Shown here: piece after piece, positions 1-64,000 of the stretch
How the letters are laid out: each line of letters begins with the position of its first letter
Numbering within the stretch: position 1 is the first letter of the stretch
Source: Candidatus Nitrososphaera evergladensis SR1
GTDB lineage: Archaea; Thermoproteota; Nitrososphaeria; Nitrososphaerales; Nitrososphaeraceae
DNA length: 64,000 nucleotides
Direction of reading: 5' to 3'
Assembly: GCF_000730285.1 (NCBI RefSeq)
Contig: NZ_CP007174.1
Span: forward strand, 1,550,001-1,614,000
Translations under genes and position numbers: made by a program
The notes under the pieces: model-generated
Databases searched by the model: none
Told to the model about the DNA's origin: nothing
Seen by the model: only the letters and a program-made list of their open reading frames with translations

Positions 1-359
1 ACAACCTTAAAACAATTCTGCGCAAAGGAAAGGTTTACTTTCATCCCATGCCGGGGGAGCCATTTGGGATATCTGTGGCAGAGGCTATGAGTTGTGGGCT
101 TATCCCCATCGTACCAAGTGTGGGAGGCCACAATGACTTTGTTCCGAAAAGATACAGATATGTATCTTTAGAAGATGCAGTAGGAAAGATTTCTTTCGCC
201 TTGAGTGCTTCCCAAGAAGACCGAACGTCGATTAGCAATTTAGTAACCAGATTTTCTGAAGCAAATTATGTGAAAAGCATACAAAGATTGGTCGCCAATG
301 TATTGCAAGGAATAAGGGCAAGTGACAATGTTGCCTATGCTGAAGACACTATTGCATGA
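1..359 (+). CDS. Glycosyltransferase family 4, C-terminal part (5' end outside window)
   Basis: The reading frame is open from base 3 to a TGA at 357, so only about 118 C-terminal residues are seen. They contain EPFGISVAEAMSCG, the E-x7-E nucleotide-sugar binding motif of GT-B fold family 4 transferases, followed by the usual glycine-rich step (VGGHNDFVP). Members transfer a sugar from an NDP-sugar to a glycan, lipid or protein at the cytoplasmic membrane. The substrate cannot be told from this fragment. A start at the internal ATG (48) would remove the strand before the motif, so the gene must begin upstream. Confidence 0.85.
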   Translation, partial: NLKTILRKGKVYFHPMPGEPFGISVAEAMSCGLIPIVPSVGGHNDFVPKRYRYVSLEDAVGKISFALSASQEDRTSISNLVTRFSEANYVKSIQRLVANVLQGIRASDNVAYAEDTIA

Positions 360-437
360 TTACTCTGTACGATATCCAAAAGTAGAATAGCAAGACAATT
401 TATTTTATACCAAGCAAGTATACATTCGCTCTAGTAA

Positions 438-850
438 CTATCTTCGCATGTGGGTGTCCTCCATATGACCAACCATGGTTTCACTTTTCCCTATCACTGA
501 CCTACAGTATGGGCATACAGATTCCCGCTGTGCTACAGAGCGTGACGATTCCAGCTCTGCCAGATCAATGTTGTGGCTGGGCATGTTACCAATTATGGTC
601 TTGAGAGTCACTATACCGATAACTGAACCATCCGAACTTATCACTGGCAGCCTTCGTATTTGCTTTGATTGCATGAGAGCTATTGCGTTTCTGACAGATG
701 CATCTTCACCTATCGTAACAAGTGGTGAGCTCATTATTTGGCCTATAGTAATCTTGTAAGGGCCGTGTCTTCTGGCAAAGCGACAAAATCTTGTTCTGCT
801 ACGTTTGCCACTCTTTTGACAAGACCGCTGGCTACTGTTTGCTGCGCCAT
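438..850 (-). pseudogene. CBS-domain protein with C-terminal zinc finger, frameshifted and probably internally deleted
   Basis: An ATG at 850 behind a GGTGG ribosome site opens a frame (MAQQTVASGLVKRVAN...LPEDTAL) that hits TAG after about 35 codons. In the next frame, from about 762, it continues as KITIGQIMSSPLVTIGED, a complete CBS motif (RRLPVISSDGSVIGIV), and ends in a C2H2-like finger (CPYCRS...HMEDTH). In related archaeal proteins two CBS repeats follow such an N-terminus. Here most of the first repeat is absent, so a deletion that also shifted the frame is likely (inference). CBS pairs bind adenine nucleotides; this copy is probably non-functional. Confidence 0.65.
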
Positions 851-1178
851 TTTACTCTCCACCTAAGGCGGAAACGGCATCAGCAATAGAGGGTAGACCC
901 AAATTTATTTTTTAAAATATAGTTAGCTTTTAAGACTGAAGATATGACAACATTATGATTATATGTTGCAGGAACAAGTGAATCCATCGCCTGCAACAGT
1001 CCGACGGCTTATCGCGTTTTCATCATTTTTTAATTCCAATAGTAGCATCTTCCTCACCATATCATGCGGTCTAACTTCTGCAGCATGCTTCCCATCGCTG
1101 CCTCAGATCTTTTCTTTTATACATATGTCTGACAGCCAGCTCTGCGTTATGGCCTCTACTACATAATAGAGGTTTACA

Positions 1179-1217
1179 ATTTATTGCTTACTCACCACCC
1201 GTGAGTAAGCAATAAAT
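1179..1217. repeat. Perfect 17-bp hairpin
   Basis: ATTTATTGCTTACTCAC at 1179-1195 is exactly complementary to 1201-1217, with the five-base loop CACCC. A weaker hairpin (CCTCTA/TAGAGG, 1153-1172) lies just before it. It sits between two broken genes and has no T-run directly after it, so a terminator, a mobile-element end or a small structured RNA are all possible. Confidence 0.6.
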
Positions 1218-1240
1218 GAATCGATTTTGATAATAAGGTC

Positions 1241-1386
1241 GTGAGGTCAAATGGAGTGAAAGTTCAGAAGGAAGTGCCACGGCCAAAATTTGAATGCACC
1301 GGGTGCCAAAAGGCTTTTAAGTTTCCTTGACTGTGGAAGAGCACAGGAAGCATGACCATACAGGCGGCAGACCAATAGCTGCCTGA
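1241..1386 (+). pseudogene. Small C2H2 zinc-finger protein with one-base frameshift
   Basis: From GTG 1241 (or GTG 1256) the frame reads KFECTGCQKAFKF and then stops at TGA. One base later it resumes as LTVEEHRKHDHTGG and ends at 1386. Restoring one T in the TTT run gives C-x2-C-x12-H-x4-H, a textbook C2H2 finger of about 45 residues. Either a recent pseudogene or a sequencing error in a homopolymer. Similar intact fingers occur at 4409-4537, so the family is real in this genome. Confidence 0.55.
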
Positions 1387-1402
1387 TTCTTATTTCTCTT
1401 TT

Positions 1403-1419
1403 TACCGATAATATCGGTA
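1403..1419. terminator. Palindrome with adjacent T-run
   Basis: TACCGAT-AAT-ATCGGTA is a perfect inverted repeat preceded by a pyrimidine/T-rich run. It lies between the C2H2 remnant and the convergent gene ending at 1507. It may end transcription of one of them; the structure is seen, the function inferred. Confidence 0.35.
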
Positions 1420-1506
1420 TGCCAATTTCTTTCTATGACAAGGAAAATCATGGATTTATGAATTGGAGAATAGAAATAAAGAAAAAGGTGGAATCGACAG
1501 CCGCTG

Positions 1507-1845
1507 CTATTTAGAAAGCAGCGGATCGCTCCTCATCTTTGGTGCCAAGATTTTGCCTGCGCAGACTGCCGCCATTGTTGCAGAAACAGCGAGTGCGATC
1601 CACAGGAGCAAGCTCATGGGGTCAGCACCGAACAGCAAAGGAACCCCGTTTCCAAACGCTCCTGGCTGAGTAGCAGCGTGCACCTTTTCTTGAGCCAGCC
1701 TCAGCATTTCAGTATATTCCGGAGGCAGGCTCGCGTCCGTGCTAGCTGCAAATGCCATACGCACAGTGGATAGGATGGTCGCCATTCCTGCCGTAGCAGC
1801 AGTGGCTATCTTGGCCAGCACGTCTTTTACTGGTCCACCAATCAT
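1507..1845 (-). CDS. Small membrane protein, function unknown
   Basis: A 112-residue ORF. Residues about 1-35 are Ala-rich and hydrophobic (a possible signal or first helix, ending AFAAS), the middle is polar with EYTEMLRLAQEKVHAATQ, and residues about 77-98 form a clear membrane helix (LLLWIALAVSATMAAVCAG), followed by a short positive tail. No recognised domain. A TA-rich promoter-like stretch lies just upstream. Probably a thaumarchaeal lineage protein. Confidence 0.6.
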   Translation of the reverse strand: MIGGPVKDVLAKIATAATAGMATILSTVRMAFAASTDASLPPEYTEMLRLAQEKVHAATQPGAFGNGVPLLFGADPMSLLLWIALAVSATMAAVCAGKILAPKMRSDPLLSK

Positions 1846-2003
1846 ATGACATCGCCTATATCTTCTAACTAGAAGAAAAATAAATTTTTTGCTTCATCAT
1901 AAATTTCTGTCGTCAGCAGCAACTTTGATCACTCAAAATCCATAAAAAATAAAAAATAAATATTAGTTACTCACATGTTGTGACTTGTTAGAGGTGCTGC
2001 AAA

Positions 2004-2162
2004 ATGGAGACACTTTGCAGAGGTTGCGGATTCGAACTCGAAGTTGTAGAATTATGTGAAGGATGCAGCGAGCCTGTGCGTTGGAGATGCAATGTATGTT
2101 TCAAAGAGAAAGATTCTCCTCATATGCACATGGCACCAGTGCAGTACGCGCTTGCAAGGTAG
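2004..2162 (+). CDS. 52-residue zinc-ribbon protein
   Basis: ATG 2004 is preceded by GAGGTG. The product has four CxxC-type knuckles in sequence (CRGCG, CEGCS, CNVC plus a terminal HMHM), the pattern of a small structural zinc protein. Such mini zinc ribbons are numerous in this genome type and are thought to act in protein or nucleic-acid contacts; no specific role can be assigned. Confidence 0.65.
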   Translation: METLCRGCGFELEVVELCEGCSEPVRWRCNVCFKEKDSPHMHMAPVQYALAR

Positions 2163-2214
2163 GTCACATCCTCACTTTTTATCAAAGAAAATTTTTTTAT
2201 TTTGAATCTCTTTA

Positions 2215-2963
2215 TCATAGAATAAAGGTCGATTGCATATGATGATTAAGACAAGAATATCGTATGCAATCACTGGCTGGCTGGCTGCCTCCAAGCGCGC
2301 CAGTCGCCGTTGCCTTCTTAACCTCTTGTGCTAGCAGTTCCATCTCTGGAACCCTATCCTTCTGTATCCTGCCAAACTCGTGCTCGCTAATGCTCCTGTC
2401 TCCAATCAACCGTAAGTAGATGAAATCAGTGGTAACTATTGGAGGCGCCTTTATGTCGTCGAGCTGGTTCCACACAAGACAGATGCCTTTTCGTTTCAAA
2501 AAGTCGTACAGCTCATCGTTGAACCATGATGGGTGCCTAATTTCTACAGCATATCTGTATTGTTTATTGAGAATATATATTTCCAAAGTTTTGCAAGGCT
2601 CTAAATCCTGTTTTGAAGCCGATGGATGACGGCAGCTGTATCAGGATGCAAAGAAGTTTCTCTCTTAGTAGGGCCACCGCTGAATAGAACGTCTCCAGCT
2701 GTTGATCGCAATTGCTCATCGCCTTTGCATGTGTTATTACCCTATGCATCTTGGCCGTGTACCTAAAGTCGACTGGAGTATTTTTCGCCCATCTCTTTAC
2801 TGCGAGGGGGATTTGGCATGGAGTAAAAGGTGCTGTCGATTTCAACAAAGTCAAAGATGCCTGCATAATGCTGCAGCCATTTTGTCTGTTCCAAGCACCT
2901 TGGATAAAGGGGGCCCTGCCACGCAACATAGCTCCAACCGCTGCAGCCCACATAATATTGCAC
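2215..2963 (-). pseudogene. DUF72 (YecE-like) protein broken by two frameshifts
   Basis: Three consecutive frames together spell a DUF72 protein: YYVGCSGWSYVAWQG and VEIDSTFYSMPNP (start 2963), then VKRWAKNTPVDFRYTAK, then YRYAVEIRHPSWF and TTDFIYLRLIGDRS. The first shift is an extra C in a C5 run (2806-2810), the second an extra G near 2580. The C-terminal NNHYAGF-type motif of the family is not recognisable. DUF72 has a TIM-barrel fold of uncertain enzymology. Two separate shifts plus a damaged end favour genuine decay, though homopolymer errors are possible. Confidence 0.75.
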
Positions 2964-3522
2964 AATCGTCTAAGAGCTTGCCACTTATTTTCCATTACTG
3001 CCAACTACAAAGTTCACGGTTTAGCCTGATGATGTGGAACCAAAGCAACTGGATATAATGCAACTACTTCTTGACTCTTTTCAAAAAGCACCCATTTCTG
3101 TTGCCCCCACTCGAAGTATAAAAATATGCTCACCTTCTATGACTATGTGAAGAAAATAAGAGAAGAGCAAAACAGCAAATCGTCGCAAAACTAGAATTTG
3201 GAGCTACAGAGTATAAGGAGTTGCAATTAGCATTAGTAATGAACTTCTTTGAATTCCGCAGACAAGTGATAAAATACGCACGAATTCCCTTCAAGAGGAT
3301 TTAGAGTGTCACAATGCCCGTTCATCTTGGAACCCTTTTGCCTTTGCATCTGCAGATTCTTTCGCTCCCACAAAATCTGATGTGCACAAGCGTTATTTTT
3401 TTGATACCATCCAATTATCCACAGACCGCACTTGACCAAACGACTTATGATAATAATGTACAACATGTTGTGAAAAAAGGAAGAGTACTTTGGGGCGAGC
3501 ATAGTGGAACTAACGGTTCAAG
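2964..3522. other. Stretch without a convincing gene
   Basis: Only short ORFs in unlikely frames are present. A TATA-like TATAAAAATA near 3118 precedes a possible 15-22 codon charged ORF that I could not support. No tRNA, repeat array or mobile-element feature was recognised. Confidence 0.4.
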
Positions 3523-3702
3523 CTATTCAGAATTCATTTCGCCTTTTGTCGATCCAACTTCGAACTCTTGAAACTCCTTGTCTTCCCTCGACTTTACTTT
3601 AGTGATTGGCCCTTGTGCCTCTTTCGTAGGATCTACTTTGTCCTCGTCGTCCGGCAACTACTGTTTCTTGTCCTTTTCATTGAGGTTTGGGCTTGTCCGC
3701 AT
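3523..3702 (-). pseudogene. Small charged ORF with an in-frame stop
   Basis: From ATG 3702 the frame reads 14 codons, a TAG at 3658-3660, then 44 uninterrupted codons very rich in Asp, Glu and Lys (LPDDEDKVDPTKEA...KSREDKEF) to a TAG at 3523. The composition looks like coding sequence, so this may be a decayed small acidic protein. It could also be chance. Confidence 0.35.
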
Positions 3703-3955
3703 ATTCTAATGTTACATTCAAAGATTGATGAGATTCTCTGGACTAAGAAAGGATGAACCAGGTTAGCCCGTGCGAGCCTCCTACAGGTATGTGAAAAGTA
3801 AAGAATTTTCAATAATAATCAGTACCTAAAGAATCGTGGGTACGCTTATTATCAGGTCATCAAAGGAAAGAATGGTCGGCCATGCTTCATAGAGGTTGTC
3901 GTTATGTGAGCCACAGCAACTTTTGGAACATGGCCAACACAGGCGTCTAATCCTT

Positions 3956-3997
3956 GACCCGCATCTGTATTCGTGGGGAATGATATGGGTGCGGGTC
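3956..3997. repeat. GC-rich inverted repeat
   Basis: GACCCGCA (3956-3963) pairs exactly with TGCGGGTC (3990-3997) across a 26-base loop. It lies in a stretch (3703-4163) that otherwise holds no clear protein gene. Confidence 0.4.
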
Positions 3998-4035
3998 GAG
4001 TTTTTAGTCTATTAAGAAAGCGGTGTTATTTAAGT

Positions 4036-4135
4036 ATGGGCCCGCACAGGGAGACGAGACGTGCAAACCGGCCCGAACGGAGGCGTGGGCGAGCGTGAGG
4101 AATACTACAACAAGCCTAATTCAGTATCTTTTTAT
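4036..4135 (+). ncRNA. Candidate structured non-coding RNA with terminator
   Basis: The stretch is strikingly GC-rich for its surroundings. GGGCC/GGCCC and GCAC/GTGC nest into one stem-loop (about 4038-4077). Downstream ATACT/AGTAT forms a second hairpin followed directly by TTTTT, a plausible terminator. A TATTTAAG box lies just before. A 20-codon Arg-rich ORF (4036-4098) overlaps but looks less convincing than the RNA structure. No known RNA family is recognised. Confidence 0.35.
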
Positions 4136-4163
4136 GTGTCCGCCTTCTAGGTCTTAGTTCCAC

Positions 4164-4379
4164 ATGGCCTTGGTCGAACAACAACGCAATAAGATAAGTT
4201 TGCTCGTATGCAATTCATGCTATTGGATGTCATCACTTTTGGACAGCTCAAAGGAGGTTCCCAACTGTCCTTCGTGCGGAACCACGTTAGAATCGCTGCC
4301 TGTTGAAAATAACGAAAGGTGCACCATAGAGGCAGCAGACACTAAGACAGGTTTGATCGTAGAGTTCCAAAGAGCATAA
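4164..4379 (+). CDS. Small zinc-ribbon protein
   Basis: 71 residues with two metal knuckles, CNSC (about 17-20) and CPSCG (about 35-39), then a short acidic beta-rich tail. The spacing of 14 residues fits a rubredoxin-like zinc ribbon. It begins 29 bases after the terminator-like T-run, so it may share that transcription signal region. Probably a nucleic-acid or protein adaptor; no specific function can be assigned. Confidence 0.65.
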   Translation: MALVEQQRNKISLLVCNSCYWMSSLLDSSKEVPNCPSCGTTLESLPVENNERCTIEAADTKTGLIVEFQRA

Positions 4380-4408
4380 GGCTTGAGCATTGGCCAATAT
4401 TATCATAA

Positions 4409-4537
4409 ATGACTGGCAAGCCTGTGCGATGTGGCGTGTGTGGTAAAGCCATGCCATCCAAGGCTGAGAGAGCCAGACATTTGGATCAAGTGCACAGGAT
4501 TACGATAGACGATGGTCCTAGCGATGCCCTCTCGTAG
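4409..4537 (+). CDS. 42-residue C2H2 zinc-finger protein
   Basis: The product (MTGKPVRCGVCGKAMPSK...) is essentially one finger, C-x2-C-x12-H-x4-H, with a short acidic tail. It lies 29 bases after the preceding zinc-ribbon gene and in the same direction, so the two may be cotranscribed. Single C2H2 proteins of this size are common in archaea and often proposed as DNA-binding regulators. Confidence 0.6.
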   Translation: MTGKPVRCGVCGKAMPSKAERARHLDQVHRITIDDGPSDALS

Positions 4538-4579
4538 GGGAGCGGAGGGCGACAAGCGTCGGCAGTTGGCAGAAAAGAA

Positions 4580-4948
4580 TTATTTTGTTGTTGACTGCGA
4601 TTCGGTGCCTGAGGCAGCAGATATCTTTTCATTGTATTCAGTAGCATAATGTTTCACCAACAGCAACGAGATTGCAATCTCTGCCGCTATGCCACTGATT
4701 ATAATAGCCAACGAAGCGGCATAGTTGTCAATTGAATTAGCGATTCCTCCCGTTAGCCCACCAATGACCAATCCCAGTCCAAAGTTGATTCCTGTTAGAA
4801 GCCAGAACTTTTGGATGCGCCATCCGGCGTAGATTGATAGAAACGGAATGAAAGAGTAGATCATCATCCGTTTAACATTTACTTGCTCCCGTGGAGGATC
4901 AAGAACCATGCTACTTACATTATAGTTGCTTCTTCTATATAAGTTCAC
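4580..4948 (-). CDS. Small multi-pass membrane protein, unknown
   Basis: 122 residues. A polar N-terminus is followed by hydrophobic segments at about 28-45 (MMIYSFIPFLSIYAGW), 50-70 (LLTGINFGLGLVIGGLTGG) and 78-98 (ASLAIIISGIAAEIAISLLLV), and the C-terminus is Ser/Thr-rich and polar. No catalytic motif is seen. Convergent with the C2H2 gene. Confidence 0.65.
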   Translation of the reverse strand: MNLYRRSNYNVSSMVLDPPREQVNVKRMMIYSFIPFLSIYAGWRIQKFWLLTGINFGLGLVIGGLTGGIANSIDNYAASLAIIISGIAAEIAISLLLVKHYATEYNEKISAASGTESQSTTK

Positions 4949-5031
4949 TAGAGGCGAGCGATAGGACGCAGGAGATGGCTCGAATCGGAGAGCCCCTTAG
5001 TACCATCTTGTAATCATAATCCCTCACAGAA

Positions 5032-5126
5032 GGAGGGGTAGTTGAGTCTGGGAAGAACGCTTGTCACATGGGCACATCCAGTGCCACGTGGACATGAGAG
5101 CGTGGGTTCAAATTCCATCCCCTCCG
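5032..5126 (+). tRNA. tRNA-like gene (possibly class II and intron-bearing), anticodon unresolved
   Basis: A 7-bp acceptor stem (GGAGGGG/CCCCTCC), D-arm GTT...AAC with an AGTCTGG-type loop, and a T-arm GTGGG-TTCAAAT-TCCAT are plain, with discriminator G at 5126. The 5' and 3' style resembles class II (Ser/Leu) archaeal tRNAs, and G73 favours Ser. The middle (5061-5101) carries an extra hairpin GGCAC-ATCCA-GTGCC and does not fold as a standard anticodon arm, so an intron or a degenerate gene is likely. A second copy lies at 55080. Confidence 0.5.
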
Positions 5127-5134
5127 CCTAGGAA

Positions 5135-5464
5135 TTAAGAGTGAGCGCCGAGGCTTCTGACGAGAGACCTTATCTCCGGTTCCCGTTTTCCGATTTCTCT
5201 CATTATTGCTTGAAACTCCATATCCATGGGAAACCTACCATGTCTGCAGCGAAAAATCAAGACGTATCCGTGTCTAATGTCATGGATGACATCGTTCTCT
5301 ATGAACCACATTTCAGCAGCTCTACTAGTTGAACCCAAAAATTCTTCATCTACCTTTTGCGCTTCCGGATGCTGCGGTTTTGCCACCTTCAAGTCACGTA
5401 TGGATTTGTCGAGATATTCATTTATGGAAGCTTTCTCGGCATTATCCAACTGGAGGTTACGCAT
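5135..5464 (-). CDS. Conserved-looking hypothetical protein
   Basis: 109 residues, soluble, rich in charged helices (MRNLQLDNAEKASINEYLDK...), ending eight bases from the tRNA-like gene on the opposite strand. A CRHGRFPMDMEF stretch stands out but no family is recognised. A signal antagonist or regulator are equally possible; function unknown. Confidence 0.5.
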   Translation of the reverse strand: MRNLQLDNAEKASINEYLDKSIRDLKVAKPQHPEAQKVDEEFLGSTSRAAEMWFIENDVIHDIRHGYVLIFRCRHGRFPMDMEFQAIMREIGKREPEIRSLVRSLGAHS

Positions 5465-5630
5465 TGTGTATGCAAACGTGTCAAGGTTTAATGGCGTTTC
5501 TCATCCTTCTTCAGGTAGCTGAATACCGGGAGCGATGGACGAGCGGATAGGCAACCCGTTGTACTCGGCTTGTCAAACTGGCGCATTTACTCTATTTCAC
5601 TTCAAAGGATTCAAAAAAAAGAAATTGGGG

Positions 5631-5798
5631 CTATGTCGTCGGTTGTGCTTCGAGCTTTATCTTCGATATCTTCTTCCTGCTGCTCATGCGATGAGTCCGT
5701 ACTTTTCTACCACAGTCTGGACAGCGGATGGTTCCTAATGGTCGTCGTTCTCTACAGGTACTACAAAACGTGCTGGTCTCATAGATGGATTTTCCCAT
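5631..5798 (-). CDS. 55-residue zinc-ribbon protein
   Basis: ATG 5798 opens a frame with CSTC (about 12-15) and CPDCG (about 26-30), then a strongly basic tail (KVRTHRMSSRKKISKIK). The metal knuckles and basic tail point to nucleic-acid binding (inference). It is part of the run of tiny zinc proteins in the first 6 kb. Confidence 0.6.
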   Translation of the reverse strand: MGKSIYETSTFCSTCRERRPLGTIRCPDCGRKVRTHRMSSRKKISKIKLEAQPTT

Positions 5799-6077
5799 TC
5801 TCCCCGATTCTCTCCCAATTCAGGCGAGCTGCTATCATTAATCAGTCCTATAGTGCTGATATTCTAGAACTCTATACCTGATTAAGAACTAGAAGACATT
5901 TAACATATTATTAAACTATGATAAAGCTAGGCCGCCTAATGATTGCTAGGTTGAAATGAGGGAGACAAACGATTTCAACATAGCGGAAATTGTTAGAATT
6001 CTTGTGAAACATTGTATACTAATTAGCTAACTTGACAACTGTCGATGTCTTTTCTTTAAAGAAAATGATTCTTGTTT

Positions 6078-6224
6078 ATGGAGATTTCCAGCCATAGGGA
6101 TTCGCAGAAGAGCAGGCATGAATTGCTGGAAGAGATAGAGAGATTGAAGGAGAAACTGAGAGCAAAGGAAAAGGAGATTGCGGTTCTTAAAAAACGCATT
6201 GCAATCTACAAAAGTTTGAAGTGA
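6078..6224 (+). CDS. 48-residue coiled-coil protein
   Basis: Almost the whole product is one heptad-patterned helix (HELLEEIERLKEKLRAKEKE, then IAVLKKRIAIYKSLK). No other domain. Such free coiled coils may dimerise with a partner; nothing nearby shows which. The neighbouring minus-strand gene at 6298 points towards it. Confidence 0.5.
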   Translation: MEISSHRDSQKSRHELLEEIERLKEKLRAKEKEIAVLKKRIAIYKSLK

Positions 6225-6297
6225 GATGGCCAGAACAGAGGGCGTTTGGGATGGCTCTTGGCAAAAGTGGCACACCTGCCATACCTGCCATGGCAGG

Positions 6298-6456
6298 CTA
6301 GGGCTTCAGCCTGCCTTTATCCCTCAAGAGATCATCTCTGAGGATGGCCAGTGTATGCCTCAAAATAGCTGCCGAATGCGTGTCGGACAGGCCATATTGC
6401 TTCTTTACGTATCTGCAAAGTCGGTAGTCATCATACTTTGTAAGGTCTATAGCCAC
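6298..6456 (-). CDS. 52-residue leaderless protein of the integrated element
   Basis: GTG 6456 lies about 27 bases downstream of a TTAAATAT box, so the transcript is probably leaderless. The product (MAIDLTKYDDYRLCRYVKKQYG...HSAAILRHTLAILRDDLL) is helical and basic, like small DNA-binding proteins of archaeal viruses, but no family is recognised. It shares its promoter sequence almost base for base with the replication operon at 8265, so the two are likely co-regulated. Confidence 0.55.
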   Translation of the reverse strand: MAIDLTKYDDYRLCRYVKKQYGLSDTHSAAILRHTLAILRDDLLRDKGRLKP

Positions 6457-6474
6457 GATTCTTCGTAATAAAAA

Positions 6475-6494
6475 ATGATATTTAAGGCTAGTAC
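6475..6494 (-). promoter_or_regulatory. Element-type promoter, copy 1
   Basis: Read on the minus strand this is GTACTAGCC-TTAAATATCAT: a BRE-like GC step and TATA box about 27 bases before the GTG at 6456. It matches 19 of 20 bases with 8287-8306. Confidence 0.55.
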
Positions 6495-6506
6495 CTGGGG
6501 ATTTAC

Positions 6507-6825
6507 TGTCACCAGTGTACCCACTGGATGCTTAGGATACTAGATCTAACCTATATGCATTATAGAAGTATAATGATAGTATAGAGGGGAGAGGATTGTG
6601 CCAGTGTATCCTAAGCACCCACTGGTGACAGTGGTGACGGCAGACAAGGGAGATTCTATCAATGACTGTTTATTTCGTTAGCTGTACCCAGTGTCACCAG
6701 TGAAGTGGCATAGGGAGTGGTACTATACCGTGTATTGTATAAAAATAAATAATAAATAAAAATTATAATAAATAGGGTAAGTAGCTATCCCTACCTATGC
6801 CATTCCAGTGGTGACACTGGTGACA
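6507..6825. other. Candidate replication origin: paired inverted repeats around AT-rich DNA
   Basis: The core TGTCACCAGTG occurs at 6507-6517 and 6692-6702 and, inverted, at 6620-6630 and 6815-6825, with partial extra copies (CAGTGGTGAC) beside it. The first pair is extended by GCTTAGGATAC (6530-6540 and its inverse near 6605-6615), the second by GTGGCATAGG-like sequence (6705-6714 and its inverse near 6793-6803). The second pair encloses an almost pure A/T tract (about 6735-6775). Iteron-like repeats plus an unwinding tract beside a replication gene are typical of plasmid and virus origins; origin function is inferred. Confidence 0.6.
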
Positions 6826-7742
6826 TCTAAGGAAATAGACAACCCTTCGTAGAACCGGGCACGTCCTCCGTTCACTCTAGCTTGTCTTCTCTTGAAGCCC
6901 ATAGGATTTAGGACGTTGCCAACTCTATCCTCATCAATAGGAGCCAGATTGTTCTTGGCACACCACTTGTTTAGTTCATCCACAAAAGTTGTAGTCTGCA
7001 CTCTCCTACCAAAACCTACTGTACAGCAAGCAGCAATGAACTTGTTAATGTTCTCTTTATGATCTTCCATGTAACTATGACTGATCTTCTTCGATTCCTT
7101 CTCCTCCGGTAGAGTTTCGCCGAAGCACTGCAATACTTTAAGCAGCTCGGCTTTCGATACCTCAACAACTCCAAAATTAGGCATCATCATACCGCATTTG
7201 TTACGTCCGTATGCGGCTTCATACTTATCCCACTCGACTGTGAATGAAGGTAAGACGGGGACGTAGTGCCCATTGCCATATAACGTTGCTGTCTTTCCTA
7301 GTTCGATAGTAGGAATACCATTTGGAAACTCTTCTCGCTTGTACTTCAAAAGCCTCCCGCCTCCACGAGCCAATATTTCTGAGCTCTTCTTTAATTTCGT
7401 CAAGAGGTCCTCAGAAAGTGGCAGTTTTGGCAACTCCCGCCTGTCCATAGACAGTAACACATGATTCCCCGGCGATCCCGTTGCAATGGCAAGGTTAGGA
7501 TAGAATCCCTTGGCATATCTTGAGCCTTTGACGAACGGGTCCGGATCATAATCTCTAGTCTGCCAATCTCTATCCACAGGAAGCAATCCTCTTTTACTCT
7601 TAGACATGGATTTGTCTAAAGGGGATCGTAGAGGAATGATTGCCAGTTCATACTTGCCCCAAAGTTCTTCCGCCTTGGCGTGGAACTCCGCCTCATCCAC
7701 GTTCACTCCCTTGATTTTTCTTTTATCAAGCTCCTCATTCAT
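6795..7742 (-). CDS. PrimPol/AEP-like replication protein of an integrated element, catalytic residues altered
   Basis: 315 residues. Residues about 75-185 follow the N-terminal layout of bifunctional primase-polymerases: NLAIATGSPGNHVLLSMD, then ARGGGRLLKYK, then TATLYGNGHYVPVLPS. The usual D-h-D of motif I reads S-M-D and the motif II His reads Leu, so catalysis may be lost. The C-terminal third (TFVDELNKWCAKNN...VGNVLNPMGFKRR...GGRARFYEGL) resembles the winged helix that follows primases or D5-type helicases. No helicase domain. The inverted-repeat array overlaps its 3' end, suggesting it binds there. Last gene of a three-gene ATGA-coupled operon. Confidence 0.65.
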   Translation of the reverse strand: MNEELDKRKIKGVNVDEAEFHAKAEELWGKYELAIIPLRSPLDKSMSKSKRGLLPVDRDWQTRDYDPDPFVKGSRYAKGFYPNLAIATGSPGNHVLLSMDRRELPKLPLSEDLLTKLKKSSEILARGGGRLLKYKREEFPNGIPTIELGKTATLYGNGHYVPVLPSFTVEWDKYEAAYGRNKCGMMMPNFGVVEVSKAELLKVLQCFGETLPEEKESKKISHSYMEDHKENINKFIAACCTVGFGRRVQTTTFVDELNKWCAKNNLAPIDEDRVGNVLNPMGFKRRQARVNGGRARFYEGLSISLDVTSVTTGMA

Positions 7743-8086
7743 ACAGGACCATACTCCTTAATTCTGCATTCGACCATCGGAACACCGCACTCGTCTTCGC
7801 TCCATCTTGTAGAGTCTACTATCAATCCTACGTCTTGGCAGACTTGGTAGAAGTCAGCTCTGGGATCATCAGAGTTGTACATGACTGCCTTCAGCTTGTT
7901 GTATCTAACGGTGATTTTTGTCCATCTACTGTAGAATACTATTTTCTTGCCGCCTCGGCAAGCCACGACTATGCCATACCATTGTATCTCTGTTTGGCCC
8001 TTGCTGTCGGATTTACCTTTTATATCATTGTCTGTACTTTTTATGCTGTAGTCAGGTCCGTTGGATGTGGTCTCTTGGCTGGTCAC
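7739..8086 (-). CDS. Hypothetical protein of the replication operon
   Basis: 115 residues. A polar Ser/Thr/Lys N-terminus (about 1-33) is followed by a beta-rich core (WYGIVVACRGGKKIVFYSR...ITVRYNKLKAVMYNSDD) and an acidic end. Four-base ATGA overlaps join it to both neighbours, so translation is coupled to the PrimPol-like protein. A nucleic-acid-binding accessory such as an SSB-like fold is possible but not shown. Confidence 0.6.
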   Translation of the reverse strand: MTSQETTSNGPDYSIKSTDNDIKGKSDSKGQTEIQWYGIVVACRGGKKIVFYSRWTKITVRYNKLKAVMYNSDDPRADFYQVCQDVGLIVDSTRWSEDECGVPMVECRIKEYGPV

Positions 8087-8265
8087 CGAGTGACTGCCTC
8101 CTTTTTATTAAATTCGGCAAGTCCCGCCATCCCGTCTACGTTTGTCTTCACATTGGTCCTGCACCTAGGGCAGGATGTCCAAAAAGGGGACCTGCCCTTG
8201 TATAGCCATTCATAGGCGCACTTACCGCAGGTAAGGCGCTTTAGCGTAGTTTGTTCACTATACAT
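8083..8265 (-). CDS. Zinc-ribbon protein heading the replication operon
   Basis: 60 residues with CGKC (about 13-16) and CPRC (about 32-35) knuckles, then a short tail. ATG 8265 sits about 31 bases from the centre of a TTAAATAT box, so the leader is very short. First gene of the operon with 7739-8086 and 6795-7742. Small zinc ribbons often accompany replication genes in archaeal elements; a DNA-binding role is inferred. Confidence 0.65.
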   Translation of the reverse strand: MYSEQTTLKRLTCGKCAYEWLYKGRSPFWTSCPRCRTNVKTNVDGMAGLAEFNKKEAVTR

Positions 8266-8286
8266 TCTACATAATAAAAAAGAAAT

Positions 8287-8306
8287 ATGATATTTAAGGG
8301 TAGTAC
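8287..8306 (-). promoter_or_regulatory. Element-type promoter, copy 2
   Basis: On the minus strand GTACTACCC-TTAAATATCAT, 19 of 20 bases identical to 6475-6494. It drives the replication operon. The conserved bases extend beyond a TATA box on the upstream side (GTACTA), which suggests an operator or strong BRE. Confidence 0.55.
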
Positions 8307-8542
8307 TGTTTATATAACACCATTATAAGGTTTGCTACCTAAAGATTGGTAGATACCGATAAGGTGGTTACAATACGGCGACTGTCTATGCTTTCATCCA
8401 AAACTAGCCTTTAATATCATAACACACCCACAGAAGTTGGCAAGCCAGAAAAAGGAGCGAACCATGCAAGCGAGCTAGCCATTAGGATGGGTGAACCAAC
8501 TTAGTAAGCGAAAACATCTTGGAGGGACCCTTCCCTCCCATT
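8307..8542. other. Intergenic stretch with a GC hairpin
   Basis: No gene seen. GGAGGGA-CCCT-TCCCTCC at 8521-8538 is a seven-bp hairpin immediately past the stop of the gene at 8543, a possible terminator or mRNA end. A small GGTAG/CTACC symmetry lies near 8327-8350. Confidence 0.4.
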
Positions 8543-8716
8543 TTACAACTTTTGCAAAGCGTTCAGCACAGAATTAATCAAAAGAACCTGATCGGTCATA
8601 ATTGCCCGTTTCTTTAGAATCCTGCTCTTCAGCGTCTTGCGATAGCCGTCAGAATAAGCTTGTATGTTACCTTTCTTCAGGTCCTTCAAAAACTGCTCCT
8701 CCTTAGGGCTTAACAC
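8543..8716 (-). CDS. 57-residue leaderless basic protein
   Basis: GTG 8716 lies about 27 bases after TTTTATATACTA, indicating a leaderless mRNA. The product (MLSPKEEQFLKDLKKGN...YRKTLKSRILKKRA) is all helical and basic, and SPKE-EQFLKDL resembles the start of small archaeal DNA-binding or sigma-like helix-turn-helix proteins. No family is assigned. It diverges from the membrane-protein gene at 8827. Confidence 0.5.
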   Translation of the reverse strand: MLSPKEEQFLKDLKKGNIQAYSDGYRKTLKSRILKKRAIMTDQVLLINSVLNALQKL

Positions 8717-8826
8717 GATATATCGTAATTTCTTGATTTAGTATATAAAAGTACCTATCAATAGCTGATTTACGTAAGCTGGTTAGCTGAGATCATATTA
8801 TATACTAGATTACGGTATTCTGTAAT

Positions 8827-9039
8827 ATGAATAACGCAACAAACAACGCAAACAAAATAACCGCAAGCAAAGTCGTCGCAGCCGTCGCAACTGGAGCCCT
8901 GATTTTTGGAACAGCCTACGGGGCAGCCACACTCCACACGCCGTTGGGTGCACCGATCCTGACAGCTTCAGTATTCTCATTGGGGCTGCTAATGGGAACG
9001 ACTTTCAAGGGCAAGCGCAAGGCTGAGGTGACTGCTTAA
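8827..9039 (+). CDS. Small double-membrane-helix protein, candidate virion or envelope protein
   Basis: 70 residues. A polar Asn-rich start is followed by two hydrophobic helices, about 16-36 (VVAAVATGALIFGTAYGA) and 43-59 (PILTASVFSLGLLMGTTF), and a basic end (KGKRK). This size and layout matches major capsid proteins of spindle-shaped archaeal viruses, though sequence identity cannot be judged. TTATATACT about 25 bases upstream suggests a leaderless transcript. First of three plus-strand genes packed to 9432. Confidence 0.6.
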   Translation: MNNATNNANKITASKVVAAVATGALIFGTAYGAATLHTPLGAPILTASVFSLGLLMGTTFKGKRKAEVTA

Positions 9040-9040
9040 C

Positions 9041-9202
9041 ATGGCCGCCACCCTCCAACACCGGGAGCATGGTATCGTTGAAATGGGGTGCGTGCTGGCT
9101 GAGGTCCACAGGTCCCCGTTCGGCCGAGACTTGCTCCACAATGCCATGCACCAGATGGGCCTAAAGTGCGATATGTGTGATGAGCATGAGGGCTCAGCCT
9201 AG
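9041..9202 (+). CDS. 53-residue His/Cys-containing protein
   Basis: ATG 9041 begins two bases after the preceding stop, so it belongs to the same transcript. The product has several His residues and a C-terminal CDMCDEH that could bind metal. No family. Codon use (GC-rich) matches the neighbouring small membrane proteins. Function unknown. Confidence 0.5.
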   Translation: MAATLQHREHGIVEMGCVLAEVHRSPFGRDLLHNAMHQMGLKCDMCDEHEGSA

Positions 9203-9213
9203 CCCCACTTTTT

Positions 9214-9432
9214 ATGGTGATAGCAATGGCAAAAATAATTGGTCTCGGTAAATTCATTGTGGCAGGCGTCTGCGTCGCAGTATGGCTTAACGGTTTCGCC
9301 AGCCTCTACCAATCATGGTCAGACGCCGGCATCAGCGCTGCAATGTGGCTAGGCGGGGCATCAGTCTGTCTGTATTGGGCTATGCGTGATCGCAGGAAGG
9401 CAAAGGCGAGCTCACAACAACCCCTTCCATAG
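9214..9432 (+). CDS. Second small double-membrane-helix protein
   Basis: 72 residues. Hydrophobic segments at about 8-30 (GLGKFIVAGVCVAVWLNGFA) and 38-57 (GISAAMWLGGASVCLYWAM), separated by a short SLYQSWSD turn, then a basic-polar tail (RDRRKAKASSQQ). Layout parallels the gene at 8827. Its end overlaps the convergent 1200-residue gene by 21 bases. An envelope or capsid role is inferred from size, topology and context only. Confidence 0.6.
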   Translation: MVIAMAKIIGLGKFIVAGVCVAVWLNGFASLYQSWSDAGISAAMWLGGASVCLYWAMRDRRKAKASSQQPLP

Positions 9433-12400
9433 ACCTTTCTTCTTTCCTTTTGATTTTCCAGCCTTTACCTGTTTCTGACCGCCTTCCTGAATATCAAAGG
9501 CACCGGCTCCGAACAGAATATTTCTTACGCCTCTTTGCTTAAACGAACTGACTCCGGCTCCCTTGCTCCCTTGACTGGCCGCCACACCGCCCGGCATGAA
9601 TGTTGGAATTGCGATAGGTGGCACCTTCCGACTAGTGGGTGGACTTCTCGGAGGCCTGCCCGTGGTTGTATCAAGCCTGAAGTTTAGATCTGTAATAGTC
9701 CCCTGATCTAAGCGGGAACCTGTTGAGGTGATGTTTCTAGGAGTTGTGAAGATATCCGTCTTCGCTCCACTTCTCGACCCGGTGCCGTGGGAAAATGGAT
9801 TGGCAACATCCAGCCCTCCTCTCTGTGGCTTAATGTTGAATGGATTTGATGTTTCAGTCAGACTGCCAGGGTTAACTAGGCTCTCTGTCCTTCTACTTTC
9901 TCTACTCTTTAGCCCCAAGCTCTCACCCGGATAGCGAACATACTCGGTTGTTTCATTTGTGACAGTTCTTTTCTTATTGACCCTTTCTACACCAGTAGCT
10001 CCTTTGAATCCTAGCAGGCCGGCGTTTGCGTAACCTGCCGCATTACCGCCTAATCCTAGACTCCTACCCGCCTGTTTTGCAGACTGCTCGGCATCAAATA
10101 TCGTGTTTTTCACACTCGCAAAGCTCGGAGCTTCCTTGGCACTACTAACCTCAATCAACTTACCGCCATTTGTCTTTGGAAGTTCTGCCGATGGTGTTCT
10201 GGCCGGTTCAACATCAAACTTGAATGGTGTGCTCGGCTTCTTTGTCCTTGCCTCATCACTAACAGCCTTGGATCTTTTTGTATCCTCTTTGACAAACTTG
10301 CTGACCTTATTAAGATCAAACTCCACATCAGTGGCCACTTGTTCCTTCATCAGTTTTATCGCCTTGCCGCCTTTGGTTATGAAATAGTTTCCGGATAACG
10401 GGTCCAGTCCTTCAGAATCTCTTGCAAGGTCATAGCCGGCTAGTCTGGAAAGTCTGGCACTAGGCAAAGCTGGATTTTGCTCCAAGTTATAAACATCTGT
10501 GGTACTGCTTGCTATCAGGTTAGAGGACTTGGGAGCGTTCTGGACCTTTGGGAACATGACATCCGCCGGCGCTCCTCCTTTCGCCGGATTAATTCTTCCC
10601 TTTCCGCCTACCTTATAGAAAAATTCGCTTGCGTGTTGCAGTGCGCCTAATGCGTCGGCCCTCTTGATGCCAAAGGTTGTTGTTGTGCTGGATATTTCAC
10701 TTTGAACACCCGTTATTTTTTCCTCAATGCCAGCTATCTTTTGCAAGAGGTCGGATTTTTGGCTAGTCAAGTCAGCGAGCTCTTTCGAGCTTGCAGCATC
10801 GCCGCTATTAATGCCAAACATATCAGCAGGGTTCGATTTACTGGCAGTTGAGATCTGGTTGTCGATATCAACGACTTGTGATTGCAATCTTTCCTTTTGG
10901 TCCCTAAGGTCATCTGCCTTGGAATACAATGGCTCTAACTTTTTGGATAGTTTCTGAGACTTCATGTTAAGAGTCGGGTCGTTTTTGAAAGCATAGTTTT
11001 CAATCATCTCTTGAACCTTGGGACTATGGAAGTATGGGTTCACGCCTTGTGCCTTGATCTCCTCAGCACTTGGAGCCTTTGTTTGATTCTTTAACCACTC
11101 GGCAGTGTTTTGAACTGATGTGACAGATTTGAGGTCTTGACCGACAAGATCTGCCTTTGCTGCAAGCGGCAGTGGAGATGGATTCTGGATGATGGCTGTG
11201 TTACTCCTAGGTGAAATAATCCCAATCGGTGTACCCTCTTGCGTCACGACCTCTCTAGTTGGATTGATGGTTAACTTCTTGACACTTATGCTCTCTGGAA
11301 TATTGATGGAAGCAATAGGTGTCTCGTTCTGCATGATGCCGAGATCTATTTTCTTACCGCCTACCAATGGAATCTTTACGTTGCGACTGGCTACAGCAAC
11401 GTTCGCAAAGCGTGTAGGCTGAAGTGGCACGTCAACGACCTCACCGGTTGCCGGAATCTTGCGCTGTTCGATGGGCCTAACAGAAACGTCGCCCTCGACA
11501 CCCGCTCTTTTTGCCGCAGCCTGCGCTTCCTTCTCAACAGATCGGGTAAGTTTGAGACCGGATGCAACCTTGCTTACATCCTTTACAATCTTTACAGGAT
11601 TGCCAAATGTGGCAATGTCTGCAATGGTACCGCCAATAAACTCAACAGGCCGTTCTTGCAGTGCCTTGTATTGTTGCGCTATGGCTTCATCCCCACTGCC
11701 GAACGACAGGCCAGTTGCACTTTCGACAGACTGTTTCATGCCACTCTTTTCCAATTCCTTCACACCATAGGCAGCACCGAGCCCCACTATGCTGCCTACG
11801 GGGATGTTTTGTGCGTCGATAATTTTTTTGTCCTGCGCTGCTTTAGACGATTCGGCATAAAATGTATCGCTGCCAAAGGTCCTGCCTATACTTTCAGTAA
11901 GTGTACTGAACGCACCAAGGTCCGTGGCTGACTTGATTGCTTGTGATGCTGCGGCACTATTATTGCGAGTCCGTTCCGCTTGCGCTTTAAATCCTAGTGC
12001 ATCCTCCGCCTTGCTGATCAGATTGCCACCTAAACTCACCAGTCCTGCACCCGCAGCGCCGAATCCCTCGACGCCAAAGCGCCACACCTGCTCGGCAGCA
12101 TCTAGATTTAATTTCGCATCTTTGTATGGATCCGGAATCTCAAAGGTGCCATCATCACGAACTGCCACTGTCTTACCACCGCTAGTGAAAGTTGTGAACT
12201 TGGCTGTAGTCTTACCGGAGGAATCTTTAGTCTCTACAAGCCCTCCAAAGCCTTTGGCCTGCATGCCGCTAATCCATGCGTTATAATCTGCTTCTGCCTT
12301 TTCGTTGGCCTTGCGAGCAGCGGTGTTTTCACGTTGAGCCCCCATAAATTCAGCGTAGAACTTTTTGCTCTCCGCCACATCTACGAAGAGTGGGCTGATG

Positions 12401-13014
12401 TCACCTGTAGGAGACATTTCCACCTGTCCTGCATACTTTACCTTCCCTCCCTTTTCCTGTTCACGCACAAACTGAAGGATGTGGTCGCCCAGTGCGAGCC
12501 GGCTCACATTAACCCTTTGTGATGCCCCGTTTTGTCCTGATTGCGCTAAGGATTGACGCTGTGCGGCAAGATTCTGCGATTGGTATGCGGCATAGTTTTT
12601 TTCCAACGCTTTGTTTTCGGCCGCCTTGTCGTAGATTGGAATGCTCATAGTGCGCTTTGGTCCCTCTTCGTACCTGCTGCCGCCGCCTAATTTGCCGAAG
12701 CCGGGAGTGATGGCGACGGTATACCTATCCTCGACAGCCTGCCGGGCTTCTGGCAGAAAGTCGGAGAGATTCTGCGTTTGCCCACTAGATAGCGCCTGTT
12801 CCTGAGCTCTTCGCTGTGCTTCCAAGAATGTCTGCGTGGCCAGCGTACGTTCTGCTTCTGCCGAGACGCCACCGGTGTTTGCAGCCGGTGCCGATGCTTG
12901 CGCTGCTAGATCGGCACTGGTCAAGGTCTGACTTTGCCCTGTCTGAATAGCTTTTTTTTGCAATTCAGCATTAGCTAACTGATACTTTTTGTAATTGTCT
13001 TCCATGCTAGTCAT
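9412..13014 (-). CDS. 1200-residue element protein, structural-protein-like, unknown family
   Basis: By far the largest gene of the element. The N-terminal 200 residues are Ala/Gln/Ser-rich and helical. About 305-360 is small-residue-rich and weakly hydrophobic (VEGFGAAGAGLVSLGGNL). About 690-770 is a coiled coil (KLEPLYSKADDLRDQKERLQ and onwards). The C-terminal 250 residues are Pro/Thr/Ser/Arg-rich and low in complexity, ending in a basic tail (KAGKSKGKKKGLWKGLL). No catalytic motif is recognised. Such composition is typical of minor virion, tail or injection proteins and of secreted scaffold proteins. Starts two bases after the RHH gene stop, so the two are probably cotranscribed. Confidence 0.65.
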   Translation of the reverse strand: MTSMEDNYKKYQLANAELQKKAIQTGQSQTLTSADLAAQASAPAANTGGVSAEAERTLATQTFLEAQRRAQEQALSSGQTQNLSDFLPEARQAVEDRYTVAITPGFGKLGGGSRYEEGPKRTMSIPIYDKAAENKALEKNYAAYQSQNLAAQRQSLAQSGQNGASQRVNVSRLALGDHILQFVREQEKGGKVKYAGQVEMSPTGDISPLFVDVAESKKFYAEFMGAQRENTAARKANEKAEADYNAWISGMQAKGFGGLVETKDSSGKTTAKFTTFTSGGKTVAVRDDGTFEIPDPYKDAKLNLDAAEQVWRFGVEGFGAAGAGLVSLGGNLISKAEDALGFKAQAERTRNNSAAASQAIKSATDLGAFSTLTESIGRTFGSDTFYAESSKAAQDKKIIDAQNIPVGSIVGLGAAYGVKELEKSGMKQSVESATGLSFGSGDEAIAQQYKALQERPVEFIGGTIADIATFGNPVKIVKDVSKVASGLKLTRSVEKEAQAAAKRAGVEGDVSVRPIEQRKIPATGEVVDVPLQPTRFANVAVASRNVKIPLVGGKKIDLGIMQNETPIASINIPESISVKKLTINPTREVVTQEGTPIGIISPRSNTAIIQNPSPLPLAAKADLVGQDLKSVTSVQNTAEWLKNQTKAPSAEEIKAQGVNPYFHSPKVQEMIENYAFKNDPTLNMKSQKLSKKLEPLYSKADDLRDQKERLQSQVVDIDNQISTASKSNPADMFGINSGDAASSKELADLTSQKSDLLQKIAGIEEKITGVQSEISSTTTTFGIKRADALGALQHASEFFYKVGGKGRINPAKGGAPADVMFPKVQNAPKSSNLIASSTTDVYNLEQNPALPSARLSRLAGYDLARDSEGLDPLSGNYFITKGGKAIKLMKEQVATDVEFDLNKVSKFVKEDTKRSKAVSDEARTKKPSTPFKFDVEPARTPSAELPKTNGGKLIEVSSAKEAPSFASVKNTIFDAEQSAKQAGRSLGLGGNAAGYANAGLLGFKGATGVERVNKKRTVTNETTEYVRYPGESLGLKSRESRRTESLVNPGSLTETSNPFNIKPQRGGLDVANPFSHGTGSRSGAKTDIFTTPRNITSTGSRLDQGTITDLNFRLDTTTGRPPRSPPTSRKVPPIAIPTFMPGGVAASQGSKGAGVSSFKQRGVRNILFGAGAFDIQEGGQKQVKAGKSKGKKKGLWKGLL

Positions 13015-13016
13015 GG

Positions 13017-13148
13017 CTAGCTCCTGCCCTCCCTTATTCCGGCCAGTCTAGCTAGCAAACAATCCCAATTCTCGTACGGAAGGGCTTTTGCTCTAAGGGC
13101 CTCCTTGATCTCAGGACGGCATGATATGGTAGTAACTTTCTGACTCAT
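13017..13148 (-). CDS. 43-residue ribbon-helix-helix type regulator
   Basis: MSQKVTTISCRPEIKEALRA followed by YENWDCLLARLAGI matches the CopG/Arc-like layout: a short beta strand (VTTISC), helix, turn, helix. Dimers of such proteins bind DNA through the paired strands. It stands two bases before the 1200-residue gene and probably controls that operon. A stretch of TATA-like A/T sequence lies upstream (13150-13175). Confidence 0.6.
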   Translation of the reverse strand: MSQKVTTISCRPEIKEALRAKALPYENWDCLLARLAGIREGRS

Positions 13149-13264
13149 TACAATAAAAAATAATTAAACATAATTGGCAAGAAAGGAGGAAAGGCTAGCC
13201 TTCAAAGAATCTTCTACTAGTCGTTGCCGCCAATAAGTTCAAGAATCATGAAACACCATAACGG

Positions 13265-13372
13265 ATGATGGAGCCGTGGAAGAAGTATGCCTTTGCTTCA
13301 ATCAGCGTGGCGATAGCAATGGTGGTCCTCTTCGTTCTAGGTGTTATTTTCGTGCACAGTGGGAATGGCTAG
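13265..13372 (+). CDS. 35-residue single-pass membrane peptide
   Basis: MMEPWKKYAFASISVAIAMV continues into a long hydrophobic helix (VLFVLGVIFV) and a short HSGNG tail. Nothing else is present. A charged N-terminus and one helix is a common form of small virus or plasmid membrane proteins. An overlapping 64-codon frame (GTG 13276) has no coding character. Confidence 0.5.
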   Translation: MMEPWKKYAFASISVAIAMVVLFVLGVIFVHSGNG

Positions 13373-14011
13373 CCGTATATGCCGATGAAAGAATGCAAGA
13401 ATCAAAGAACGTTAATGCGCATTTAGCCCTATTATTAATAGAGGATGAACTTATGATCATGAAAAGTTGAATATTACCGTTACATTCTTTCACGCTTATA
13501 AGAATAGAAGTTTTTTGCAAGATCTGGTGCAGCTATACAGGTTATCAAATACGTCTGAGTGCAAACATCGGGTAGCAAAATGGCAGGCAGAGACTGCGTA
13601 AAATGGTAAGCGTAAGGGCCTCAAATGCTTATTAAAGTAAATAGGGATTCAAAAAGCAGATTTTATGTCAGCTCTTTTCATACCGAACCTTCATGTGTTC
13701 CGTAAGACTATAACACATTCTGGAGATCCTGCAAGCCATATAGAAGACTACTGATAAGAACCGTGAACGTCTAGTTGTATAAGGAGCGCCCACGCCCTTA
13801 TTACATGAATGGCAAATCCAAAACGACAATTTTCAACGACTCTTTTTTTATCAAACTGATGAGGGTTGCATATAACGCTTAACGCCTCAAAAAGAATATG
13901 TGGCATCAGCTGTAGATAGTATGTGGCTGAGGATGGTCCTGCTGCCTACGTATCGGCCCTATCTTGACCCTGCATATTAGCTGGCCATCGTCAGTCCAAA
14001 ACCAATCTGGC
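13373..14011. other. Long intergenic stretch in the element
   Basis: No convincing gene on either strand. An interrupted palindrome at 13779-13801 (ATAAGG-a-GCG-CCCA-CGC-CCTTAT) could be a terminator or protein-binding site. The rest is A/T-rich with short homopolymers and no recognised RNA gene. Confidence 0.4.
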
Positions 14012-14353
14012 TTATTGTTGCTGACCGCCATGCTCTCCCGTCTCCGGCAATAATTCCACTTTAACTGTTCGCCCACGCCAAGCTCTTGGCAGTGTGATGT
14101 GAGTACATGTGCCCGAACTCTTTACAGTCTTTACCATTGATGATGGGATGTAATGAAGGGTCTTGCGAGTTTTGATCCCACGTTCAAGATATCGAAGCAG
14201 GTCATATCTGTAGAAACCCTCTATCTTCCGCTGCCGTTCTTTGTAGGCTCGTGTAAATCTGTAACCGGGTTTGTACTGCATTAACCACTTATGATCCTCC
14301 ACCTCTTCTAGGACCTCCCTGTATTTCATTTCCGCACATGCTCCTTGGCCCAT
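14012..14353 (-). CDS. Element protein with AbrB-like/DUF2080-type C-terminus
   Basis: 113 residues. The first 70 are basic and helical (DHKWLMQYKPGYRFTRAYKE). Residues about 78-104 (VKTVKSSGTCTHITLPRAW then GRTVKVELL) match the swapped-hairpin AbrB-like fold of DUF2080 'transposon-encoded' proteins, which bind DNA as dimers. Last gene of the coupled operon 15145-14012; a 28-base overlap with the previous gene indicates translational coupling. Confidence 0.6.
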   Translation of the reverse strand: MGQGACAEMKYREVLEEVEDHKWLMQYKPGYRFTRAYKERQRKIEGFYRYDLLRYLERGIKTRKTLHYIPSSMVKTVKSSGTCTHITLPRAWRGRTVKVELLPETGEHGGQQQ

Positions 14354-14685
14354 CTAGCAGGAGCATCTTCTTCATACTTTCTTAGGAAGTCACCATAGAT
14401 GTGCATGTATTCCAAATAATCATCAGTAGTGGCGTTGTCGTCCTTGCTAAGAGGTGGAGGATTGTAGCCTAACGTCAGGATAGATGCTCGTACAAGCTGG
14501 ATCGCTTTCTTGGGATCGGTGAGCATGAACTCTGAGGATTTGCAGCCAAGCCAAAGCGCCACACTCTCTTCATCGTCGTATTTTAACCGGTATTGGTTTG
14601 CCTTAAAGTCCTCAATGTCCTCCTCGGACATGTCAAACCTTTCAATCATTTCTTTTGAGGGAGAGATATCATCGCTAGCCGTCAT
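14326..14685 (-). CDS. Acidic hypothetical protein of the element operon
   Basis: 119 residues, rich in Asp and Glu (EEDIEDFKANQYRLKYDDEE, SVALWLGC). Predicted all-helical with a conserved-looking LGYNPPPLSKDD segment. No family. It overlaps both neighbours, by four bases upstream and 28 downstream. An acidic partner for the basic proteins on either side is conceivable. Confidence 0.6.
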   Translation of the reverse strand: MTASDDISPSKEMIERFDMSEEDIEDFKANQYRLKYDDEESVALWLGCKSSEFMLTDPKKAIQLVRASILTLGYNPPPLSKDDNATTDDYLEYMHIYGDFLRKYEEDAPARWAKEHVRK

Positions 14686-15023
14686 TCGCCTTCCTCCTCC
14701 TGCTCTTCACGTTCCCTGCGCTCGTCTTCGTCTGTCCACAGCCTAACTGAGCTTACATTGCCGTGACGCTTCAAGTACTTGTCAGTTGATATCATCACAT
14801 TATCCAACTGCGCTGCGCAGTAGTCCTCCCAAGGTTTTTGATTTACAAGAATACTGACCTTCGGCGGCCGTAATGGAGGCTGCGGAATTTTTGCACCAAC
14901 TAACCTGCTTAGTGATTTTAGCAGAGTAGAAGCGGTGTAATAGTTTGTACCGCTATATGCGATCAGGAACGAGTTGTAAGTTTGATTGATTAGCATTGAG
15001 CGTAGACCGGGACCTTTCTTCAT
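14682..15023 (-). CDS. Hypothetical protein of the element operon
   Basis: 113 residues. A basic N-terminal half with LLKSLSRLVGAKIPQPPLRP, a middle segment KPWEDYCAAQLDNVMIS, and a very acidic tail (TDEDERREREEQEEEGE). ATGA overlaps (four bases) on both sides place it firmly between the RHH gene and the acidic gene. No domain recognised. Confidence 0.6.
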   Translation of the reverse strand: MKKGPGLRSMLINQTYNSFLIAYSGTNYYTASTLLKSLSRLVGAKIPQPPLRPPKVSILVNQKPWEDYCAAQLDNVMISTDKYLKRHGNVSSVRLWTDEDERREREEQEEEGE

Positions 15024-15145
15024 TGTTCATCAGACTCCTTCTTTGAAAGCAAGTCGTTTATCCGGCTGTCGAATGTATCTCCGTATGTCATTGTATCTTT
15101 GAGTCGCTGGTGTGTTGCTCTACTGATGCTAATCGTTACTTTCAT
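15020..15145 (-). CDS. Ribbon-helix-helix regulator heading a four-gene operon
   Basis: MKVTISISRATHQRLKDTM followed by GDTFDSRINDLLSK is a classic RHH: strand VTISIS, helix with HQRLKD, turn at YGDT, second helix. An upstream in-frame ATG (15160) would add MSTAN, but a TTTATATTA box centred near 15170 puts the transcription start almost exactly at 15145, so a leaderless start there is preferred. Likely autoregulates the operon that it opens. Confidence 0.65.
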   Translation of the reverse strand: MKVTISISRATHQRLKDTMTYGDTFDSRINDLLSKKESDEQ

Positions 15146-15385
15146 GTTTGCTGTGCTCATAGTAATATAAAAAATGAAATCGGCAGAATGACAGAAGAGA
15201 AAGATTACAATGGGAATCGTTTGTGCTTGTGCGTTCTACACCCTATTATTATTAGAGATGACCAAGATGATAAGAAAAAAGAGTTACAAACCAGTGTGCC
15301 ACAAAGTATCATCTTTGAAAAGTTTCTTCTCAATCTCTTGTGCAGCTATATTTATCTACGAGTATTCTATAGAATAAGCTTCACT

Positions 15386-15583
15386 ATGCCTGCTAAAGAA
15401 AACAGCATGTACAAGACAAACGAACCTCTGCTGACAGCCTTGCAGAGGAACGATTTAGAGGAGTTGCGAAGAAAGGTAAATGGTGAAAAGGGAACTTACT
15501 TTGACTTCTATTCGGTTGCAAAGAAGTACTGCAACAGATATGAGGATATGATGAGGTCACACGGGATAAGAAGAGAGGAATAG
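15386..15583 (+). CDS. 65-residue hypothetical protein
   Basis: ATG 15386 follows a CTATATTTATC box with a short leader. The longer reading back to 15110 runs over this promoter and is rejected. The product is helical and charged (LLTALQRNDLEELRRKVNGE, FDFYSVAKKYCNRYEDMMRS). No family. It diverges from the RHH operon. Confidence 0.5.
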   Translation: MPAKENSMYKTNEPLLTALQRNDLEELRRKVNGEKGTYFDFYSVAKKYCNRYEDMMRSHGIRREE

Positions 15584-15669
15584 TCGCTCGAGCTATTTGC
15601 GAAGTCAACCTCAGGAGCCCTAGCTAGACTTGCCTCCTGCCACGCCAGCTTGTTGTATTCGCACTAATC

Positions 15670-15882
15670 CTATTTGGCGTAGAACCGGCATTCCCAAAAC
15701 CTCGGATAGTTTGAGAAGTCAACATGAACTACATTCCGCAGGACCAACTCCTTTACCGCATCAATAGTTCTGTCGTGACTGAATCCTGTTTCCATTATGA
15801 GATACTTGCCTTGAATGCCAGAATATTTCCTAATTAGACTAAGGACTTCGCAATCTCCCGGTAGAGGGTCAGTTGCGAGCAT
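15670..15882 (-). CDS. Small winged-helix-like protein
   Basis: 70 residues. DCEVLSLIRKYSGIQGKYLI, then METGFSHDRTIDAVKELVLRN, then VVHVDFSNYPRFWECRF reads as helix, recognition helix and beta wing, the layout of a minimal winged HTH. It may regulate the element or the divergent PLD gene. An overlapping plus-strand frame (ending 16006) also has some coding look (AYLFALQFADARTLALVEKQ), so strand choice is not certain. Confidence 0.45.
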   Translation of the reverse strand: MLATDPLPGDCEVLSLIRKYSGIQGKYLIMETGFSHDRTIDAVKELVLRNVVHVDFSNYPRFWECRFYAK

Positions 15883-16079
15883 TCTTGGCAGATACTACTA
15901 TAGTGATTATGATTTTTCAGCATATCTATTCGCATTGCAGTTTGCGGACGCCCGCACCTTGGCGCTAGTTGAGAAGCAAATAGAAGAGCGTGACGTAGAG
16001 ACATAGCTGCCGTCTAAAATAAAGCCCGATTAATGAGCCACCGTCTTTTATAGACAATACAAAGATTCACCATCATTTA

Positions 16080-16691
16080 ATGCCGATAGAAAGGACCAAC
16101 GAATCAGGTCGTCATGTCGTTGAGCAACTGTTTGGAGCACGTCGGTCGGCACTAATTTGCTCACCTTATATCTCCTCAGAATATGCAAAAAAAATCACAG
16201 GTCTAGCAGCAAGAGGAGTTTTAGTAAAGGTATTGACTTCAGACAAAAATGTCGAATCAGATTTTCACATAAGAGAATTTTTTGCAGAGGCGAAAAGAAA
16301 GGAAAAACTTGATACCCTCAAGACACTCGTGATCAGTCACAGGATGTCATTTGAACACTCCAAGATGTACATAATTGATGATGAATATGCTGTAATGGGT
16401 TCTGCCAATCTGACAAGAGCTGGCATGTGGGAAAATGGTGAGACCATTGACGTCTACCGCAGTCACAGAGATGTTCAGCTAGCTAGGGAAGCATTTGAAA
16501 GCGCATGGAAGGATGCACTTGCATCAGCATTTGGAAACAAGAGCAACACATATCAGCATACTTCAACTTACCCACGCCAAGGTACACGTGCCAATTACCA
16601 AATCCATGAAAGAACAGGATCCAAGAAAGTAGAGGATAGAGATTCCATTTTCGATGTTATCAAACGTGAACTAAGGAGTCTGACTAAATAA
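16080..16691 (+). CDS. PLD-family (HKD) nuclease-like protein
   Basis: 203 residues. ALICSPYISSEYAKKITGLA is the family's first strand-helix unit and HSKMYIIDDEYAVMGSANLT (about 97-116) the single HKD motif with the GSxN step. One HKD per chain means that the active site forms in a dimer, as in Nuc-type nucleases. Residues after about 160 are polar and probably a flexible tail. Such enzymes cut DNA or RNA and occur in defence and mobile loci. It lies at the right edge of the accessory region. Confidence 0.8.
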   Translation: MPIERTNESGRHVVEQLFGARRSALICSPYISSEYAKKITGLAARGVLVKVLTSDKNVESDFHIREFFAEAKRKEKLDTLKTLVISHRMSFEHSKMYIIDDEYAVMGSANLTRAGMWENGETIDVYRSHRDVQLAREAFESAWKDALASAFGNKSNTYQHTSTYPRQGTRANYQIHERTGSKKVEDRDSIFDVIKRELRSLTK

Positions 16692-16708
16692 CCACGAACA
16701 TTGTGCCC

Positions 16709-16768
16709 GCCGCACAGCTTTCCTGACTGGCATATCCACCTATTCACTAGGAGGGTTGGATGTGCGGC
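16709..16768. terminator. GC-rich inverted repeat between convergent genes
   Basis: GCCGCACA (16709-16716) pairs with TGTGCGGC (16761-16768), with further complementarity inside (CCACC/GGGTTGG). It separates the PLD gene from the host gene ending at 16824, so it may terminate either, or mark the boundary of the accessory region. Confidence 0.4.
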
Positions 16769-16823
16769 AAAATAATCACCTGTTTAAATACTGAATACCG
16801 CACACAAACGCCTAGCTGTTAGC

Positions 16824-17546
16824 CTAGCCTATCCTGAATCCCCCAAACGAAACTCCCGTGTTGTTTGATGTCGTTTCTGCACGCTGGTTTATTCCAAGTA
16901 TGTCTATTAGCTCGCGCAGGTTCTTTGTCTGAAACAGAACAGGACCTGGCCCCGTGCACTCTGTGGCAAGGCCTTCGCCTCCAAGTATCGTTGTCTTCAT
17001 GCCGCCTACCTGGATGACGTTGTAATGCACCTGCTCGCCGAGCGCGACTAGGTGATAGTTGTCAACCGTCATCCTCTCGCCGGGCAGCAGGTCTTTTTGT
17101 ATGATGCCGCCGTAGGCATTTGCAAAGAGGTAGCCCTCTCCAGTTGCTTTTAGCATGAAAAATTCAGAGCCAAAAAGCCCCTTTGTAAACCCCTGCCACT
17201 GGGTGTCAAGGAGCACGCCGGCGGTGGACGCCACGTACGAGCCGGATTGTACGATAAAGCCGCTTCCCGGCTTTACCAAAAGCTGCACAATGTCCCCGAT
17301 GGGCGGGCCGGTGAGGCCGATGGAACAGCCGTCGCTTTTTGCGACAAAGTCGTTTACAAAGAACGACTCGCCTCCAAGAGCCGTGACTTTTAGTTTTTTC
17401 AAAAACCCGCCTTCTCTCGTCCTTGTCTTTATCTCGATGTCGCCTTTCATGTACACCATCGCGCCGGATTCCGCGGTTATCTTTTCTCCTGCCGCCATCT
17501 GAACCTCAAGAAGCGCCATGGGTGCCTTGACTATGCCAAACTGCAT
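16824..17546 (-). CDS. TIGR00266/AIM24 family protein
   Basis: 240 residues, the full length of the family, with its hallmarks ESGAMVYMKGDIEI, GGESFFVNDF, GGIIQKDLLPGERMTVDNYH and a GGxGLATECTGPG end. The fold is a beta-helix-like barrel related to mitochondrial AIM24; the biochemical role is not established. It diverges from the PUA gene. First clearly chromosomal housekeeping-type gene right of the element. Confidence 0.85.
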   Translation of the reverse strand: MQFGIVKAPMALLEVQMAAGEKITAESGAMVYMKGDIEIKTRTREGGFLKKLKVTALGGESFFVNDFVAKSDGCSIGLTGPPIGDIVQLLVKPGSGFIVQSGSYVASTAGVLLDTQWQGFTKGLFGSEFFMLKATGEGYLFANAYGGIIQKDLLPGERMTVDNYHLVALGEQVHYNVIQVGGMKTTILGGEGLATECTGPGPVLFQTKNLRELIDILGINQRAETTSNNTGVSFGGFRIG

Positions 17547-17699
17547 GTCCTTGGCATTGTTTGTATGTGCGTATAAAGTTGTGCCTGCAAGAATGAGAGG
17601 TAATGTAAACGATAATAACGATGACAGGCATAGTTTGCGTGAGAAAAACTGAAAATCTCTGTTCTTTCAAAAAGCGAGACTTCAGACCTTGTTGACAGG

Positions 17700-18140
17700 A
17701 TGAAGGCGCTCTGGCCTGCCGGCACGGTCCCAAAGGTCAAGACGTTCAAGGTGTACGAAGTCGACGAAAGCAAGCACCTGCTCGTATCTGACGATGAAAT
17801 TACGTGTGTGCGAGTAAAGGATGATGACAATATCATCATCATCCCGTTCCTTGGCGGCAAGCCCGAGACACTTGCACAGTTTCCGTCAGTCAAGGTGGAC
17901 ATGGGGGCGGTCAAGTTCGTGTGCAACGGGGCCAAGGTGCTCAGGCCGGGAATAGTCGAGTTTGGCAGCTTCAAAAAGGGCGACATTGTGACCGTGCAGG
18001 ACCAGACGCACGGCAAGATGCTTGCTGTTGGCATCGCACTAGAAGATAGCGAGGCCGCAAAAGCGATGCAAAAGGGCTATGTCATTGACAACCTGCACTA
18101 CATCAGCGACAAGATATGGGAAGCGTACAAGGAAATATGA
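17700..18140 (+). CDS. PUA-domain RNA-binding protein (MCT-1/Tma20-like)
   Basis: 146 residues from ATG 17700. The PUA core is clear: VDMGAVKFVCNGAKVLRPGI, FKKGDIVTVQDQTHGKMLAVG and the terminal GYVIDNLHYISDKIWE. Homology seems to extend upstream in frame (LKISVLSKSETSDLVDR), but there is no ATG, GTG or TTG before a stop. Adding one A to the A5 run at 17644-17648 would join it to a TTG at 17635. So the true start is either that TTG (sequence error) or the N-terminal part has been lost. In archaea the family is linked to ribosomes and tRNA. Confidence 0.8.
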   Translation: MKALWPAGTVPKVKTFKVYEVDESKHLLVSDDEITCVRVKDDDNIIIIPFLGGKPETLAQFPSVKVDMGAVKFVCNGAKVLRPGIVEFGSFKKGDIVTVQDQTHGKMLAVGIALEDSEAAKAMQKGYVIDNLHYISDKIWEAYKEI

Positions 18141-18254
18141 TGATGATATCTCCATAATGTTTGGAAGCAAGAAAATGGCTTTTCTTTATCTAGTGTCTGT
18201 ATTTAGTTAAGATTTAAAGATAGATTTAAATCATACCTGTTCTGTAGGAGGGTA

Positions 18255-18938
18255 TTGACTAATCTCGGGCAGGATGCCCCAATCGTCAAAACAACCACCA
18301 CCCATGCACGTAATGTATCCAGACAGGCCATAGTAGCAGAATTAGAGAATATAGGCGTCAATGCAAGTCTTTTCGAATCGCTTACAATAGACCAGCTGTC
18401 GGATCTTCTGTACAATCTCAACAAGGTGATCATAAATTCAAATGGCAATCCAATGAACTCCCAAAGAACGAAAGGGGTCATCCTATCTGCAGTTGACAGG
18501 AAAATATTGAAGGCGTTGCTGGAATGTGGTGGTAACCCCTCCTCTCTGCAACTATCAAGGGAATTGGACATACCATTAAGCACTGTTCAACGAAGACGGA
18601 AACGACTTGAGGAAGAATTCATCAGCGAATCATATGGTCTAAGATACGAGAAATTCGGCAAGAGGCATATCACGTTTATCGTATCTCTTGGCGTGGGAGA
18701 TAGATCTGAAGTCACAAAGGAAATTCTTGTTCTTGAAAAAGTGAGTGCCCTCACCCGTACATTTGGAGATGGGGCAGACCTGAAGGTTGAAGCAATACTG
18801 GACAGCAATCAAGAATTCATAGAGATATCTGAGAAAATCAAGTCCATTTCTGGTATCCAGAAAATCTCGTGGTTTGAGTCGATTGAAGTCGTGGGAAGAA
18901 AGAAAGAAACCGATCTCTCGATAATAGGATCGGGATAG
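18255..18938 (+). CDS. AsnC/Lrp-type winged-helix regulator
   Basis: 227 residues from TTG 18255 behind a strong GGAGGG site. Residues about 79-121 (DRKILKALLECGGNPSSLQL, SRELDIPLSTVQRRRKRLEE) form the AsnC HTH. The long N-terminal region (about 1-75) is unusual, and the C-terminal part (about 130-220) is a RAM-like alpha/beta domain with weak similarity only. This thaumarchaeal subfamily is expanded in such genomes. Target genes are unknown. Confidence 0.75.
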   Translation: MTNLGQDAPIVKTTTTHARNVSRQAIVAELENIGVNASLFESLTIDQLSDLLYNLNKVIINSNGNPMNSQRTKGVILSAVDRKILKALLECGGNPSSLQLSRELDIPLSTVQRRRKRLEEEFISESYGLRYEKFGKRHITFIVSLGVGDRSEVTKEILVLEKVSALTRTFGDGADLKVEAILDSNQEFIEISEKIKSISGIQKISWFESIEVVGRKKETDLSIIGSG

Positions 18939-18954
18939 AAGAGGGAGAAAAAGC

Positions 18955-19557
18955 CTAGTTCCTTATCGGAACGGTTTCTTCCCTTGTGCCGTTTCGGCTC
19001 ACGACCAGCACCTCGATTCCGTCGCCTGAAGCGGCGTCGCGCTGAGTTGCCGACCTGACTGCCCTTATTGCCAGCTCCCTGGCGTTTTCCTCGCTCATGT
19101 CCTGCTTGAATTCTGCGTCCATGATGCCTAGCGCCATTTCCGCGCCCGTGCCAACGGCCGCGTACTGGTCAGGAAGGACGGAGCCGAGCGGGTCAAGCGT
19201 GTATATCTCGGGCTTGTCGTTTACGCCGCCGACGATGACCTGGGTGAGAAGCGGGAAATACCTGCGCTCAAACATGATGACTGACATCAGCTTGGCGACA
19301 GAGTTTGGCGCAACCTCGCGCCTTGTCTCAAGCTTGCGGATTTTCGCAAGTGCCTCGACCTGCCTGACAAGGACCGTCATGTCAGCCACCATGCCTGCGC
19401 AGGCAGCGCCCACGTGCGGGGTGACAGGGAACGTCTTTTTCATGTTCTTGTTCACGACAAAGTTGCCAAACGAAATCCTCTTGTCCGCGGCCAGGACCAC
19501 GCCATTGCTGTACGAGATTCCCACCACGGTAGCGCCCGGCATGAATTCAAAGGCCAT
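18955..19557 (-). CDS. psmB: Proteasome beta subunit
   Basis: 200 residues. MAFEFMPGATVVGISYSNG carries a short propeptide ending GA before Thr, the likely N-terminal nucleophile. The conserved Asp and Lys of AADKRIS, and GDGIEV near the end, complete the Ntn-hydrolase active site. The core forms the inner rings of the 20S proteasome. Many archaea have two beta genes; the sequence here (A-T-V-V-G rather than T-T-T-V-G) does not show which type this is. Confidence 0.9.
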   Translation of the reverse strand: MAFEFMPGATVVGISYSNGVVLAADKRISFGNFVVNKNMKKTFPVTPHVGAACAGMVADMTVLVRQVEALAKIRKLETRREVAPNSVAKLMSVIMFERRYFPLLTQVIVGGVNDKPEIYTLDPLGSVLPDQYAAVGTGAEMALGIMDAEFKQDMSEENARELAIRAVRSATQRDAASGDGIEVLVVSRNGTREETVPIRN

Positions 19558-19610
19558 ATATCTATCGTTCTAATTCGCGCTGGCAGTTAGATATAGTCGT
19601 TTCCGTCCGG

Positions 19611-21257
19611 CTAGGCGTGCTTTAGGACGGAGTAGTCGTGGATCCTGATCGCTTCGGAGACGAGGCGGTTCTGAAGTTCAAGCGCCTCCTTGCCCTCCGG
19701 GTGCTTGGCACTCGCTATTGATTCTGCGACCATGTTGATGATGTGCCTGAGCAAAAACTCGTCGCCCCTTGAGGATTCCGCCTTGTACGTCGAGTTGGCC
19801 TTGTTCACGAAAACGACGTTGTCGCTTGTGAAACTGTATCTTGAGTCGGACTCGTCCTCGTACGGGATTACCTTGAACCCGATCCTTTTTAGCGCAAACG
19901 TCTTTTTCACGATTGGCTTGCGGATCTTTTTTGTCCTGATGACCGTGCCATCGACCTGCTTTTCGTCAACGACATCGACTACTTCGCCCTGGACATCTGA
20001 CGCTTCTTCCACCGGCACGGACCTGTACGACTGCGGTTCAGCTACTGTCTCTTGTTTTGCATGTTCGGCCTTGCCCATGCCGCTGCTTTCAGGCGCAAGC
20101 GGCTTGATCTCTTCATATTCCTGCATCTGCGCGCCGCCGTGCCTTGCAGCAGGATGCTTGTCTTCTTCCTCCCCTGACTTGGAAGTACTAGTCCTGACCA
20201 CTTCTTTTACGTCGACCATCTCGTAGCCCTGCACTTCTTCCTGCGTTTCAAGAGTATCGACCATCGCCTGGCCGAGAACCTTGTCTATCTCGCGGTAGAT
20301 CTTGGACTCTTCCCTTGTTATCAGGACGTCTTCGTACTCTGTCAGGCTGGGGATTACGGTGTCGATGACAAAAGTCTTCATGGATTGGTTAAACCTGATG
20401 TATTCCTCGTCCTCTATCAGCGCCGACTTGTCGGCAAACCTCGACGTGAGCGTGTCGCATCGGACGTAGCCGGTGACGCGGCTGAGCTTTGTGTCAAAGC
20501 CAAAGTTGCTGCGAGTCACGATGTGGTTTCCGACCATGACTGCGATCCCGCGCTCTTCGTCTGAAAGCGGCCTGCGCGCTATTACTATCTCGCCAGCTAT
20601 CTTGCCTCCATCAAGGCTGACTGGGATCTTGTGGCCCTGGATGTCCGGAGCTGTTATCTTTTGCGCACCGGAAAAGTCCCATTCTGAGAACGAATCGGCA
20701 GACTTGATAAATACTTCAAACAAAGGCTGGCGCAGTATTGCAAGCTTGCGGATTTCTTTTGCCAGTTTAAAGATGTCGCTTTCAACCTTTGAGCCAGACA
20801 TTACAAGCTCGGTGCCGTCGCGCTTTAGCGCCGGCTCCTTCAATTCGTCAAGGGCGGCGTTTCCTGTGAAAAGCCTGTCGAGGACGTTTCCATCGATCAT
20901 GAACGCCTTGTGGAACGAGCCGCGCCTTGTCCTTATCCTCATGCTCTCAAACGAGGTGAGAAACGACAGCCTGCCCGTGCCGTACCTGCCTGTTCTCAGC
21001 CTCTTTAGTTTCGGAGAAATGGACTCGACTTTTTTGTGGGGCGAGCCAAGAAGCAGGAACTTTTCCATGCCGTTCTGATCCATTCCAGAGTCATCCTCGA
21101 TTGATATTCCATTCTTGAGAACCGTGACGAGAACCTTCGTTGCGTCTTCGTCAAAGGCGTTTTCAACCAGCTCTTTGACGATTTCTGTTGGGGAAACCCA
21201 TGTTTTAGTTGCGAATTCCTTGAAAAATGACGGGTGAACCTTGAGTTGAGTGGCCAT
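19611..21257 (-). CDS. GHKL (Bergerat-fold) ATPase, unknown role
   Basis: 548 residues from ATG 21257, the start that fits a TATA-like TTTAATAAAGG about 28 bases upstream better than the longer 569-residue reading. The ATP site is complete: EIVKELVENAFDEDAT (N-box with Glu and Asn), IEDDSGMD (D-x-G) and GRYGTGRLSFL (G2 box). A transducer-like middle follows, then a charged linker with repeated Glu/Val (about 360-470) and a C-terminal alpha/beta part. It resembles HSP90/MORC/MutL-type ATPases but fits no subfamily that I can name. Confidence 0.8.
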   Translation of the reverse strand: MATQLKVHPSFFKEFATKTWVSPTEIVKELVENAFDEDATKVLVTVLKNGISIEDDSGMDQNGMEKFLLLGSPHKKVESISPKLKRLRTGRYGTGRLSFLTSFESMRIRTRRGSFHKAFMIDGNVLDRLFTGNAALDELKEPALKRDGTELVMSGSKVESDIFKLAKEIRKLAILRQPLFEVFIKSADSFSEWDFSGAQKITAPDIQGHKIPVSLDGGKIAGEIVIARRPLSDEERGIAVMVGNHIVTRSNFGFDTKLSRVTGYVRCDTLTSRFADKSALIEDEEYIRFNQSMKTFVIDTVIPSLTEYEDVLITREESKIYREIDKVLGQAMVDTLETQEEVQGYEMVDVKEVVRTSTSKSGEEEDKHPAARHGGAQMQEYEEIKPLAPESSGMGKAEHAKQETVAEPQSYRSVPVEEASDVQGEVVDVVDEKQVDGTVIRTKKIRKPIVKKTFALKRIGFKVIPYEDESDSRYSFTSDNVVFVNKANSTYKAESSRGDEFLLRHIINMVAESIASAKHPEGKEALELQNRLVSEAIRIHDYSVLKHA

Positions 21258-21475
21258 CTCTAGTGAGAAAGGTAAGCTGTATACCTTTATTAAATATGCG
21301 CACGGTGCAACGATTAACAATCTGCTCTAACGGTTCTGACCTGAAAAAGGGGCAAGCTTGCTTGGCACAGTCTCTGGAAGTTCAAGGCTGCGCATAAAAA
21401 AAGAGATGGTTGGGTGGTGATGATGATTGAAGAAAAAAACTTTTTCCAGGTATTTGCTCAGGCCCTCTCTCTGTC

Positions 21476-21877
21476 TTATGATACCTTGAGCTCGCCAACC
21501 ATAGCGGGGTGGAGCGAGCAGAAGTACTTGAAGTCGCCTGCTTCTGTTGGCTTGAATTCAAGGGTCTTGCCTGGCGGAATCAGTTCTGGGCTCTTGTCGG
21601 GCTTGACGCCAAACTTGCCGTCTGGAGTCCCATTGGCGCCCGACTCTACAGTGTGTATTGCACCGTCCTTGTTGGTCCACACCACTGTGTCACCTACGTG
21701 CGCTTGTCCTGGATTTGGAGAAAATGCATCATTTGTTTTGGTTGATGCCCCCGACACAATGTCGATGTTGACATTGGCAGCATAGGCTGCTTGTTGGCCT
21801 GCAGCAAGAGCTAACACGGCCGTTGCCAAAATAGCCGCAACTCCCGCTGCTAACATTGTTGCTTTCCTGTTCATCAC
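21476..21877 (-). CDS. Plastocyanin-like blue copper protein, exported
   Basis: 133 residues. Signal peptide about 1-34 (AAILATAVLALAAGQQAAYA), then one cupredoxin domain. The type 1 copper ligands are visible: His in GAIHTVES, then Cys, His and Met in FCSLHPAM. Ammonia-oxidising archaea have many such proteins, thought to replace cytochrome c as electron carriers. Single gene, convergent with none; long A/T leader upstream. Confidence 0.9.
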   Translation of the reverse strand: MMNRKATMLAAGVAAILATAVLALAAGQQAAYAANVNIDIVSGASTKTNDAFSPNPGQAHVGDTVVWTNKDGAIHTVESGANGTPDGKFGVKPDKSPELIPPGKTLEFKPTEAGDFKYFCSLHPAMVGELKVS

Positions 21878-22036
21878 TAGATGCGAACTTGTAAAAAATT
21901 AAAAGAGTTTTGAAAAAAATGTAGAAAATTGTTGTAAAAGATTTCTCGTTCTGCGTGCATAACCTGCGAGGCCTCTCGGAGGGGATGTTGGTTTTTGGCC
22001 GCAAGCTAGATATGTTTTTCAGCATAAAACTCTGTC

Positions 22037-22183
22037 ATGGTGGACAAATGCGCCTGCGGCAGGGAGATCAAGTCATTTGAAGCCTGCTCGCCACTTGGAT
22101 GCTCCACGTTCTTTGTGTGCTCGGGGTGCTTTAAGGAAACTGCCAGCTGCTCTTGCAGCCCTGCTGCTAGTACTACTGCATGA
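22037..22183 (+). CDS. 48-residue Cys-rich protein
   Basis: Nine Cys in 48 residues (CACGRE, CSPLGCSTFFVCSGC, CSCS) suggest two zinc sites, in the manner of a mini zinc finger (AN1-like spacing is not complete). Its stop overlaps the 3' end of the convergent aRF1 gene by 11 bases. Function unknown. Confidence 0.55.
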   Translation: MVDKCACGREIKSFEACSPLGCSTFFVCSGCFKETASCSCSPAASTTA

Positions 22184-23453
22184 TCCTGTAGCGCAGAATC
22201 GCGCCTATCTTGCCAAGCGATCCTAGCTGCGCGCCTTCCTCCGTCTGGCCTGAAATCACCTCAAGCCTTGTCCCCGTCATTGTAGCAAGCTCTTGGAGGT
22301 AGTCTACGATGTCCTTTTCAACGACTTCAAAGTCGGATGCACCGCAGACGGGGCACGGCTTTGACAGGATCTCCTGCTTGGTCGCCGTGAGTGCCGCGCG
22401 GTCGATTATCTTTTCCTGCACGTTCTTGCACGACTTGCACTTGAAATCCAGTTTCATGTACGAAATGTCGCTTGTGACGAGCACCAGGTCTGCCATGTTG
22501 CCCTGCAGGGCTTTTACGACGTCGAAAATGCCATAGATGCCCAGGCCCTTGCTCGAATGGACCTCTCCCATGAACTTTTTGACGAGCTGCTTTTCCTCCA
22601 TGACACGAAACTCTGCAAGGATGCCGTCCTTTTGCGCCTTGTCTATTATCTCGCGCACGCCCTCGTCGCCAGAGTACGAGGTGTCAAGCGTAGCCAGCAC
22701 GTTGTTTTGCAGGCGGTAATCAAGGTACTCTTCCTTTAGGAAACTCTCCTTGGTGGGGCCCGGCCCGCCGACGATTATGCCCTTGACGTTGAACTGGTCG
22801 ATAAAGACCGCCTTGGCGTGGTCCGCAACGCGGTGGTAGTATTCGTTCAGCTCGTTGTCGCGCAGGCGCTCAAACCTTCGGGCCGACTGCCCTCCCTGCC
22901 TGTGCTTGCCTGCGACGCCAGAAGTCAATGAATCAATCGCCTCCCACCTGTCACCAGTCAGTATGCCAAGGCCTGCTTCCTGCGTGTCTATCGCAAGGAT
23001 GCCTATCACCTTTTCGTCTTTTAGCATCTCCCTGAGGTGGTCCGTCCAGAAATGGTCGTCGCACCTGTACAGGCTGATCTGCACCGGCTTTGGGGGAATG
23101 ACTGACGTCAGCTCTATCTTTTCGGTGCCAAAGCCCTTGCCCGTCGGTATGGCGCCGCAGAATATCACGAGGCCGTTTTCAGGCGTTTCTTTGAATAGTT
23201 TTAGGTGCTCCATCGTCCTGCTCAGGGCGTCCTGCACGTGGTTTCGTGTAAGGTCCGACTTTATGTTAGAAGCCGTGCCTGCCTCGTTGCGCAGCTGGGA
23301 GATGACGTCAAATATCGGGCGCCTTGGTGGCACATAGACGGTGACAAGCTCGGTGCCGTGGCCGGCTATACTTGACAGTTCGTTTATCATCTTGGTCAGC
23401 TTGTACCGCTTGACCGAATCCCACTTTTCTGCGCCGTTGCCACTATTCACCAT
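22173..23453 (-). CDS. prf1: Peptide chain release factor aRF1
   Basis: 426 residues. Domain 1 bears SNIKSDLTRN (NIKS stop-codon reader), domain 2 has HRQGGQSARRF (GGQ, peptidyl-tRNA hydrolysis), and domain 3 has a zinc-type insert (CKSC, CPVCG). It recognises all three stop codons and releases the peptide, recycled with ABCE1. ATG 23453 is chosen because the TATA-like TTTTATATTATG upstream puts the transcript start between it and the longer alternative at 23471. Confidence 0.93.
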   Translation of the reverse strand: MVNSGNGAEKWDSVKRYKLTKMINELSSIAGHGTELVTVYVPPRRPIFDVISQLRNEAGTASNIKSDLTRNHVQDALSRTMEHLKLFKETPENGLVIFCGAIPTGKGFGTEKIELTSVIPPKPVQISLYRCDDHFWTDHLREMLKDEKVIGILAIDTQEAGLGILTGDRWEAIDSLTSGVAGKHRQGGQSARRFERLRDNELNEYYHRVADHAKAVFIDQFNVKGIIVGGPGPTKESFLKEEYLDYRLQNNVLATLDTSYSGDEGVREIIDKAQKDGILAEFRVMEEKQLVKKFMGEVHSSKGLGIYGIFDVVKALQGNMADLVLVTSDISYMKLDFKCKSCKNVQEKIIDRAALTATKQEILSKPCPVCGASDFEVVEKDIVDYLQELATMTGTRLEVISGQTEEGAQLGSLGKIGAILRYRIMQ

Positions 23454-23549
23454 AAACAGTCGTAACGACAAAAATCCGCACGCACATAATATAAAACTAC
23501 GGAAAAAACCCGCAAGACTATATAAGTTGAAAAGACAAAATCAAATTGT

Positions 23550-24104
23550 TTGTTACCGCGCCTAGAGTACATAAAACAAGCAAGGATGCGCCTTGGGATA
23601 ACCCAGCGCAAGCTGGCCGGGCTCACCGGGGTCAGTACCTCGATGATAAACCAGATTGAATCTGGAAGGTGCAAGCCCAGCTACGAGACTGCCCGCAAGA
23701 TATTCGAAGCCCTTGGCTCGCTTGAGGGCAAGACGTCGATGAAAGCCGGCGACATCTGCAGCAGGAAGTTGATATCCGTCCAGAGAGACGAAAAGCTACA
23801 CGAGGCAATTGACATGATGCGCCGAAACTCCATCAGCCAGATACCAGTGCTTGACGGCTCAAAGGTGGTCGGGATACTGACGGAGGATGGGCTTGCCAAG
23901 ATAATGGTTGAAAAGGACGAAGGCGAGCTCAAGGACTTTAAGGTTTACCAGGTGATGGAGTCGCCTCCGCCCATAGTTGACGTGTCGACTCCTGCAAAGG
24001 CCCTAGTACCTCTTGTGCGGTTTGCAAAGTGCATACTCGTAAGCGAAAAAGGAAACGTCATGGGCATAGTGACGATAACTGACACGCTAAAAATGGTCGA
24101 ATAG
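23550..24104 (+). CDS. XRE-type HTH plus CBS-pair transcription regulator
   Basis: 184 residues from TTG 23550, just behind a CTATATAAG box. Residues about 6-56 are a Cro/XRE HTH (LGITQRKLAGLTGVSTSMIN, QIESGRCKPSYETARKIFEA), followed by two CBS motifs (SISQIPVLDGSKVVGILTED and CILVSEKGNVMGIVTITD). Archaeal HTH-CBS proteins sense adenine nucleotides. It diverges from prf1 and shares a short promoter region with it. Confidence 0.88.
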   Translation: MLPRLEYIKQARMRLGITQRKLAGLTGVSTSMINQIESGRCKPSYETARKIFEALGSLEGKTSMKAGDICSRKLISVQRDEKLHEAIDMMRRNSISQIPVLDGSKVVGILTEDGLAKIMVEKDEGELKDFKVYQVMESPPPIVDVSTPAKALVPLVRFAKCILVSEKGNVMGIVTITDTLKMVE

Positions 24105-24116
24105 CTACTGCTGCTA

Positions 24117-24278
24117 CTAGTCGCGCAGGCTTTCCAGGCCGACGCAGCAGTCTGCGCATTTCATGCACTCGCCGCAGATGCTGACTTCGCTTCCCACTGG
24201 CAGAGTTGTGCCGCAGAGGGCGCATTCCTTCCTTTGTGGTGATGATGATGCCTGCTGCCGCGCTTGCGCTTTCTTCAC
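24117..24278 (-). CDS. 53-residue zinc-finger protein
   Basis: GTG 24278 lies about 27 bases after a TTCAAATACC box, so a leaderless start is preferred to the 99-codon reading that overlaps the next promoter. After a basic Ser/Gln-rich start, CALCGTTLP...CGECMKCADCC gives six Cys in a zinc-ribbon pattern. Function unknown. Confidence 0.55.
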   Translation of the reverse strand: MKKAQARQQASSSPQRKECALCGTTLPVGSEVSICGECMKCADCCVGLESLRD

Positions 24279-24375
24279 GGAAGACGTACATGCGTAATCG
24301 GTATTTGAATTCTTCTGCCTTTCCAGGCAAGCAACGGTTTTAAGCGGCAGGCGATACTGTCGTTCTAGCCACAAG

Positions 24376-24873
24376 ATGAACTCGTTTTCAATAGTATTTT
24401 CAAGCAAGGCACACATCGCCCTTGCTATTGCAGTTGCGGCAGGCTTTTGGGTGCTGATGGCTCACTTTGACCAGCTGCTATTCTTTTCGCCAATCCTTGC
24501 CTTTGACGTGCCGCCAAGCGGATGGGCGGGGTTTGCACTTTCGACCATAACGGCCGTCATGCTTGGAATAGTTGTGAGCATGAACGTCTACATATTCAGG
24601 ACGTCTGAAGTCAGGATAGGGGCGTCGTTCTTTTCCGGATCTACTCTTGGCGTCATATCGAGTGCCTGCGCTGGCTGCACGTCAGCTGGCTTTTTCATGG
24701 CTAGCACGTTTGGCGTCGCCGGGGCCGCTGCAACTAGCATCTTTGTGCAGTACCAGTTGCCCCTGCGCATTGTCTCAATAGGCCTTCTTGCGTGGGCGCT
24801 TTATTCTGTGAACAGGCGCGTGACTCGGAGCTGCGCAATAAAACCAAGTAACAATATGGAAGAGCAGCGGTAG
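24376..24873 (+). CDS. Polytopic membrane protein, unknown
   Basis: 165 residues with helices at about 11-32, 47-75, 88-118 and 128-146. The third carries GVISSACAGCTSAGF, a small-residue helix with a CxxC that could bind metal or form a disulfide in the membrane. Recognisable as a type of protein common in ammonia-oxidising archaea, but no activity is known. Confidence 0.7.
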   Translation: MNSFSIVFSSKAHIALAIAVAAGFWVLMAHFDQLLFFSPILAFDVPPSGWAGFALSTITAVMLGIVVSMNVYIFRTSEVRIGASFFSGSTLGVISSACAGCTSAGFFMASTFGVAGAAATSIFVQYQLPLRIVSIGLLAWALYSVNRRVTRSCAIKPSNNMEEQR

Positions 24874-25062
24874 TAGTTAGCTGGAAATGCCGACCGGCCC
24901 TTCCATATTGTGAATGAAGTAAGCCGAGGCTGTCGACTTACGAGAACCAATCTGCCGAAAAGGGCTTTTACCCTTTATCCAAACCGTTTATGATTTGTTG
25001 CAAACGCCTTTGAGCAGGCAGGATCCGGTGAATCGACTTTTGGCGTTCTTTTGTTGTTACTG
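24874..25062. terminator. Intergenic hairpins between convergent genes
   Basis: GTAAG...CTTAC (about 24918-24941) and AAAGGG-CTTTTA-CCCTTT (about 24958-24977) form two stem-loops between the membrane protein and GAPDH genes, which point at each other. Bidirectional termination is likely. Confidence 0.4.
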
Positions 25063-26112
25063 CTACTTGAATTCTTCTTCAAGGATCTTGCGCTTTTTGC
25101 TCATCTGGAAAAGGCTGTCGGTTCTTTTCAGCGCCTCTTCCCTTGGGCGCCTAAACGCCATCGACTGGATGAGCATGTGGTTTTCCGGTATCACCATGCC
25201 TGTCTGGTCGTCAGAGTAGCCCAGCTTCACGGTGTCATCCTGCACGCGCAGTATGTCGCCGTGTATGTGGACCATGTTGGTGTCGCCGTGCGCAAAGCCA
25301 AGCTCCATCGCCTTTTTGCGGACGTCTCCCGTGCCCTTGGCGGAGCTTAATATCGCCACTCCAAACTCGTTTCTGTAGCATTCAAGCAGTTCGTCCTTTG
25401 ATGGCGCTTTTCCGTCAAAGCGTATCATCATCTGGTGCAGGTGCATCATCCGGGAAGGCACCTTGAAGGCGTCGACGTACAGGTTGGCGTCAGGGATAAA
25501 GTCCTTGACGTCGTCCTGGTGGTGCGGGTGCCTGTCCCATTCAATAGAGTCCTTGACAGCCTTGGTGTCCTCGAGGTCTGCCCACCTCCTGATGAGCGAT
25601 ACGTCCCAGCGCTTTATGCGCGGGCCGTATTTTTCAACAAGCGGCTGCATTATGCGGCCCATGCCGGACACGTTGCAGCTGCCCTGTATGACGTACTTGC
25701 GCCCCTGCGCCTTGGCATAATTCACGCGTGAATTGTGTATCATGTCTGCCACTGCCATTTCGCCGTGGCGGTCCTCTCCTCCCTGGAATATGGCAGTCTT
25801 TTTCATCGGCTCGTACATTGACTTTTTGTTCTCAAAGCCGCCTCCTTCCTTTGCAGCGTCTACCACAAGATCAGCGGCGGCAACTGCATCCTTTACCGGC
25901 CCTGTCACGTTGTAGCCCTTTTCCTTAAAGGCGGCAACCATGTTTTCCGGCACGAAAACGCTGTAGCGGTTGTCCAGCGCTTCTTTGACCTTGTCGTCTA
26001 TTGTGTACTTGGCAACTCCGACAAACTGGATCTCCTTGTCTGCAGAAAGCGCGGTCGCAAGGCGCCGGCCGATGTTTCCATATCCGTTTATGAAGACCTT
26101 GACCAAAACCAT
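25063..26112 (-). CDS. gap: Type II glyceraldehyde-3-phosphate dehydrogenase (archaeal)
   Basis: 349 residues. Rossmann start VFINGYGNIGRRLATAL, the catalytic Cys in VIQGSCNVSGMGR, and the archaeal-specific DVSLIRRWADLEDT and RHPHHQDDVKDF segments. It interconverts glyceraldehyde-3-phosphate and 1,3-bisphosphoglycerate with NAD(P); in autotrophic archaea it mainly serves gluconeogenesis. Stands alone. Confidence 0.95.
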   Translation of the reverse strand: MVLVKVFINGYGNIGRRLATALSADKEIQFVGVAKYTIDDKVKEALDNRYSVFVPENMVAAFKEKGYNVTGPVKDAVAAADLVVDAAKEGGGFENKKSMYEPMKKTAIFQGGEDRHGEMAVADMIHNSRVNYAKAQGRKYVIQGSCNVSGMGRIMQPLVEKYGPRIKRWDVSLIRRWADLEDTKAVKDSIEWDRHPHHQDDVKDFIPDANLYVDAFKVPSRMMHLHQMMIRFDGKAPSKDELLECYRNEFGVAILSSAKGTGDVRKKAMELGFAHGDTNMVHIHGDILRVQDDTVKLGYSDDQTGMVIPENHMLIQSMAFRRPREEALKRTDSLFQMSKKRKILEEEFK

Positions 26113-26261
26113 TCACTCACTCTTTTTTCTTCTGAAGGCAAGGTGTTTTTTGCAAGTCTTGGATTATATATCTTCCCAGATTGGTGCCTAGAGCCTTTCT
26201 ACACATGTGGTAAAGCGCACTAGATTTAAATACAATAAAAGCACCTTTCCGGTGGAGTCAA

Positions 26262-26315
26262 ATGGAAAGAGGCGGTCGCTTTTGGCAAGAATGCAGCCCG
26301 TCAACCGAAGGTTAG
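26262..26315 (+). CDS. Possible 17-codon leader peptide upstream of trpG
   Basis: ATG 26262 follows GGTGGAG at six bases' distance and a GATTTAAATAC box about 37 bases upstream. It encodes MERGGRFWQECSPSTEG with one Trp, and stops 10 bases before the TTG of trpG. Coupled reinitiation or Trp-dependent control is conceivable; one Trp codon is weak evidence. Confidence 0.35.
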   Translation: MERGGRFWQECSPSTEG

Positions 26316-26325
26316 GTCTTCTTCC

Positions 26326-26934
26326 TTGGCCGGAAAGAAAAAGAAAATCCTAGTTATCGACAACTATGACTCTTTTGTGTACAACATCGCCCAGCTGCTG
26401 GGCGAGATGGACACCGAGCCCGTGGTCATAAGAAACGACAAGATAACGCTTGCACAGATAAAGAAGATGAAGCCGGACGGCATAGTTATCTCGCCCGGAC
26501 CCGGCCACCCTGCAGACAAGAAATACTTTGGCGTCTGCACCGATGTTATACAACAGCTTGGACACAAGACTCCGATACTTGGAGTCTGCCTGGGGCACCA
26601 GGGCATAGTACATGCCTTTGGAGGCAAGGTGATAAACGCCAAGAAGGTCAGGCACGGCAAGACAAGCACCATCGAATATGGCGACAGCAGCGACAGGCTC
26701 TTTGGAGAGGTGAGCAATCCCTTCCGGGCAACCCGCTACCATTCGCTTGTCGCAGACAAGGAAACCATCCCTGACTGCCTTGAAGTCACGGCCCGCGCCA
26801 AAGACGACGGCGAGATAATGGGCATCAGGCACAAGCAGTACCCAATCGAGGGCGTCCAGTTCCACCCAGAGTCGATACTGACCGGCGAGGGGCGCAAGAT
26901 ACTTTCAAACTTTCTCTCACTGGTGGAAAAATAA
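26326..26934 (+). CDS. trpG: Anthranilate synthase glutaminase subunit
   Basis: 202 residues from TTG 26326. Class I amidotransferase: DNYDSFVYNIAQLLGE, oxyanion SPGPGHP, nucleophile GVCLGHQG, and His-Glu in VQFHPES. Supplies ammonia from glutamine to TrpE for anthranilate. In some archaea the same subunit serves p-aminobenzoate synthesis. trpD follows after two bases; trpE is not in the window. Confidence 0.93.
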   Translation: MAGKKKKILVIDNYDSFVYNIAQLLGEMDTEPVVIRNDKITLAQIKKMKPDGIVISPGPGHPADKKYFGVCTDVIQQLGHKTPILGVCLGHQGIVHAFGGKVINAKKVRHGKTSTIEYGDSSDRLFGEVSNPFRATRYHSLVADKETIPDCLEVTARAKDDGEIMGIRHKQYPIEGVQFHPESILTGEGRKILSNFLSLVEK

Positions 26935-26935
26935 A

Positions 26936-28018
26936 ATGAGCACCGCGCAGGCAGACCTGCGGCCGGCCATACGCAAGCTGGTCGCAAGGACCGAGCTTTC
27001 GGAGGCAGAAATGGCAGATGCGCTTGATTCTATATTAGCTGGCGAAGCTTCTGAAGCTTCGATTGCGTCGTTTCTTGTAGCCCTTGCCATGAAGGGCGAG
27101 ACGCCTGCGGAACTTCGCGCAATCCTCAAGACAATCAGGCGCCATGCCACGAGGATAACGCCTGCTGTCGGCGGCCCGCTCATAGACACCTGCGGGACCG
27201 GCGGGGACTCGATAAGGACGTTTAACGTCAGCACGGCCGCGGCAGTCGTGGCGGCTGCCGCAGGCGCCAAGGTTGCCAAGCACGGCAACCGGTCTGTATC
27301 AGGAGTCTGCGGGAGCGCAGATTTCCTTGAAAGCATCGGCCTTGACCTGAACGCGCCGCCGGCTAAAGTGCAAAAGTGCATGGAAGATACTGGCATCGGG
27401 TTTTTGTTTGCGCCGGCATTCCACCCTGCAATGAAGAACGTTGCGCCGGCAAGAAAGACGGTAGGAATACGGACTGTCTTTAACGTGGTAGGACCGCTGA
27501 GCAACCCGTGCACAAACATTTCAGGCCAGGTTATAGGCGTATTTGAGCCGTTTTTCATGGAGACCCTTGCCGAGGCCTGTAAGGGCTACATCAATGAGGC
27601 GATGATAGTGCATGCGGCAGATGGCTTTGACGAGCTGTCAAACACGTGCGAAAACGACATCCTGTGGGTGACCGGTGACGGCCAGACAACAAAGCGCCTG
27701 CGCCTGAGCCCAAAGGTGGTGGGCATGGCAGTTGCAAGACCTGAGCAGCTGGTGGTGACTACAAAGGATGAATCGATAAAAAGCACGCTTGCCGTGATAT
27801 ATGGCAATGGCCCGCAGGAAAAAGAGGACATGGTGGTGCTCAATGCCTCTGCCGCGCTCGTGGTGGGCAAGGTTGCAAGCGACTTGAAGGAAGGGGTAGA
27901 AATTGCACGTGGCGCAATAAAAAGCGGACAAGCGCAGAAAAAACTTGCGCGGCTTGTCAGCGAGTGCGGGAATAAAGAAGCGCTGGAGCAGGCAGAAAAG
28001 AAATACCTTCTCCTCTAG
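26936..28018 (+). CDS. trpD: Anthranilate phosphoribosyltransferase
   Basis: 360 residues. DTCGTGGDSIRTFNVSTAAA is the PRPP-binding loop, KHGNRSVSGVCGSADFLE the second conserved loop, and VVGPLSNPC plus a Met-rich anthranilate channel (HPAMKNVAPAR) follow. Transfers phosphoribosyl from PRPP to anthranilate. ATG begins two bases after trpG, so the two are cotranscribed. Confidence 0.95.
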   Translation: MSTAQADLRPAIRKLVARTELSEAEMADALDSILAGEASEASIASFLVALAMKGETPAELRAILKTIRRHATRITPAVGGPLIDTCGTGGDSIRTFNVSTAAAVVAAAAGAKVAKHGNRSVSGVCGSADFLESIGLDLNAPPAKVQKCMEDTGIGFLFAPAFHPAMKNVAPARKTVGIRTVFNVVGPLSNPCTNISGQVIGVFEPFFMETLAEACKGYINEAMIVHAADGFDELSNTCENDILWVTGDGQTTKRLRLSPKVVGMAVARPEQLVVTTKDESIKSTLAVIYGNGPQEKEDMVVLNASAALVVGKVASDLKEGVEIARGAIKSGQAQKKLARLVSECGNKEALEQAEKKYLLL

Positions 28019-28025
28019 CCTGCTG

Positions 28026-29042
28026 TTATTCGTCAGCGTCCTTGGACTTCTTTTTCGGGGCTTCTTCCGTGTCGTCGATGCCTTTTTCGTTCACGGTGAA
28101 CCGGACATCGGAGTAGGGGTGGTACGGGCTGTCGATTATCTTTGCCACCCTGTCGTTCCCTGCCTTTCTCAGGTAGATGCGGTATGTGGACGCATGGCCT
28201 ATCACGTTTCCGCCTGCGGGCTTGGTCGGGTCGCCAAAGAACGTGTCCGGCGTTGACTGGACTTGGTTTGTCACAATGACTGCGACGTTGTAGATCTCGG
28301 CTATCCTGACCAGCTTGTGCATCAGGCCGTTGAGGCGCTGCTGCCTGTCGGCGAGCGTGCCCCTTCCAGAAAACTCGGCCCTGTGGAGCGAGATGATGCT
28401 GTCGATTATTATCATCTTGGCCTTAAAGTCGTCAATGTACTTGCCCATCGACTTGACAATCAGCTCCAGATGGCTAGAGTTGTATGCCTTGCATATGGCT
28501 ATGCGCTTCAATACCTCGCTTGCGTCAAGGCCCCTTGCCCTTGCTATCTGGTCGACCCTCTCTGGCCTGAATGTGCCTTCGGTGTCTATCAGTATCACGC
28601 CGCCGCCAAGGCCGCCCTCAGAAGGCGGCTGCTGGGCCGTGACGCACAGTGTATGGCATATCTGGGACTTGCCAGAGCCAAACTCGCCGTAGAATTCAGT
28701 TATCGCCTGCGTCTCTATGCCTCCAAGCAAGAGCTCGTCTAGTGCTCTTGCACCTGTCGAGCAGCGCAGGAGCGACTTTCTCTTTTCAAGCTCAACGTCG
28801 GCAGTGGTAAACTCGTTGTCAAGGACACCGCTTTCGCGGAGGAGTTTCTGCGCTGCCATGATAAAGTTGCTAGCAGTCTCTTTAGAGCCTCCAAGGTCTG
28901 TTGCAAGCTCGTCTGCAACTGCAGTAGCCAGTTCCATGACTGAACTGATGCCTGCCTCTCTCAGCTTGCGAGCAGTGGTCGGCCCGATGCCTTCAATGTC
29001 TTCTATTTCAAACTCCATTACATTTTTGGAAGTTTCGGTCAT
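28026..29042 (-). CDS. radA: RadA recombinase
   Basis: 338 residues. Helix-hairpin-helix N-domain (DIEGIGPTTARKLREAGISS), polymerisation motif region, Walker A GEFGSGKSQ, Walker B MIIIDSIISL and the VTNQVQSTPD loop. The archaeal RecA/Rad51 orthologue catalyses strand exchange in repair. A Lys/Asp/Glu-rich tail follows the core. Convergent with trpD. Confidence 0.95.
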   Translation of the reverse strand: MTETSKNVMEFEIEDIEGIGPTTARKLREAGISSVMELATAVADELATDLGGSKETASNFIMAAQKLLRESGVLDNEFTTADVELEKRKSLLRCSTGARALDELLLGGIETQAITEFYGEFGSGKSQICHTLCVTAQQPPSEGGLGGGVILIDTEGTFRPERVDQIARARGLDASEVLKRIAICKAYNSSHLELIVKSMGKYIDDFKAKMIIIDSIISLHRAEFSGRGTLADRQQRLNGLMHKLVRIAEIYNVAVIVTNQVQSTPDTFFGDPTKPAGGNVIGHASTYRIYLRKAGNDRVAKIIDSPYHPYSDVRFTVNEKGIDDTEEAPKKKSKDADE

Positions 29043-29191
29043 ATTTCTGCTTGTTACGATACTAACGGAGTATATAATATCAGATGCACTTGTGGGGGAG
29101 GGAGGGGGCGGGTGGTGGTAGTAGTGATGTCGTCAAATTCTTGAAAGGTGAAAAAATGTCCGGGGAGAAGCCCGGACAAGGATAACGTCAC

Positions 29192-29413
29192 TTACTTTTT
29201 CTTCTTTCCTGCCTTCTTCTTGGCAGCTTTCTTGGCAGGCGCTTTGGCCTTGGCCTTTGCGCCGCCTCCACCGCCGCCAATCTTGAACATCTTGGTCCCG
29301 CAGACCGAGCATGTTCCAGAAAGCGCGTTGCGTCCGTTCTTCATGGTGACCTGTTTTTCTCCCTTCATTTCCCTCTTTGCTTTACACTTTACACAATATG
29401 CTTGTGTTGCCAA
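29192..29413 (-). CDS. Zinc-ribbon protein with Lys/Ala-rich tail (DUF5679-like)
   Basis: TTG 29413 lies about 27 bases after a CTTATATCC box; the longer 153-codon reading crosses that promoter. CVKCKAKREM and CSVCGTKM make a zinc ribbon, followed by a glycine run and a histone-H1-like tail (AKAKAPAKKAAKKKAGKKKK). The tail suggests chromatin or rRNA binding (inference). Fits the conserved thaumarchaeal family of this type. Confidence 0.75.
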   Translation of the reverse strand: MATQAYCVKCKAKREMKGEKQVTMKNGRNALSGTCSVCGTKMFKIGGGGGGAKAKAKAPAKKAAKKKAGKKKK

Positions 29414-29442
29414 CGTGCCTACGTCCCGCACGCTTGGATATA

Positions 29443-29942
29443 AGAATAGCTCCAAAATGGCCGATTTTCGGTCGTTTGGGCATGAAATTGGTGCAAAGTT
29501 GCTCAAAATGCAGCCACTAAATAAAAAAATCTGCAACGAGTGAGCAAAAATGGGCCATTTTTGGCTAAAATTATGCTGGAAAGCTTGTCCCGCCGCATAC
29601 CTGTGGTGGAATTCGCCAACCCCCACCTCTTGGCGATGTCTTGAAATCGGCATACGTCACGAAGGAATTTTCGGTGTCTGCCTCTGTTTTTCGCATTTCC
29701 GTCCTTAAAGAATTGACGATTTTCATAGCACGCATAACCTGTCAGTCGCTTTTCTTAATGCCCACGTCCCTTGCCTATGAAAAAGAATTGCTTTTGCAAA
29801 CTTGCAGATCTTTTACTGGCCTGAAGAGGCACAACATTTCATGCATCCGTTGTCCTGAAATGTTCTTTCAGAGATATAGCAACACAATCTGTCGGCATAG
29901 AGATTATATTTTTATACTATTTTTGCTCGTATTCTGAGTGTC
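29443..29942. other. 500-base stretch without a clear gene
   Basis: An inverted repeat TCGCCAA/TTGGCGA at 29613-29636 and a palindrome AAAATGG-GCC-ATTTTT near 29550 are the only structures seen. A 98-codon ORF (29641-29937) has no coding character. The coiled-coil gene's promoter (TATATTTTTATACT, about 29905) lies at the right end. Confidence 0.4.
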
Positions 29943-30779
29943 TTGGAGGCAGACGGCAAGGCGCTAGAATCGCTTGGGTGGGAAGACCTTGTTACGCTAA
30001 AGCGCAAGGTCGCCGGCGATCTGAAAAGCGTGACCGACAGGCTGGTTGACATTGACAGAAACCAGTTTCGCGCCATAGTCACGGCCATCAAGACCCAGAA
30101 AACGGCGCTAGACTCTGTTACAGAAAGGGCAAGGCAGGTGAGGGCAGAAGTCGACAAGCGCAACTCTGATCTCCTGTCAATAAGCGAAAAGATCTCGCAG
30201 TCCAAGAATTTTCTGAGCATGATGGAGGCAAGGCTTCCAGCAGAAAAGGAAGAAGAGTTGCAGGCAATTGTTGCGTCAAACCAGGCGCTGGTTGACGCCA
30301 AGCAGTACAAAGGCGAGCGCGAAAAAGGCGAGATACTCTCAAAGATAAAGGACGCCTCTATGAAGATGGAGGCGATAAAGGCCATCCGCACGATAAAGGA
30401 CCAATACGTCATGCTCACGCAGCAGTCTGCAGACATTGGCAACGCAGTAAAGGCACTCAACGACGAGCGCGACGCACTGCGCGTCAGAACGGCAGAAATC
30501 AACGTGGAAATGGACAAGCTGTACGACGCAAAGCGCAAGCTGGCAGCGGAGCGCAATTTGCGCCTTGCCGAGTACGAGGATATTGTCAAGCACTTTGACG
30601 CGATAAACGCACGCCTGGATGAAATGTCTGCGATGAGAAAGCGCCAGCGGGAGGAGTACGGCTACAACCTGCCAAGCGACGCGCTGTTTAAGGTAAAAGA
30701 GACTGCCAGAAAGAAACTAGAGTCAGGCTCTAAACTCAGCCTTGACGAGCTGCGACTTCTTTACAGCGAAAAGGATTAA
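29943..30779 (+). CDS. Long coiled-coil protein
   Basis: 278 residues from TTG 29943. Almost entirely heptad helices from about 20 to 235 (SDLLSISEKISQSKNFLSMM, DALRVRTAEINVEMDKLYDA), then a short globular end (SKLSLDELRLLYSEKD) common to this archaeal family. Coiled coils of this type are conserved in archaea without a proven role. The downstream gene follows after about 30 bases in the same direction. Confidence 0.75.
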   Translation: MEADGKALESLGWEDLVTLKRKVAGDLKSVTDRLVDIDRNQFRAIVTAIKTQKTALDSVTERARQVRAEVDKRNSDLLSISEKISQSKNFLSMMEARLPAEKEEELQAIVASNQALVDAKQYKGEREKGEILSKIKDASMKMEAIKAIRTIKDQYVMLTQQSADIGNAVKALNDERDALRVRTAEINVEMDKLYDAKRKLAAERNLRLAEYEDIVKHFDAINARLDEMSAMRKRQREEYGYNLPSDALFKVKETARKKLESGSKLSLDELRLLYSEKD

Positions 30780-30807
30780 GACGTACACCATAGCAAAAAA
30801 AGCCTGC

Positions 30808-31134
30808 ATGGCGATAAATGACTTTGCGCTTGCCTGCGCCATCGACAACTCGCCGGGCTACTTTACCTATGACGACCAGACTATGCTCATCATCCAGTCG
30901 GCGCAGGACGCAAAGGCAGGTCAGAGCAGCTTTTCCTACATCGAGCCTTTCATGGACGCACTAGTGTCGCACGAGGCCATACACGTGGCCATAAAGAAAC
31001 TGGAAGGCGACGACGCTTCTGAATCGCTTGACGACATCGAAGTCATTGTAGAGCATAACGGCAGGCGCTTTCAAGTCACGCTGAACAACATCCTGTTTGC
31101 AAGCGACAACTCGGGCCTGGTCATGCCCTACTAG
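30808..31134 (+). CDS. Small protein with HExxH motif
   Basis: 108 residues from ATG 30808; the longer reading overlaps the coiled-coil gene. The centre carries LVSHEAIHVAIKKLEGDD, an HEAIH zinc-protease-type motif in a helix, followed by an acidic helix with DDIEVIVEH whose Glu or His could be the third ligand. At this size it would be a minimal metallopeptidase-like fold. Activity is unproven and chance occurrence cannot be excluded. Confidence 0.65.
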   Translation: MAINDFALACAIDNSPGYFTYDDQTMLIIQSAQDAKAGQSSFSYIEPFMDALVSHEAIHVAIKKLEGDDASESLDDIEVIVEHNGRRFQVTLNNILFASDNSGLVMPY

Positions 31135-31960
31135 AGTAACATGCCTTTTTGAGCGATGCAGAAAACGCCTTCAGCTCTTTTAGCATCGCTTTTCTGTTAT
31201 TCTTGGCGTTTGAAATCCTGTCGACTAGAGCGCTTCCAACAATTATCGCGTCCGCGCCGGCGTTTACCATAAAGCGGGCGTGCTCGGGCTTGCTTATCCC
31301 AAAGCCCACGCCGACGGGAATCTTGCCGCCTGCGGCTTTCTTTGCGCGCTGCACAGCGTCTTTTGTATAGTTTTCAAACGTGCGCCTTGCGCCAGTGATG
31401 CCGTAAACCGAAACAAGGTACATGAACCCTGAAGAGTTTTGCGCTATTTTTTTCAGCCTTTCTTCAGGGGTGTTTGGCGATGCAAGGAAAACCGTGGCCA
31501 TGCCGTTGTGCGCCGCCTTTGGCAGATACTCTGATGCCTCCTCGACAGGCATGTCCGGCAGGATAAAGCCGTCTATGCCTGCCTCTTTGCACTTGGCGAT
31601 AAAGTCACCCCACCCTGGCTTGACAAAGAGGTTCGAGTAGGTCATTACAAGCAATGGAAGGGAAGGGTGCTTTTTCCTCACCTGCTTTGCCAGTTGTAGC
31701 GCCTTGGCAGGCGTGGAGCCGCGCTCAAGCGCGGCCTGCGAGGCGCGCTGGATCGTCGGGCCGTCAGCTATCGGGTCTGAAAACGGTATGCCGATCTCGA
31801 TAATGTCGGCGCCGCCTTCTACAAGCGCGTCGATGATTTGCGCAGTAGTCTGAAAGTCTGGAAAGCCGGCTACCACATAGCAGACAAGGGCGCATTCTTT
31901 ATTTTCCGCAAGGTTTGCAAACCTTGCGTCTATCCTGTTTTTGTTACTTTCTTGTTGCAT
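31121..31960 (-). CDS. trpA: Tryptophan synthase alpha chain
   Basis: 279 residues, TIM barrel. Catalytic Glu in [17 protein letters not shown] and Asp in [13 protein letters not shown]; phosphate loop [11 protein letters not shown] and GSALVD. Cleaves indole-3-glycerol phosphate to indole, channelled to TrpB. Its start overlaps trpB by 17 bases; its end overlaps the convergent HExxH gene by 14. Confidence 0.95.
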
Positions 31961-33224
31961 GATGCCTGCGGCCCTTTTTTGAATTGAGGTAGTCCTGAAC
32001 TACGGTCACGTCCTTGTCTCCCCTGCCGGACAGCGTGACAACTATGACCTCGTCTTTGTCCATCTCTTTTGCCATCTTGACGGCGTGCGAGATCGCATGC
32101 GACGATTCAAGCGCAGGGATTATGCCTTCCAGTCTTGAAAGCGTAAGAAACGCCTCCACCGCCTCGCCGTCTGTGCACGGCACATACTCAGCGCGGTTTA
32201 GGTCCTTTAGCATCGAGTGCTCCGGCCCGACGCCGGGATAGTCAAGCCCTGCAGATATGCTGTGGGTGTCCATTATCTGGCCGTCCTTGTCCTGCAGGAC
32301 ATAGGTAAACATGCCGTGGAGCACGCCTGCAGTGCCTGCAGTCAGCGTCGCGGCGTGCTTGCCGGACTTGATGCCCTCCCCAGCCGCTTCTACTCCCACC
32401 AGCCTTACAGAGGAATCGTCGACAAACGGATAGAAAGAACCCATTGCGTTGCTCCCGCCGCCGACGCAGGCCACGATTGCGCTTGGAAGCCTGCCGTACT
32501 GGCGCTGCATCTCATCTTTGACCTCCTTGCCTATGACGCTCTGAAAATCCCTGACCATCATCGGGTAGGGATGCGGGCCCATCACGGTCCCTATGAGGTA
32601 ATAGGTGGAATTGACGTTTGAGATCCAGTCGCGTATTGCCTCGTTGATGGCATCTTTCAGGGTCTTTGTGCCCGAATCGACAGGGTGGACCTTTGCACCC
32701 AACAATTGCATACGGAACACGTTGAGTTTCTGGCGCTCGACGTCCTTTGAGCCCATGTAGACCTCTGCAGACAGGCCAAGCATTGCGCACGCAAGGGCAG
32801 TCCCGACTCCGTGCTGACCGGCGCCAGTCTCTGCGATTATCCTCTTTTTGCCCATCCTCTTGGCCAGCAGGCCCTGCCCAAGCGTGTTGTTGGTCTTGTG
32901 CGCCCCGCCATGCAGCAAGTCCTCGCGCTTTAGCAGTATCTTGGCCCCGCCGGCGTATTCCGTGAGATTCTTTGCAAAGTACAGCGGGGTGGGTCTTCCG
33001 GCGTACTGGGTGAGGTAGTAATGCAGCTCTTTTTGAAAGTCCAAGTCGTTTCGGTACTTTTCATAAGCAGATTCTAGCTCCCGCACTGCCGGCTCTAGCG
33101 TCTCGGGTATGAACTTGCCGCCATACTTGCCGAACTTGCCGCCAACGGGATAGCTTCCAAGCATCTCTCTATCTATACGGTGCAGTAGTATTGCCCAAGG
33201 GTTATTATAGTATTCATCAATCAC
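31944..33224 (-). CDS. trpB: Tryptophan synthase beta chain
   Basis: 426 residues. PLP lysine in [12 protein letters not shown] phosphate loop [10 protein letters not shown], and the TrpB1-type [15 protein letters not shown] and ETGAGQHG. Condenses indole with serine. The start at 33224 overlaps the trpC stop as ATGA; a Met at residue 21 is the alternative start and would fit the usual N-terminus. Confidence 0.95.
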
Positions 33225-34024
33225 AGGGCGTTGTACAGTTCGCGCACTTTGGTGCCGACATCGTCTGTTTCCATAATGCTGGTGCCGACCAGAAACGCGT
33301 CCGCGCCTGCCTCGCGCAAGTACTTGATGTCTGCAGGCTTGGCGATGCCGCTTTCGCTTATTATCACGCTCCTGCCCTTGCCCAGTTTTTTTATGAGGCG
33401 CTCTGTGTTTGCCATGTCTATCTTCAGGTCTGCAAGGTTGCGGTTGTTGATGCCCACAAGCTCGTAATTTGCAGAGAGGCAGTCTGCGTATTCGCCCTCG
33501 CTGTGCGCCTCGACAAGCACATTCAGCTCTCTTTTCTTGAGAGCGTATTCGTACAGTTTTTCAATGCCAGACTCTGCCAGGTCGCGGTCAAACACGGTTT
33601 TTATCAACAGTATGCAGTCGGCGCCGGCCTGCTTGGCCGCGTCTATCTGTACCTCGCTTACGATAATGTCCTTCATCAAAAGCGGTATCGACACTGCTTT
33701 TCTCACCGCAAGAAGGTTTCCAAGCGAGCCATCAAACATGTACGGCTGGGTGAGGACGGAAAGCGCGGTCGCCCCAGCCTCTTCCATCGCTATCGCAATC
33801 TCGGCCGGCGTGCCTACCTCCCTTATCTTGCCCCTCGAAGGCGACGAGAACTTGACCTCGGTTATCAGGGGCGCATGTTTGCAGACAAAGATGGCCTTTT
33901 TGACACTGATGGCATCGTGGCTCACGCTCCTTTTAAGCTCGTAGGCGCCGTCGTCTATTGCCCTAAACGAGTTTTCGACCAGGCGCTCTATGGTGTCACC
34001 GGCCCTGGCAAACCTGCTATTCAT
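33221..34024 (-). CDS. trpC: Indole-3-glycerol phosphate synthase
   Basis: 267 residues from ATG 34024. [12 protein letters not shown] (catalytic Lys), [32 protein letters not shown] and [11 protein letters not shown] are the family blocks of the TIM barrel. Closes the ring of CdRP to IGP. A TATA-like ATTATAAT about 34 bases upstream makes 34024 likelier than the 34042 ATG. First gene of trpC-B-A. Confidence 0.93.
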
Positions 34025-34103
34025 ATGTGCAGATCTGTGCACGGTCGGCCGGCTATTATAATTCTATATTGATATATACCGACGGCGGAAAAATTAGGGA
34101 TAG

Positions 34104-35267
34104 ATGCCAGAAAGCGCCATCTTTGCAGACAGGTCCAAACTGTCGCCCCGATACATACCGCAAGAGCTGCCGCACAGAGAGGCACAGGTGCAGCAGCTGG
34201 TCCACGCGTTTTCAGAGGCGGCGCACGACCCTGACAGGTTCCCGCTCACCGTGCTTCAGGTGATAGGCGTTGCAGGCATCGGCAAGACCACCACCGTCAC
34301 AAAGGCGACAAAGACTATCGAGGAAAGGTTTGCCCAGAACCGCCTGACACTAAAGATGGCGTATATCAACCTGAAACTGCAGGGTGGGAACAAGTTTGCC
34401 ATATACCGGTTTTTGCTTGAGCGCCTTGCGCCAGACCTGCCGTCGCAGGGCTTGAGCGCAGAGGAGATGCTGCGCTACCTGCTGCGATACTTACGCGATA
34501 ACAAGCAGTACGCCATCATCGTCATGGACGAGATCGACTACCTGATAAAGACAAGCAAGGACACCAGCATCATTTACGACCTGACGCGGCTAAACGAGTT
34601 TGAGCCGGACAAGCCCTGCAACGTCAAGGGCGTCATATTCATCGCAAGGAGCACCGACTTTTACAGCAGGCTCGACCCTGCGGAGCTGAGCACGCTTGGC
34701 CGCGTCCCGCTAGAGTTTTCGCAGTACACGCTAGAGCAGGTAAGCGACATCCTGTCGAGCCGGTGCGCGCGGGCGTTCAACCCAAAGGCGATAGGCTCTG
34801 ACGTCATTGACAAGGTTGCCAAGATAACGACTTCGGCAGAGGTAAACGGCGACGTGCGCTACGCCCTTGACCTCTTGCTGTACGCAGGCAACCTTGCCGA
34901 GTCGCAGGGAACAGGCAGGGTGACTCTGGAGCACGTGCGCAAGGTGCACGGCCAGACGCACCCGTCGATGACGACTGAGGAGATAGAGCAGCTGTCTAAA
35001 AACCACATAGCAAGCCTGATTGCGGTGGTGCGCGCCCTAAAGAGCAAGAAAAAGCAGTACGTTGAACTCAAAGACGTCCGGCTGCACGCCGCAGAGCTTG
35101 CCGAGCAGCTAGGCATCAAAAAGCTGGACGTGGAAGACTATATCGACGACCTAAAGGCGCGCCGGCTGATTGAAATGCGGTCGCTCAAGGAAATCGGCTT
35201 GCATGGCGCGTCGCTTGCCGAGCTGGAACCGGTCCTTTTGGCAAAGGTGAAAAAGCAGCAACAATGA
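34104..35267 (+). CDS. orc1: Orc1/Cdc6 replication initiator
   Basis: 387 residues. AAA+ core with Walker A GVAGIGKTTT, Walker B IIVMDEIDYL, sensor-1 FIARST and arginine finger region (LSTLGRVPLEF), then lid (GDVRYALDLL) and a C-terminal winged helix (about 300-380) for origin DNA. Binds origin boxes and loads MCM. Archaeal oriC is often next to such a gene; here the upstream gap to trpC is only 79 bases, so origin boxes would more likely lie elsewhere. Confidence 0.95.
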   Translation: MPESAIFADRSKLSPRYIPQELPHREAQVQQLVHAFSEAAHDPDRFPLTVLQVIGVAGIGKTTTVTKATKTIEERFAQNRLTLKMAYINLKLQGGNKFAIYRFLLERLAPDLPSQGLSAEEMLRYLLRYLRDNKQYAIIVMDEIDYLIKTSKDTSIIYDLTRLNEFEPDKPCNVKGVIFIARSTDFYSRLDPAELSTLGRVPLEFSQYTLEQVSDILSSRCARAFNPKAIGSDVIDKVAKITTSAEVNGDVRYALDLLLYAGNLAESQGTGRVTLEHVRKVHGQTHPSMTTEEIEQLSKNHIASLIAVVRALKSKKKQYVELKDVRLHAAELAEQLGIKKLDVEDYIDDLKARRLIEMRSLKEIGLHGASLAELEPVLLAKVKKQQQ

Positions 35268-35554
35268 GCGACATAGAGACTGGCCTTGGCAGCATCGGCA
35301 AGATCAAGATAATCCGGGCGCTTGCGCAGGAAGGCAGGATGGCCACAATCTACCTCTTGCACAAAAAGACCGGCCTGAAAAGAGAAGACATCAAGAACAA
35401 CCTCGACGATCTTGTCAAGATAGGCTGGGTAAAGCAGGCAAAATACGCAAGCGTGATGTACGGGCTTGGCGAAAGCGAGAACGTTATAAAACTAGTGCAG
35501 TTTTTCCGCGACGTGGGATACGTCGACGGCGGCCGCCATCATCATCAGCCGTAA
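35264..35554 (+). CDS. Small winged-helix protein coupled to orc1
   Basis: 96 residues. IKIIRALAQEGRMATIYLLH, KKTGLKREDIKNNLDDLVKI, GWVKQAKYASVMYGL reads as a classic winged HTH. Its ATG overlaps the orc1 stop (ATGA), so the products are made together. A regulatory or replication accessory role is likely but unproven. Ends with HHH, encoded by one of the CAT repeats seen across the window. Confidence 0.75.
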   Translation: MSDIETGLGSIGKIKIIRALAQEGRMATIYLLHKKTGLKREDIKNNLDDLVKIGWVKQAKYASVMYGLGESENVIKLVQFFRDVGYVDGGRHHHQP

Positions 35555-36129
35555 AAGTTCACGTACTTGAAACCATGCTACAGACACAAGGGCATTCTGT
35601 TTCTTGAATCCTGCAGCATTTCGCACTCTAGCAAGATATGTGAATAGAAGGAATGAGGTAAAGGATGCAAATGAACTAGCCGCGGGTCGTAGATAAAATG
35701 AAGGAGTTAATTCTTGCTTTGTTCATCGCAAGCTCCACCTGCGCCGCCATTTCAGCTAGTTCCATTAACTACACTGGCTCCAGCGTATGTATATCGCTAA
35801 GGATTCATCTAAATCCTTCTAAAATGACTACTTTATTTGAAAGAAGCAAGATTTTCTTGCAGTTTCTCTACAGAAATATAAAAAATTAGGTGACAAGAAT
35901 TCCATTCCTCTTCTTGTACCATGTTGCGACTGATCAGCCTGCTTCGCTGCTGATGTTAACGTCGCCGCCGTATCCTTCTTGTCATGCTTGTGCTTGCCTT
36001 TCTTTGCAAAGGCTAGTATATAATATTCAAATCGTACATAAATATTGCAAAGATTCATACTTTTAGAAGTAATATATGTAGGGAATCTGCAGTGCGCTTA
36101 AGTAAAATAATAAGCTGTTTTTATACCTG
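35555..36129. other. Intergenic stretch right of orc1
   Basis: No convincing gene. Short ORFs at 35698-35889 (plus) and 35828-36058 (minus, with KKGKHKHDKKD) look doubtful. Several A/T-rich tracts and a TATATAATATTC box near 36015-36025 are present. No repeated origin boxes were recognised by eye. Confidence 0.35.
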
Positions 36130-36786
36130 ATGTCTTGTAACCAAACAATGAAAATTGCGCTGACGGGAGTTATGCTTCTGGCTCTCGCGGCAATGATAAC
36201 GGCAACAGCGACGAGCCCTAATCTGGCATACGCATCACGTGGCCTCTCCCTTGGTGGAAATGGTGGGGATGGAGGAAACGGTGGAAACGGCGGAGATAGC
36301 GGCGACAACTGTTCTGACGATAGCGATTGTAGCGGCGGCGATGGTGGAAACGGCGGCAATGGCGGAAATGGAGGCAACGCATTCTGTCCAGGCCGCGACA
36401 ACGATTGCAGCGGTGGAAACGGCGGCGCAGGTGGAGATGGAGGCAATGGTGGTGATGGTGGAGATGACTGTTCCGATAACAGCGATTGCAGCGGTGGAAA
36501 CGGTGGAAACGGCGGCAATGGCGGAAATGGAGGCAACGCATTCTGTCCAGGCCGCGACAATGACTGTGGCGGCGGCGATGGAGGTGAGGGAGGCAATGGC
36601 GGAAATGGAGGCAATGGCGGCGACAACTGTTCTGACGATAGCGATTGCAGCGGCGGCGATGGAGGTGATGGAGGCAACGGTGGAGACGGTGGAAACGCAT
36701 TCTGTCCAGGCCGCGACAACGATTGTAGCGGCGAGGAATTCTGTCCAGGTCACAACAGGGATTGTACCGACGGACGCGGAGACTAA
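36130..36786 (+). CDS. Secreted glycine-rich tandem-repeat protein with Cys loops
   Basis: 218 residues. A signal peptide (MKIALTGVMLLALAAM...LAYA, about 7-35) is followed by about three copies of a 53-residue unit: a short Cys loop CSDDSDC, a run of (Gly-Gly-Asn/Asp) triplets, AFCPGRDNDC, and a second Gly-Gly run. Two Cys per loop could form local disulfides or bind metal. The Gly runs resemble PE-PGRS or structural glycine-rich proteins. Probably a cell-surface or extracellular fibre-like protein. No homology can be claimed. Confidence 0.75.
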   Translation: MSCNQTMKIALTGVMLLALAAMITATATSPNLAYASRGLSLGGNGGDGGNGGNGGDSGDNCSDDSDCSGGDGGNGGNGGNGGNAFCPGRDNDCSGGNGGAGGDGGNGGDGGDDCSDNSDCSGGNGGNGGNGGNGGNAFCPGRDNDCGGGDGGEGGNGGNGGNGGDNCSDDSDCSGGDGGDGGNGGDGGNAFCPGRDNDCSGEEFCPGHNRDCTDGRGD

Positions 36787-37115
36787 AAGTCGCAACACAA
36801 GATATACATGAAAATGGCGGTAAGAAGAAGCACCGCCTAATCTCTTCAATTTTTTGCCATAAAAGTAGTAATTAGTAATGTGATTAAATGAGCCCAGATT
36901 CTCTGCGGCAAGGTATATGCACGACTTTGCAATAAAAGTGGCATCGGCCGTATAAAGTCTCTGGAGTAAAGCCGTACAAGATGGGCAGTGCGTTCAAGAA
37001 TTGATAGCGAAAGTACTGTCGGCCTGGTTGTTGTCCAGTCTTTGACGCTCTACTTGAGGGCAGGTTTATTTAACCATGATGTTTCTGTGTCTGAAATTAA
37101 GGAGCATTCAACCTT
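36787..37115. terminator. Intergenic stretch with hairpin after the glycine-rich gene
   Basis: GGCGGT/ACCGCC at 36816-36837 makes a stem 30 bases past the stop, a likely terminator. The rest of the stretch to 37115 contains no clear gene. Confidence 0.4.
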
Positions 37116-37508
37116 CTAGCCATAGAAATTTACGTACCTGTCGTTCTCCCCGCCCTTGCTTTCCATCCTGTAGAGGTTGCGGAACATAATGTCGACTGCG
37201 GCTGCTTCTGCCAGCTGGCCTGTTGCCACCTGGTACGCCTGGCTTGCGACATCAAGTTCCTGCACCTTGGCGTCAAACGCGTCCTTGCCCATCCCGTTTT
37301 CCCTTGCGCGCTTTTCAAGAGCCGACATAATTCGCTCTGCGTGGTAGTTTGTGTGGATGTCAAGCGCTTCTACGTTGTCGACGCCGTACGAGTCAGAGAT
37401 GAGGGCGCTTACTTTGCCCTCGTCTTCCCGGGCGATGCCTGCATGGGCCGCATCTATTGCAGCCTTGCCCCTCTGCTGTCTTGCCGCTGACGGTGTAGAG
37501 TCGTGCAT
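37116..37508 (-). CDS. Hypothetical helical protein
   Basis: 130 residues, nearly all helix, Ala-rich, with a His-containing segment (ALDIHTNYHAERIMSALEKR) and a polar C-terminus (GGENDRYVNFYG). Divergent from pyrG. No family recognised. Composition is that of a soluble cytoplasmic protein. Confidence 0.6.
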   Translation of the reverse strand: MHDSTPSAARQQRGKAAIDAAHAGIAREDEGKVSALISDSYGVDNVEALDIHTNYHAERIMSALEKRARENGMGKDAFDAKVQELDVASQAYQVATGQLAEAAAVDIMFRNLYRMESKGGENDRYVNFYG

Positions 37509-37681
37509 ATTTAGAAGAACGTGGTTAACTTCGCGTTTTCTTCTTATTAAGATAGCGTATGAATGATACTGTTAACTATCCATCGGCTGAAACAAATCAT
37601 CTCAAAAGTGTGCTAGCTGACGACAAGTCAACAATACCCACATGGAAAAAGGAATAAAAAGGCGCACCTCAAAAGTCAGAC

Positions 37682-39337
37682 GTGCAGTCGTCCACTCTGC
37701 CGCCGCAGCAGCAAAAGAACAACGGCAGGTCTTCATCGTCGAAATTCATCTTTGTGATAGGCGGTGTCATGTCCGGCCTGGGCAAGGGCGTCACCACCTC
37801 TTCAACGGCAAGGCTTCTCCAGCTTGCCGGCTACAAGGTCTCGTGCGTCAAGATAGACCCGTACGTCAACTATGACGCCGGCACCATGAACCCCGTCGCC
37901 CACGGCGAAGTGTTTGTGACAGACGACGGGGGCGAGTGCGACATGGACATCGGCAACTACGAGCGCTTTATCGATACTTCGATGACCAAGGACCACAACA
38001 TCACAACCGGCAGGATATACATGGACGTGATAGCAGCCGAGAGGGAAGGCAAGTACCTCGGCCAGTGCGTCCAGATAATCCCGCACGTGACAGACGCCAT
38101 AAAGGCAAACCTGCGCAGGATCGCTGAAAAAGAAAAACTCGACATAATGGTCGTGGAGTGCGGCGGGACCGTGGGCGACATTGAAAGCCTGCCGTTTCTG
38201 GAGGCGTTCCGGCAGATGGCCCTTGAAGTGGGGAGGCAGAACACGCTCTTTATCCACGTTACCCTTGCGCCGGTGCTTGACGTAGTCGGGGAGCAAAAGA
38301 CAAAGCCGACGCAGCACAGCGTGCAGGAACTTCGCAGGATAGGAATACAGCCGGACATAATTGCGGTCAGGTGCAAGACGCCTCTGACTCCTGACGCAAG
38401 GCGCAAGATCTCGCTCTTTGCAAGCGTCGAGCAGCAAAACGTCATTTCGTGCCACGACGCGCCTTCCATCTACAAGGTGCCCGAAGTGATCGAAAGCCAG
38501 GGCATGCTAAAGGTGGTGTCGCAGGGCCTTTCGCTAAAGCGCAGCAAGCCAAAATGGGGCGACTGGAAAAAGGTTGCAAGCTCATTTTCAAACTATGACG
38601 GCTCTGTCAGGATTGCAGTCGTAGGCAAGTACGTCACGCTTCCGGACAGCTACGTCAGCGTATACCACGCTCTGTCGCACGCAGGGGCAGGCATTGGCAA
38701 AAAGGTAGAGATAGACTGGATTGACTCTGAGAAATTCGAGAACGGCGGCGAGAAAAAGATCGCGTCGCTCAAGGAGTACCAGGGCGTCCTTGCGCCAGGC
38801 GGCTTTGGCAAGCGAGGGAGCGAGGGCATCATAAGCGCGGCAAACTTTGCCCGCGAAAACAACATACCGTACCTCGGCATCTGCTTTGGCTTTCAACTGG
38901 CAATAGTCGCCTTTGCCCGGCACGTCTGCGGCATGGCAGGTGCCAACTCGACAGAGCTTGACCCGCACACCAAAAATCCTGTTGTCGATTTCATGCCGGA
39001 GCAGCGCAACGTCCACGACATGGGAGGCACGATGCGCCTTGGCGGGCACAACATTGCAGTCGCGCCAAAAACTCTTGCGCACAGGCTGTATGGCGCAACG
39101 ACGATAAGGCGCCGGCACCGGCACCGCTACGAGTTCAACCAGAACTACCTTGACGCTGTGACAAAGGCAGGACTCGTGCTGTCGGCACACTCTGACAGCG
39201 GCAGGCGCATGGAAATACTTGAAATCCCAGACCACAAGTTCTACTTTGCAGTGCAGTACCACGCCGAGTTTTCAAGTAGGCCAGGCAAGCCCGAGCAGGC
39301 GTTTGACGCCTTTGTAAAAGCAGCGGCTAGATCTTGA
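37682..39337 (+). CDS. pyrG: CTP synthase
   Basis: 551 residues from GTG 37682. Synthetase domain: FVIGGVMSGLGKGVTTSSTA (P-loop), KIDPYVNYDAGTMNP, VECGGTVGDIES. Glutaminase domain from about 300: GGFGKRGSEG (oxyanion), LGICFGFQ (Cys nucleophile) and QYHAEFSSRPGKP (His-Glu). Converts UTP to CTP with ATP and glutamine. Its N-terminal 20 polar residues are extra and may not all be translated. The end overlaps the convergent NAD kinase gene by 11 bases. Confidence 0.95.
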   Translation: MQSSTLPPQQQKNNGRSSSSKFIFVIGGVMSGLGKGVTTSSTARLLQLAGYKVSCVKIDPYVNYDAGTMNPVAHGEVFVTDDGGECDMDIGNYERFIDTSMTKDHNITTGRIYMDVIAAEREGKYLGQCVQIIPHVTDAIKANLRRIAEKEKLDIMVVECGGTVGDIESLPFLEAFRQMALEVGRQNTLFIHVTLAPVLDVVGEQKTKPTQHSVQELRRIGIQPDIIAVRCKTPLTPDARRKISLFASVEQQNVISCHDAPSIYKVPEVIESQGMLKVVSQGLSLKRSKPKWGDWKKVASSFSNYDGSVRIAVVGKYVTLPDSYVSVYHALSHAGAGIGKKVEIDWIDSEKFENGGEKKIASLKEYQGVLAPGGFGKRGSEGIISAANFARENNIPYLGICFGFQLAIVAFARHVCGMAGANSTELDPHTKNPVVDFMPEQRNVHDMGGTMRLGGHNIAVAPKTLAHRLYGATTIRRRHRHRYEFNQNYLDAVTKAGLVLSAHSDSGRRMEILEIPDHKFYFAVQYHAEFSSRPGKPEQAFDAFVKAAARS

Positions 39338-40328
39338 GCTCGTAGATCCTCTGCCTTGCGTCTCGAAGAGACGTCTTTTTCTTGACGTATCCGCCGTCGA
39401 TGAGGTGGGAAAGCGAGAGCCGGATTGTGCGCTCGGGGAGCATCGTCCTTGTGGCGAGGTCCTTCTGGCTGAGCGCGCCTTCGTACTCTAGCGTTTTCAG
39501 TATCAGTTTGGCGCTTGGAGGCATCTTTAGCATGTCCTCTGCCAGGCGCACCTTTTTGGCCATGAGCGACGCTGCCGAGTCATCGGCAGTGCGCACAAGC
39601 CGCGCCGGAAAGGCGTGCCTGGTACATTCAAGCGTGTTTTTCACCCTGACGCGCCTTCCGCCGTCCAGAACCACCTCGCAGTGGTAGCGGCTGGTAATGT
39701 CTGCAATCTCGATGCTGGCGTCGTTTGGGACCACAAGCGGCCTGCGGGTGTTGTCAAGCGAGTTTACCGAAACCACTACAAACACCTGCGACTTTTGAAT
39801 CACCATCGGGCCGCCGGCGGACATGGTGTACGCAGTCGATCCAGTAGGGGTTGAAATTATCACGCCGTCGCTGTTGTCGTGCCATATATCCCTGCCGTCT
39901 ATCTTTAACACGTGCTCCATCAAAGTCGCGCTCTTGCTTGGAAAGACCGCGACGTCGTTGAGGACGGGGTCGACCTCCTTGCCGTCAACCCTCACTGCAA
40001 GCCGGAAGACCTCGTCGACCTTGTACTCGCCCCTTTTCAGGCGTGAAGTTGCCTTTTCCAGGTCGCGAACATCTAGCTGGGCAAGAAAGCCGGTAGAATC
40101 AGTCTCGTAGATCCCAAGCACGGGTGCAGAAGCGGCGGTGACCTTGTGAAAGTATTCCAGTATGCCCCTGTCGCCTCCGGCAACAAGGACCATGTCGACT
40201 TCTGAGGCAGTGCCATAGTCGCCATCCTTCATTATCTGGGACTTGATGCCAAGTGAGTCGAGGGTCTTTTTCATCTTTGTGAGAAGTGCGCCGTCGCGCG
40301 AGTCGACACCCCAGAGGGCTACCTTCAT
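39327..40328 (-). CDS. nadK: NAD kinase fused to a C-terminal winged helix
   Basis: 333 residues. NAD kinase core to about 250: VLVAGGDRGILEYF (the GGDGT-type loop, here GGDRG), NDVAVFPS, ISTPTGSTAYTMSAGGP and GRRVRVKN. Residues about 265-333 (SAKLILKTLEYEGALSQKDL, ATRTMLPERTIRLSLSHLID) form a winged HTH. NAD kinase makes NADP from NAD. The added DNA-binding-type domain suggests a regulator that senses NAD(P) or ATP. The altered GGD loop might affect catalysis. Confidence 0.88.
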   Translation of the reverse strand: MKVALWGVDSRDGALLTKMKKTLDSLGIKSQIMKDGDYGTASEVDMVLVAGGDRGILEYFHKVTAASAPVLGIYETDSTGFLAQLDVRDLEKATSRLKRGEYKVDEVFRLAVRVDGKEVDPVLNDVAVFPSKSATLMEHVLKIDGRDIWHDNSDGVIISTPTGSTAYTMSAGGPMVIQKSQVFVVVSVNSLDNTRRPLVVPNDASIEIADITSRYHCEVVLDGGRRVRVKNTLECTRHAFPARLVRTADDSAASLMAKKVRLAEDMLKMPPSAKLILKTLEYEGALSQKDLATRTMLPERTIRLSLSHLIDGGYVKKKTSLRDARQRIYELKI

Positions 40329-40367
40329 TAACCGCCTACCTATCCGCGCCGCCTGATTTAAACTAGA

Positions 40368-41291
40368 TTAAAGCCGCTTGAAACTTACCGTGTTGTAAAA
40401 GTACGAGGCGCTTGACTCTATCTTGTTCATGGGCGGGATCTTGGCAAGACCTGGCTCTTTTGTTTCAAGCGCGGCACGCAGCGCGCCGGCGCCAAAGCAT
40501 ATCGCCCACAGGGGGTCCTTTTCCTTTACATAGCCGCACGCAAAGCCTGCCGCAAGTATGTCGCCGGCGCCAGTCGAGTCCGACGTGTCAATGTCGCGCA
40601 GTTTTATCCAGTAGTGCATGTCCTTGTGGAGAAGGTGGACGACCCTGTGCTCGGTTGCCACGACAAACTCGATCCCCTTTGCCTGCAGCGCCTGCATTCC
40701 TTCCAGGCCTTCTGCGCCTCCCGTCAACGCGGCCATTTCCTGCCTGTCGACCTTGAGCGCGGTTATCCCTGCAAGGTCGATGTCAAGTTTGTCTATAAGG
40801 GAAATAACGCTTCCATCAGATGCCGCCGCCGTCCTGCGCATGTAGCCCTGCGGGTCCAGCATCACAAAGTTCTTTTTTCCGCGGTTTTTCTTTATTGCGG
40901 CAAGCGTGCTTGGCGGGACCTCGTCAATCACGGGGCTGACAAGCCAGCAGTCGACCTTTGCATCCTGCACTTGCCGTTCCGAAATCGGCTCGCACTTTGT
41001 TTGCAGAAACAGTCTGCGCGTGTCGCCTTCCACTTCAAGCCGGAAACGGGTTGTCTGCGCGTCCCGGGCTACGTGCCAGTCTTCTTTTAATGTGATATTG
41101 TTATCGCGAAGAAAGTTACGCTGCTCTTCTGGAAAGTCGCCTCCCACACTTGTCGCAAGCTCGACGTCAAGTCCAAAGCGCCGTGCGGTTATCCCGCAGT
41201 AGCACGGTGGGCCCCCCATGCTCTCGAGCACCATGCCGTCTGAGCCCTTTATCGTGTCAAGGACGATGTGGGAAGCAATACCTATCTTCAA
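40368..41291 (-). CDS. PfkB-family carbohydrate kinase
   Basis: 307 residues from TTG 41291, which fits an ACTTTAAAAAAG box about 22 bases upstream; the ATG at 41321 lies before the box. Ribokinase fold: N-terminal GGPPCYCGITARRFGLD and the C-terminal DTSDSTGAGDILAAGF with catalytic Asp. Substrate not predictable (sugar, inositol, nucleoside or phosphosugar). Confidence 0.88.
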   Translation of the reverse strand: MKIGIASHIVLDTIKGSDGMVLESMGGPPCYCGITARRFGLDVELATSVGGDFPEEQRNFLRDNNITLKEDWHVARDAQTTRFRLEVEGDTRRLFLQTKCEPISERQVQDAKVDCWLVSPVIDEVPPSTLAAIKKNRGKKNFVMLDPQGYMRRTAAASDGSVISLIDKLDIDLAGITALKVDRQEMAALTGGAEGLEGMQALQAKGIEFVVATEHRVVHLLHKDMHYWIKLRDIDTSDSTGAGDILAAGFACGYVKEKDPLWAICFGAGALRAALETKEPGLAKIPPMNKIESSASYFYNTVSFKRL

Positions 41292-41477
41292 CGCAATTGC
41301 TCTTTCTTTTTTAAAGTACAATAAAAGGGCTTTTTTGGGCGTCCCTGCGACCTTTTTTGGGATGGCGGCACACAGAGACGCTTTGCCCTTGGGTTGAGGA
41401 ACACTGTCGTAGCTATAAGCTTTCCGGGCAAACTTTGCTGACAGAATGACCCATTTTTAACATAATAATCAACTTCT

Positions 41478-41644
41478 GTTGCAAATTCGGTAGTTTTGTT
41501 GCGGCGCGGCCACCACATCTACGAGATATGGCGCAAGGCCATGCCTACCAACTTGTTGTTACTTGTGCCAAAAGCCAGCGTGTAATTAAATAACTGCAAC
41601 AAAAACAGCCTCGCTGCAACAGTAGAAAACATCGAATTTGCAAC
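41478..41644. repeat. Inverted GTTGCAAATTCG repeats upstream of rpS26e
   Basis: GTTGCAAATTCG (41478-41489) recurs inverted as CGAATTTGCAAC (41633-41644). Two more TGCAAC copies lie between (about 41594 and 41614). The 350-base gap between the PfkB gene and the ribosomal gene (41322-41678) is otherwise empty. It may be an operator, or a structured RNA. Confidence 0.35.
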
Positions 41645-41693
41645 GAGACCCATAATCACAAGATTTAAAGTATGGCGAATGCCAATCCCGCCT

Positions 41694-41981
41694 ATGCCAA
41701 AGAAACGAGCAAGCCGTGGCCGTTCCAAGGGTGGCAAGGGCAGTTCAGGTGTTGTGCACTGCAGCCAGTGTGGCGCTCTTGTTCCTCGCGACAAGGCCAA
41801 GAAGGTCACAGGCAGAATAACGCTTGTCGAGCCTACACTTGCCAAGGAGCTAAAGGCGCAGGGTGCTTATATCCCCATGTCAACAGATGTCAAGTTCTAC
41901 TGCGTATCGTGCGCAGTCCACAGGGGAATCGTAAAGGTTAGATCAGAGGCAGAACGCCGTACTGGCGGAAGGCTCTGGTAA
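41694..41981 (+). CDS. rps26e: Ribosomal protein S26e
   Basis: 95 residues from ATG 41694, about 26 bases after a GATTTAAAG box (leaderless). MPKKRASRGRSKGGKG is the family's basic N-terminus, with zinc knuckle CSQCG and CVSC, and VRSEAERRTGGRLW at the end. A small-subunit protein near the mRNA exit channel; shared by eukaryotes and part of archaea including this phylum. Confidence 0.95.
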   Translation: MPKKRASRGRSKGGKGSSGVVHCSQCGALVPRDKAKKVTGRITLVEPTLAKELKAQGAYIPMSTDVKFYCVSCAVHRGIVKVRSEAERRTGGRLW

Positions 41982-42008
41982 ACCCACAATATTTTTCCAC
42001 TGCTATTA

Positions 42009-42620
42009 TTACAACTTTTTAGCGGTTGCCACTATTCTCTGCACCAGTGTTATCCCCGCAACTATTGACACGATGATTACCGCCCAGTCCGGCGCGCCAT
42101 CGTTTGCCATACCATCGTAAGGTATGAACCCGATTATCGCAAGGATTAGCATACGCTCTGCCCGCTCGCCGATTCCAATGCCCTTCAGCTCGACTCCAAG
42201 GGACTCTGCCCTTGCACGCGTGTAGCTTACAAGCAGGGACATCCCAAGGCCTACCATGCACCACACGGGATTTGCAAGTCCGCCGACTGCGATGCCTATG
42301 AAGATTACCACTTCTGCAATCTTGTCAAACGACGAATCCAAAAACGCGCCTTTTTTTGAAGCCTGCTTTGTCGCGCGTGCAACAGCGCCGTCTATCATGT
42401 CAAAAAACCCGGACACAAGCAGTAGCACGCCTCCGATTACCGCGGCCGGATATTTGTCGATGCCAAATCCAAAAGATGCCGACGCGTACGCGACGCCGGC
42501 GGCAAGGGCGAGCGCAAGGCCAACTCCAGTCCAAAAGTTGGCTGAAAGCCCGGTCGATGCAAAGCCGGACCCGAGCTTCTCCATGGTAGGCTGGAGCGAG
42601 TCTCGTAACCTGTTTAGCAA
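42009..42620 (-). CDS. CDP-alcohol phosphatidyltransferase (archaetidylinositol-phosphate synthase-like)
   Basis: 203 residues. The signature D-x2-DG-x2-AR-x8-G-x3-D-x3-D is complete in DMIDGAVARATKQASKKGAF then LDSSFDK. Six membrane helices surround it. The enzyme moves an alcohol phosphate onto a CDP-activated archaeal lipid. Inositol or glycerol headgroup cannot be decided. Confidence 0.88.
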   Translation of the reverse strand: MLNRLRDSLQPTMEKLGSGFASTGLSANFWTGVGLALALAAGVAYASASFGFGIDKYPAAVIGGVLLLVSGFFDMIDGAVARATKQASKKGAFLDSSFDKIAEVVIFIGIAVGGLANPVWCMVGLGMSLLVSYTRARAESLGVELKGIGIGERAERMLILAIIGFIPYDGMANDGAPDWAVIIVSIVAGITLVQRIVATAKKL

Positions 42621-42685
42621 CTGTGCTGATACCCGCGTGCCAGAATAATAATAGTTTACTGCTGCCAGTGCATCAAAAGCCTGAC

Positions 42686-42937
42686 CTAGCCGAGCTCTTT
42701 GCGCACAAGTTCTGTGATTATCTCTGATCCCGCACCGAGCACTGTGCCCAATGCCTTTTCGACGTCTTGCAGAGAAGATCGCCTGTCTCCTTCAAAAGAG
42801 ATTCCGTGGGATTCCACCAGCACGCGCATGAGCGCGTTTTTTGGATCCTCGCCGAGAATGCTGTCAAGTGCTTTTTCCACGGCCCTGCGAAGGTCCGGGT
42901 TGTAGTTGTCGTCGTGGCTTGATGGGGCAAAGGACAA
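42686..42937 (-). CDS. Small helical protein (archaeal regulator-like)
   Basis: 83 residues: LRRAVEKALDSILGEDPKNA, LMRVLVESHGISFEGDRRSS, LQDVEKALGTVLGAGSEI. Pattern resembles the NphA/DUF3227-type helical proteins often found near two-component genes in this phylum. Same direction as, and 28 bases after, the response regulator, so probably cotranscribed with it. Confidence 0.6.
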   Translation of the reverse strand: MSFAPSSHDDNYNPDLRRAVEKALDSILGEDPKNALMRVLVESHGISFEGDRRSSLQDVEKALGTVLGAGSEIITELVRKELG

Positions 42938-42964
42938 GGCGCTTTTTCCACCCTCGCTCTTTTG

Positions 42965-43519
42965 TTAAAAGGTCCTTGCCTTCTGCAACTTTTTCAATCC
43001 TTCAAGCAACGCAGACACCTGCTCGTGCGAGGGACCTGTGCTCTTTAACTGGTCTACCTTTACATTGAGCGCCTTTAGCCCGTCATAGATTTCCTTGTCT
43101 TCAAGAGTGTCTATCAGGGCTTGCATCCGAAATGGCTTTTGCAGCAGTTCCACAACCCTGTTCAACTGCTTTACCGAATCCAGAAGGGTCTCCCGGACAT
43201 AGGCGGAAGCAAAAATGATGCGCTGGCGCGGGTAGAGCGCAAATATCTCTTGCGCCACCTCCATGCCGTCCTTTTTGGGCATACGATAATCCAGCAAAAC
43301 TGCGTCAAAGGGTGAGCGTGCGTGTGGTGATGATGATGATGATGATGTTCTTGTTGCGCCATCCCCGGCGCTTTTTGCAAACTCTTCATAATGCTGCCTG
43401 TAGACACTGATGCAGTCTTCGCCATTTTGTGTGGTCACAACTTCGTGACCCTGTGCACCGAGCGCAATCCTGTACGCGTCCAGAACGTCGCGTTCATCCT
43501 CTGCAATCAGTATCTTCAT
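42965..43519 (-). CDS. Response regulator with receiver domain
   Basis: 184 residues from ATG 43519, about 26 bases after CTTATTAAC. KILIAEDERDVLDAY holds the acidic pocket, VLLDYRMPKKDG the phosphorylated Asp, and VELLQKPF the conserved Lys. A Ser-rich insert (RTSSSSSSPHAR) encoded by a CAT-type repeat lies before the Asp strand. No DNA-binding domain; a helical tail follows. Likely partner of the kinase at 43736, which diverges from it. Confidence 0.85.
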   Translation of the reverse strand: MKILIAEDERDVLDAYRIALGAQGHEVVTTQNGEDCISVYRQHYEEFAKSAGDGATRTSSSSSSPHARSPFDAVLLDYRMPKKDGMEVAQEIFALYPRQRIIFASAYVRETLLDSVKQLNRVVELLQKPFRMQALIDTLEDKEIYDGLKALNVKVDQLKSTGPSHEQVSALLEGLKKLQKARTF

Positions 43520-43735
43520 TTTGTTAAAAAACATCCTGCCTGTTAATAAGGCTGTCATGAAATGCAATCTCTATAATCCATTTGTTGAAAAAACAAAGCT
43601 ATTTGCAGTAGATAATATGAGTTTTGCAAAAATATGACATAATGAATCACCATTCAGAACCGAAAAGTTATGTGTTTCTCATGATTTGTTAAAATACTAC
43701 GTCTCGCATCACAATGACTGATAAAAGAACCATAA

Positions 43736-45472
43736 ATGGCAAATACCACAAAGTCATTTATTTCTGATGGCGCGACTTCGAAAGAGGATCAGGCAAGCCT
43801 GCTGACCACCCTTGTCAAGTATACCATAGTGCCGTCGATCCCCCTCGTGGCCATTGCAATCGTGTCTGCCAACCTCAATCTCTGGGTGGGAAACGACACG
43901 CATCACTTTTACTTTGAGCTGTTTGCAGTAGTGTTTGCCGCAATAGTAGCCATCTACGGGCTCCTCCGCGCCTACCAGACAAAGGACAGGTTCAGCCTCT
44001 TGATTGGCCTCGCATACCTTACCAGCGCCGTAATCGATGCGCTCCACGCGTCGCTATCGTACAATGCGGCAAACGAAACGCTGTTCTTGGGCTATTTCAT
44101 ACCCCAGACGTGGTTTGCGGGCAGGACGTTTATCAGTTCGGTTATGGTAATTGCCATCCTAAAGTACGCAGTACCACCGCCAGTAAAGACGACGCTGGCA
44201 AGCTCTTCTTCCATGCCGCTTGCGGATAAAGAAGACGTTGTCCTGCATGAGGAAAAACCCGACCACTACGGGTATGCGACAAATGTGGTGCCGTCACAAC
44301 AATCATCATCAGTTGCGCGGAGAGGCGGTTTGCTCGACAAGCCGCTCGTTTCTCTATCCATAATAATCCTGACGATAGTCATTGCGACGTTTCTGACGGT
44401 CGTCTCTTTTTTTACCGTCCTTCCAAGCATAGTAATCAACTTTCCAATTCACAGGCCGTACGAGCTTCCGCCCCTCATCCTGTTTTCACTTGCCCTGTTT
44501 TTCTTTTACAAAAAGAGAGTCTACAGGATAAACGATGTGTTTTACAAGGGAATCCTTGCCTCTCTGATGCTTGACGTATACAGCCAGATCATAATGTCGT
44601 ATTCCGCAAACCCCTTTGACACCGCCCACAACGTCTCGCACATCCTAAAAGACGCAAGCTACTTTACCAACATCATTTCGCTTGCGCTGTCAAGCATACA
44701 GTATAACAAGATTGTCAAGCAGAACGAGCAGCTGATCCGCGCAAGCTACGAAAGGCTCAAGGCCGCCGACAAGATAAAGGACGACTTTATCAACATAGCA
44801 GCGCACGAGCTGAGGACGCCGCTTCAGCCAATAATCAGCTACAGCGACTTGGCGCTAAACGGGGTGACAGACAAGGAGGAGGCGCTCAAAGTCATCGACC
44901 GGCAGGCAAAGCGGCTGCAAAAACTTTCTTCAGACATACTGGACGTAAGCAGGATAGAAAGCGGCAATTTGTCATATGTTATTGAAAAGGTCCGGATAAA
45001 CGAGGTCATACAGGAAGCGGCAAACTCGCAAAGATTGGGCCTGCAAGACGTGGAAATGCAGACGCGGTTTGCCACTGCACCGAACATGACGATAGAGGCA
45101 GACAGAGGCCGCATAATGCAGGTGCTCACAAACATCATCAGCAACGCGGCAAAATTCACAAAGCAGGGCTTTATCAGGATCGAGACCCGCTCTTTTGCCG
45201 AGCTGAACAGGCTGGACATCATAATCAGCGACACCGGCCCGGGAATCCCAGCCGAAATACTTCCCAACCTGTTTGGCAAGTTTGTCACGAAAAGTACCGG
45301 GACGGAAAATTACTATGGCACGGGCCTTGGATTGTTCATAAGCAAGGCAATCGTTTCTGCTCATAATGGCAGGATTTCTGCTCATAACGGCGAGGCCGGC
45401 GGGGCGGTGTTTGAGATTTCCCTGCCAATCACCCAGGATGAAAAAATGAAAAACCGCATCGCCGAGCTGTAG
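43736..45472 (+). CDS. Membrane sensor histidine kinase (MASE3-like)
   Basis: 578 residues. N-terminal part (about 22-310) has seven or eight membrane helices with HHFYFELFAVVFAAIVAIYG, DALHASLSY and FLGYFIPQTWFAGR, a MASE3-type sensor. Then a dimerisation/phosphorylation helix with HELRTPLQPIIS (His about 360), and a HATPase with N-box IISNAAKF, G1 DTGPGIP and G2 GTGLGLFISK. Signal unknown. A hydrophilic loop with PSQQSSSVARRGG lies between helices. Confidence 0.9.
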   Translation: MANTTKSFISDGATSKEDQASLLTTLVKYTIVPSIPLVAIAIVSANLNLWVGNDTHHFYFELFAVVFAAIVAIYGLLRAYQTKDRFSLLIGLAYLTSAVIDALHASLSYNAANETLFLGYFIPQTWFAGRTFISSVMVIAILKYAVPPPVKTTLASSSSMPLADKEDVVLHEEKPDHYGYATNVVPSQQSSSVARRGGLLDKPLVSLSIIILTIVIATFLTVVSFFTVLPSIVINFPIHRPYELPPLILFSLALFFFYKKRVYRINDVFYKGILASLMLDVYSQIIMSYSANPFDTAHNVSHILKDASYFTNIISLALSSIQYNKIVKQNEQLIRASYERLKAADKIKDDFINIAAHELRTPLQPIISYSDLALNGVTDKEEALKVIDRQAKRLQKLSSDILDVSRIESGNLSYVIEKVRINEVIQEAANSQRLGLQDVEMQTRFATAPNMTIEADRGRIMQVLTNIISNAAKFTKQGFIRIETRSFAELNRLDIIISDTGPGIPAEILPNLFGKFVTKSTGTENYYGTGLGLFISKAIVSAHNGRISAHNGEAGGAVFEISLPITQDEKMKNRIAEL

Positions 45473-45606
45473 GCGCTAAAATGAAAAATTATTAATTAAA
45501 CAGCAATGTAGTTCAAATTTTGCTGTTCTAAGAGCTGAGAGGAGCTAGGCTACACAACGGCCACATCAAGACGGTGTACTTGTTCATTGTGGTGATTCAT
45601 GGCTGC

Positions 45607-47321
45607 TCACACACGCTTGGCATTATCTGCTTTTGAGACTATGGCAACAATATCTCTTCCAGGGCTTATCATCACCTCTTTTCGGTCAAGTGGAATATCT
45701 TTGGCTTCTATTATCTTGACAAATCTATTGTAAGCCTCTATTACTTCCTCCTTTCTCTTTCTATACAGCAACTGCTCGGTTGTCAAAACTTCTCTTGCTT
45801 CTTTTATTATCTCGTCGCCCTCTTCTATCGACATGATTCCATCGGAAATCAAGTCTTCTATGGCAAAGACGACCTCCATTCTATCAATTGAAATCCTGGC
45901 ATCGATCTCGCCAGCTCGGATAAGCCCTCTAATGGTAGAAGGAGTAAAGTCTGTAACCTTGCCAAATGTCGCACCGGCGCTCTCGAGTCTGTCTATTCGC
46001 CACACCTTTGAAATACGCGGCTTTCCGTACAAGAGATCCCTGTAGGTAGTAAACTTGTATTCATCAACCCTTGCTATGGTTTTCGCCTTTCTATCCAGAA
46101 TCTCTTCGACCTTCTCTGAAAGGCCCTTTGATCTAGCGAGCTCGGCAAGTTCACCAGCCATGTCCACAAAGTCCGTCATAACGTATGCCACTTGTTCGTC
46201 GTACGTGGTCCTGTCGTGAAATAGTATATCGCTCTCTCTGTCGTCAATAAGATCCTTGTCCTCTGGAATATCTCTTGGTGCCAGAGGATGCAGGTTGACG
46301 ATGTACACTTCAAGCTCGGGAGTACGCGTAATTGATCTATTGCTGCCGCTTCCGCGGGTCTTTCGCAAGTATTCCATCCAATAATTCTTATGAGCCGTCA
46401 AGAGTTCGCGCAGCGGGGTGTTGCTGAGGTAGCCGCCATCCCATAGTTGGCGCACGGTTCCAGTTGCCTTGTCCTCAATTTCAGGATGGTCAAGAGCGTA
46501 TTTCCCAAGAGCGCTGGCAAGCACCTGATCTGGGCCAATGCCATCGTAAAAAACAATGTGCGTATTTTCTGAATTCCCGTATTCGGAATACCATCTTCCA
46601 CTACTACTACTACTGCTACCATTTTCCGCCTTTGCGATGACTGTCTTACCATTAACGGAAACATCATGTTGCTTTTCATAGCTATCAAGGACCACGGGTG
46701 TGGCATAATCTTGGACGTCGACGCTGGTAAGAAGCAATCTCGGCTGCCCTTTTTCAAGACTCGTCTTTATGGGGAATTCAACAAACTTGGAAAGATAGCT
46801 TCTCAACTGTTTGTAGTCATATTGCCACCATGGCAGGAAATCGGTAAATGGATTTAGGAACTTGGAGCCCCATTTCGGGACAGATTCGTACATGTTTGGC
46901 ACGCCGCGTGGAGTAAAGGCAAACTCGAAAATCGACCAGAACCTCCTAGCACTTTCTGCATCGGCGATACCCGGATTGATTGCGTGTAGATAATCCCACG
47001 AGCTTTGGACAAGCGGGTTTCTGCCGAACAGATCATCTGCGATTGTGGGGCACATAAGTCCTTCCCAGAATTCCAAGAGTTTTTCAGCAGAGCCCCTCCA
47101 GCTGTTATTATTCTTCAGATAATGCCCCATCAGAACCGCAGAATTTATGGCTCCTATCGAAGTGCCTGCGACGATGTCAAACAGTCTACTATCGTCGGCA
47201 GCGTCTTTCTCTTGGCTGACTTTTTATAGATCTGTTGGTAGGTGCCAGCTTCATAGGCACCAAGCGCTCCTCCTCCCTGAAATACGAGCGCCCTTTGACA
47301 GTTGTTCTTACCTTCCGGCAA
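45607..47321 (-). pseudogene. Patatin-like phospholipase, one-base frameshift near the N-terminus
   Basis: From TTG 47321 the frame gives RALVFQGGGALGAYEAGTYQ (oxyanion loop) and then runs off. In the next frame RLFDIVAGTSIGAINSAVLM (G-x-S-x-G nucleophile) leads without break into the 507-codon ORF that starts at 47130 and contains WDGGYLSNTP (catalytic Asp). Adding one A to the A5 run at 47221-47225 joins them as IYKKVSQEKDAAD. So the gene is either frame-broken or the read has a homopolymer error. Patatins hydrolyse acyl esters of lipids. The C-terminal 250 residues are not typical patatin and may bind partners. Confidence 0.7.
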
Positions 47322-47438
47322 CTAAACTACCGCCCTGTCGATTTCTCCTGAAAGCACACACACATATACCACACATGGATGCGAGGCGTTTTCCTATTGA
47401 AAAATGAAGGATGAAGAATATAGCTACATCACCCCGCA

Positions 47439-48215
47439 TTACCGCGTGAGAAATCCGCCGTTAATGAAGATCGTCTGCGCAGTCACCCAGCTCGCTTCGG
47501 GCGAGACAAGAAACTTTGCCAAAGGCACAATATCCCTGATCTCGCCAAGCTGCCCGTTGATGCTCTGCTGCTTGAAATATTCAGTCGATTCCTTTGTTTC
47601 GGCTGGATAAAAGAACGACGTATTGAGAGGGCCGGGCGCAATATTGTTGACCGTAATACCGCGATTACCAATTTCCTTGGCCAAGGCGCGGGCAAAGTCT
47701 TCGAGCGGCGCTTTGCTTCCCGCATAGGCCGAATAGTAAGGTGTTGTCGCTCCAACCAATGATGTCTCCATATTGATAATGCGCCCATTGTTAGCCATCC
47801 GTTTGGCTGCTTCTTGCATGCAAAAGAAAGCGGCTTTCGCATTGACCGCAAACATGCTATCATATTCCTCCTCACTGATATCAACAAAGGGTTTCTTGAG
47901 AACCTTGCCAGCAGTGTTAATCAGAATGTCTAGTCGACCAAACTCTTCCATCGTGCGGTCAAACAGCCTCTTGATCTCTGCTGTTTTGGTCAAGTCAGCC
48001 TGTTCAATTATTGCTTTGGAACCTGCCTTACGAATGTTGGTAGCAACGTCTTCAGCATCAGACTTTTTGCTCTCGCCATGATAGCGAACGACAACGAACA
48101 CTCCCTCCATCCCAAGCATCTCGGCATAAGCGCGGCCCAGGTTTTGGGAAGCCCCAGTCACAATAGCGACTTTACCAGCTAGAGATTTTTTCATCTCACT
48201 TTTGGTTGTTGTCAT
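47439..48215 (-). CDS. Short-chain dehydrogenase/reductase
   Basis: 258 residues. Cofactor loop VTGASQNLGRAYAEM, structural ILINTAGKV, and catalytic YSAYAGSKAPLED (Tyr-x3-Lys form) with Ser at NMETSLVG. GPLNTSFF near the substrate side. NAD(P)-dependent; substrate unknown. Divergent from the decayed gene at 48516; codon use and the surrounding genes suggest acquisition from bacteria. Confidence 0.88.
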   Translation of the reverse strand: MTTTKSEMKKSLAGKVAIVTGASQNLGRAYAEMLGMEGVFVVVRYHGESKKSDAEDVATNIRKAGSKAIIEQADLTKTAEIKRLFDRTMEEFGRLDILINTAGKVLKKPFVDISEEEYDSMFAVNAKAAFFCMQEAAKRMANNGRIINMETSLVGATTPYYSAYAGSKAPLEDFARALAKEIGNRGITVNNIAPGPLNTSFFYPAETKESTEYFKQQSINGQLGEIRDIVPLAKFLVSPEASWVTAQTIFINGGFLTR

Positions 48216-48515
48216 AATGAAATAAGATACTCGCTTCTTTTATCTTTGACGGAAGCAATGCCAATGTCAAGCAGGCTCCAAGGGATGCTCACAGGAAGCA
48301 ATTCTGTCGCATGATCAAAGGGTTGTTTTGGTGCATACAGGATGCAATCAGACCGGGAGTAAAATATCATGTGCAACAAGGTTCAACTTTTCTTCTGAAC
48401 TTGAGCAGCAAACGACGTTAACAGAATGCTATAAAGAAACAATGGTTCTGATAACTTTTAATAAAGATTCATAATTTGGTAAACTTTAGGAGAAATTACT
48501 ATTACAAAGAGTAGA
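48216..48515. other. Intergenic stretch
   Basis: No gene seen. A/T-rich toward the right, with TTTTAATAAAG about 48456-48467 that could be the promoter of the decayed gene at 48516. Confidence 0.35.
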
Positions 48516-49094
48516 ATGAATCCTAAGGTTGATGCATATTTAAGTAAAGCCAAAAAGTGGCAGGAAGAATTTGAGAAGTTGAGAATGATCATTCTCAAAT
48601 GTCAGCTGACCGAAGAATTGAAGTGGAGTTGTCCTTGTTACACGTTTTAGAAAAGAAACATAGTTTTAATACATGGATTTAAAGAATACTGTGCGCTTCT
48701 GTTTTTCAAAGGTGTCTTGTTAAAGGATGCCCATGGTATTCTAATCTGACAAACGGAGAATGTTCAGGCGGCGCGCCAGATTCGGTTCACCAATGTTCGG
48801 GAAATAGTTGAGATGGAACCTGTCTTGAAAGCCTATATTCATGAAGCCATTGAAGTGGAAAAAGCCGGTTTGAAAGTGAATTTTAAAAAGACTTCAGAAT
48901 TCAAAATTCCTGAAGAATTTCAAAATAAATTAAATGAAATCCCTGCCTTGAAAACTGCTTTTTATGCATTGACGCCGGGACGGCAAAGAGGATACCTTTT
49001 TTATTTTTCTCAACCCAAACTATCCAAAACCCGGGAGTCAAGGGTTGAAAAATGTATGCAGCAAATTCTCAATGGAAAGGGACTAAATGATTAG
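48516..49094 (+). pseudogene. DUF1801/YdeI-like protein with two in-frame stops
   Basis: One frame runs from ATG 48516 to 49094 with TAG at 48648-48650 and TGA at 48747-48749. Around them it reads ...ELKWSCPCYTF-stop-KRNIVLIHGFKEYCALLFFKG...LI-stop-QTENVQAARQIRF, then a typical Lys-rich end (TPGRQRGYLFYFSQPKLSKT). No frame shift is involved, so homopolymer error cannot explain it. The family is mainly bacterial (Bacteroidetes and relatives); likely a transferred gene in early decay. Confidence 0.75.
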
Positions 49095-49130
49095 TGCATT
49101 CGATGAGAAAATAAATAATTCTTGGGCTCC

Positions 49131-49733
49131 TCATCTTTTTCTGGCAGACACTGCAGTCGGCCTTGCCGTTCCGATCCCTTTTGCTACGCCAAGTGCGAGA
49201 ATCGCAAGCCCAACTATGACTCCAATTATTGGACCTGGAATCACAAAGTTGATGTTTGCAAGAGGGAGTATCATGAGGATGACTCCGCTTGCTGCCAGCA
49301 ATCCTGCCACTGCAAACGACCTCTGCTTCCACGATATGACAAATGCAGCTATGGAAAATGCAATGGCACCTGTGACAACATTCACTGCAAGCCCTCCTGC
49401 CGGCAGCGTTTTTGGGCTTCCTAGTATGTTGTTCGCTATCAATCCCATCGTTCCTTGCTGCTTCATTTCCTGCATCTGTGACTCTGACATTCCTTGCTGC
49501 ATCTGTTGTGAATCCGACGCCGGGGCACCACCACCACCATGCATTTGTGCCATCGACGAGTGACCGCCGGTTATTCCTTTGATTATGGACATGAACAAGT
49601 TGTGGCCTTCCTCCGCTTGGGCTGTCTGCAACAACGCAGGGGCACCTAGGACATAAGTCAAGACCACGGCAAGTGTTGCCGCAGCCAACCCTATTGACAA
49701 TGCGTGTCTCAACTTGCTCATACTGATGTTCAC
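49131..49733 (-). CDS. Exported or membrane protein rich in Met and His
   Basis: 200 residues. Signal or first helix (about 8-35), then a polar segment with many Met, His and Gln (GGHSSMAQMHGGGGAPASDS, QQMQQGMSESQMQEMKQQG), then four helices (about 95-190) and a basic end. The Met/His segment could bind copper or silver ions (inference). It is divergent from a MarR gene that may control it. Confidence 0.7.
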   Translation of the reverse strand: MNISMSKLRHALSIGLAAATLAVVLTYVLGAPALLQTAQAEEGHNLFMSIIKGITGGHSSMAQMHGGGGAPASDSQQMQQGMSESQMQEMKQQGTMGLIANNILGSPKTLPAGGLAVNVVTGAIAFSIAAFVISWKQRSFAVAGLLAASGVILMILPLANINFVIPGPIIGVIVGLAILALGVAKGIGTARPTAVSARKR

Positions 49734-49808
49734 TAGTTTGGTTATTATCTAACCTGTCTAGATATTAGATGAACTAATATATTTATCTGTTTCCTATGAT
49801 ACTTGGCT

Positions 49809-50276
49809 ATGGAGAGGGAAGAAGTCATTCATGCTGTTAGCGAAAAGTTTACGGAAATGTCAACTGAAACAATATTGTTCCACCAGGCCCTGGCAGATAT
49901 GCTTGACCTGCACGTCACCGACCATAGATGCATGCATTTTCTCCACAGCTATGGAGCCATGCCGGCTGGCAGGCTTGCCGAGCTTACAGGCTTGACCACT
50001 GCGGCGGTAACGGGAATCATTGATCGATTGGAAGAGGCAGGATATGCAAGAAGGATAAGCGACCCAAAAGATAGGCGCCGGACCATTGTCGAGCCTGTCC
50101 AAAACAAAAAGTTGGAAAGGAAACTTGAAGCGATCTTTACCCCCTTTCATGAAAAAATGCATGAACTTTTGTCTCCGTACTCTGACAGCGAGCTAACTTT
50201 TCTGCTCGACGTGATGAACAAGAGCATAGAGCTCACGCGCGAGGAGTCAAAAAAATTGCGGCATATGCAAAGATGA
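49809..50276 (+). CDS. MarR-family regulator
   Basis: 155 residues from ATG 49809, about 26 bases after CTAATATATTTATC (leaderless); a TTG two codons earlier is the alternative. HTH in AGRLAELTGLTTAAVTGIID, wing RRISDPKDRRRTIV, with flanking dimer helices. MarR proteins usually repress a neighbouring transporter or enzyme; the divergent Met-rich membrane gene is the obvious candidate. Confidence 0.88.
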   Translation: MEREEVIHAVSEKFTEMSTETILFHQALADMLDLHVTDHRCMHFLHSYGAMPAGRLAELTGLTTAAVTGIIDRLEEAGYARRISDPKDRRRTIVEPVQNKKLERKLEAIFTPFHEKMHELLSPYSDSELTFLLDVMNKSIELTREESKKLRHMQR

Positions 50277-50444
50277 TCCTCTCTTTCGATGAGAAAAATC
50301 CGCCACAGGCTCTCTTGGCCCTTGCACATCAATCACTTTTGCAAAGTTATTACTCATCTTGTCATGCAACAAAATAACACAACGGTTTAATTCTTTTAAA
50401 CAAGCAGGCATTCCACTGGAAGCACGCCCCCTCCCTATGGACAC

Positions 50445-51770
50445 TTATTGGGCAGCAGGCACGATCCTGTAGATGCTTCCTTTGCCGTACGACAGGATGT
50501 AGAGGTAGCCGTCCGGCCCCGTCTCGATGTCTGTTATTCCGCCAAATGCGGTGCCAAGCGTGATTGCGGATCCTTCCGCGTCGTTGTCCGCCACGCGGTC
50601 TGACAAGTTGCCTTCAAGTGTAAAGCCGTCTCTTTTGCCGTTTACCGTAAAGTAATACAAGTTGCCGTTGTTGACGTCGCCGACAAAAACATTGTACGCA
50701 TATTTGTCACCCAGTTTGGTTGAATTCAGAAATTCAATGTCAGTCACGCCCATGGACTGGCGCCAGCTAAACACTGGATCAGAGTAATGCGCCCCGTTAA
50801 ACATCACCAAGTCGCCCTCGCTTACCTGCTGTTGCGACCTTGAAATCGGGCCCATCACCCGCTCCCATCCACTGTTAAAGCCCGGCTCTGCCACGTTTAC
50901 CTCGTCGTACCTGTCAGGGCCGTTTTCCGTGGCCCACAGTTTGCCGTTGCGCGGGTCAAAGTCCATGCCAAAACTATTCCTTATGCCATATGCGTAATAA
51001 CCTTCAAGGCCGCCGGCTCCAGACAGAATGTTTGCCGCCGGCGCGCCGTCAAGCCCCACCTTTAGTATTACAGAGGTGTTGTCAGGCACAGCGCCGTTCT
51101 TGTAGTTCTGCAGCATGCCGTTTCGGTTCAGGTCGCCGATGACTATGTACAGATAGCCGTCCGGGCCGACAATTATCTTGCCCCCGTCATGGTTTGGCCC
51201 TGGCGTCCCGGGAAGGTCAAGGATCATCTTTTTCGTCGAGTTGCCAGATAGCGTCCCATTTTGCAGGTCATAGCTGTACACTCGGTTTCTGATGTCAAGG
51301 CCGCTTTGCTCGGTCATGTACAAAAACACCTTGTCCTTTGCATAGGCGACGCCCAAAAGGCCCCGCTCACTTGCAGTCTCGACCTTGAACGACAGCAGTG
51401 GCGGCCCTTGCTGCAGCGCGCCATCCCTGACAAGCCGGACGTCTCCGCCCTTTTGCGTGACAAGCACATTGTTGTTTCCTACAAACGTCATGCTTGTAGG
51501 CTCTGTCAGGCCGTCGATTACTTTCTCGACCTTTAAAGAAGGGTCGCGCAGTCGGGGCAGGCTAGAGTCAGGTATGGCCTTGAAAGGGTCGCCAGCCTTT
51601 GTAGCCGTGAAAGTGATGTCAGTTGGCGTGACGATATTGTCGCCTGTAATGCCCGGGATTGCACGCGTCTGCCATGTGCCGGCGACTGCCGCGATGGCGG
51701 CTGCGACGATTATCGCACCCGCTACGGCAAATACGGCCCTTCTCACTGCCTGAATTATCGCTTTTCTCAC
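50445..51770 (-). CDS. PQQ-type glucose/sorbosone dehydrogenase-like protein, membrane-anchored
   Basis: 441 residues. An N-terminal helix (about 9-30) then a six-bladed propeller typical of the sGDH/GSDH family: LTEPTSMTFVGNNNVLVTQK, ERGLLGVAYAKD, GPNHDGGKIIVGPDGYLYIV, YAYGIRNSFGMDFDP, GFNSGWERVMG. The His of PNHDGG and Arg of IRNSFG are the usual active-site residues. Probably faces outside. Oxidises aldoses or similar sugars with PQQ; real electron acceptor unknown. Confidence 0.85.
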   Translation of the reverse strand: MRKAIIQAVRRAVFAVAGAIIVAAAIAAVAGTWQTRAIPGITGDNIVTPTDITFTATKAGDPFKAIPDSSLPRLRDPSLKVEKVIDGLTEPTSMTFVGNNNVLVTQKGGDVRLVRDGALQQGPPLLSFKVETASERGLLGVAYAKDKVFLYMTEQSGLDIRNRVYSYDLQNGTLSGNSTKKMILDLPGTPGPNHDGGKIIVGPDGYLYIVIGDLNRNGMLQNYKNGAVPDNTSVILKVGLDGAPAANILSGAGGLEGYYAYGIRNSFGMDFDPRNGKLWATENGPDRYDEVNVAEPGFNSGWERVMGPISRSQQQVSEGDLVMFNGAHYSDPVFSWRQSMGVTDIEFLNSTKLGDKYAYNVFVGDVNNGNLYYFTVNGKRDGFTLEGNLSDRVADNDAEGSAITLGTAFGGITDIETGPDGYLYILSYGKGSIYRIVPAAQ

Positions 51771-51819
51771 TATTATGCATTAAAACGCTTCTTATAGAGA
51801 AGGACTCAAGATAACGCCA

Positions 51820-52413
51820 TTGGACACAAGGATGACAAAAAGCGAGTTGGCAAGGTGCGTCAGAGACCTTTATTCACTCGGGCTTACCTCGCCTGTCTCT
51901 GGCAACCACAGCGTCAGGGCCGGCAACAGGAGCATGTGGATAACGCCGTCTGAGATCCCGCGCTACCTTTTGCACACCAGCGACCTTGTCAGGATGGACC
52001 TGTCAACAGGCAGGGCTTTTGGCAAGAAAAAGCCAAGCAGGGAGCACAACATGCACAGGATGATCTATGATGCCAGAAGGGATGTAAACGCCGTGGTGCA
52101 TACCCACAGCCCCTACACCATAGCTGTCGCAATATCTGCAGGAGAAGGATTCGTGCACGTTATCGAAGAAGCAAAAATAGTTGTCGGCAACCCTGCGATT
52201 ATTGAAAACAGGCCGTCAGGGTCGATAGAGCTTGCGGAGGCTGTCTCTGCAGAATTTGAAAAAGGCGCAAGCGCAGTGGTCATCAGAAATCACGGCGTAG
52301 TTGCGGCCGGCAAGGACATACACCATGCCCGCGCCATTGTCGAATCGCTGGAAGAGTGGGCAAAAATACTGACCGTGGCAAGGCTGCTTGGCGGGCCTCG
52401 CAGTACTCTCTAG
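51820..52413 (+). CDS. Class II aldolase/adducin-family protein
   Basis: 197 residues from TTG 51820 (or ATG 51832). GNHSVRAGNRSMWITPSEIP, then SREHNMHRMIY (Glu), VVHTHSPYTIA (two His zinc ligands) and IRNHGVVAAGKDI (third His). Fold and zinc site as in fuculose-phosphate aldolase; in archaea a close family acts in the ribulose or fuculose series. Substrate not determined. Its end overlaps atpF by four bases. Confidence 0.85.
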   Translation: MDTRMTKSELARCVRDLYSLGLTSPVSGNHSVRAGNRSMWITPSEIPRYLLHTSDLVRMDLSTGRAFGKKKPSREHNMHRMIYDARRDVNAVVHTHSPYTIAVAISAGEGFVHVIEEAKIVVGNPAIIENRPSGSIELAEAVSAEFEKGASAVVIRNHGVVAAGKDIHHARAIVESLEEWAKILTVARLLGGPRSTL

Positions 52414-52706
52414 ACGCCCAGAATCTGCTTCAAAAGGGCGCGATAGTCGACCTTTTCCTTCTTGCTTCCCGGGGATGGAAGCTCAAAGATGAGCGGGATT
52501 GGCCTCTTGGCGCGAAGCGTCGTCAGTTGCGTGCGAATCTCTTTTCCAATGTCGTCACTCAAAAGCACGAGCCCCACGTCGCTTGTGTCGCCCATCTTGT
52601 TGATCTCGGCAAGCGCCTCTGCCGACGACTCGACCTTGACTCCCTTGACGCCGGCAAGCTGGAAGCTGGTAACGAAAACGCGGCTTCCAATGGCAATTAT
52701 TCGCAT
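52410..52706 (-). CDS. atpF: A-type ATP synthase subunit F
   Basis: 98 residues with RIIAIGSRVFVTSFQLAGVK, GDTSDVGLVLLSDDIGKEIR and RPIPLIFELPSPG, the small central-stalk subunit F fold. The rest of the A-ATPase operon is not in the window, so this copy stands alone, as is seen in some archaea of this phylum. Confidence 0.85.
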   Translation of the reverse strand: MRIIAIGSRVFVTSFQLAGVKGVKVESSAEALAEINKMGDTSDVGLVLLSDDIGKEIRTQLTTLRAKRPIPLIFELPSPGSKKEKVDYRALLKQILGV

Positions 52707-52867
52707 ATGTTTTTCTTGCTGTGCGCTTGACTCGTATCCCTTTTTATTCTTTTTGAGATGAAACTTCTCTCTTCTACAAAAAAAATAGCTGCAAACCCAT
52801 TGAGGACCCCTCCCCCTCTCCCCAAGGTGCTACAATAGCTTTATCCTTGGACATCGCATCATTCACA

Positions 52868-53200
52868 ATGTCAAACCAAAACATATTCCAAGCATTTGAA
52901 GAGGCCAAGAAAGCAAGCGGAAAATTCCTAAAGCTGGCCCCTGGCGAAAGACGGACGCTGCAGTTTAACGTGAACAAGATCGAAATCGCGGACAGCGAGT
53001 TTGAAGGCAAAAAGACCGGCGGCAAGTCAATCCACTTCACGGTGATTGACCCAAAAGAGCCGCAGGCAGAAAAGGTGCTTTCAATGGGGGTCAAAAAGGC
53101 AGACGCAATCATGGCTCTCTTGAAGGCTGGCAAGAACTTGCTGGACATTCAGAAAATCGGAAGCGGAAAGGACAGCCAGTTCATTGCAATCCCGCTCTAA
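52868..53200 (+). CDS. Conserved-type hypothetical protein
   Basis: 110 residues from ATG 52868, about 26 bases after a CTTTATCC box (leaderless). SNQNIFQAFEEAKKASGKFL, ERRTLQFNVNKIEIADSEFE, KKADAIMALLKAGKNLLDIQ. A compact alpha/beta fold that recalls OB-fold single-strand binding proteins, but the family is not known to me. Confidence 0.65.
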   Translation: MSNQNIFQAFEEAKKASGKFLKLAPGERRTLQFNVNKIEIADSEFEGKKTGGKSIHFTVIDPKEPQAEKVLSMGVKKADAIMALLKAGKNLLDIQKIGSGKDSQFIAIPL

Positions 53201-53342
53201 CGCGGGACGCAACATCTTTTTTTCTTTTTTCCTCTGAATTTGAAAGCAGTTAGCGACGCCTGTTTGGGCCTTGCTTTTCTTAACGAAAAATCTTCCAAAC
53301 ATCTGATATGCCACGACTGCGATCGTACAGCTGTACGGGGAC

Positions 53343-53450
53343 ATGACCAGGCAAGACGTCATGATAATAGCAATGCTCTTTTCAATGGCTGCAAGCCTTT
53401 TTACCATATACAAGGTAAAAAGATGGGAAAAGAAATACGACATATCATGA
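53343..53450 (+). CDS. 35-residue single-pass membrane protein
   Basis: MTRQDVMIIAMLFSMAASLF continues to TIYKVKRWEKKYDIS: a helix near the N-terminus and a basic tail, like small archaeal membrane peptides. An overlapping 84-codon frame is less coding-like. Function unknown. Confidence 0.4.
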   Translation: MTRQDVMIIAMLFSMAASLFTIYKVKRWEKKYDIS

Positions 53451-53518
53451 CACCGCAGGTAAGTCATAGCAGACAATTCTTCCAAGCGTCTTAAATGGCT
53501 GAATACTGGATTATATCC

Positions 53519-54022
53519 ATGTCAACGCAACGACAGCAGGTAACAGAAAAAAATATCGAGATCGCCCGGCGTTCAATACAGGCCCTGAATACCGGAGACG
53601 TAACCAAGGCTTCTGAATTCATGCACCCTGATTACTTTAACCACGAGTCCCAAGCCAGCCCGGAGCGAGCAAAGCTTCGCGGTCCTAGTGAATTCATCGA
53701 TACTGTTCAAAAGTTAAGAGCCGCGTTTAGCGACCTACATTATGAAGAGCAAGAGAGCATCGCTTCAAACGACAAGGTCGTGTCGATAATGACGGTCACC
53801 GGCCGACACACGGGAGATTTTTTTGGCATCCCTCCATCAGGCCGCAGCTTTTCGTACCAGGCGGCGCACATTGTGCGGATTGCCGACGGCAAGATAATTG
53901 AGCACCGGGCAATTCGCGACGACCTGAAATTCATGATGCAGCTTGGAGTAATCGGCGCTGCGTCGCCGCAGTACGAGCCCATCTTTAATGCGTGGAAGGG
54001 AATGATAAAAAAAGGAGGATAA
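53519..54022 (+). CDS. SnoaL-like ester cyclase family protein
   Basis: 167 residues. NTGDVTKASEFMHPDYFNHE, GPSEFIDTVQKLRAAFSDLH, VTGRHTGDFFGIPPSGRSFS and VRIADGKIIEHRAIRDDLKF are the blocks of the SnoaL cone fold with the conserved His/Asp pocket. In bacteria related enzymes cyclise polyketides; here the substrate is unknown. Confidence 0.85.
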   Translation: MSTQRQQVTEKNIEIARRSIQALNTGDVTKASEFMHPDYFNHESQASPERAKLRGPSEFIDTVQKLRAAFSDLHYEEQESIASNDKVVSIMTVTGRHTGDFFGIPPSGRSFSYQAAHIVRIADGKIIEHRAIRDDLKFMMQLGVIGAASPQYEPIFNAWKGMIKKGG

Positions 54023-54146
54023 TTGTCGCACTTTACATCAAAATGTTCGGCAGGCTGCAAATCTGATTATTTGCAGATTTCTTTTTTCTTCAAAAGAATG
54101 GAAAACGGCTTGTCAAACTTTATTCAGCTTATGAGAATTTGAAACC

Positions 54147-54266
54147 ATGACAAGTCATGTTCTTGGAGTAAGCTGGCAGGCAATACCAGCTCCAAGCTAT
54201 GCCTTTTACGACGGCGCGCGGGTTTTCACGCTCAAAGAGGGGAGAAAGACTATTTTTCTGCGCTAA
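54147..54266 (+). CDS. 39-residue hypothetical protein
   Basis: MTSHVLGVSWQAIPAPSYAF...DGARVFTLKEGRKTIFLR. No family; ends one base before the stop of the convergent gene at 54267. Looks coding by composition but is too short to be sure. Confidence 0.35.
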   Translation: MTSHVLGVSWQAIPAPSYAFYDGARVFTLKEGRKTIFLR

Positions 54267-54533
54267 CTATGTCGGCCTAGAAAGATTAGAATCGCCATAG
54301 CCATTGTCATATCCTGCATCGTACAGCTTTCGTAATGGCGGAGATAGAAGCTGTACCCAAGCTGGCGTGTGTGCTGCTATGTCTTCAAGGCTCGGCGTAG
54401 AGTCTTCGGTCCGCGCATATCGAGTATAAGAAATTAATGCATCAAATTCCTCTTCTCTGCCCAATATCTTGGAAATGGCGCCCAGTGCGTCCAGCAATGC
54501 TTGCTCCTTTCGTGAATCCATTATGGCAGGCAT
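54267..54533 (-). CDS. Hypothetical helical protein
   Basis: 88 residues (KEQALLDALGAISKILGREE, AWVQLLSPPLRKLYDAGYDN), soluble and mostly helical. No recognisable family. Convergent with the 39-residue ORF. Function unknown. Confidence 0.5.
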   Translation of the reverse strand: MPAIMDSRKEQALLDALGAISKILGREEEFDALISYTRYARTEDSTPSLEDIAAHTPAWVQLLSPPLRKLYDAGYDNGYGDSNLSRPT

Positions 54534-54670
54534 ATATGGCCATAGATGGCTTTATCAATTAAATAAGTAGAAGGGCATCTAGGCGGGATTTTTTTGCTAA
54601 CCTACTGGAAGCTTGCTCGTAGTGATGAGCGGCAATCGAGGATAAATAGCATGAGAATAATCATTTACTG

Positions 54671-54994
54671 TTGGATGGGGCTTCTGAAGTCATTGTAAAC
54701 GTCCGTGCGAAGCCTGATGATCTCTATGCATTCTTGGTAAAATTGTTCTCCTCGGGCTCCGGATTGCGCATTGTGAGCGGTGATGAAAGTGTGCTTAAAA
54801 TGCAGCTCGTCAAATTCGCCGACACAGACAAGGCTGATTTTCACTTCAATCTCTGGATTACATCTAATGGCGAGATATCTGGCATGCATTTTACTGCCCC
54901 TGACATGACATCTAAAAACAAACTCGGCAATGCCGTTACTGCGGTGACCCGTGCACTTGTTGCATTTCATGATCTCATGCAAAGACGCAAATAG
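54671..54994 (+). CDS. Hypothetical alpha/beta protein
   Basis: 107 residues from TTG 54671. SEVIVNVRAKPDDLYAFLVK, LRIVSGDESVLKMQLVKFAD, DFHFNLWITSNGEISGMHF. The alternating strands suggest a small ACT- or SRPBCC-like sheet; no family assigned. Lies just before the second tRNA-like gene. Confidence 0.5.
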   Translation: MDGASEVIVNVRAKPDDLYAFLVKLFSSGSGLRIVSGDESVLKMQLVKFADTDKADFHFNLWITSNGEISGMHFTAPDMTSKNKLGNAVTAVTRALVAFHDLMQRRK

Positions 54995-55079
54995 GCTTCT
55001 TGCTATTTTCTATCGAGCATAAGGGAGACGAGCCATACGCTTTAGTACCAATCTCGTGGATTAATTAGCCCTTGCAAAA

Positions 55080-55175
55080 GGAGGGATAGTTGAGTCTGGG
55101 AAGGACGCTTGTCACATGGACAATTTCGAGTGTCACGTGGACATGAGAGCGTGGGTTCAAATCCCACTCCCTCCG
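55080..55175 (+). tRNA. Second tRNA-like gene, paralogue of the one at 5032
   Basis: Acceptor GGAGGGA/TCCCTCC, D-arm GTT...GAC, T-arm GTGGG-TTCAAAT-CCCAC, discriminator G 55175. The outer parts match the 5032 copy nearly base for base. The inner hairpin differs in sequence but keeps pairing (GACA...TGTC instead of GGCAC...GTGCC), i.e. covariation. As in the other copy the anticodon is unclear; an intron or degenerate tRNA are the options. Confidence 0.5.
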
Positions 55176-55207
55176 CGGAGCCTTCAAGGCCTGAAAGCCT
55201 AAAGATT

Positions 55208-55221
55208 GATTGGTACTTTTT
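55208..55221 (+). terminator. Terminal stem of the tRNA-like transcript followed by T-run
   Basis: GATTGGTACT (55208-55217) is exactly complementary to AGTACCAATC (55044-55053), 36 bases upstream of the tRNA-like gene, and leads into TTTTT. The two could enclose the whole RNA in a precursor stem and end transcription. Confidence 0.4.
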
Positions 55222-55365
55222 CATGACTCTTTGAGCGGCTGTAGCCAAGGCGTAAGGAAAAAGAAGAATTCGCAAGATGCCAGGGTGTTTGACTAAATTG
55301 CTAGCGGTACAGATTATCAACAACAGAAAACGACTTATACCGTCGCCGGCAATGCACAAGGTGAC

Positions 55366-55581
55366 TTGGCAGCGACTAAAGTCCAGCTCTTGATGTTCAT
55401 GATTGCGTGCTTTGTTTCAGGCGGCCTTGCAATCGGGCTCTCAATCATTTATGGCTCGTCGTTTTTCACGTACTCCATACCTGGCTTGGTGGTCGGTGCC
55501 TTTTTTGCCTTCAAGTACGCCACGTTTGACAAGAACAAGGCACGCCAAGAAGAGCACAAGCGCAGGCGCAACAGACACTAG
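55366..55581 (+). CDS. Small double-membrane-helix protein
   Basis: 71 residues from TTG 55366. Helices about 7-29 ([20 protein letters not shown]) and 36-51 ([17 protein letters not shown]), then a very basic tail ([14 protein letters not shown]). Convergent with the J-domain gene, overlapping it by four bases. Function unknown. Confidence 0.65.
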
Positions 55582-56012
55582 CGCAATATCAGTATGTAAA
55601 TCACGATTGCGGCAAGCCCTGCAAACAGGATCATGGTCGCCTTCCACATGCCCATGCTCGCCTTGTCGCTGATGTCCCACATGCCGCCGCGGATGTTGCC
55701 GCCTTGACGGTACTGGCGCTTTAATTCCTCATAGCTGTAGACCCTGGCAAAGTCTGCAGAAGGCGTCCATTCCGCATGAGTCGAAACAGAGAACGCGTTT
55801 TCGTCGTACTTTTTGCGCGACTGCGTGTCAGAGAGGACCTCGTATGCCTCGACTATTTTCATGAACTTTTGCTTGGACTCCTCAGAGCCTTTATTCTTGT
55901 CGGGATGGTATTTCATGGCCAAACTCCGAAACGACTTTTTGATCTCCTCCTGGGACGCCCCGGGCTTGAGGCCAAGCACTTCGTAATAGTTTGACACCTG
56001 GTACGTTGCCAA
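55578..56012 (-). CDS. Membrane-anchored J-domain protein
   Basis: 144 residues. Residues about 7-70 are a J domain ([40 protein letters not shown]) with the HPD triad that stimulates Hsp70 ATPase. The C-terminus (about 122-143) is a membrane helix ([21 protein letters not shown]), so it would recruit DnaK or another partner to the membrane. No Gly/Phe or zinc regions as in DnaJ itself. Confidence 0.9.
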
Positions 56013-56072
56013 GATCTCGTAAATAAACTTGCAACGGCATATATATTCTGGAATCGTCTATTATAGGCGCGC

Positions 56073-56609
56073 TTGGATAGCACTTTTCTTATCATCTTTT
56101 ACGTCGCAACCGTCGTCCCGACGCTCTTGCTCGTCAAAGAGACCAAGCCAAGGCTAAAAAACTTGAGAAACGGCCTGCGTTCGATTGTCTACCTGCCGCT
56201 CACGGTAGGCATCTTGATGTTGTACGTCATATTTGCAATGGACTTTTTCTCAAAGATACCAATCTTGAACTGGTCGTGGCTTGGCTACAACATCGCCATC
56301 GGGCCGGCGGCCGACCAGGGACTGTGGGGCGTTCTGCCATTTGTCCCGATGCTTGTATACATGCTTATCCACGTCAACTATTTTGAGGAAATGTACTTTC
56401 GCAAGACCGCCCTCCTTACCGTCGTCTGGGCGTTTTTGCACATTGCCATGGGAGTTGCCGTGCACGTCGCCCTCGCTCTTCTCCCACTTGGCTTTTTCTA
56501 CAAATACCTGTACAAAAAGCGCGGCCTTGACCACGCGTACGCGCTGCACTTTGCCACCAACATCATCATAGTCGCAGTGTCGATAGCATCCTACTTTGTA
56601 CGGTTCTAG
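56073..56609 (+). CDS. CPBP-type intramembrane protease-like protein
   Basis: 178 residues from TTG 56073, with five or six helices. The glutamyl-protease signature is present: NYFEEMYFRKT (E-E-x3-R), WAFLHIAMG (His) and HFATN (H-x3-N). CPBP proteases cut membrane-bound substrates, e.g. CAAX proteins or bacteriocin-linked peptides. Overlaps the convergent SRPBCC gene by four bases. Confidence 0.75.
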   Translation: MDSTFLIIFYVATVVPTLLLVKETKPRLKNLRNGLRSIVYLPLTVGILMLYVIFAMDFFSKIPILNWSWLGYNIAIGPAADQGLWGVLPFVPMLVYMLIHVNYFEEMYFRKTALLTVVWAFLHIAMGVAVHVALALLPLGFFYKYLYKKRGLDHAYALHFATNIIIVAVSIASYFVRF

Positions 56610-57025
56610 GCTTCCAAGCGCGCCTTTAGGGCCCGGTTCATCTCCTCAAAGCCTGCCTTGACGTCGTCGGTGTCCTTGAAAAAGGACGACAGCAGGCCGC
56701 CAAAGACCTCGCGGTGGATGAATTTCACCCTGCCGTTGCCTGCGTCTTCAATGGTGAATATGTGCTCGCCAGACAGAAATCCCGGAACCTTGCCAAACCA
56801 CCGGAGCTCTTTTTCCGGCTCGACTCTGGTTACCTTGGGCTCGTACGTGCGCTTTGTCCCTGCAGGCGTCGTCAGGTGGATCTCTAGTTTTGCTCCTTCC
56901 CGGGGCTCGCCCCTGACCTGTCTTATGAACGGGTTCCACTCTTCGTATTTTGCAAAATCAACAAGCACTTCCCACACGCGCCGTGCATTTGCGACAATCT
57001 CTATTTCTGTGTAGATTTCTTTCAA
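56606..57025 (-). CDS. SRPBCC (START-like) family protein
   Basis: 139 residues. IEIVANARRVWEVLVDFAKY, EEWNPFIRQVRGEPREGAKL, ELRWFGKVPGFLSGEHIFTI and a long C-terminal helix (DDVKAGFEEMNRALKARLEA) make the helix-grip fold that binds hydrophobic ligands. Ligand unknown. Confidence 0.88.
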   Translation of the reverse strand: MKEIYTEIEIVANARRVWEVLVDFAKYEEWNPFIRQVRGEPREGAKLEIHLTTPAGTKRTYEPKVTRVEPEKELRWFGKVPGFLSGEHIFTIEDAGNGRVKFIHREVFGGLLSSFFKDTDDVKAGFEEMNRALKARLEA

Positions 57026-57064
57026 GCCAGCGACAGCATCAAGTGCACCGCAGGAGGAGGTTAT

Positions 57065-57541
57065 TTACTTTCTTGTAGTAAACTCGATCCTTATAGAGTC
57101 GCCGTCTTTGAGCGGTATGTCCAAAAAGCTGCCGCCAGTATGCTGGACGTTATTGACGTAGACCTTGGTGTCGTACTTTGTCAGGTTCTGCCCTATCCAG
57201 TTGTACAAAAAGTGGCCCAGCGTGAATGTGTACGGCTCCTTGTAGGCCACATGAATAGTGTTGTCCTGCAGGGTGTGCACAGGCAGGGTGCAGTTTTTGG
57301 TGATGCCAACTTCACTTGGCACGCGCGCAGGCGCGCCGTCTACAGTTACTGACACAGGCAAGGTAAGCTGGTACGGCTCTGCAAGCGGGTTTTGTATGCA
57401 CTGGTATATCGGGTCCTGGGAGCGCAAATAGTCGGTAACTGCTTTTGTCCCTGCGCCGGCAACAATGACTGCGCCGGCAAGGAGCGCCATGGACCAAACG
57501 AGGCGCCTCTTTTTTCCGGGCTCTTGCCCGCCAAAACCCAT
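57065..57541 (-). CDS. Membrane-anchored protein of unknown function
   Basis: 158 residues. A helix at about 14-36 (LVWSMALLAGAVIVAGAGTK) anchors an extracellular beta-rich domain (QLTLPVSVTVDGAPARVPSE, KNCTLPVHTLQDNTIHVAYK). Resembles a type widely kept in ammonia-oxidising archaea; no activity known. Two Cys could form a disulfide. Confidence 0.65.
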   Translation of the reverse strand: MGFGGQEPGKKRRLVWSMALLAGAVIVAGAGTKAVTDYLRSQDPIYQCIQNPLAEPYQLTLPVSVTVDGAPARVPSEVGITKNCTLPVHTLQDNTIHVAYKEPYTFTLGHFLYNWIGQNLTKYDTKVYVNNVQHTGGSFLDIPLKDGDSIRIEFTTRK

Positions 57542-57613
57542 TACGGACAGGCGCGTGTCAAAAAGTTAAAAGTCTTTGCAAGTATGACAAGGCTGGAAAA
57601 AATGCCAGAGGTT

Positions 57614-57784
57614 TTATTGGCTTATGGCCAACACATGGTTCATGCTCTCCACCAGTGGGAGTCCGGTGAGCATCTTGGCGGTGGTGGCGTGCGGGAGTGT
57701 AATATAGATCAGCATCCCCGGAACAGCTGCACAGACGATAATAGTCAATACAATCAGCCAAACGGCTGTCATCTTTTCGACCAT
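57614..57784 (-). CDS. Small single-pass membrane protein
   Basis: 56 residues from ATG 57784, about 26 bases after TTTATATAAC, so the upstream Met at 57796 is not preferred. VEKMTAVWLIVLTIIVCAAV is a helix, then a short polar end with HATTAKMLTGLPLVES. Function unknown. Confidence 0.55.
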   Translation of the reverse strand: MVEKMTAVWLIVLTIIVCAAVPGMLIYITLPHATTAKMLTGLPLVESMNHVLAISQ

Positions 57785-57829
57785 TAAAAAAATCACGCCT
57801 GTTTGGTTATATAAATTTTAAAACTGTCA

Positions 57830-58468
57830 TCAGCATGTCTTTGGTGCCGGAGCACTTTTTGCCTGGCTGCGGAGCATCTCTACCTCTTCGCGCAGCTCGT
57901 CGTTCTCGTCTTCAAGGACCTTCAAGGAGGTTATCGCCTCGGCGTTCTGGGCCTTTAACGACTGGAATTCTTTTTGCAGTTTCTCATAGGCCTGTTTTAC
58001 CGCCGTTGTCGCGTCACTAGATGCTGTTGCCGCCTGAGGCACAGGAGGAGCACTTTTTGGCACCATCTGCAGCCTCGCATTTTCCGCCTTCAACGCCTCG
58101 ACGGTTTTTACAGCCGCGGCGGCCTGCGCCTTGAGCGCGGCAACTTCATTTGCGTGCGAGCGCAACTGTGATGCGAGGCGCGTGTTTTCATCCATCAGCT
58201 TTTGGCGCTCGGCTCCAAACTTGGCCAGCTCTGCCTTTAGCTGCGCTACAAGCGCTTCGCTGGTGGCGGCATTGGATAATGAAGACTGCAAAGAAGAAGA
58301 CGCCGCGGCGACAAGTTCTGACAGTATTGCAGGCATGGCGTCAGAGTTGATGTACGCAGAGGCGCCAAAATCAAGCGTGATTGCACCCTTTGACTTTAGC
58401 AGGCCTTCGACGCTTGGATCAAGTGCAAAAGAGCTGGCATTGAATGAAAAGAGCTTCAATTCATACAC
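57830..58468 (-). CDS. Coiled-coil protein
   Basis: 212 residues. A short alpha/beta N-terminus (KGAITLDFGASAYINSDAMP) followed by an Ala-rich coiled coil (EALVAQLKAELAKFGAERQK, LMDENTRLASQLRSHANEVA, LKVLEDENDELREEVEMLRS) interrupted near 135-150 by a Pro/Ala linker. Function unknown; may organise a partner. Confidence 0.7.
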   Translation of the reverse strand: MYELKLFSFNASSFALDPSVEGLLKSKGAITLDFGASAYINSDAMPAILSELVAAASSSLQSSLSNAATSEALVAQLKAELAKFGAERQKLMDENTRLASQLRSHANEVAALKAQAAAAVKTVEALKAENARLQMVPKSAPPVPQAATASSDATTAVKQAYEKLQKEFQSLKAQNAEAITSLKVLEDENDELREEVEMLRSQAKSAPAPKTC

Positions 58469-58522
58469 CGTTGGATTTTGGCTCTAAAAAGAAGGCAGCG
58501 CAAAATTTGTTGACATTTTTAC

Positions 58523-58765
58523 TTATTGGTAGTCGTGTAGCGGCTTGTCCTTGTGCGACGAGATCTTGCTCTCCAGCTCTTTTCTGTGCTTTTGCAGCGT
58601 GTGTTTGTTTGCGCACGAGTCGTGCATTATGCCAAAGTCGCAAAAGTCGCAGGCTGTCACAAACTCGATTTCCTTAAACTCTTTTTTGCAAAATGCGCAG
58701 TTTTCAGTGCCCACGTCCCCGTCAGTGAGAGGCTTGAGCCACGGGTCGCGCCAGAGAAGCGTCAC
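58523..58765 (-). CDS. Zinc-finger protein with three metal-binding blocks
   Basis: 80 residues. CAFCKKEF (about 23-30), CDFCDFGIMHDSC (about 39-51) and a His-rich helix (NKHTLQKHRKELES, SSHKDKPLHDY) make a RING- or PHD-like cross-brace pattern. Adaptor role inferred only. Precedes the tyrA gene, same direction. Confidence 0.65.
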   Translation of the reverse strand: MTLLWRDPWLKPLTDGDVGTENCAFCKKEFKEIEFVTACDFCDFGIMHDSCANKHTLQKHRKELESKISSHKDKPLHDYQ

Positions 58766-58796
58766 AGATTCTTGATGTAGAGACGCAGATATGTAG

Positions 58797-59654
58797 TTAT
58801 TCTGCCGGCTTGTCCAAAAGCCCTATAATCCCGTACATGCGTCTGTATGACGCTTCAAGATCTGCCTTCTTTTGCAGCTTTTTCTTGGTCTTTTTCAGCT
58901 TTGCCCCAAGCAAAGAGCCGCGGACTGACGCAAGCGCGCTGGCCTCCTTCATGTACTGGCGCATGTACCCTGCCGCATGCGGGTTGTCGCGTATGAGTGC
59001 CGCTATGAGTTCTGGTTCGTCGGTCATGACGCTCTGGGCGAGCATGGCCTGAACTGCAAAGGTAGTCCCCCCAACTTCGTTGAGGTTTGCAAGGTCTTCG
59101 CGTGCAAGAATGCTTGCAAAGGCAACGTTGGTAAAGTATGTCAGGCCAAGCACTGCTGCTATTGCCCTGTCATGCGTACGGGCGTCTGGCAGCACCTTGA
59201 CTGACATTCCTGCAAATATGCTGTTTATTGCGTCAAGTTCTTTTGCCTTGTTGCGCACCGGGATTGCAAGCATCTTTAGCTGTTTCTTTTCCTCGCTTGC
59301 GCCCGGCCCAAACATCGGGTGAACACACAGGGTGATAATATCTTGTCGCGCCTTTTTCAGAGCAGGAAGCGTCTTGGCCTTGACTGATGATATCTCGGCA
59401 AGCAGGGCATTTTGTCTTGTCATTGCTTGGGCGCATTGCTTTATCACGGCGGGAGTGCGCTTTACCGGGACGCATATCATCACAAGGTCCGCGTTTTTCA
59501 CGCAGTCTGCAATGCTTGCGGCACTTCGGACATCGTTGTTTATCTGAAAAGGCTTGACGTCAAAGGCGCTGACCTCGTTTCCCTGCCTTGCTGCAAAGTA
59601 CCTGCAGAACCATGCGCCCATCTTGCCTGCCGCGCCGATGATTGCTACCAGCAT
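58797..59654 (-). CDS. tyrA: Prephenate dehydrogenase
   Basis: 285 residues. Rossmann start LVAIIGAAGKMGAWFCRYFA, VMICVPVKRTP, EISSVKAKTLPALKK, and VHPMFGPGASEEKKQ, the conserved prephenate/arogenate-pocket blocks. Makes 4-hydroxyphenylpyruvate from prephenate with NAD(P). Seven bases after the chorismate mutase-aminotransferase gene, so part of the aro operon. Confidence 0.9.
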   Translation of the reverse strand: MLVAIIGAAGKMGAWFCRYFAARQGNEVSAFDVKPFQINNDVRSAASIADCVKNADLVMICVPVKRTPAVIKQCAQAMTRQNALLAEISSVKAKTLPALKKARQDIITLCVHPMFGPGASEEKKQLKMLAIPVRNKAKELDAINSIFAGMSVKVLPDARTHDRAIAAVLGLTYFTNVAFASILAREDLANLNEVGGTTFAVQAMLAQSVMTDEPELIAALIRDNPHAAGYMRQYMKEASALASVRGSLLGAKLKKTKKKLQKKADLEASYRRMYGIIGLLDKPAE

Positions 59655-59660
59655 TGCCTG

Positions 59661-61064
59661 CTAGCGCGCCTTCCTGACCTCGTCCGCCATTATGGCAAGA
59701 CCTTTTTCCATCTCTTTCTCATTCCTGCACGCAGATATCCTGACAAAGCGCCTGTACGAGTCTCCAAAACCGCTTCCCGGAGCTATCGCCACTCCTCTTT
59801 CAAGCAACCTTTCAACCAGCTGCATGTCTTCGCCGCCAGAGTGAAGCTCGGGATAGACGTACATGGCGCCGTCCGGCTCGACAAACCGCAGGGACATCTC
59901 TTTTAACTTGCCCGACAGAAAGCGCAAACGCCTTTTCATCAGTTCCACGTTTCTTGACGGGTCGGCGCCAAGGGCGGCAAGGGCGGCAAGCTGCACCGGC
60001 TCGGCGACGCTTGTCACGCCGACTGCCTGGACCTTTGCCATCTTTTTTATCAAATCCGCGCTTGCGACAGCGTATCCGACCCTAAAGCCGGTCATCGCGT
60101 ACGTCTTTGAGAATGACGAGACGATTACACCCTTGTCATAGCCGTACGCGTGCACGCTTTCAAACGGCTTGAACGAATAGTCAGAATACACTTCGTCGCT
60201 CAAAAGATACAGCCCGTGGCCTTTTGCCAGAGCGACTATCCTGTCCATAGTCTTTTTGTCAAGGACTTTGCCAGTCGGGTTGTTTGGGTAGTTTAGCGCA
60301 ATCATTTTCGTCCCGCTCGTTATCATCGATTCCAGTTCTTTCAGGTCAGGGGTCCATCCGCTTTCAAGCGTGGTTTTCAATACTTTGGTCCTTGCACCGA
60401 TAAAGTCGGCACATTCCCTGTACGCCGGCCACGCCGGCTCGATTGCTATTATTTCTTCGCCGGGTCTTACAAGCGACGCGATTGCCGCGAAAACGGCAAA
60501 GCGCCCGCCTGGCGTCACCATCACCCGCTCCTCGCCTACTCTGTTCTTTTTTGCTATTGCTTCTCGCAGCTGCGGTATCCCGCGGGTGTCTGTATAGTGG
60601 TACTTCTTTTGTGCAAACGACTCTGCAAGCGCGCTTCCAGCCTGCGCAGGCGCAGGGTAATCCGGCTCGCCCACTTCGAGGTGGATTATGCGCCTGCCGG
60701 ACGCCTCCAGTTGCTTGGCCTTTTGAAAGATGCCAAGATGGGTCTGCCTTGGCGCCTTGTTGTTTTGCTGTGGGCGCTTTTGCTCCTGCACGGCCTCTGA
60801 TTCAGAAAGCAATACGTTAAGCAGGCGCAGAGCAAACTCGATGCTCATGCCGGTTTCCCCTGCCTGCTTTATGACCATCTGGCGGATCTCTTGCTCCACC
60901 TTTTCGTCCTTGACGTCTATTCCAAGCCGGCTTTTTACCTCGCCCACCTGCTCTGCCAAAACCATCCTTTCTTGCACCTTCTTTAGGATGTCAGAAGTCA
61001 CGGCGCGGATCTGGCCTCGCAGAGCTTCCAGATCTTTTTCTCCCTGTGACGATGGCATTGTCAT
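59661..61064 (-). CDS. Chorismate mutase fused to an aspartate-type aminotransferase
   Basis: 467 residues. Residues about 10-95 are an AroQ helix bundle (DLEALRGQIRAVTSDILKKV, QVGEVKSRLGIDVKD). The rest is a fold-type I aminotransferase: IHLEVGEPDYPAPA, YPNNPTGKVLD, PLP lysine in SSFSKTYAMTGFRVGY and RRFVRISACRNEKEM. So chorismate is rearranged to prephenate, and one protein later transaminates the keto acids to Phe/Tyr (or prephenate to arogenate). Start one base after the aroC stop. Confidence 0.9.
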   Translation of the reverse strand: MTMPSSQGEKDLEALRGQIRAVTSDILKKVQERMVLAEQVGEVKSRLGIDVKDEKVEQEIRQMVIKQAGETGMSIEFALRLLNVLLSESEAVQEQKRPQQNNKAPRQTHLGIFQKAKQLEASGRRIIHLEVGEPDYPAPAQAGSALAESFAQKKYHYTDTRGIPQLREAIAKKNRVGEERVMVTPGGRFAVFAAIASLVRPGEEIIAIEPAWPAYRECADFIGARTKVLKTTLESGWTPDLKELESMITSGTKMIALNYPNNPTGKVLDKKTMDRIVALAKGHGLYLLSDEVYSDYSFKPFESVHAYGYDKGVIVSSFSKTYAMTGFRVGYAVASADLIKKMAKVQAVGVTSVAEPVQLAALAALGADPSRNVELMKRRLRFLSGKLKEMSLRFVEPDGAMYVYPELHSGGEDMQLVERLLERGVAIAPGSGFGDSYRRFVRISACRNEKEMEKGLAIMADEVRKAR

Positions 61065-62186
61065 TTATGCACTTCCTTTCTTCTTTAGCACAGGAGGGAC
61101 GAGCCCCGCGCGTATTGCGTGGTCGGCAAGCACCATCGAGACAACGCACTCGACTATCGGAGGCGCCCTTGGCACCACGCACGGGTCGTGCCTGCCGGGG
61201 ACGGTCAGCCTGGCCTGCGACTTTGTCGATATGTCAAGCGTATCTTGCGACTTGGCTATCGACGCCGCCGGCTTGAACGCCACACGGACTATTAGCGGCA
61301 TGCCGTTTGACAGGCCACCCAGGATGCCACCCGAGTTGTTGGTCCTAGTCACTATTTTTCCATCATTTTTGATATAATATGCGTCGTTGTTTTCAGAGCC
61401 CCGCCTCTTTGAGCCTTCAAAGCCAGAGCCAAACTCGACTGCCTTGACGGCAGGTATCCCAAAGAGCGCCTTGCTCAGGTCGGCCTCAAGGGATGCAAAT
61501 ATCGGCTCGCCAAGCCCGACCGGCAAGTTCGACGTTGTGCATTCCACTACGCCGCCAAGCGAGTCTCCATCCCTCCTTGCTGCTAAAATGGCGTCGCGCA
61601 TCTTTTCAGCCGCCGCTGGATCGGGGCACCTGACGTCGTTGTCATAGCGACGGGCAATGTTTTCTGCGGTGATGTTGTTGCCTGCAGCCTTTATCCCGCC
61701 AATTTCTGAGGTGTAAGCGACAGTTTCGATGCCAAGTGTCTCTTTAAGCAGCTTTTGCGCCACCGCGCCGGCCATCACAAGAGTTGCAGTGAGCCTGCCA
61801 GAAAAGCGCCCGCTACCGCGATAGTCTGCAAAGCCCCCGTACTTGACCATCGCAGGATAGTCTGCGTGGCCGGGCCTCGGTATGTTCTTTATCGCCTCGT
61901 ATGCGCGCGAGTCGGCGTCCTTGTTCCATATCAACATGCATATTGGCGCGCCAGTGGTAAAGCCGTTGAAAACGCCGGAGAGTATCTCGACCCTGTCCTC
62001 TTCCTTGCGCTGGGTGGTAACTGCGGACTGGCCGGGCTTGCGCCTGTCAAGTTGGCCCTGTATGTCGTCCTCGGAAAGCAAGAGCCCTGCAGGGCAGCCG
62101 TCGACTAGCATCCCTACGCAGCGGCCGTGGCTTTCGCCAAAGCTCACGGCAACAAAGCGCTCGCCGATAATGTTACCGCCGACCAT
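61065..62186 (-). CDS. aroC: Chorismate synthase
   Basis: 373 residues with VSFGESHGRCVGMLVDGCPA, DRRKPGQSAVTTQRKEED, RPGHADYPAMVKYGG, RGSGRFSGRLTATLVMAG and NNSGGILGGLSNGMP, all family signatures. Converts EPSP to chorismate with reduced FMN. Shares a tight junction (TAAATG) with the downstream mutase-aminotransferase gene. Confidence 0.95.
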   Translation of the reverse strand: MVGGNIIGERFVAVSFGESHGRCVGMLVDGCPAGLLLSEDDIQGQLDRRKPGQSAVTTQRKEEDRVEILSGVFNGFTTGAPICMLIWNKDADSRAYEAIKNIPRPGHADYPAMVKYGGFADYRGSGRFSGRLTATLVMAGAVAQKLLKETLGIETVAYTSEIGGIKAAGNNITAENIARRYDNDVRCPDPAAAEKMRDAILAARRDGDSLGGVVECTTSNLPVGLGEPIFASLEADLSKALFGIPAVKAVEFGSGFEGSKRRGSENNDAYYIKNDGKIVTRTNNSGGILGGLSNGMPLIVRVAFKPAASIAKSQDTLDISTKSQARLTVPGRHDPCVVPRAPPIVECVVSMVLADHAIRAGLVPPVLKKKGSA

Positions 62187-62242
62187 GTGTTATTACAGTA
62201 GTATGCTGGCTTGCGCTCGGTATATTGGCTTTTTGGATTGCT

Positions 62243-63541
62243 TTACTTGGCAGGAGCTAGCTTTGCCCCCAGGTCCTTCATGTCCTGCACAAAGTTGGGG
62301 TACGAGACGTCCACCGACTCGGCTCCTTCTACTATTGACCTCTCGGTCATCATGGACGCTATGGTAAACGCCATGAAGAGGCGGTGGTCGTTGTAGGCCT
62401 CAAGCGACGCGTTTTTCAGTTTTTTTGGCGCTACAATGGTCAGCCCGTCGTGGAACTCGTCCACCTTGGCTCCAAACTTGACAAGCTCGCGTGCAATGTT
62501 TGCCACCCTGTCGGTCTCTTTGACGCGGGCGTGCGCAACGCCGGTTATCTTGACCGGCGACCTTGCCTTGAGCGCAAGTATCGAGACCACGGGCAAAAGG
62601 TCAGGCGTGTCTGCAAGGTTGAACTCGCCTCCCTCAAGTGATTCTGCGCCCTGTACGACGACTTCGCCCTTTGACTTGTCAGCCTTTATGACGCAGTCCA
62701 TCTGCTTCATTATCTCCACTATCTGCGAGTCGCCCTGCGGCAGGTTGAAATTGAGCCCTTTTACCTTCAGCCGCTTGCCGGCAAGCGCGCCTGCCGAGAG
62801 AATGAGCGCGGCAGTTGAAAAGTCGCTTGGCACGTCAAATTTTGTTGATTTGTATTCTGCCTGCTTGATGCGATATTCAAGCATGTTTGGCTCATGGTCA
62901 ATCTTTACCCCAAACTGCTCCATAGTCGCCATCGTCGCCCTGACGTACGGCTTGGACACCAGGTCGCCTTTGATCTTTAGCACAATCTCCGAGTCAGCGT
63001 AGATGCCAGCTATCAAGAGCCCGGATATGAACTGGCTGGATATGCTGCCGTCAATCACGGTCGTCCCGCCCTTTATCCCGCCCCCTCGGACTATGAGGGG
63101 CGGAGTCCCATTGCCCTTGGTCGAGTAGGCCTCTACACCAAGCGGCCCAAGGGCGTCAAGTATTGGCTGCATCGGGCGCCTCCGGAGGCTCTCGTCTCCC
63201 GTAAGGACAACATGGCCGCTTTTGACAAGGCCGGACATGGCAGTCATTATCCTGATGGTTGTCCCCGAGTTTTCGCAGTTGAGCACGTTTTCAGGCGGCG
63301 GCAAGTCATGCCTGCCTTTCACCTGTACGATGTCGCGTCTTTCTTGCACCTCTGCCCCAAGTGCCTTGCAGCAGGCAAGCGTGGCAAGCGTGTCCCGGGC
63401 AAGCAGCGCGTTTGTTATTGTAGACTGGCCGCCGTCAGCAGCAAGCGACGCTATTGCAAGTGCGCGGTGGGTGTAGCTCTTGCTTGAAGGGCACCTGACA
63501 GTACCGTCCACGTTTGAGCGCCGGACCTGTATCTTGACCAT
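62243..63541 (-). CDS. aroA: EPSP synthase (3-phosphoshikimate 1-carboxyvinyltransferase)
   Basis: 432 residues. PSSKSYTHRALAIASLAADG (PEP site), LNCENSGTTIRIMTAMSGLV, GDESLRRRPMQPILDALGPLG, DGSISSQFISGLLIAGIYAD and ARVKETDRVANIARELVKFG are the expected blocks. Transfers enolpyruvyl from PEP to shikimate-3-phosphate. Two bases separate it from the shikimate kinase stop. Confidence 0.95.
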   Translation of the reverse strand: MVKIQVRRSNVDGTVRCPSSKSYTHRALAIASLAADGGQSTITNALLARDTLATLACCKALGAEVQERRDIVQVKGRHDLPPPENVLNCENSGTTIRIMTAMSGLVKSGHVVLTGDESLRRRPMQPILDALGPLGVEAYSTKGNGTPPLIVRGGGIKGGTTVIDGSISSQFISGLLIAGIYADSEIVLKIKGDLVSKPYVRATMATMEQFGVKIDHEPNMLEYRIKQAEYKSTKFDVPSDFSTAALILSAGALAGKRLKVKGLNFNLPQGDSQIVEIMKQMDCVIKADKSKGEVVVQGAESLEGGEFNLADTPDLLPVVSILALKARSPVKITGVAHARVKETDRVANIARELVKFGAKVDEFHDGLTIVAPKKLKNASLEAYNDHRLFMAFTIASMMTERSIVEGAESVDVSYPNFVQDMKDLGAKLAPAK

Positions 63542-63543
63542 TT

Positions 63544-64000
63544 TTACAGGACTTCCACACTTGCCTTCTGGTTATTAACCTTAGACACAAGCACCCTGCC
63601 ATTGAATTTCAAAAACGCGTTCTTGATGTCTTCGACCTCGTCATCGTACGCAACTGCCGCTATCGAAGGCCCATTTCCGGACATGCCAGCGGCAAGCGCC
63701 CCCTGCTCAAGGGCGGCAAGGACCGGCTTGTAGTTTGCGCCAAGCGCGGTTGAAGCAAGGACTCCGTTGAGCTTCATGGCCTTCCAGTACTCGCCTGCTT
63801 CTGCAAGCCCAAACGCGTCTGTAAACAGGTCGGAAAGGTCGCTCAGCTTGTGCACGTCTCCCCGCGGCGTGTTGCGCGGCAGAAATATCACCGCGTGCAG
63901 GTTGTCCGGCGCTTCCTCCCTTCTCAGCAGCTTTTTCGCGTAATTGTCCGTCACGACAAACCCGCCAAAGTAGCACGCTGTGGCGTCGTCGTACGCGCCG
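63544..64000 (-). CDS. aroK: Archaeal (GHMP-type) shikimate kinase, N-terminus outside window
   Basis: About 152 C-terminal residues, open to the window edge. GAYDDATACYFGGFVVTDN is the GHMP third-loop/catalytic Asp region and LAAGMSGNGPSIAAVAYDD the glycine-rich ATP-related motif. Phosphorylates shikimate with ATP. This archaeal type is unrelated to bacterial AroK. First seen gene of the aro operon that runs leftwards. Confidence 0.88.
   Translation of the reverse strand, partial: GAYDDATACYFGGFVVTDNYAKKLLRREEAPDNLHAVIFLPRNTPRGDVHKLSDLSDLFTDAFGLAEAGEYWKAMKLNGVLASTALGANYKPVLAALEQGALAAGMSGNGPSIAAVAYDDEVEDIKNAFLKFNGRVLVSKVNNQKASVEVL

Follow-up and report, generated by a model that had tools for sequence, protein, structure and literature searches.

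The window analysed here is a stretch of 64,000 nt from the chromosome of Candidatus Nitrososphaera evergladensis SR1 (G000:C1:1550001-1614000). The chromosome is a single contig of 2,954,373 bp; the SR1 genome has been described as one contig of 2.95 Mb with 50% G+C (PMC4084955). The left part of the window holds a compact block of mostly small genes (Table 1), which a first-pass annotation had delimited to 6298-16691. The block includes a primase-derived gene beside a repeat array, two small hydrophobic membrane proteins (TM1 and TM2), a 1200-aa protein encoded on the opposite strand and a phospholipase-D-like protein. Overlaps of the ATGA or GTGA type at 7739/7742, 8083/8086, 14682/14685 and 15020/15023 bear out the coupled operons that had been noticed earlier. 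Both of the proposed RHH regulators were recovered as short RHH-type proteins through weak matches, and the two membrane proteins also stood. A related element on the same chromosome, 81 kb away and hereafter called the sister, encodes a 42-aa counterpart of the first RHH-type protein that matches VAPB_antitox (E-value of 1.6 × 10−4).

Table 1. Features of the integrated element. Positions are those of the window unless prefixed with G000 (host genome; outside the window).
Feature	Position	Strand	Basis
In-window part of the integrated element	1-16807		empty-site comparison and att repeats
attL, ATAACGCACACAA	G000:1538550-1538562		att repeat search, G042 comparison
Integrase, 435-aa tyrosine recombinase	G000:1538627-1539934		Pfam Phage_integrase (E 3 × 10−7), NCBIfam XerA-like (2.8 × 10−10)
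Iteron array of TGTCACCAGTG, candidate origin or initiator-binding sites	6507-6825	both orientations	repeat counts
Predicted 315-aa primase-derived initiator, degenerate Prim-Pol-like N-terminus, C-terminal winged helix, no SF3 helicase	6795-7742	-	profile matches, structure model
115-aa protein, ATGA-coupled to the initiator gene	7739-8086	-	ORF, start/stop overlap
60-aa zinc ribbon	8083-8265	-	domain match, sister comparison
TM1, 70-aa membrane hairpin, 93% identity with sister	8827-9039	+	sister comparison
TM2, 72-aa membrane hairpin, 96% identity with sister	9214-9432	+	sister comparison
1200-aa protein, mosaic with sister copy, purifying selection	9412-13014	-	sister comparison, dN/dS
43-aa RHH-type protein, encoded immediately upstream of the 1200-aa gene	13017-13148	-	weak match; 42-aa sister counterpart in the same place
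113-aa protein, DUF2080 C-terminus, homologue of the sister's 124-aa protein	14012-14353	-	domain match, sister comparison
119-aa protein, RHH operon	14326-14685	-	ORF
113-aa protein, RHH operon	14682-15023	-	ORF
46-aa RHH-type protein, first in operon	15020-15160	-	weak match
70-aa protein, possible winged helix	15670-15882	-	sequence pattern alone; a homologue stands at the sister's site in G042
203-aa phospholipase-D-like (nuclease-type) protein, last gene ahead of attR	16080-16691	+	domain match
attR, ATACCGCACACAA	16795-16807	+	att repeat search, G042 comparison

Boundaries and identity of the element

The block makes up the right-hand part of an integrated mobile element that is missing from related genomes. 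In the empty-site comparison that had been proposed for this locus, the homoserine dehydrogenase and AIM24 genes are 240-320 bp apart in relatives of the same genus (G042, 292 bp; G029, 243 bp; G040, 241 bp; G035, 286 bp; G031, 315 bp; G026, 294 bp) and in G034, versus 28.5 kb in the element host, where a 28,245-bp insert (attL to attR) lies between them. The whole element spans G000:C1:1538550-1566807. It thus begins 11,450 bp to the left of the window edge and ends at window position 16807, which replaces the narrower limits drawn before. Nucleotide collinearity with the G042 chromosome extends up to 1538562 and resumes at 1566795, and both ends carry 13-bp att repeats with one mismatch between them. 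The left junction consists of ATAACGCACACAA followed by GTACATAA and the right junction of ATACCGCACACAA followed by ACGCCTAG (window 16795), while the uninterrupted site in G042 reads ATAACGCACACAAACGCCTAG.

The target of insertion is the 3′ end of a gene for a 51-aa Zn-finger protein. This gene ends with ACGCCTAG in G042 versus GTACATAA in the element host, an 8-nt replacement that exchanges TAG for TAA, and the encoded C-terminus changes from ITHTNA to ITHTST (NA replaced by ST) and is followed by a new stop codon. Next to attL on its inner side, 11.4 kb to the left of the window, lies the integrase gene, the first of the element; it encodes a protein in which the motif residues R, HxxR, GHS and Y are all present. 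The first-pass annotation had reported neither a tyrosine recombinase nor an att pair because the window edge excludes both the integrase and attL. The recombinase would insert the element at the 3′ end of the small Zn-finger gene, with the stop codon being restored.

These features correspond to those of a known element. NitEve-E2 of Ca. Nitrososphaera evergladensis SR1 was described as occupying the 3′ end of a Zn-finger gene; its att is 13 bp long, and an 8-nt replacement relative to the empty site of N. viennensis turns TAG into TAA (Krupovic et al. 2019, PMC6563490). The site, the att length, the 8-nt replacement and the status as an integrated element all match the published description as far as it is given in the main text, and there is no conflict. 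Because the Zn-finger site, the 13-bp att and the TAG-to-TAA replacement are all shared, we identify the window element by its sequence as NitEve-E2, so that the element itself is already catalogued and not new. In the main text of that paper we found no discussion of the cassette or its mosaic structure, of the relation to the sister, or of iterons. What is new here is that the element has a sister, that the cassette is a mosaic, that the primase appears reduced and that the position of the iterons recurs across the family.

Between its left-end genes and the replication module, the window element carries approximately 15 kb of cargo that is extra relative to the sister. This includes a glycosyltransferase, a CBS protein, a DUF72 gene and several proteins that look exported but fall into no known family. 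As the DUF72 gene is broken, part of the element is decaying.

Replication module and iteron array

The gene that had been annotated as a PrimPol-like replication gene is indeed primase-derived, but its 315-aa product lacks the SF3 helicase and has altered motif residues in a marginal alignment. In PHROGs, the protein aligns with the C-terminal end of primases from phages and plasmids (E-value of 3.9 × 10−6), and a search with the profile of its own family aligned only positions 649-742, with the SF3 helicase domain, which is present in the sister, absent. Its N-terminus resembles Prim-Pol weakly and under the Pfam cut-off (E-value of 0.0027). In an alignment to 17 relatives, where the N-terminal match is marginal, SMD takes the place of the conserved DxD and the H of motif II is replaced. 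A D5-type winged helix is present at the C-terminus and was modelled with a pLDDT of ~85; only this domain was used from the model, which was built on a 9-sequence alignment with the N-terminus misaligned to helicases. In the PDB it matched the RFX DNA-binding domain best (target TM 0.78), with a weaker match to ASFV PrimPol. The primase gene thus seems to have been reduced to a degenerate N-terminus and a DNA-binding domain, and may illustrate how a replication enzyme could turn into an origin-binding protein.

Of 400 Nitrososphaeria genomes, 44 contain primase-type replication genes, and in the sister and two other relatives the gene immediately upstream of the primase encodes a homologue of the zinc ribbon. 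Among described thaumarchaeal elements, NitKor_MY1-E1 and NitAQ6f-E4 have PrimPol-SF3 helicase fusions, while CalSub-E1 has PrimPol and SF3 helicase as separate domains (PMC6563490, main text). All three combine an integrase with a primase-type replication gene, as the window element does, and the fused form also occurs in the sister (780-aa PrimPol-D5). The window element differs from these PrimPol-SF3 elements in its 315-aa form without a helicase and, according to the marginal alignment, with eroded motifs.

The origin-like repeat array noticed earlier is significant. There are seven matches to TGTCACCAGTG in the window versus 0.87 expected, and the array itself comprises four exact copies and one copy with a single mismatch. 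Only six exact copies exist genome-wide, four of which belong to the array. Of 19 loci in the primase family, 9 have a significant 9-mer array (shuffle p up to 0.007) in the 400 bp that follow the primase gene, and none has one on the 5′ side, although these loci share descent and the counts are not independent. When the window was omitted, TGTCA/TGACA was the most strongly enriched of all 5-mers in the 3′ flanks of the remaining 18 loci (45 occurrences versus 13.8 expected), spread over 14 of them; the 5′ flanks hold 20 occurrences. The window iteron includes the TGTCA core. The repeat array is thus real and in line with a family-wide iteron placement. With iterons that often follow the primase gene directly and share a TGTCA core, the origin of a widespread family of archaeal elements becomes testable.

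The RFX half-site is GTNRCC, and the GTCACC within the iteron fits it. We dropped the interpretation of the iteron as an RFX half-site, since the enrichment was missing in the sister and other relatives.

The zinc ribbon, the primase-derived initiator and the iterons probably form a plasmid-type replication module. Having kept the DNA-binding winged helix without the SF3 helicase and, apparently, without the primase motif residues, the initiator would bind the iterons located at its own gene's 3′ end. It would then rely on host replication proteins, or else the element may no longer replicate by itself.

The cassette shared with the sister element

The sister is an insert of ~12.4 kb beside ilvD that is missing from G042, where 420 bp of other DNA occupies the site. 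It encodes two tyrosine recombinases, the 780-aa PrimPol-D5 protein, a MazE-type protein and the RHH-type protein. The two elements have a common gene order (sizes in aa, window element/sister): an integrase (weak similarity, 2 × 10−5), a Zn-finger protein (215/313, 1 × 10−34), a 107/89-aa protein (5 × 10−30), the zinc ribbon (60/78), TM1, TM2, the large protein (1200/1206) and the 113/124-aa protein. Similarity at the DNA level is confined to TM1, TM2 and the 1200-aa gene (window ~8839-12950), which we refer to as the cassette. The sister copy of the 1200-aa protein (1478528-1482127) is 87% identical, and a protein search found no copy in other genomes of the family.

The 1200-aa gene is a recombination mosaic. 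Compared with the sister copy, it contains identical runs of 255, 429, 356 and 515 nt between stretches of 53-75% identity, and the longest run far exceeds the maximum of 116 nt in 1000 column shuffles. By codon, dS is 0 to 0.03 in the identical blocks versus ~0.92 to saturated in the diverged blocks, with dN/dS of ~0.17-0.21 where computable. This block-wise pattern indicates purifying selection on the protein and recent recombination of the copies. TM1, TM2 and the 1200-aa protein thus make up a cassette under constraint, which both elements possess and between whose copies homologous recombination has occurred.

Beyond the sister copies, none of the three cassette proteins had an accepted homologue in Pfam, PHROGs, NCBIfam, PADLOC, PDB, the INPHARED phage genomes or 400 Nitrososphaeria genomes, nor in IMG/VR or the GTDB contigs, where the scans used short peptide patterns that work best for close relatives. 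The same type of scan found no matches to the integrase or the sister primase in IMG/VR. TM2 has weak, sub-threshold matches to membrane-hairpin families (Holin-X, E-value of 3 × 10−4). A match of the 1200-aa profile in G232 (E-value of 3.5 × 10−4) falls within a HisD-like gene and was rejected. AlphaFold predicted the 1200-aa protein with a mean pLDDT of 34 and a confident part limited to a helical hairpin at ~680-780. The ORF that had been called a structural-type protein is present, but homology does not support that label.

Nature of the element and role of the cassette

In our view, the block belongs to a 28.2-kb integrative element, the published NitEve-E2, of which it forms the right-hand part and which has a plasmid-type replication module and a sister-shared cassette (probability of about 0.9). 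Of the earlier reading as a replicating element with virion-type genes, the integrated mobile element, the replication-type genes and the candidate origin are retained; the virion-type character found no homologues to support it. We infer replication by iteron binding, present-day mobility and a cassette function for which virion, vesicle, surface or transfer roles are candidates. That two adjacent elements are present instead, an integrase-bearing one on the left and a separate integrase-less one at 6298-16691, is very improbable. The left cargo is unlike the replication block, and the window begins 11.4 kb after the integrase, as this division would have it. However, no third att copy of comparable quality was found inside the insert, the nearest internal match having two mismatches and lying at the start of TM1, and the sister joins the same left-end genes (integrase, Zn-finger and 107/89-aa proteins) to the right-hand module in one 12.4-kb element.

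Within the single integrative element, the cassette could be accessory cargo of a plasmid-derived element, with a role in surface, competition or defence, that was moved between elements by recombination. We give this somewhat less than even odds. Relatives of the sister's primase have quite different neighbouring cargo, partly defence-like, and the restriction of inter-element DNA similarity to the cassette points the same way, although the cassette is flanked in both elements by backbone genes whose order is conserved, and no effector or defence domain was recognised in it. It is unlikely that the element is a provirus of an undescribed virus family, with TM1 and TM2 as membrane-embedded coat proteins and the 1200-aa protein as a virion protein, comparable to spindle-shaped or pleomorphic viruses. 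Archaeal viruses with spindle-shaped particles, such as Fuselloviridae, have an integrase, small two-helix membrane proteins and one large protein. The window element is like them in gene types, which is a lead, but not in sequence, and no hallmark gene was found. Its architecture of an integrase, a primase, small hairpin membrane proteins and one large constrained protein would suit a provirus, as would a cassette that is the most conserved part of both elements. Nonetheless, the virus-database search suggested by the first-pass annotation returned no viral hallmark or virus homologue for the cassette in PHROGs, INPHARED, IMG/VR or PDB, and no capsid protein or packaging ATPase was recognised among the scanned proteins. 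Provirus status is thus unsupported by homology; moreover, the structure model of the 1200-aa protein is unusable as evidence, and small hairpin proteins are common outside viruses. A related and equally doubtful proposal is that the cassette represents the particle module (virion or vesicle) of a virus-like family, so far undescribed, in ammonia-oxidising soil archaea, two members of which, 81 kb apart, would recombine there, the helicase-less window member relying on its host or a helper. Co-resident elements with a constrained cassette homogenised by recombination are a good test case for particle production by 'cryptic' elements of soil ammonia oxidisers.

Cassette repeats and the sister element's site

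The cassette common to NitEve-E2 and its sister element, comprising TM1, TM2 and the 1200-aa protein, forms direct repeats about 81 kb apart on the SR1 chromosome, with identical runs of up to 515 nt between the two copies. Recombination of these repeats could delete the region between them. Homologues of the element's 70-aa protein were found in two relatives of the same genus, G042 (73%) and G029 (41%), and the former lies precisely at the site that the sister element occupies in SR1. The site is possibly a hot spot for insertions.

Features of the two elements and related loci
Feature	Coordinates
70-aa protein	window 15670-15882
Homologues of the 70-aa protein	L062:9324-9533; L063:18270-18488
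DUF2080 protein	window 14012-14353
DUF72 gene	window 2215-2963
tRNA-Met copy	window 4997-5127
tRNA-Met gene compared	window 55042-55176
Cassettes in SR1	G000:C1:1478.5 and 1559.4 kb

Genes and a tRNA-Met copy within the element

One protein scored above NCBI's cut-off for DUF2080, a 'transposase-associated' family, yet no transposase was recognised among the proteins scanned. The DUF72 gene, which is broken into two frames, is apparently a pseudogene. The element's cargo also includes a tRNA-Met gene copy (84% identity) together with roughly 40 nt from upstream of the gene. In its acceptor stem, one A-to-G change looks compensated by a T-to-C change, and ARAGORN made no tRNA call for the copy. 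The copy may represent a tRNA that is carried by the element and has diverged, or else a pseudogene.

Cargo near primase genes of related archaea

Defence-like cargo lies close to four primase-family loci of related archaea: a Shedu SduA protein at L116, an AAA ATPase adjoining a subtilisin-like protein at L108, and large ATPase- or helicase-like proteins at L109 and L106.

Follow-up and report, generated by a model that had tools for sequence, protein, structure and literature searches.

What is a dense cluster of inverted repeats doing at the 3' end of an archaeal gene, and which protein, if any, would read it? The window analyzed here (the whole stretch of DNA, 64,000 nucleotides) carries such a cluster at positions 6507-6825, running into the end of a gene for a 315-aa protein. 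An earlier note on this DNA had suggested a possible replication origin, and that suggestion gains support from arrays of like layout behind related primase genes and from the mapped origin of the plasmid pRN1. From comparison of sequences, we consider it likely that the array serves an integrated element as its replication origin (replicator) and that the proposed initiator is the adjacent 315-aa protein, acting through its C-terminal winged-helix-like domain.

Two side-by-side modules of inverted 9-bp units

The 11-mer TGTCACCAGTG occurs in four exact copies within 319 bp (6507+, 6620-, 6692+, and 6815-), which form two head-to-head pairs as the earlier note had described. The pairs had also been called nested, but pair A (6507-6639) and pair B (6683-6825) are adjacent; the arms alternate in orientation (+ - + -), and the array therefore consists of two modules, A and B, lying side by side (Table 1). 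The outermost arms of the array also match each other at 91%.

Going inward, every arm has two tandem 9-bp units (consensus TGTCACCAG), a few nucleotides, and then a GCWTAGG inner box. One unit per arm is often degenerate (TGTACCCAG or TGTACCCAC). The extensions private to each pair, reported previously together with an A/T tract in the second pair, are present, as is the tract; they correspond to the inner boxes, which match at 12 of 12 positions within module A (by eye) and partially between modules. GCWTAGG is common to the extensions of both pairs, and a longer design containing the 11-mer is found in every arm. The right arm of module B extends into the terminal codons of the gene for the 315-aa protein, whose stop is at 6795.

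Table 1. Coordinates of the array and of surrounding features in the window
Feature	Position	Strand	Description
Module A left arm	6507-6540	+	Units 6507-6515 TGTCACCAG and 6516-6524 TGTACCCAC; inner box GCTTAGGATAC 6530-6540
Module A core	6541-6605		65 nt, 66% A+T
Module A right arm	6606-6639	-	Inner box 6606-6616; units TGTCACCAG 6622-6630 and CGTCACCAC 6631-6639
Module B left arm	6683-6714	+	Units TGTACCCAG 6683-6691 and TGTCACCAG 6692-6700; inner box GCATAGG 6708-6714
Module B core	6723-6785		63 nt, 82% A+T; contains A/T tract of about 40 nt; candidate unwinding element
Module B right arm	6794-6825	-	Inner box 6794-6800; units TGTCACCAC 6808-6816 and TGTCACCAG 6817-6825
315-aa candidate initiator gene	6795-7742	-	C-terminal (226-307) D5/primase-type winged-helix-like domain
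Two small genes	7739-8265	-	Just upstream of the 315-aa gene, codirectional; 115 aa and 60 aa (zinc-ribbon-like)
Block common to E1 and E2	8827-13014		DNA 90-92% identical; genes for small hydrophobic proteins and a 1200-aa protein
Element E1, part in window	1-16807		Extends about 11.4 kb to the left of the window; each end carries the 9-bp direct repeat CGCACACAA

The repeats are rare in this genome. A word common genome-wide would have counted against an origin in the eyes of the earlier note; we found six exact copies of TGTCACCAGTG in the single-contig genome of 2,954,373 bases (about 1.4 expected in random sequence), four of them in the array and the other two in nearly identical duplicates of a single coding sequence. 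With at most one mismatch, the 64-kb window holds seven sites against 0.87 expected, a number reached in none of 100 shuffles. The array contains 24 inverted 9-mer pairs, and the highest number among 212 other window groups across the same 24 kb is six; this count imposes a G+C requirement and replaces an earlier one that, without it, was confounded by A/T-rich matches. A detector of tandem plus inverted units, described below, scored the array at 11.4 with period 9 and 50 other windows at no more than 8.6. The array as a whole is absent elsewhere in the genome, and a search for similar DNA recovered the array, including the match to its own inverted copy, and beyond that nothing but short matches to A/T tracts in two genomes.

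Beside the array, at 6465-6500, lies a promoter-like stretch with a near-identical copy at about 8267-8300, upstream of the replicase operon (by eye). Both read ATGATATTTAAGGSTAGTAC on the + strand, i.e., they would be promoters on the - strand.

The adjacent 315-aa protein is a candidate initiator

The C terminus of the 315-aa protein (residues 226-307) matches a profile built from the C termini of 60 relatives (E = 1e-6; 2,000 shuffles all fell above E = 1). Comparison with the relatives' C-terminal domain by hhalign gave E = 1.4e-5, and residues 229-304 resemble phage primase C termini (phrog_1156, E = 4e-6). This domain is shared with related PrimPol-D5 replicases.

The N terminus behaves differently. 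It scores 18.6 bits against Prim-Pol, below the cut-off of 22.8, aligns weakly in pairwise comparison with the replicase of a second element of this genome, E2 (E = 0.002), and has no match to a profile of 36 relatives; we therefore do not call the protein a PrimPol. The array does abut the 3' end of this gene, as the earlier note had it, but the gene's description there as PrimPol-like was put too firmly, the matches being below threshold and, with the relatives' profile, absent. In the weak pairwise alignment, the DxD motif reads SxD in the 315-aa protein and a conserved His, invariant in 12 relatives, is missing; we take these residues to be catalytic. Two scans found no helicase domain in the 315-aa protein, in nine other proteins of the element covered by one scan, or in seven others covered by the second. 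Searches of 61 genomes, viral contigs, and phages returned no relatives of the 315-aa protein, and plasmids gave one partial match at 23% identity. Comparison with solved structures yielded nothing useful, and the AlphaFold2 model (mean pLDDT of 33.9) was not usable.

The array lies in an integrated element

Four relatives (L180, L181, L182, and L183) keep the flanking genes and join window position -11440 directly to about +16800. In L180 the match stops at -11438 and resumes at 16795, and the other three show the same pattern; the array therefore sits in an insertion of about 28.2 kb, here designated E1. A tyrosine integrase with an intact frame (PF00589, E = 3e-7) is encoded just inside the left end of E1, and the gene flanking E1 on the left ends in a Cys-containing coding stretch. 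E1 is probably the element NitEve-E2 of PMC6563490: the available text of that paper describes, as we see for E1, a short att site, insertion at a zinc-finger gene's 3' end, and an empty site in a relative, with an att of 13 bp versus the nine exact bases found for E1. In a term search of the same text, iterons are named only in the reference list, "origin of replication" does not occur, and no origin is given for NitEve-E2 (PMC6563490).

Among 101 genomes, the 1200-aa protein of E1 has, besides itself, one relative, which is encoded in the same genome (1478528-1482127, 87%) and belongs to E2. The 4-kb block that the two elements share (8839-12858 in the window; E2 side, 1477938-1481971) is a recent module exchange, since the replication modules of E1 and E2 show no relationship in sequence. 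E2 encodes a separate integrase and a PrimPol-D5 replicase of 780 aa (PF09250, E = 1.7e-12; D5_N, E = 3.7e-11). Right behind the replicase gene is an array of GTACGGG type that faces inward around an A/T-rich core and has a best period of 11; its syntenic spot and layout are those of the E1 array, and its sequence is different. The 60-aa zinc-ribbon-like protein of E1 is related to a 78-aa protein of E2. No viral contig was found with the 1200-aa protein of E1 or with the single E2 primase as the query.

A third element of this genome (L130, about 1.02-1.03 Mb) encodes a 308-aa PrimPol and has a large inverted array of TGACGG units upstream, not downstream, of that gene. Inside E1, at 5031-5128, is a tRNA-Met-like stretch, apparently intron-bearing and not called by ARAGORN; it aligns over about 131 bases, at 83% identity, with the tRNA-Met region at 55042-55176.

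Has E1 outlived its origin? The element may have decayed, losing its helicase and catalytic motifs, and may survive only as an integrated island in which the array is a former origin. The 315-aa protein, with no recognized helicase domain, an altered DxD motif and no His in the weak alignment, and next to no relatives, is what such decay could leave behind. Set against this are the good preservation of the repeats, the frame, and the inverted symmetry, as well as the intact integrase frame and the repeats at both ends of E1. We regard a remnant as possible, if somewhat doubtful, and take the array in what follows as a replication origin that may still work.

Arrays of the same layout recur behind primase genes

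To place the array among its counterparts, loci of E2-type replicases were gathered in two batches, from which L079 (without 3' flank) and L146 (short) were dropped. In the first batch, 10 of 33 relatives had the highest inverted-repeat score of the whole locus at the primase 3' end; in the second, 8 of 35 did, two of these weakly. Arrays inspected in some of the loci consist of tandem 9-bp units inverted around A/T cores. We then scored all loci with a detector that looks for two tandem units plus an inverted partner at periods of 6 to 14. Scores of at least 9 were reached by 35 of 69 primase 3' regions (29 with a best period of 9) and by 20 of the 966 windows elsewhere (period 9 in 5 of them); scores of at least 12 were reached by 12 of 69 3' regions, all with period 9, versus 2 of 966 other windows. 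With E1 and E2 left out, arrays were detected at 33 of 67 primase 3' ends (28 with period 9), compared with 4 of 66 primase 5' ends and 13 of 496 3' ends among other genes with products of at least 150 aa (Fisher p = 2e-24, the loci being partly nonindependent by descent). Among the 45 loci without prior sequence inspection, 19 score at least 9, and 17 of these have period 9. Of all 69 loci, 34 stay below 9, i.e., have no such array at the primase 3' end; in two elements the array is displaced, upstream of the PrimPol gene in L130 and 2.1 kb downstream in L139.

Loci on viral contigs with distant relatives of the replicase gave a similar result: 31 of 62 reach 9 at the 3' end, versus 3 of 414 control windows, and the layout is therefore general for this replicase class (several of the contigs look closely related; 3 of 65 loci were dropped because they had no match, a stop too near the end, or a 3' flank already seen). 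The periods here are 9 (12 loci), 12 (9 loci), 10 (5 loci), 11 (3 loci), and 8 (2 loci), and the dominance of period 9 appears as an archaeal feature in this sample. On the viral contigs L184-L248, the phage relatives have their arrays downstream of the same gene, and the period, which ranges from 8 to 12, seems to go with the lineage.

Similarity between iterons rises with similarity between C-terminal domains (Mantel r = 0.28, p = 0.0002, N = 33; shared descent uncorrected). Such a correlation would be expected if the C-terminal domain reads the units, and common descent alone could also give it. A further inverted box is located 11-15 nt inward of the units, with matches of 0.48-0.62, compared with an expectation of about 0.3 when loci are mismatched (N = 29; cores shorter than 60 nt excluded, E1 entered as its two modules). 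The two boxes of one element match each other but not those of other elements, and they are thus element specific like the GCWTAGG of E1.

The mapped origin of pRN1 contains tandem 9-bp units

The experimentally mapped counterpart is the origin of pRN1, where a 100-bp region behind orf904 is necessary and, with the replication operon, sufficient (PMC4234260). As described in the available text of the two papers on it, this origin was published as a stem-loop, its authors considered pRN1 to be without iteron structure, and gel shifts and footprints with the replicase gave no specific binding (PMC4234260, PMC3869888). Origins of the pRN1 family are reported there to lie directly behind the replicase gene and to have two inverted arms, as in E1, with a sequence that is unconserved between plasmids (PMC4234260, PMC3869888).

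We find that the 21-nt arms of pRN1, set around a 58-nt core, are composed of two tandem 9-bp units, TTATGTCCA and TAGTGTCCA, with a period-9 score of 14.1 versus a control maximum of 11.8. The arms of pHEN7 (GTCACCACT and GTCACAACT, nearly the unit of E1) score 13.2 versus 7.2 for the control. Those of pRN2 (GGACCGATA and GGACAGGAA) score 12.6, and so does the highest control, which is probably this very array, encountered a second time where the circular record begins. In pDL10 and pSSVx no tandem 9-mer array was detected and matching arms are visible by eye; pIT3 and pORA1 score below their own control maxima. In the first 300 bases after the pIT3 replicase gene (L151), many copies of TGTCCATYG are seen by eye, all in one direction and at a spacing of 9-11 bp. 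Codirectional copies make a stem among them impossible; could this be an iteron origin without a stem?

The E1 array shares with pRN1 its position directly 3' of the gene and cores of about 60 nt (65 and 63 nt, versus 58 nt in pRN1) between long inverted arms. Where pRN1-type systems combine PrimPol, SF3 helicase, and a C-terminal winged helix, the candidate initiator of E1 has the C-terminal domain, a PrimPol match below the cut-off, and no recognized helicase domain; E1 also differs from pRN1 in having two tandem modules.

The stem-loop proposed for pRN1 raises the question of what is recognized. If a cruciform were the working unit, read by its shape, the array would still be an origin and the tandem units would be incidental or secondary. 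The array does fold strongly as a single strand (z = -9.0 versus shuffles). For pRN1, a stem mutant was rescued when symmetry was restored, which favors a structural role (PMC4234260, PMC3869888, as far as their available text goes). The inner boxes, which match within and not across elements, and the matching arms of pDL10 and pSSVx without tandem 9-mers point the same way. In arms with two unlike units, matches to the stem partner (47) outnumber those to the cross partner (21; E1, L116, and L131 left out); however, 21 of 30 loci are ties, and the excess comes from few loci. Period 9, moreover, recurs in unrelated sequences, many arms are imperfect as stems yet keep the unit (L054, L065, and L119), and the codirectional pIT3 copies run counter to a stem. 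On balance, we think recognition by shape unlikely and favor an origin read through its tandem units.

The sites could alternatively regulate neighboring genes, as operators, or segregate the element, as a centromere, without being an origin. In favor of such a role, the left arm adjoins the promoter-like stretch at 6465-6500 (- strand), a close copy of which lies upstream of the replicase operon. Autoregulatory operators are normally found at the 5' end of a gene, and the recurrent place of these arrays is the primase 3' end rather than the 5' end (33 of 67 versus 4 of 66). The pRN1 counterpart is, in addition, required for replication (PMC4234260, available text), and a purely regulatory or segregational role strikes us as improbable. 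A transcription terminator or chance palindromes, for which the location at a gene 3' end and the ability to fold could be cited, are very hard to reconcile with 63- to 65-nt cores, two modules, tandem units, and a score far above control windows, and the terminator of pRN1 is separate from its origin and dispensable (PMC4234260, available text).

A proposed mechanism and other iteron origins

We propose that several molecules of the 315-aa protein would attach to the tandem units on either side of the core through the C-terminal winged-helix-like domain, and that related PrimPol-D5 replicases would use the same domain at their own arrays. The bound initiator would bend and melt the A/T-rich core and load the replisome; the doubled module may provide two start sites or cooperative loading. 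Because no helicase domain was found in the 315-aa protein and its primase motifs are apparently lost, melting and priming would come from recruited proteins of the host or of a helper element. Without a recognized helicase domain and with a weak PrimPol signal, E1 may not replicate by itself.

More broadly, and tentatively, replicase and origin in archaeal PrimPol elements may form one cassette, in which inward-facing tandem 9-bp iterons and an element-specific inner box surround an A/T core directly downstream of the replicase gene and the iteron follows the C-terminal domain of the replicase. The "stem-loop" of pRN1 would then be an iteron origin, and E1 a doubled-origin variant with a helicase-stripped initiator; we put this generalization at a little short of an even chance. 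For origin recognition by PrimPol replicases of archaeal plasmids, the authors of the pRN1 studies drew "not yet identified sequence motifs" (PMC4234260, PMC3869888, available text). A recurring 9-bp unit whose letters change from element to element, behind dozens of related genes, is a concrete candidate for such a sequence. The layout of the array could permit automatic origin finding in uncultured elements and, possibly, replicating vectors for ammonia-oxidizing archaea. A literature search, with subscription papers mostly outside it, found no earlier account of arrays like these from Nitrososphaera and none that links 9-bp iterons to this group of replicases; no experimental work on E1 was found either.

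An archaeal chromosomal origin of the ORB type, recognized by Orc1/Cdc6, was considered and rejected: the array is 27 kb from the gene at 34104-35267, which we take from its sequence to be Orc1/Cdc6-like, and no such repeats lie beside that gene.

Origins of the P4 and SaPI type have several short direct repeats per arm and an A/T-rich unwinding stretch, and the E1 array has both, since each of its four arms contains a tandem pair of 9-bp units and its cores are A/T-rich (Table 1). SaPI iterons lie on either side of an AT-rich stretch. Bacteria already provide examples of iteron origins downstream of primase-helicase genes, in SaPI and SCCmec elements (PMC7581432). As in E1, the iterons of SaPI Rep and SCCmec Cch2 lie directly downstream of the initiator gene, and theirs are bound by the C-terminal domain of the initiator; unlike E1, these systems are bacterial, their initiator is a helicase, and their iterons are shorter (AAGTG in Cch2), according to the text available (PMC7581432). 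The alpha protein of phage P4, as described in PMC4234260, binds origin repeats with a winged-helix domain before unwinding and priming; in contrast to the E1 initiator, it combines a Toprim-type primase and a helicase in one protein. A further parallel is RepA of the PLE satellite, an iteron-binding initiator predicted to lack helicase and primase in a satellite that needs other machinery; the helicase for E1 would likewise be supplied from elsewhere (PMC7145576, available text). RepA belongs to the RepA_N family, is bacterial, and is unrelated to the 315-aa protein (PMC7145576).

The regions downstream of D5-type primase genes were also scored in haloarchaeal plasmids and several phages. Those of pHTUR06, Halomarina, Haloquadratum PL47, and an Oceanotoga phage gave no array that exceeded the controls, and array scores were low in IME_EF3 and Halarchaeum (scored without controls). 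Javan465 has an array of period 8, and a Pediococcus plasmid has one of period 9.
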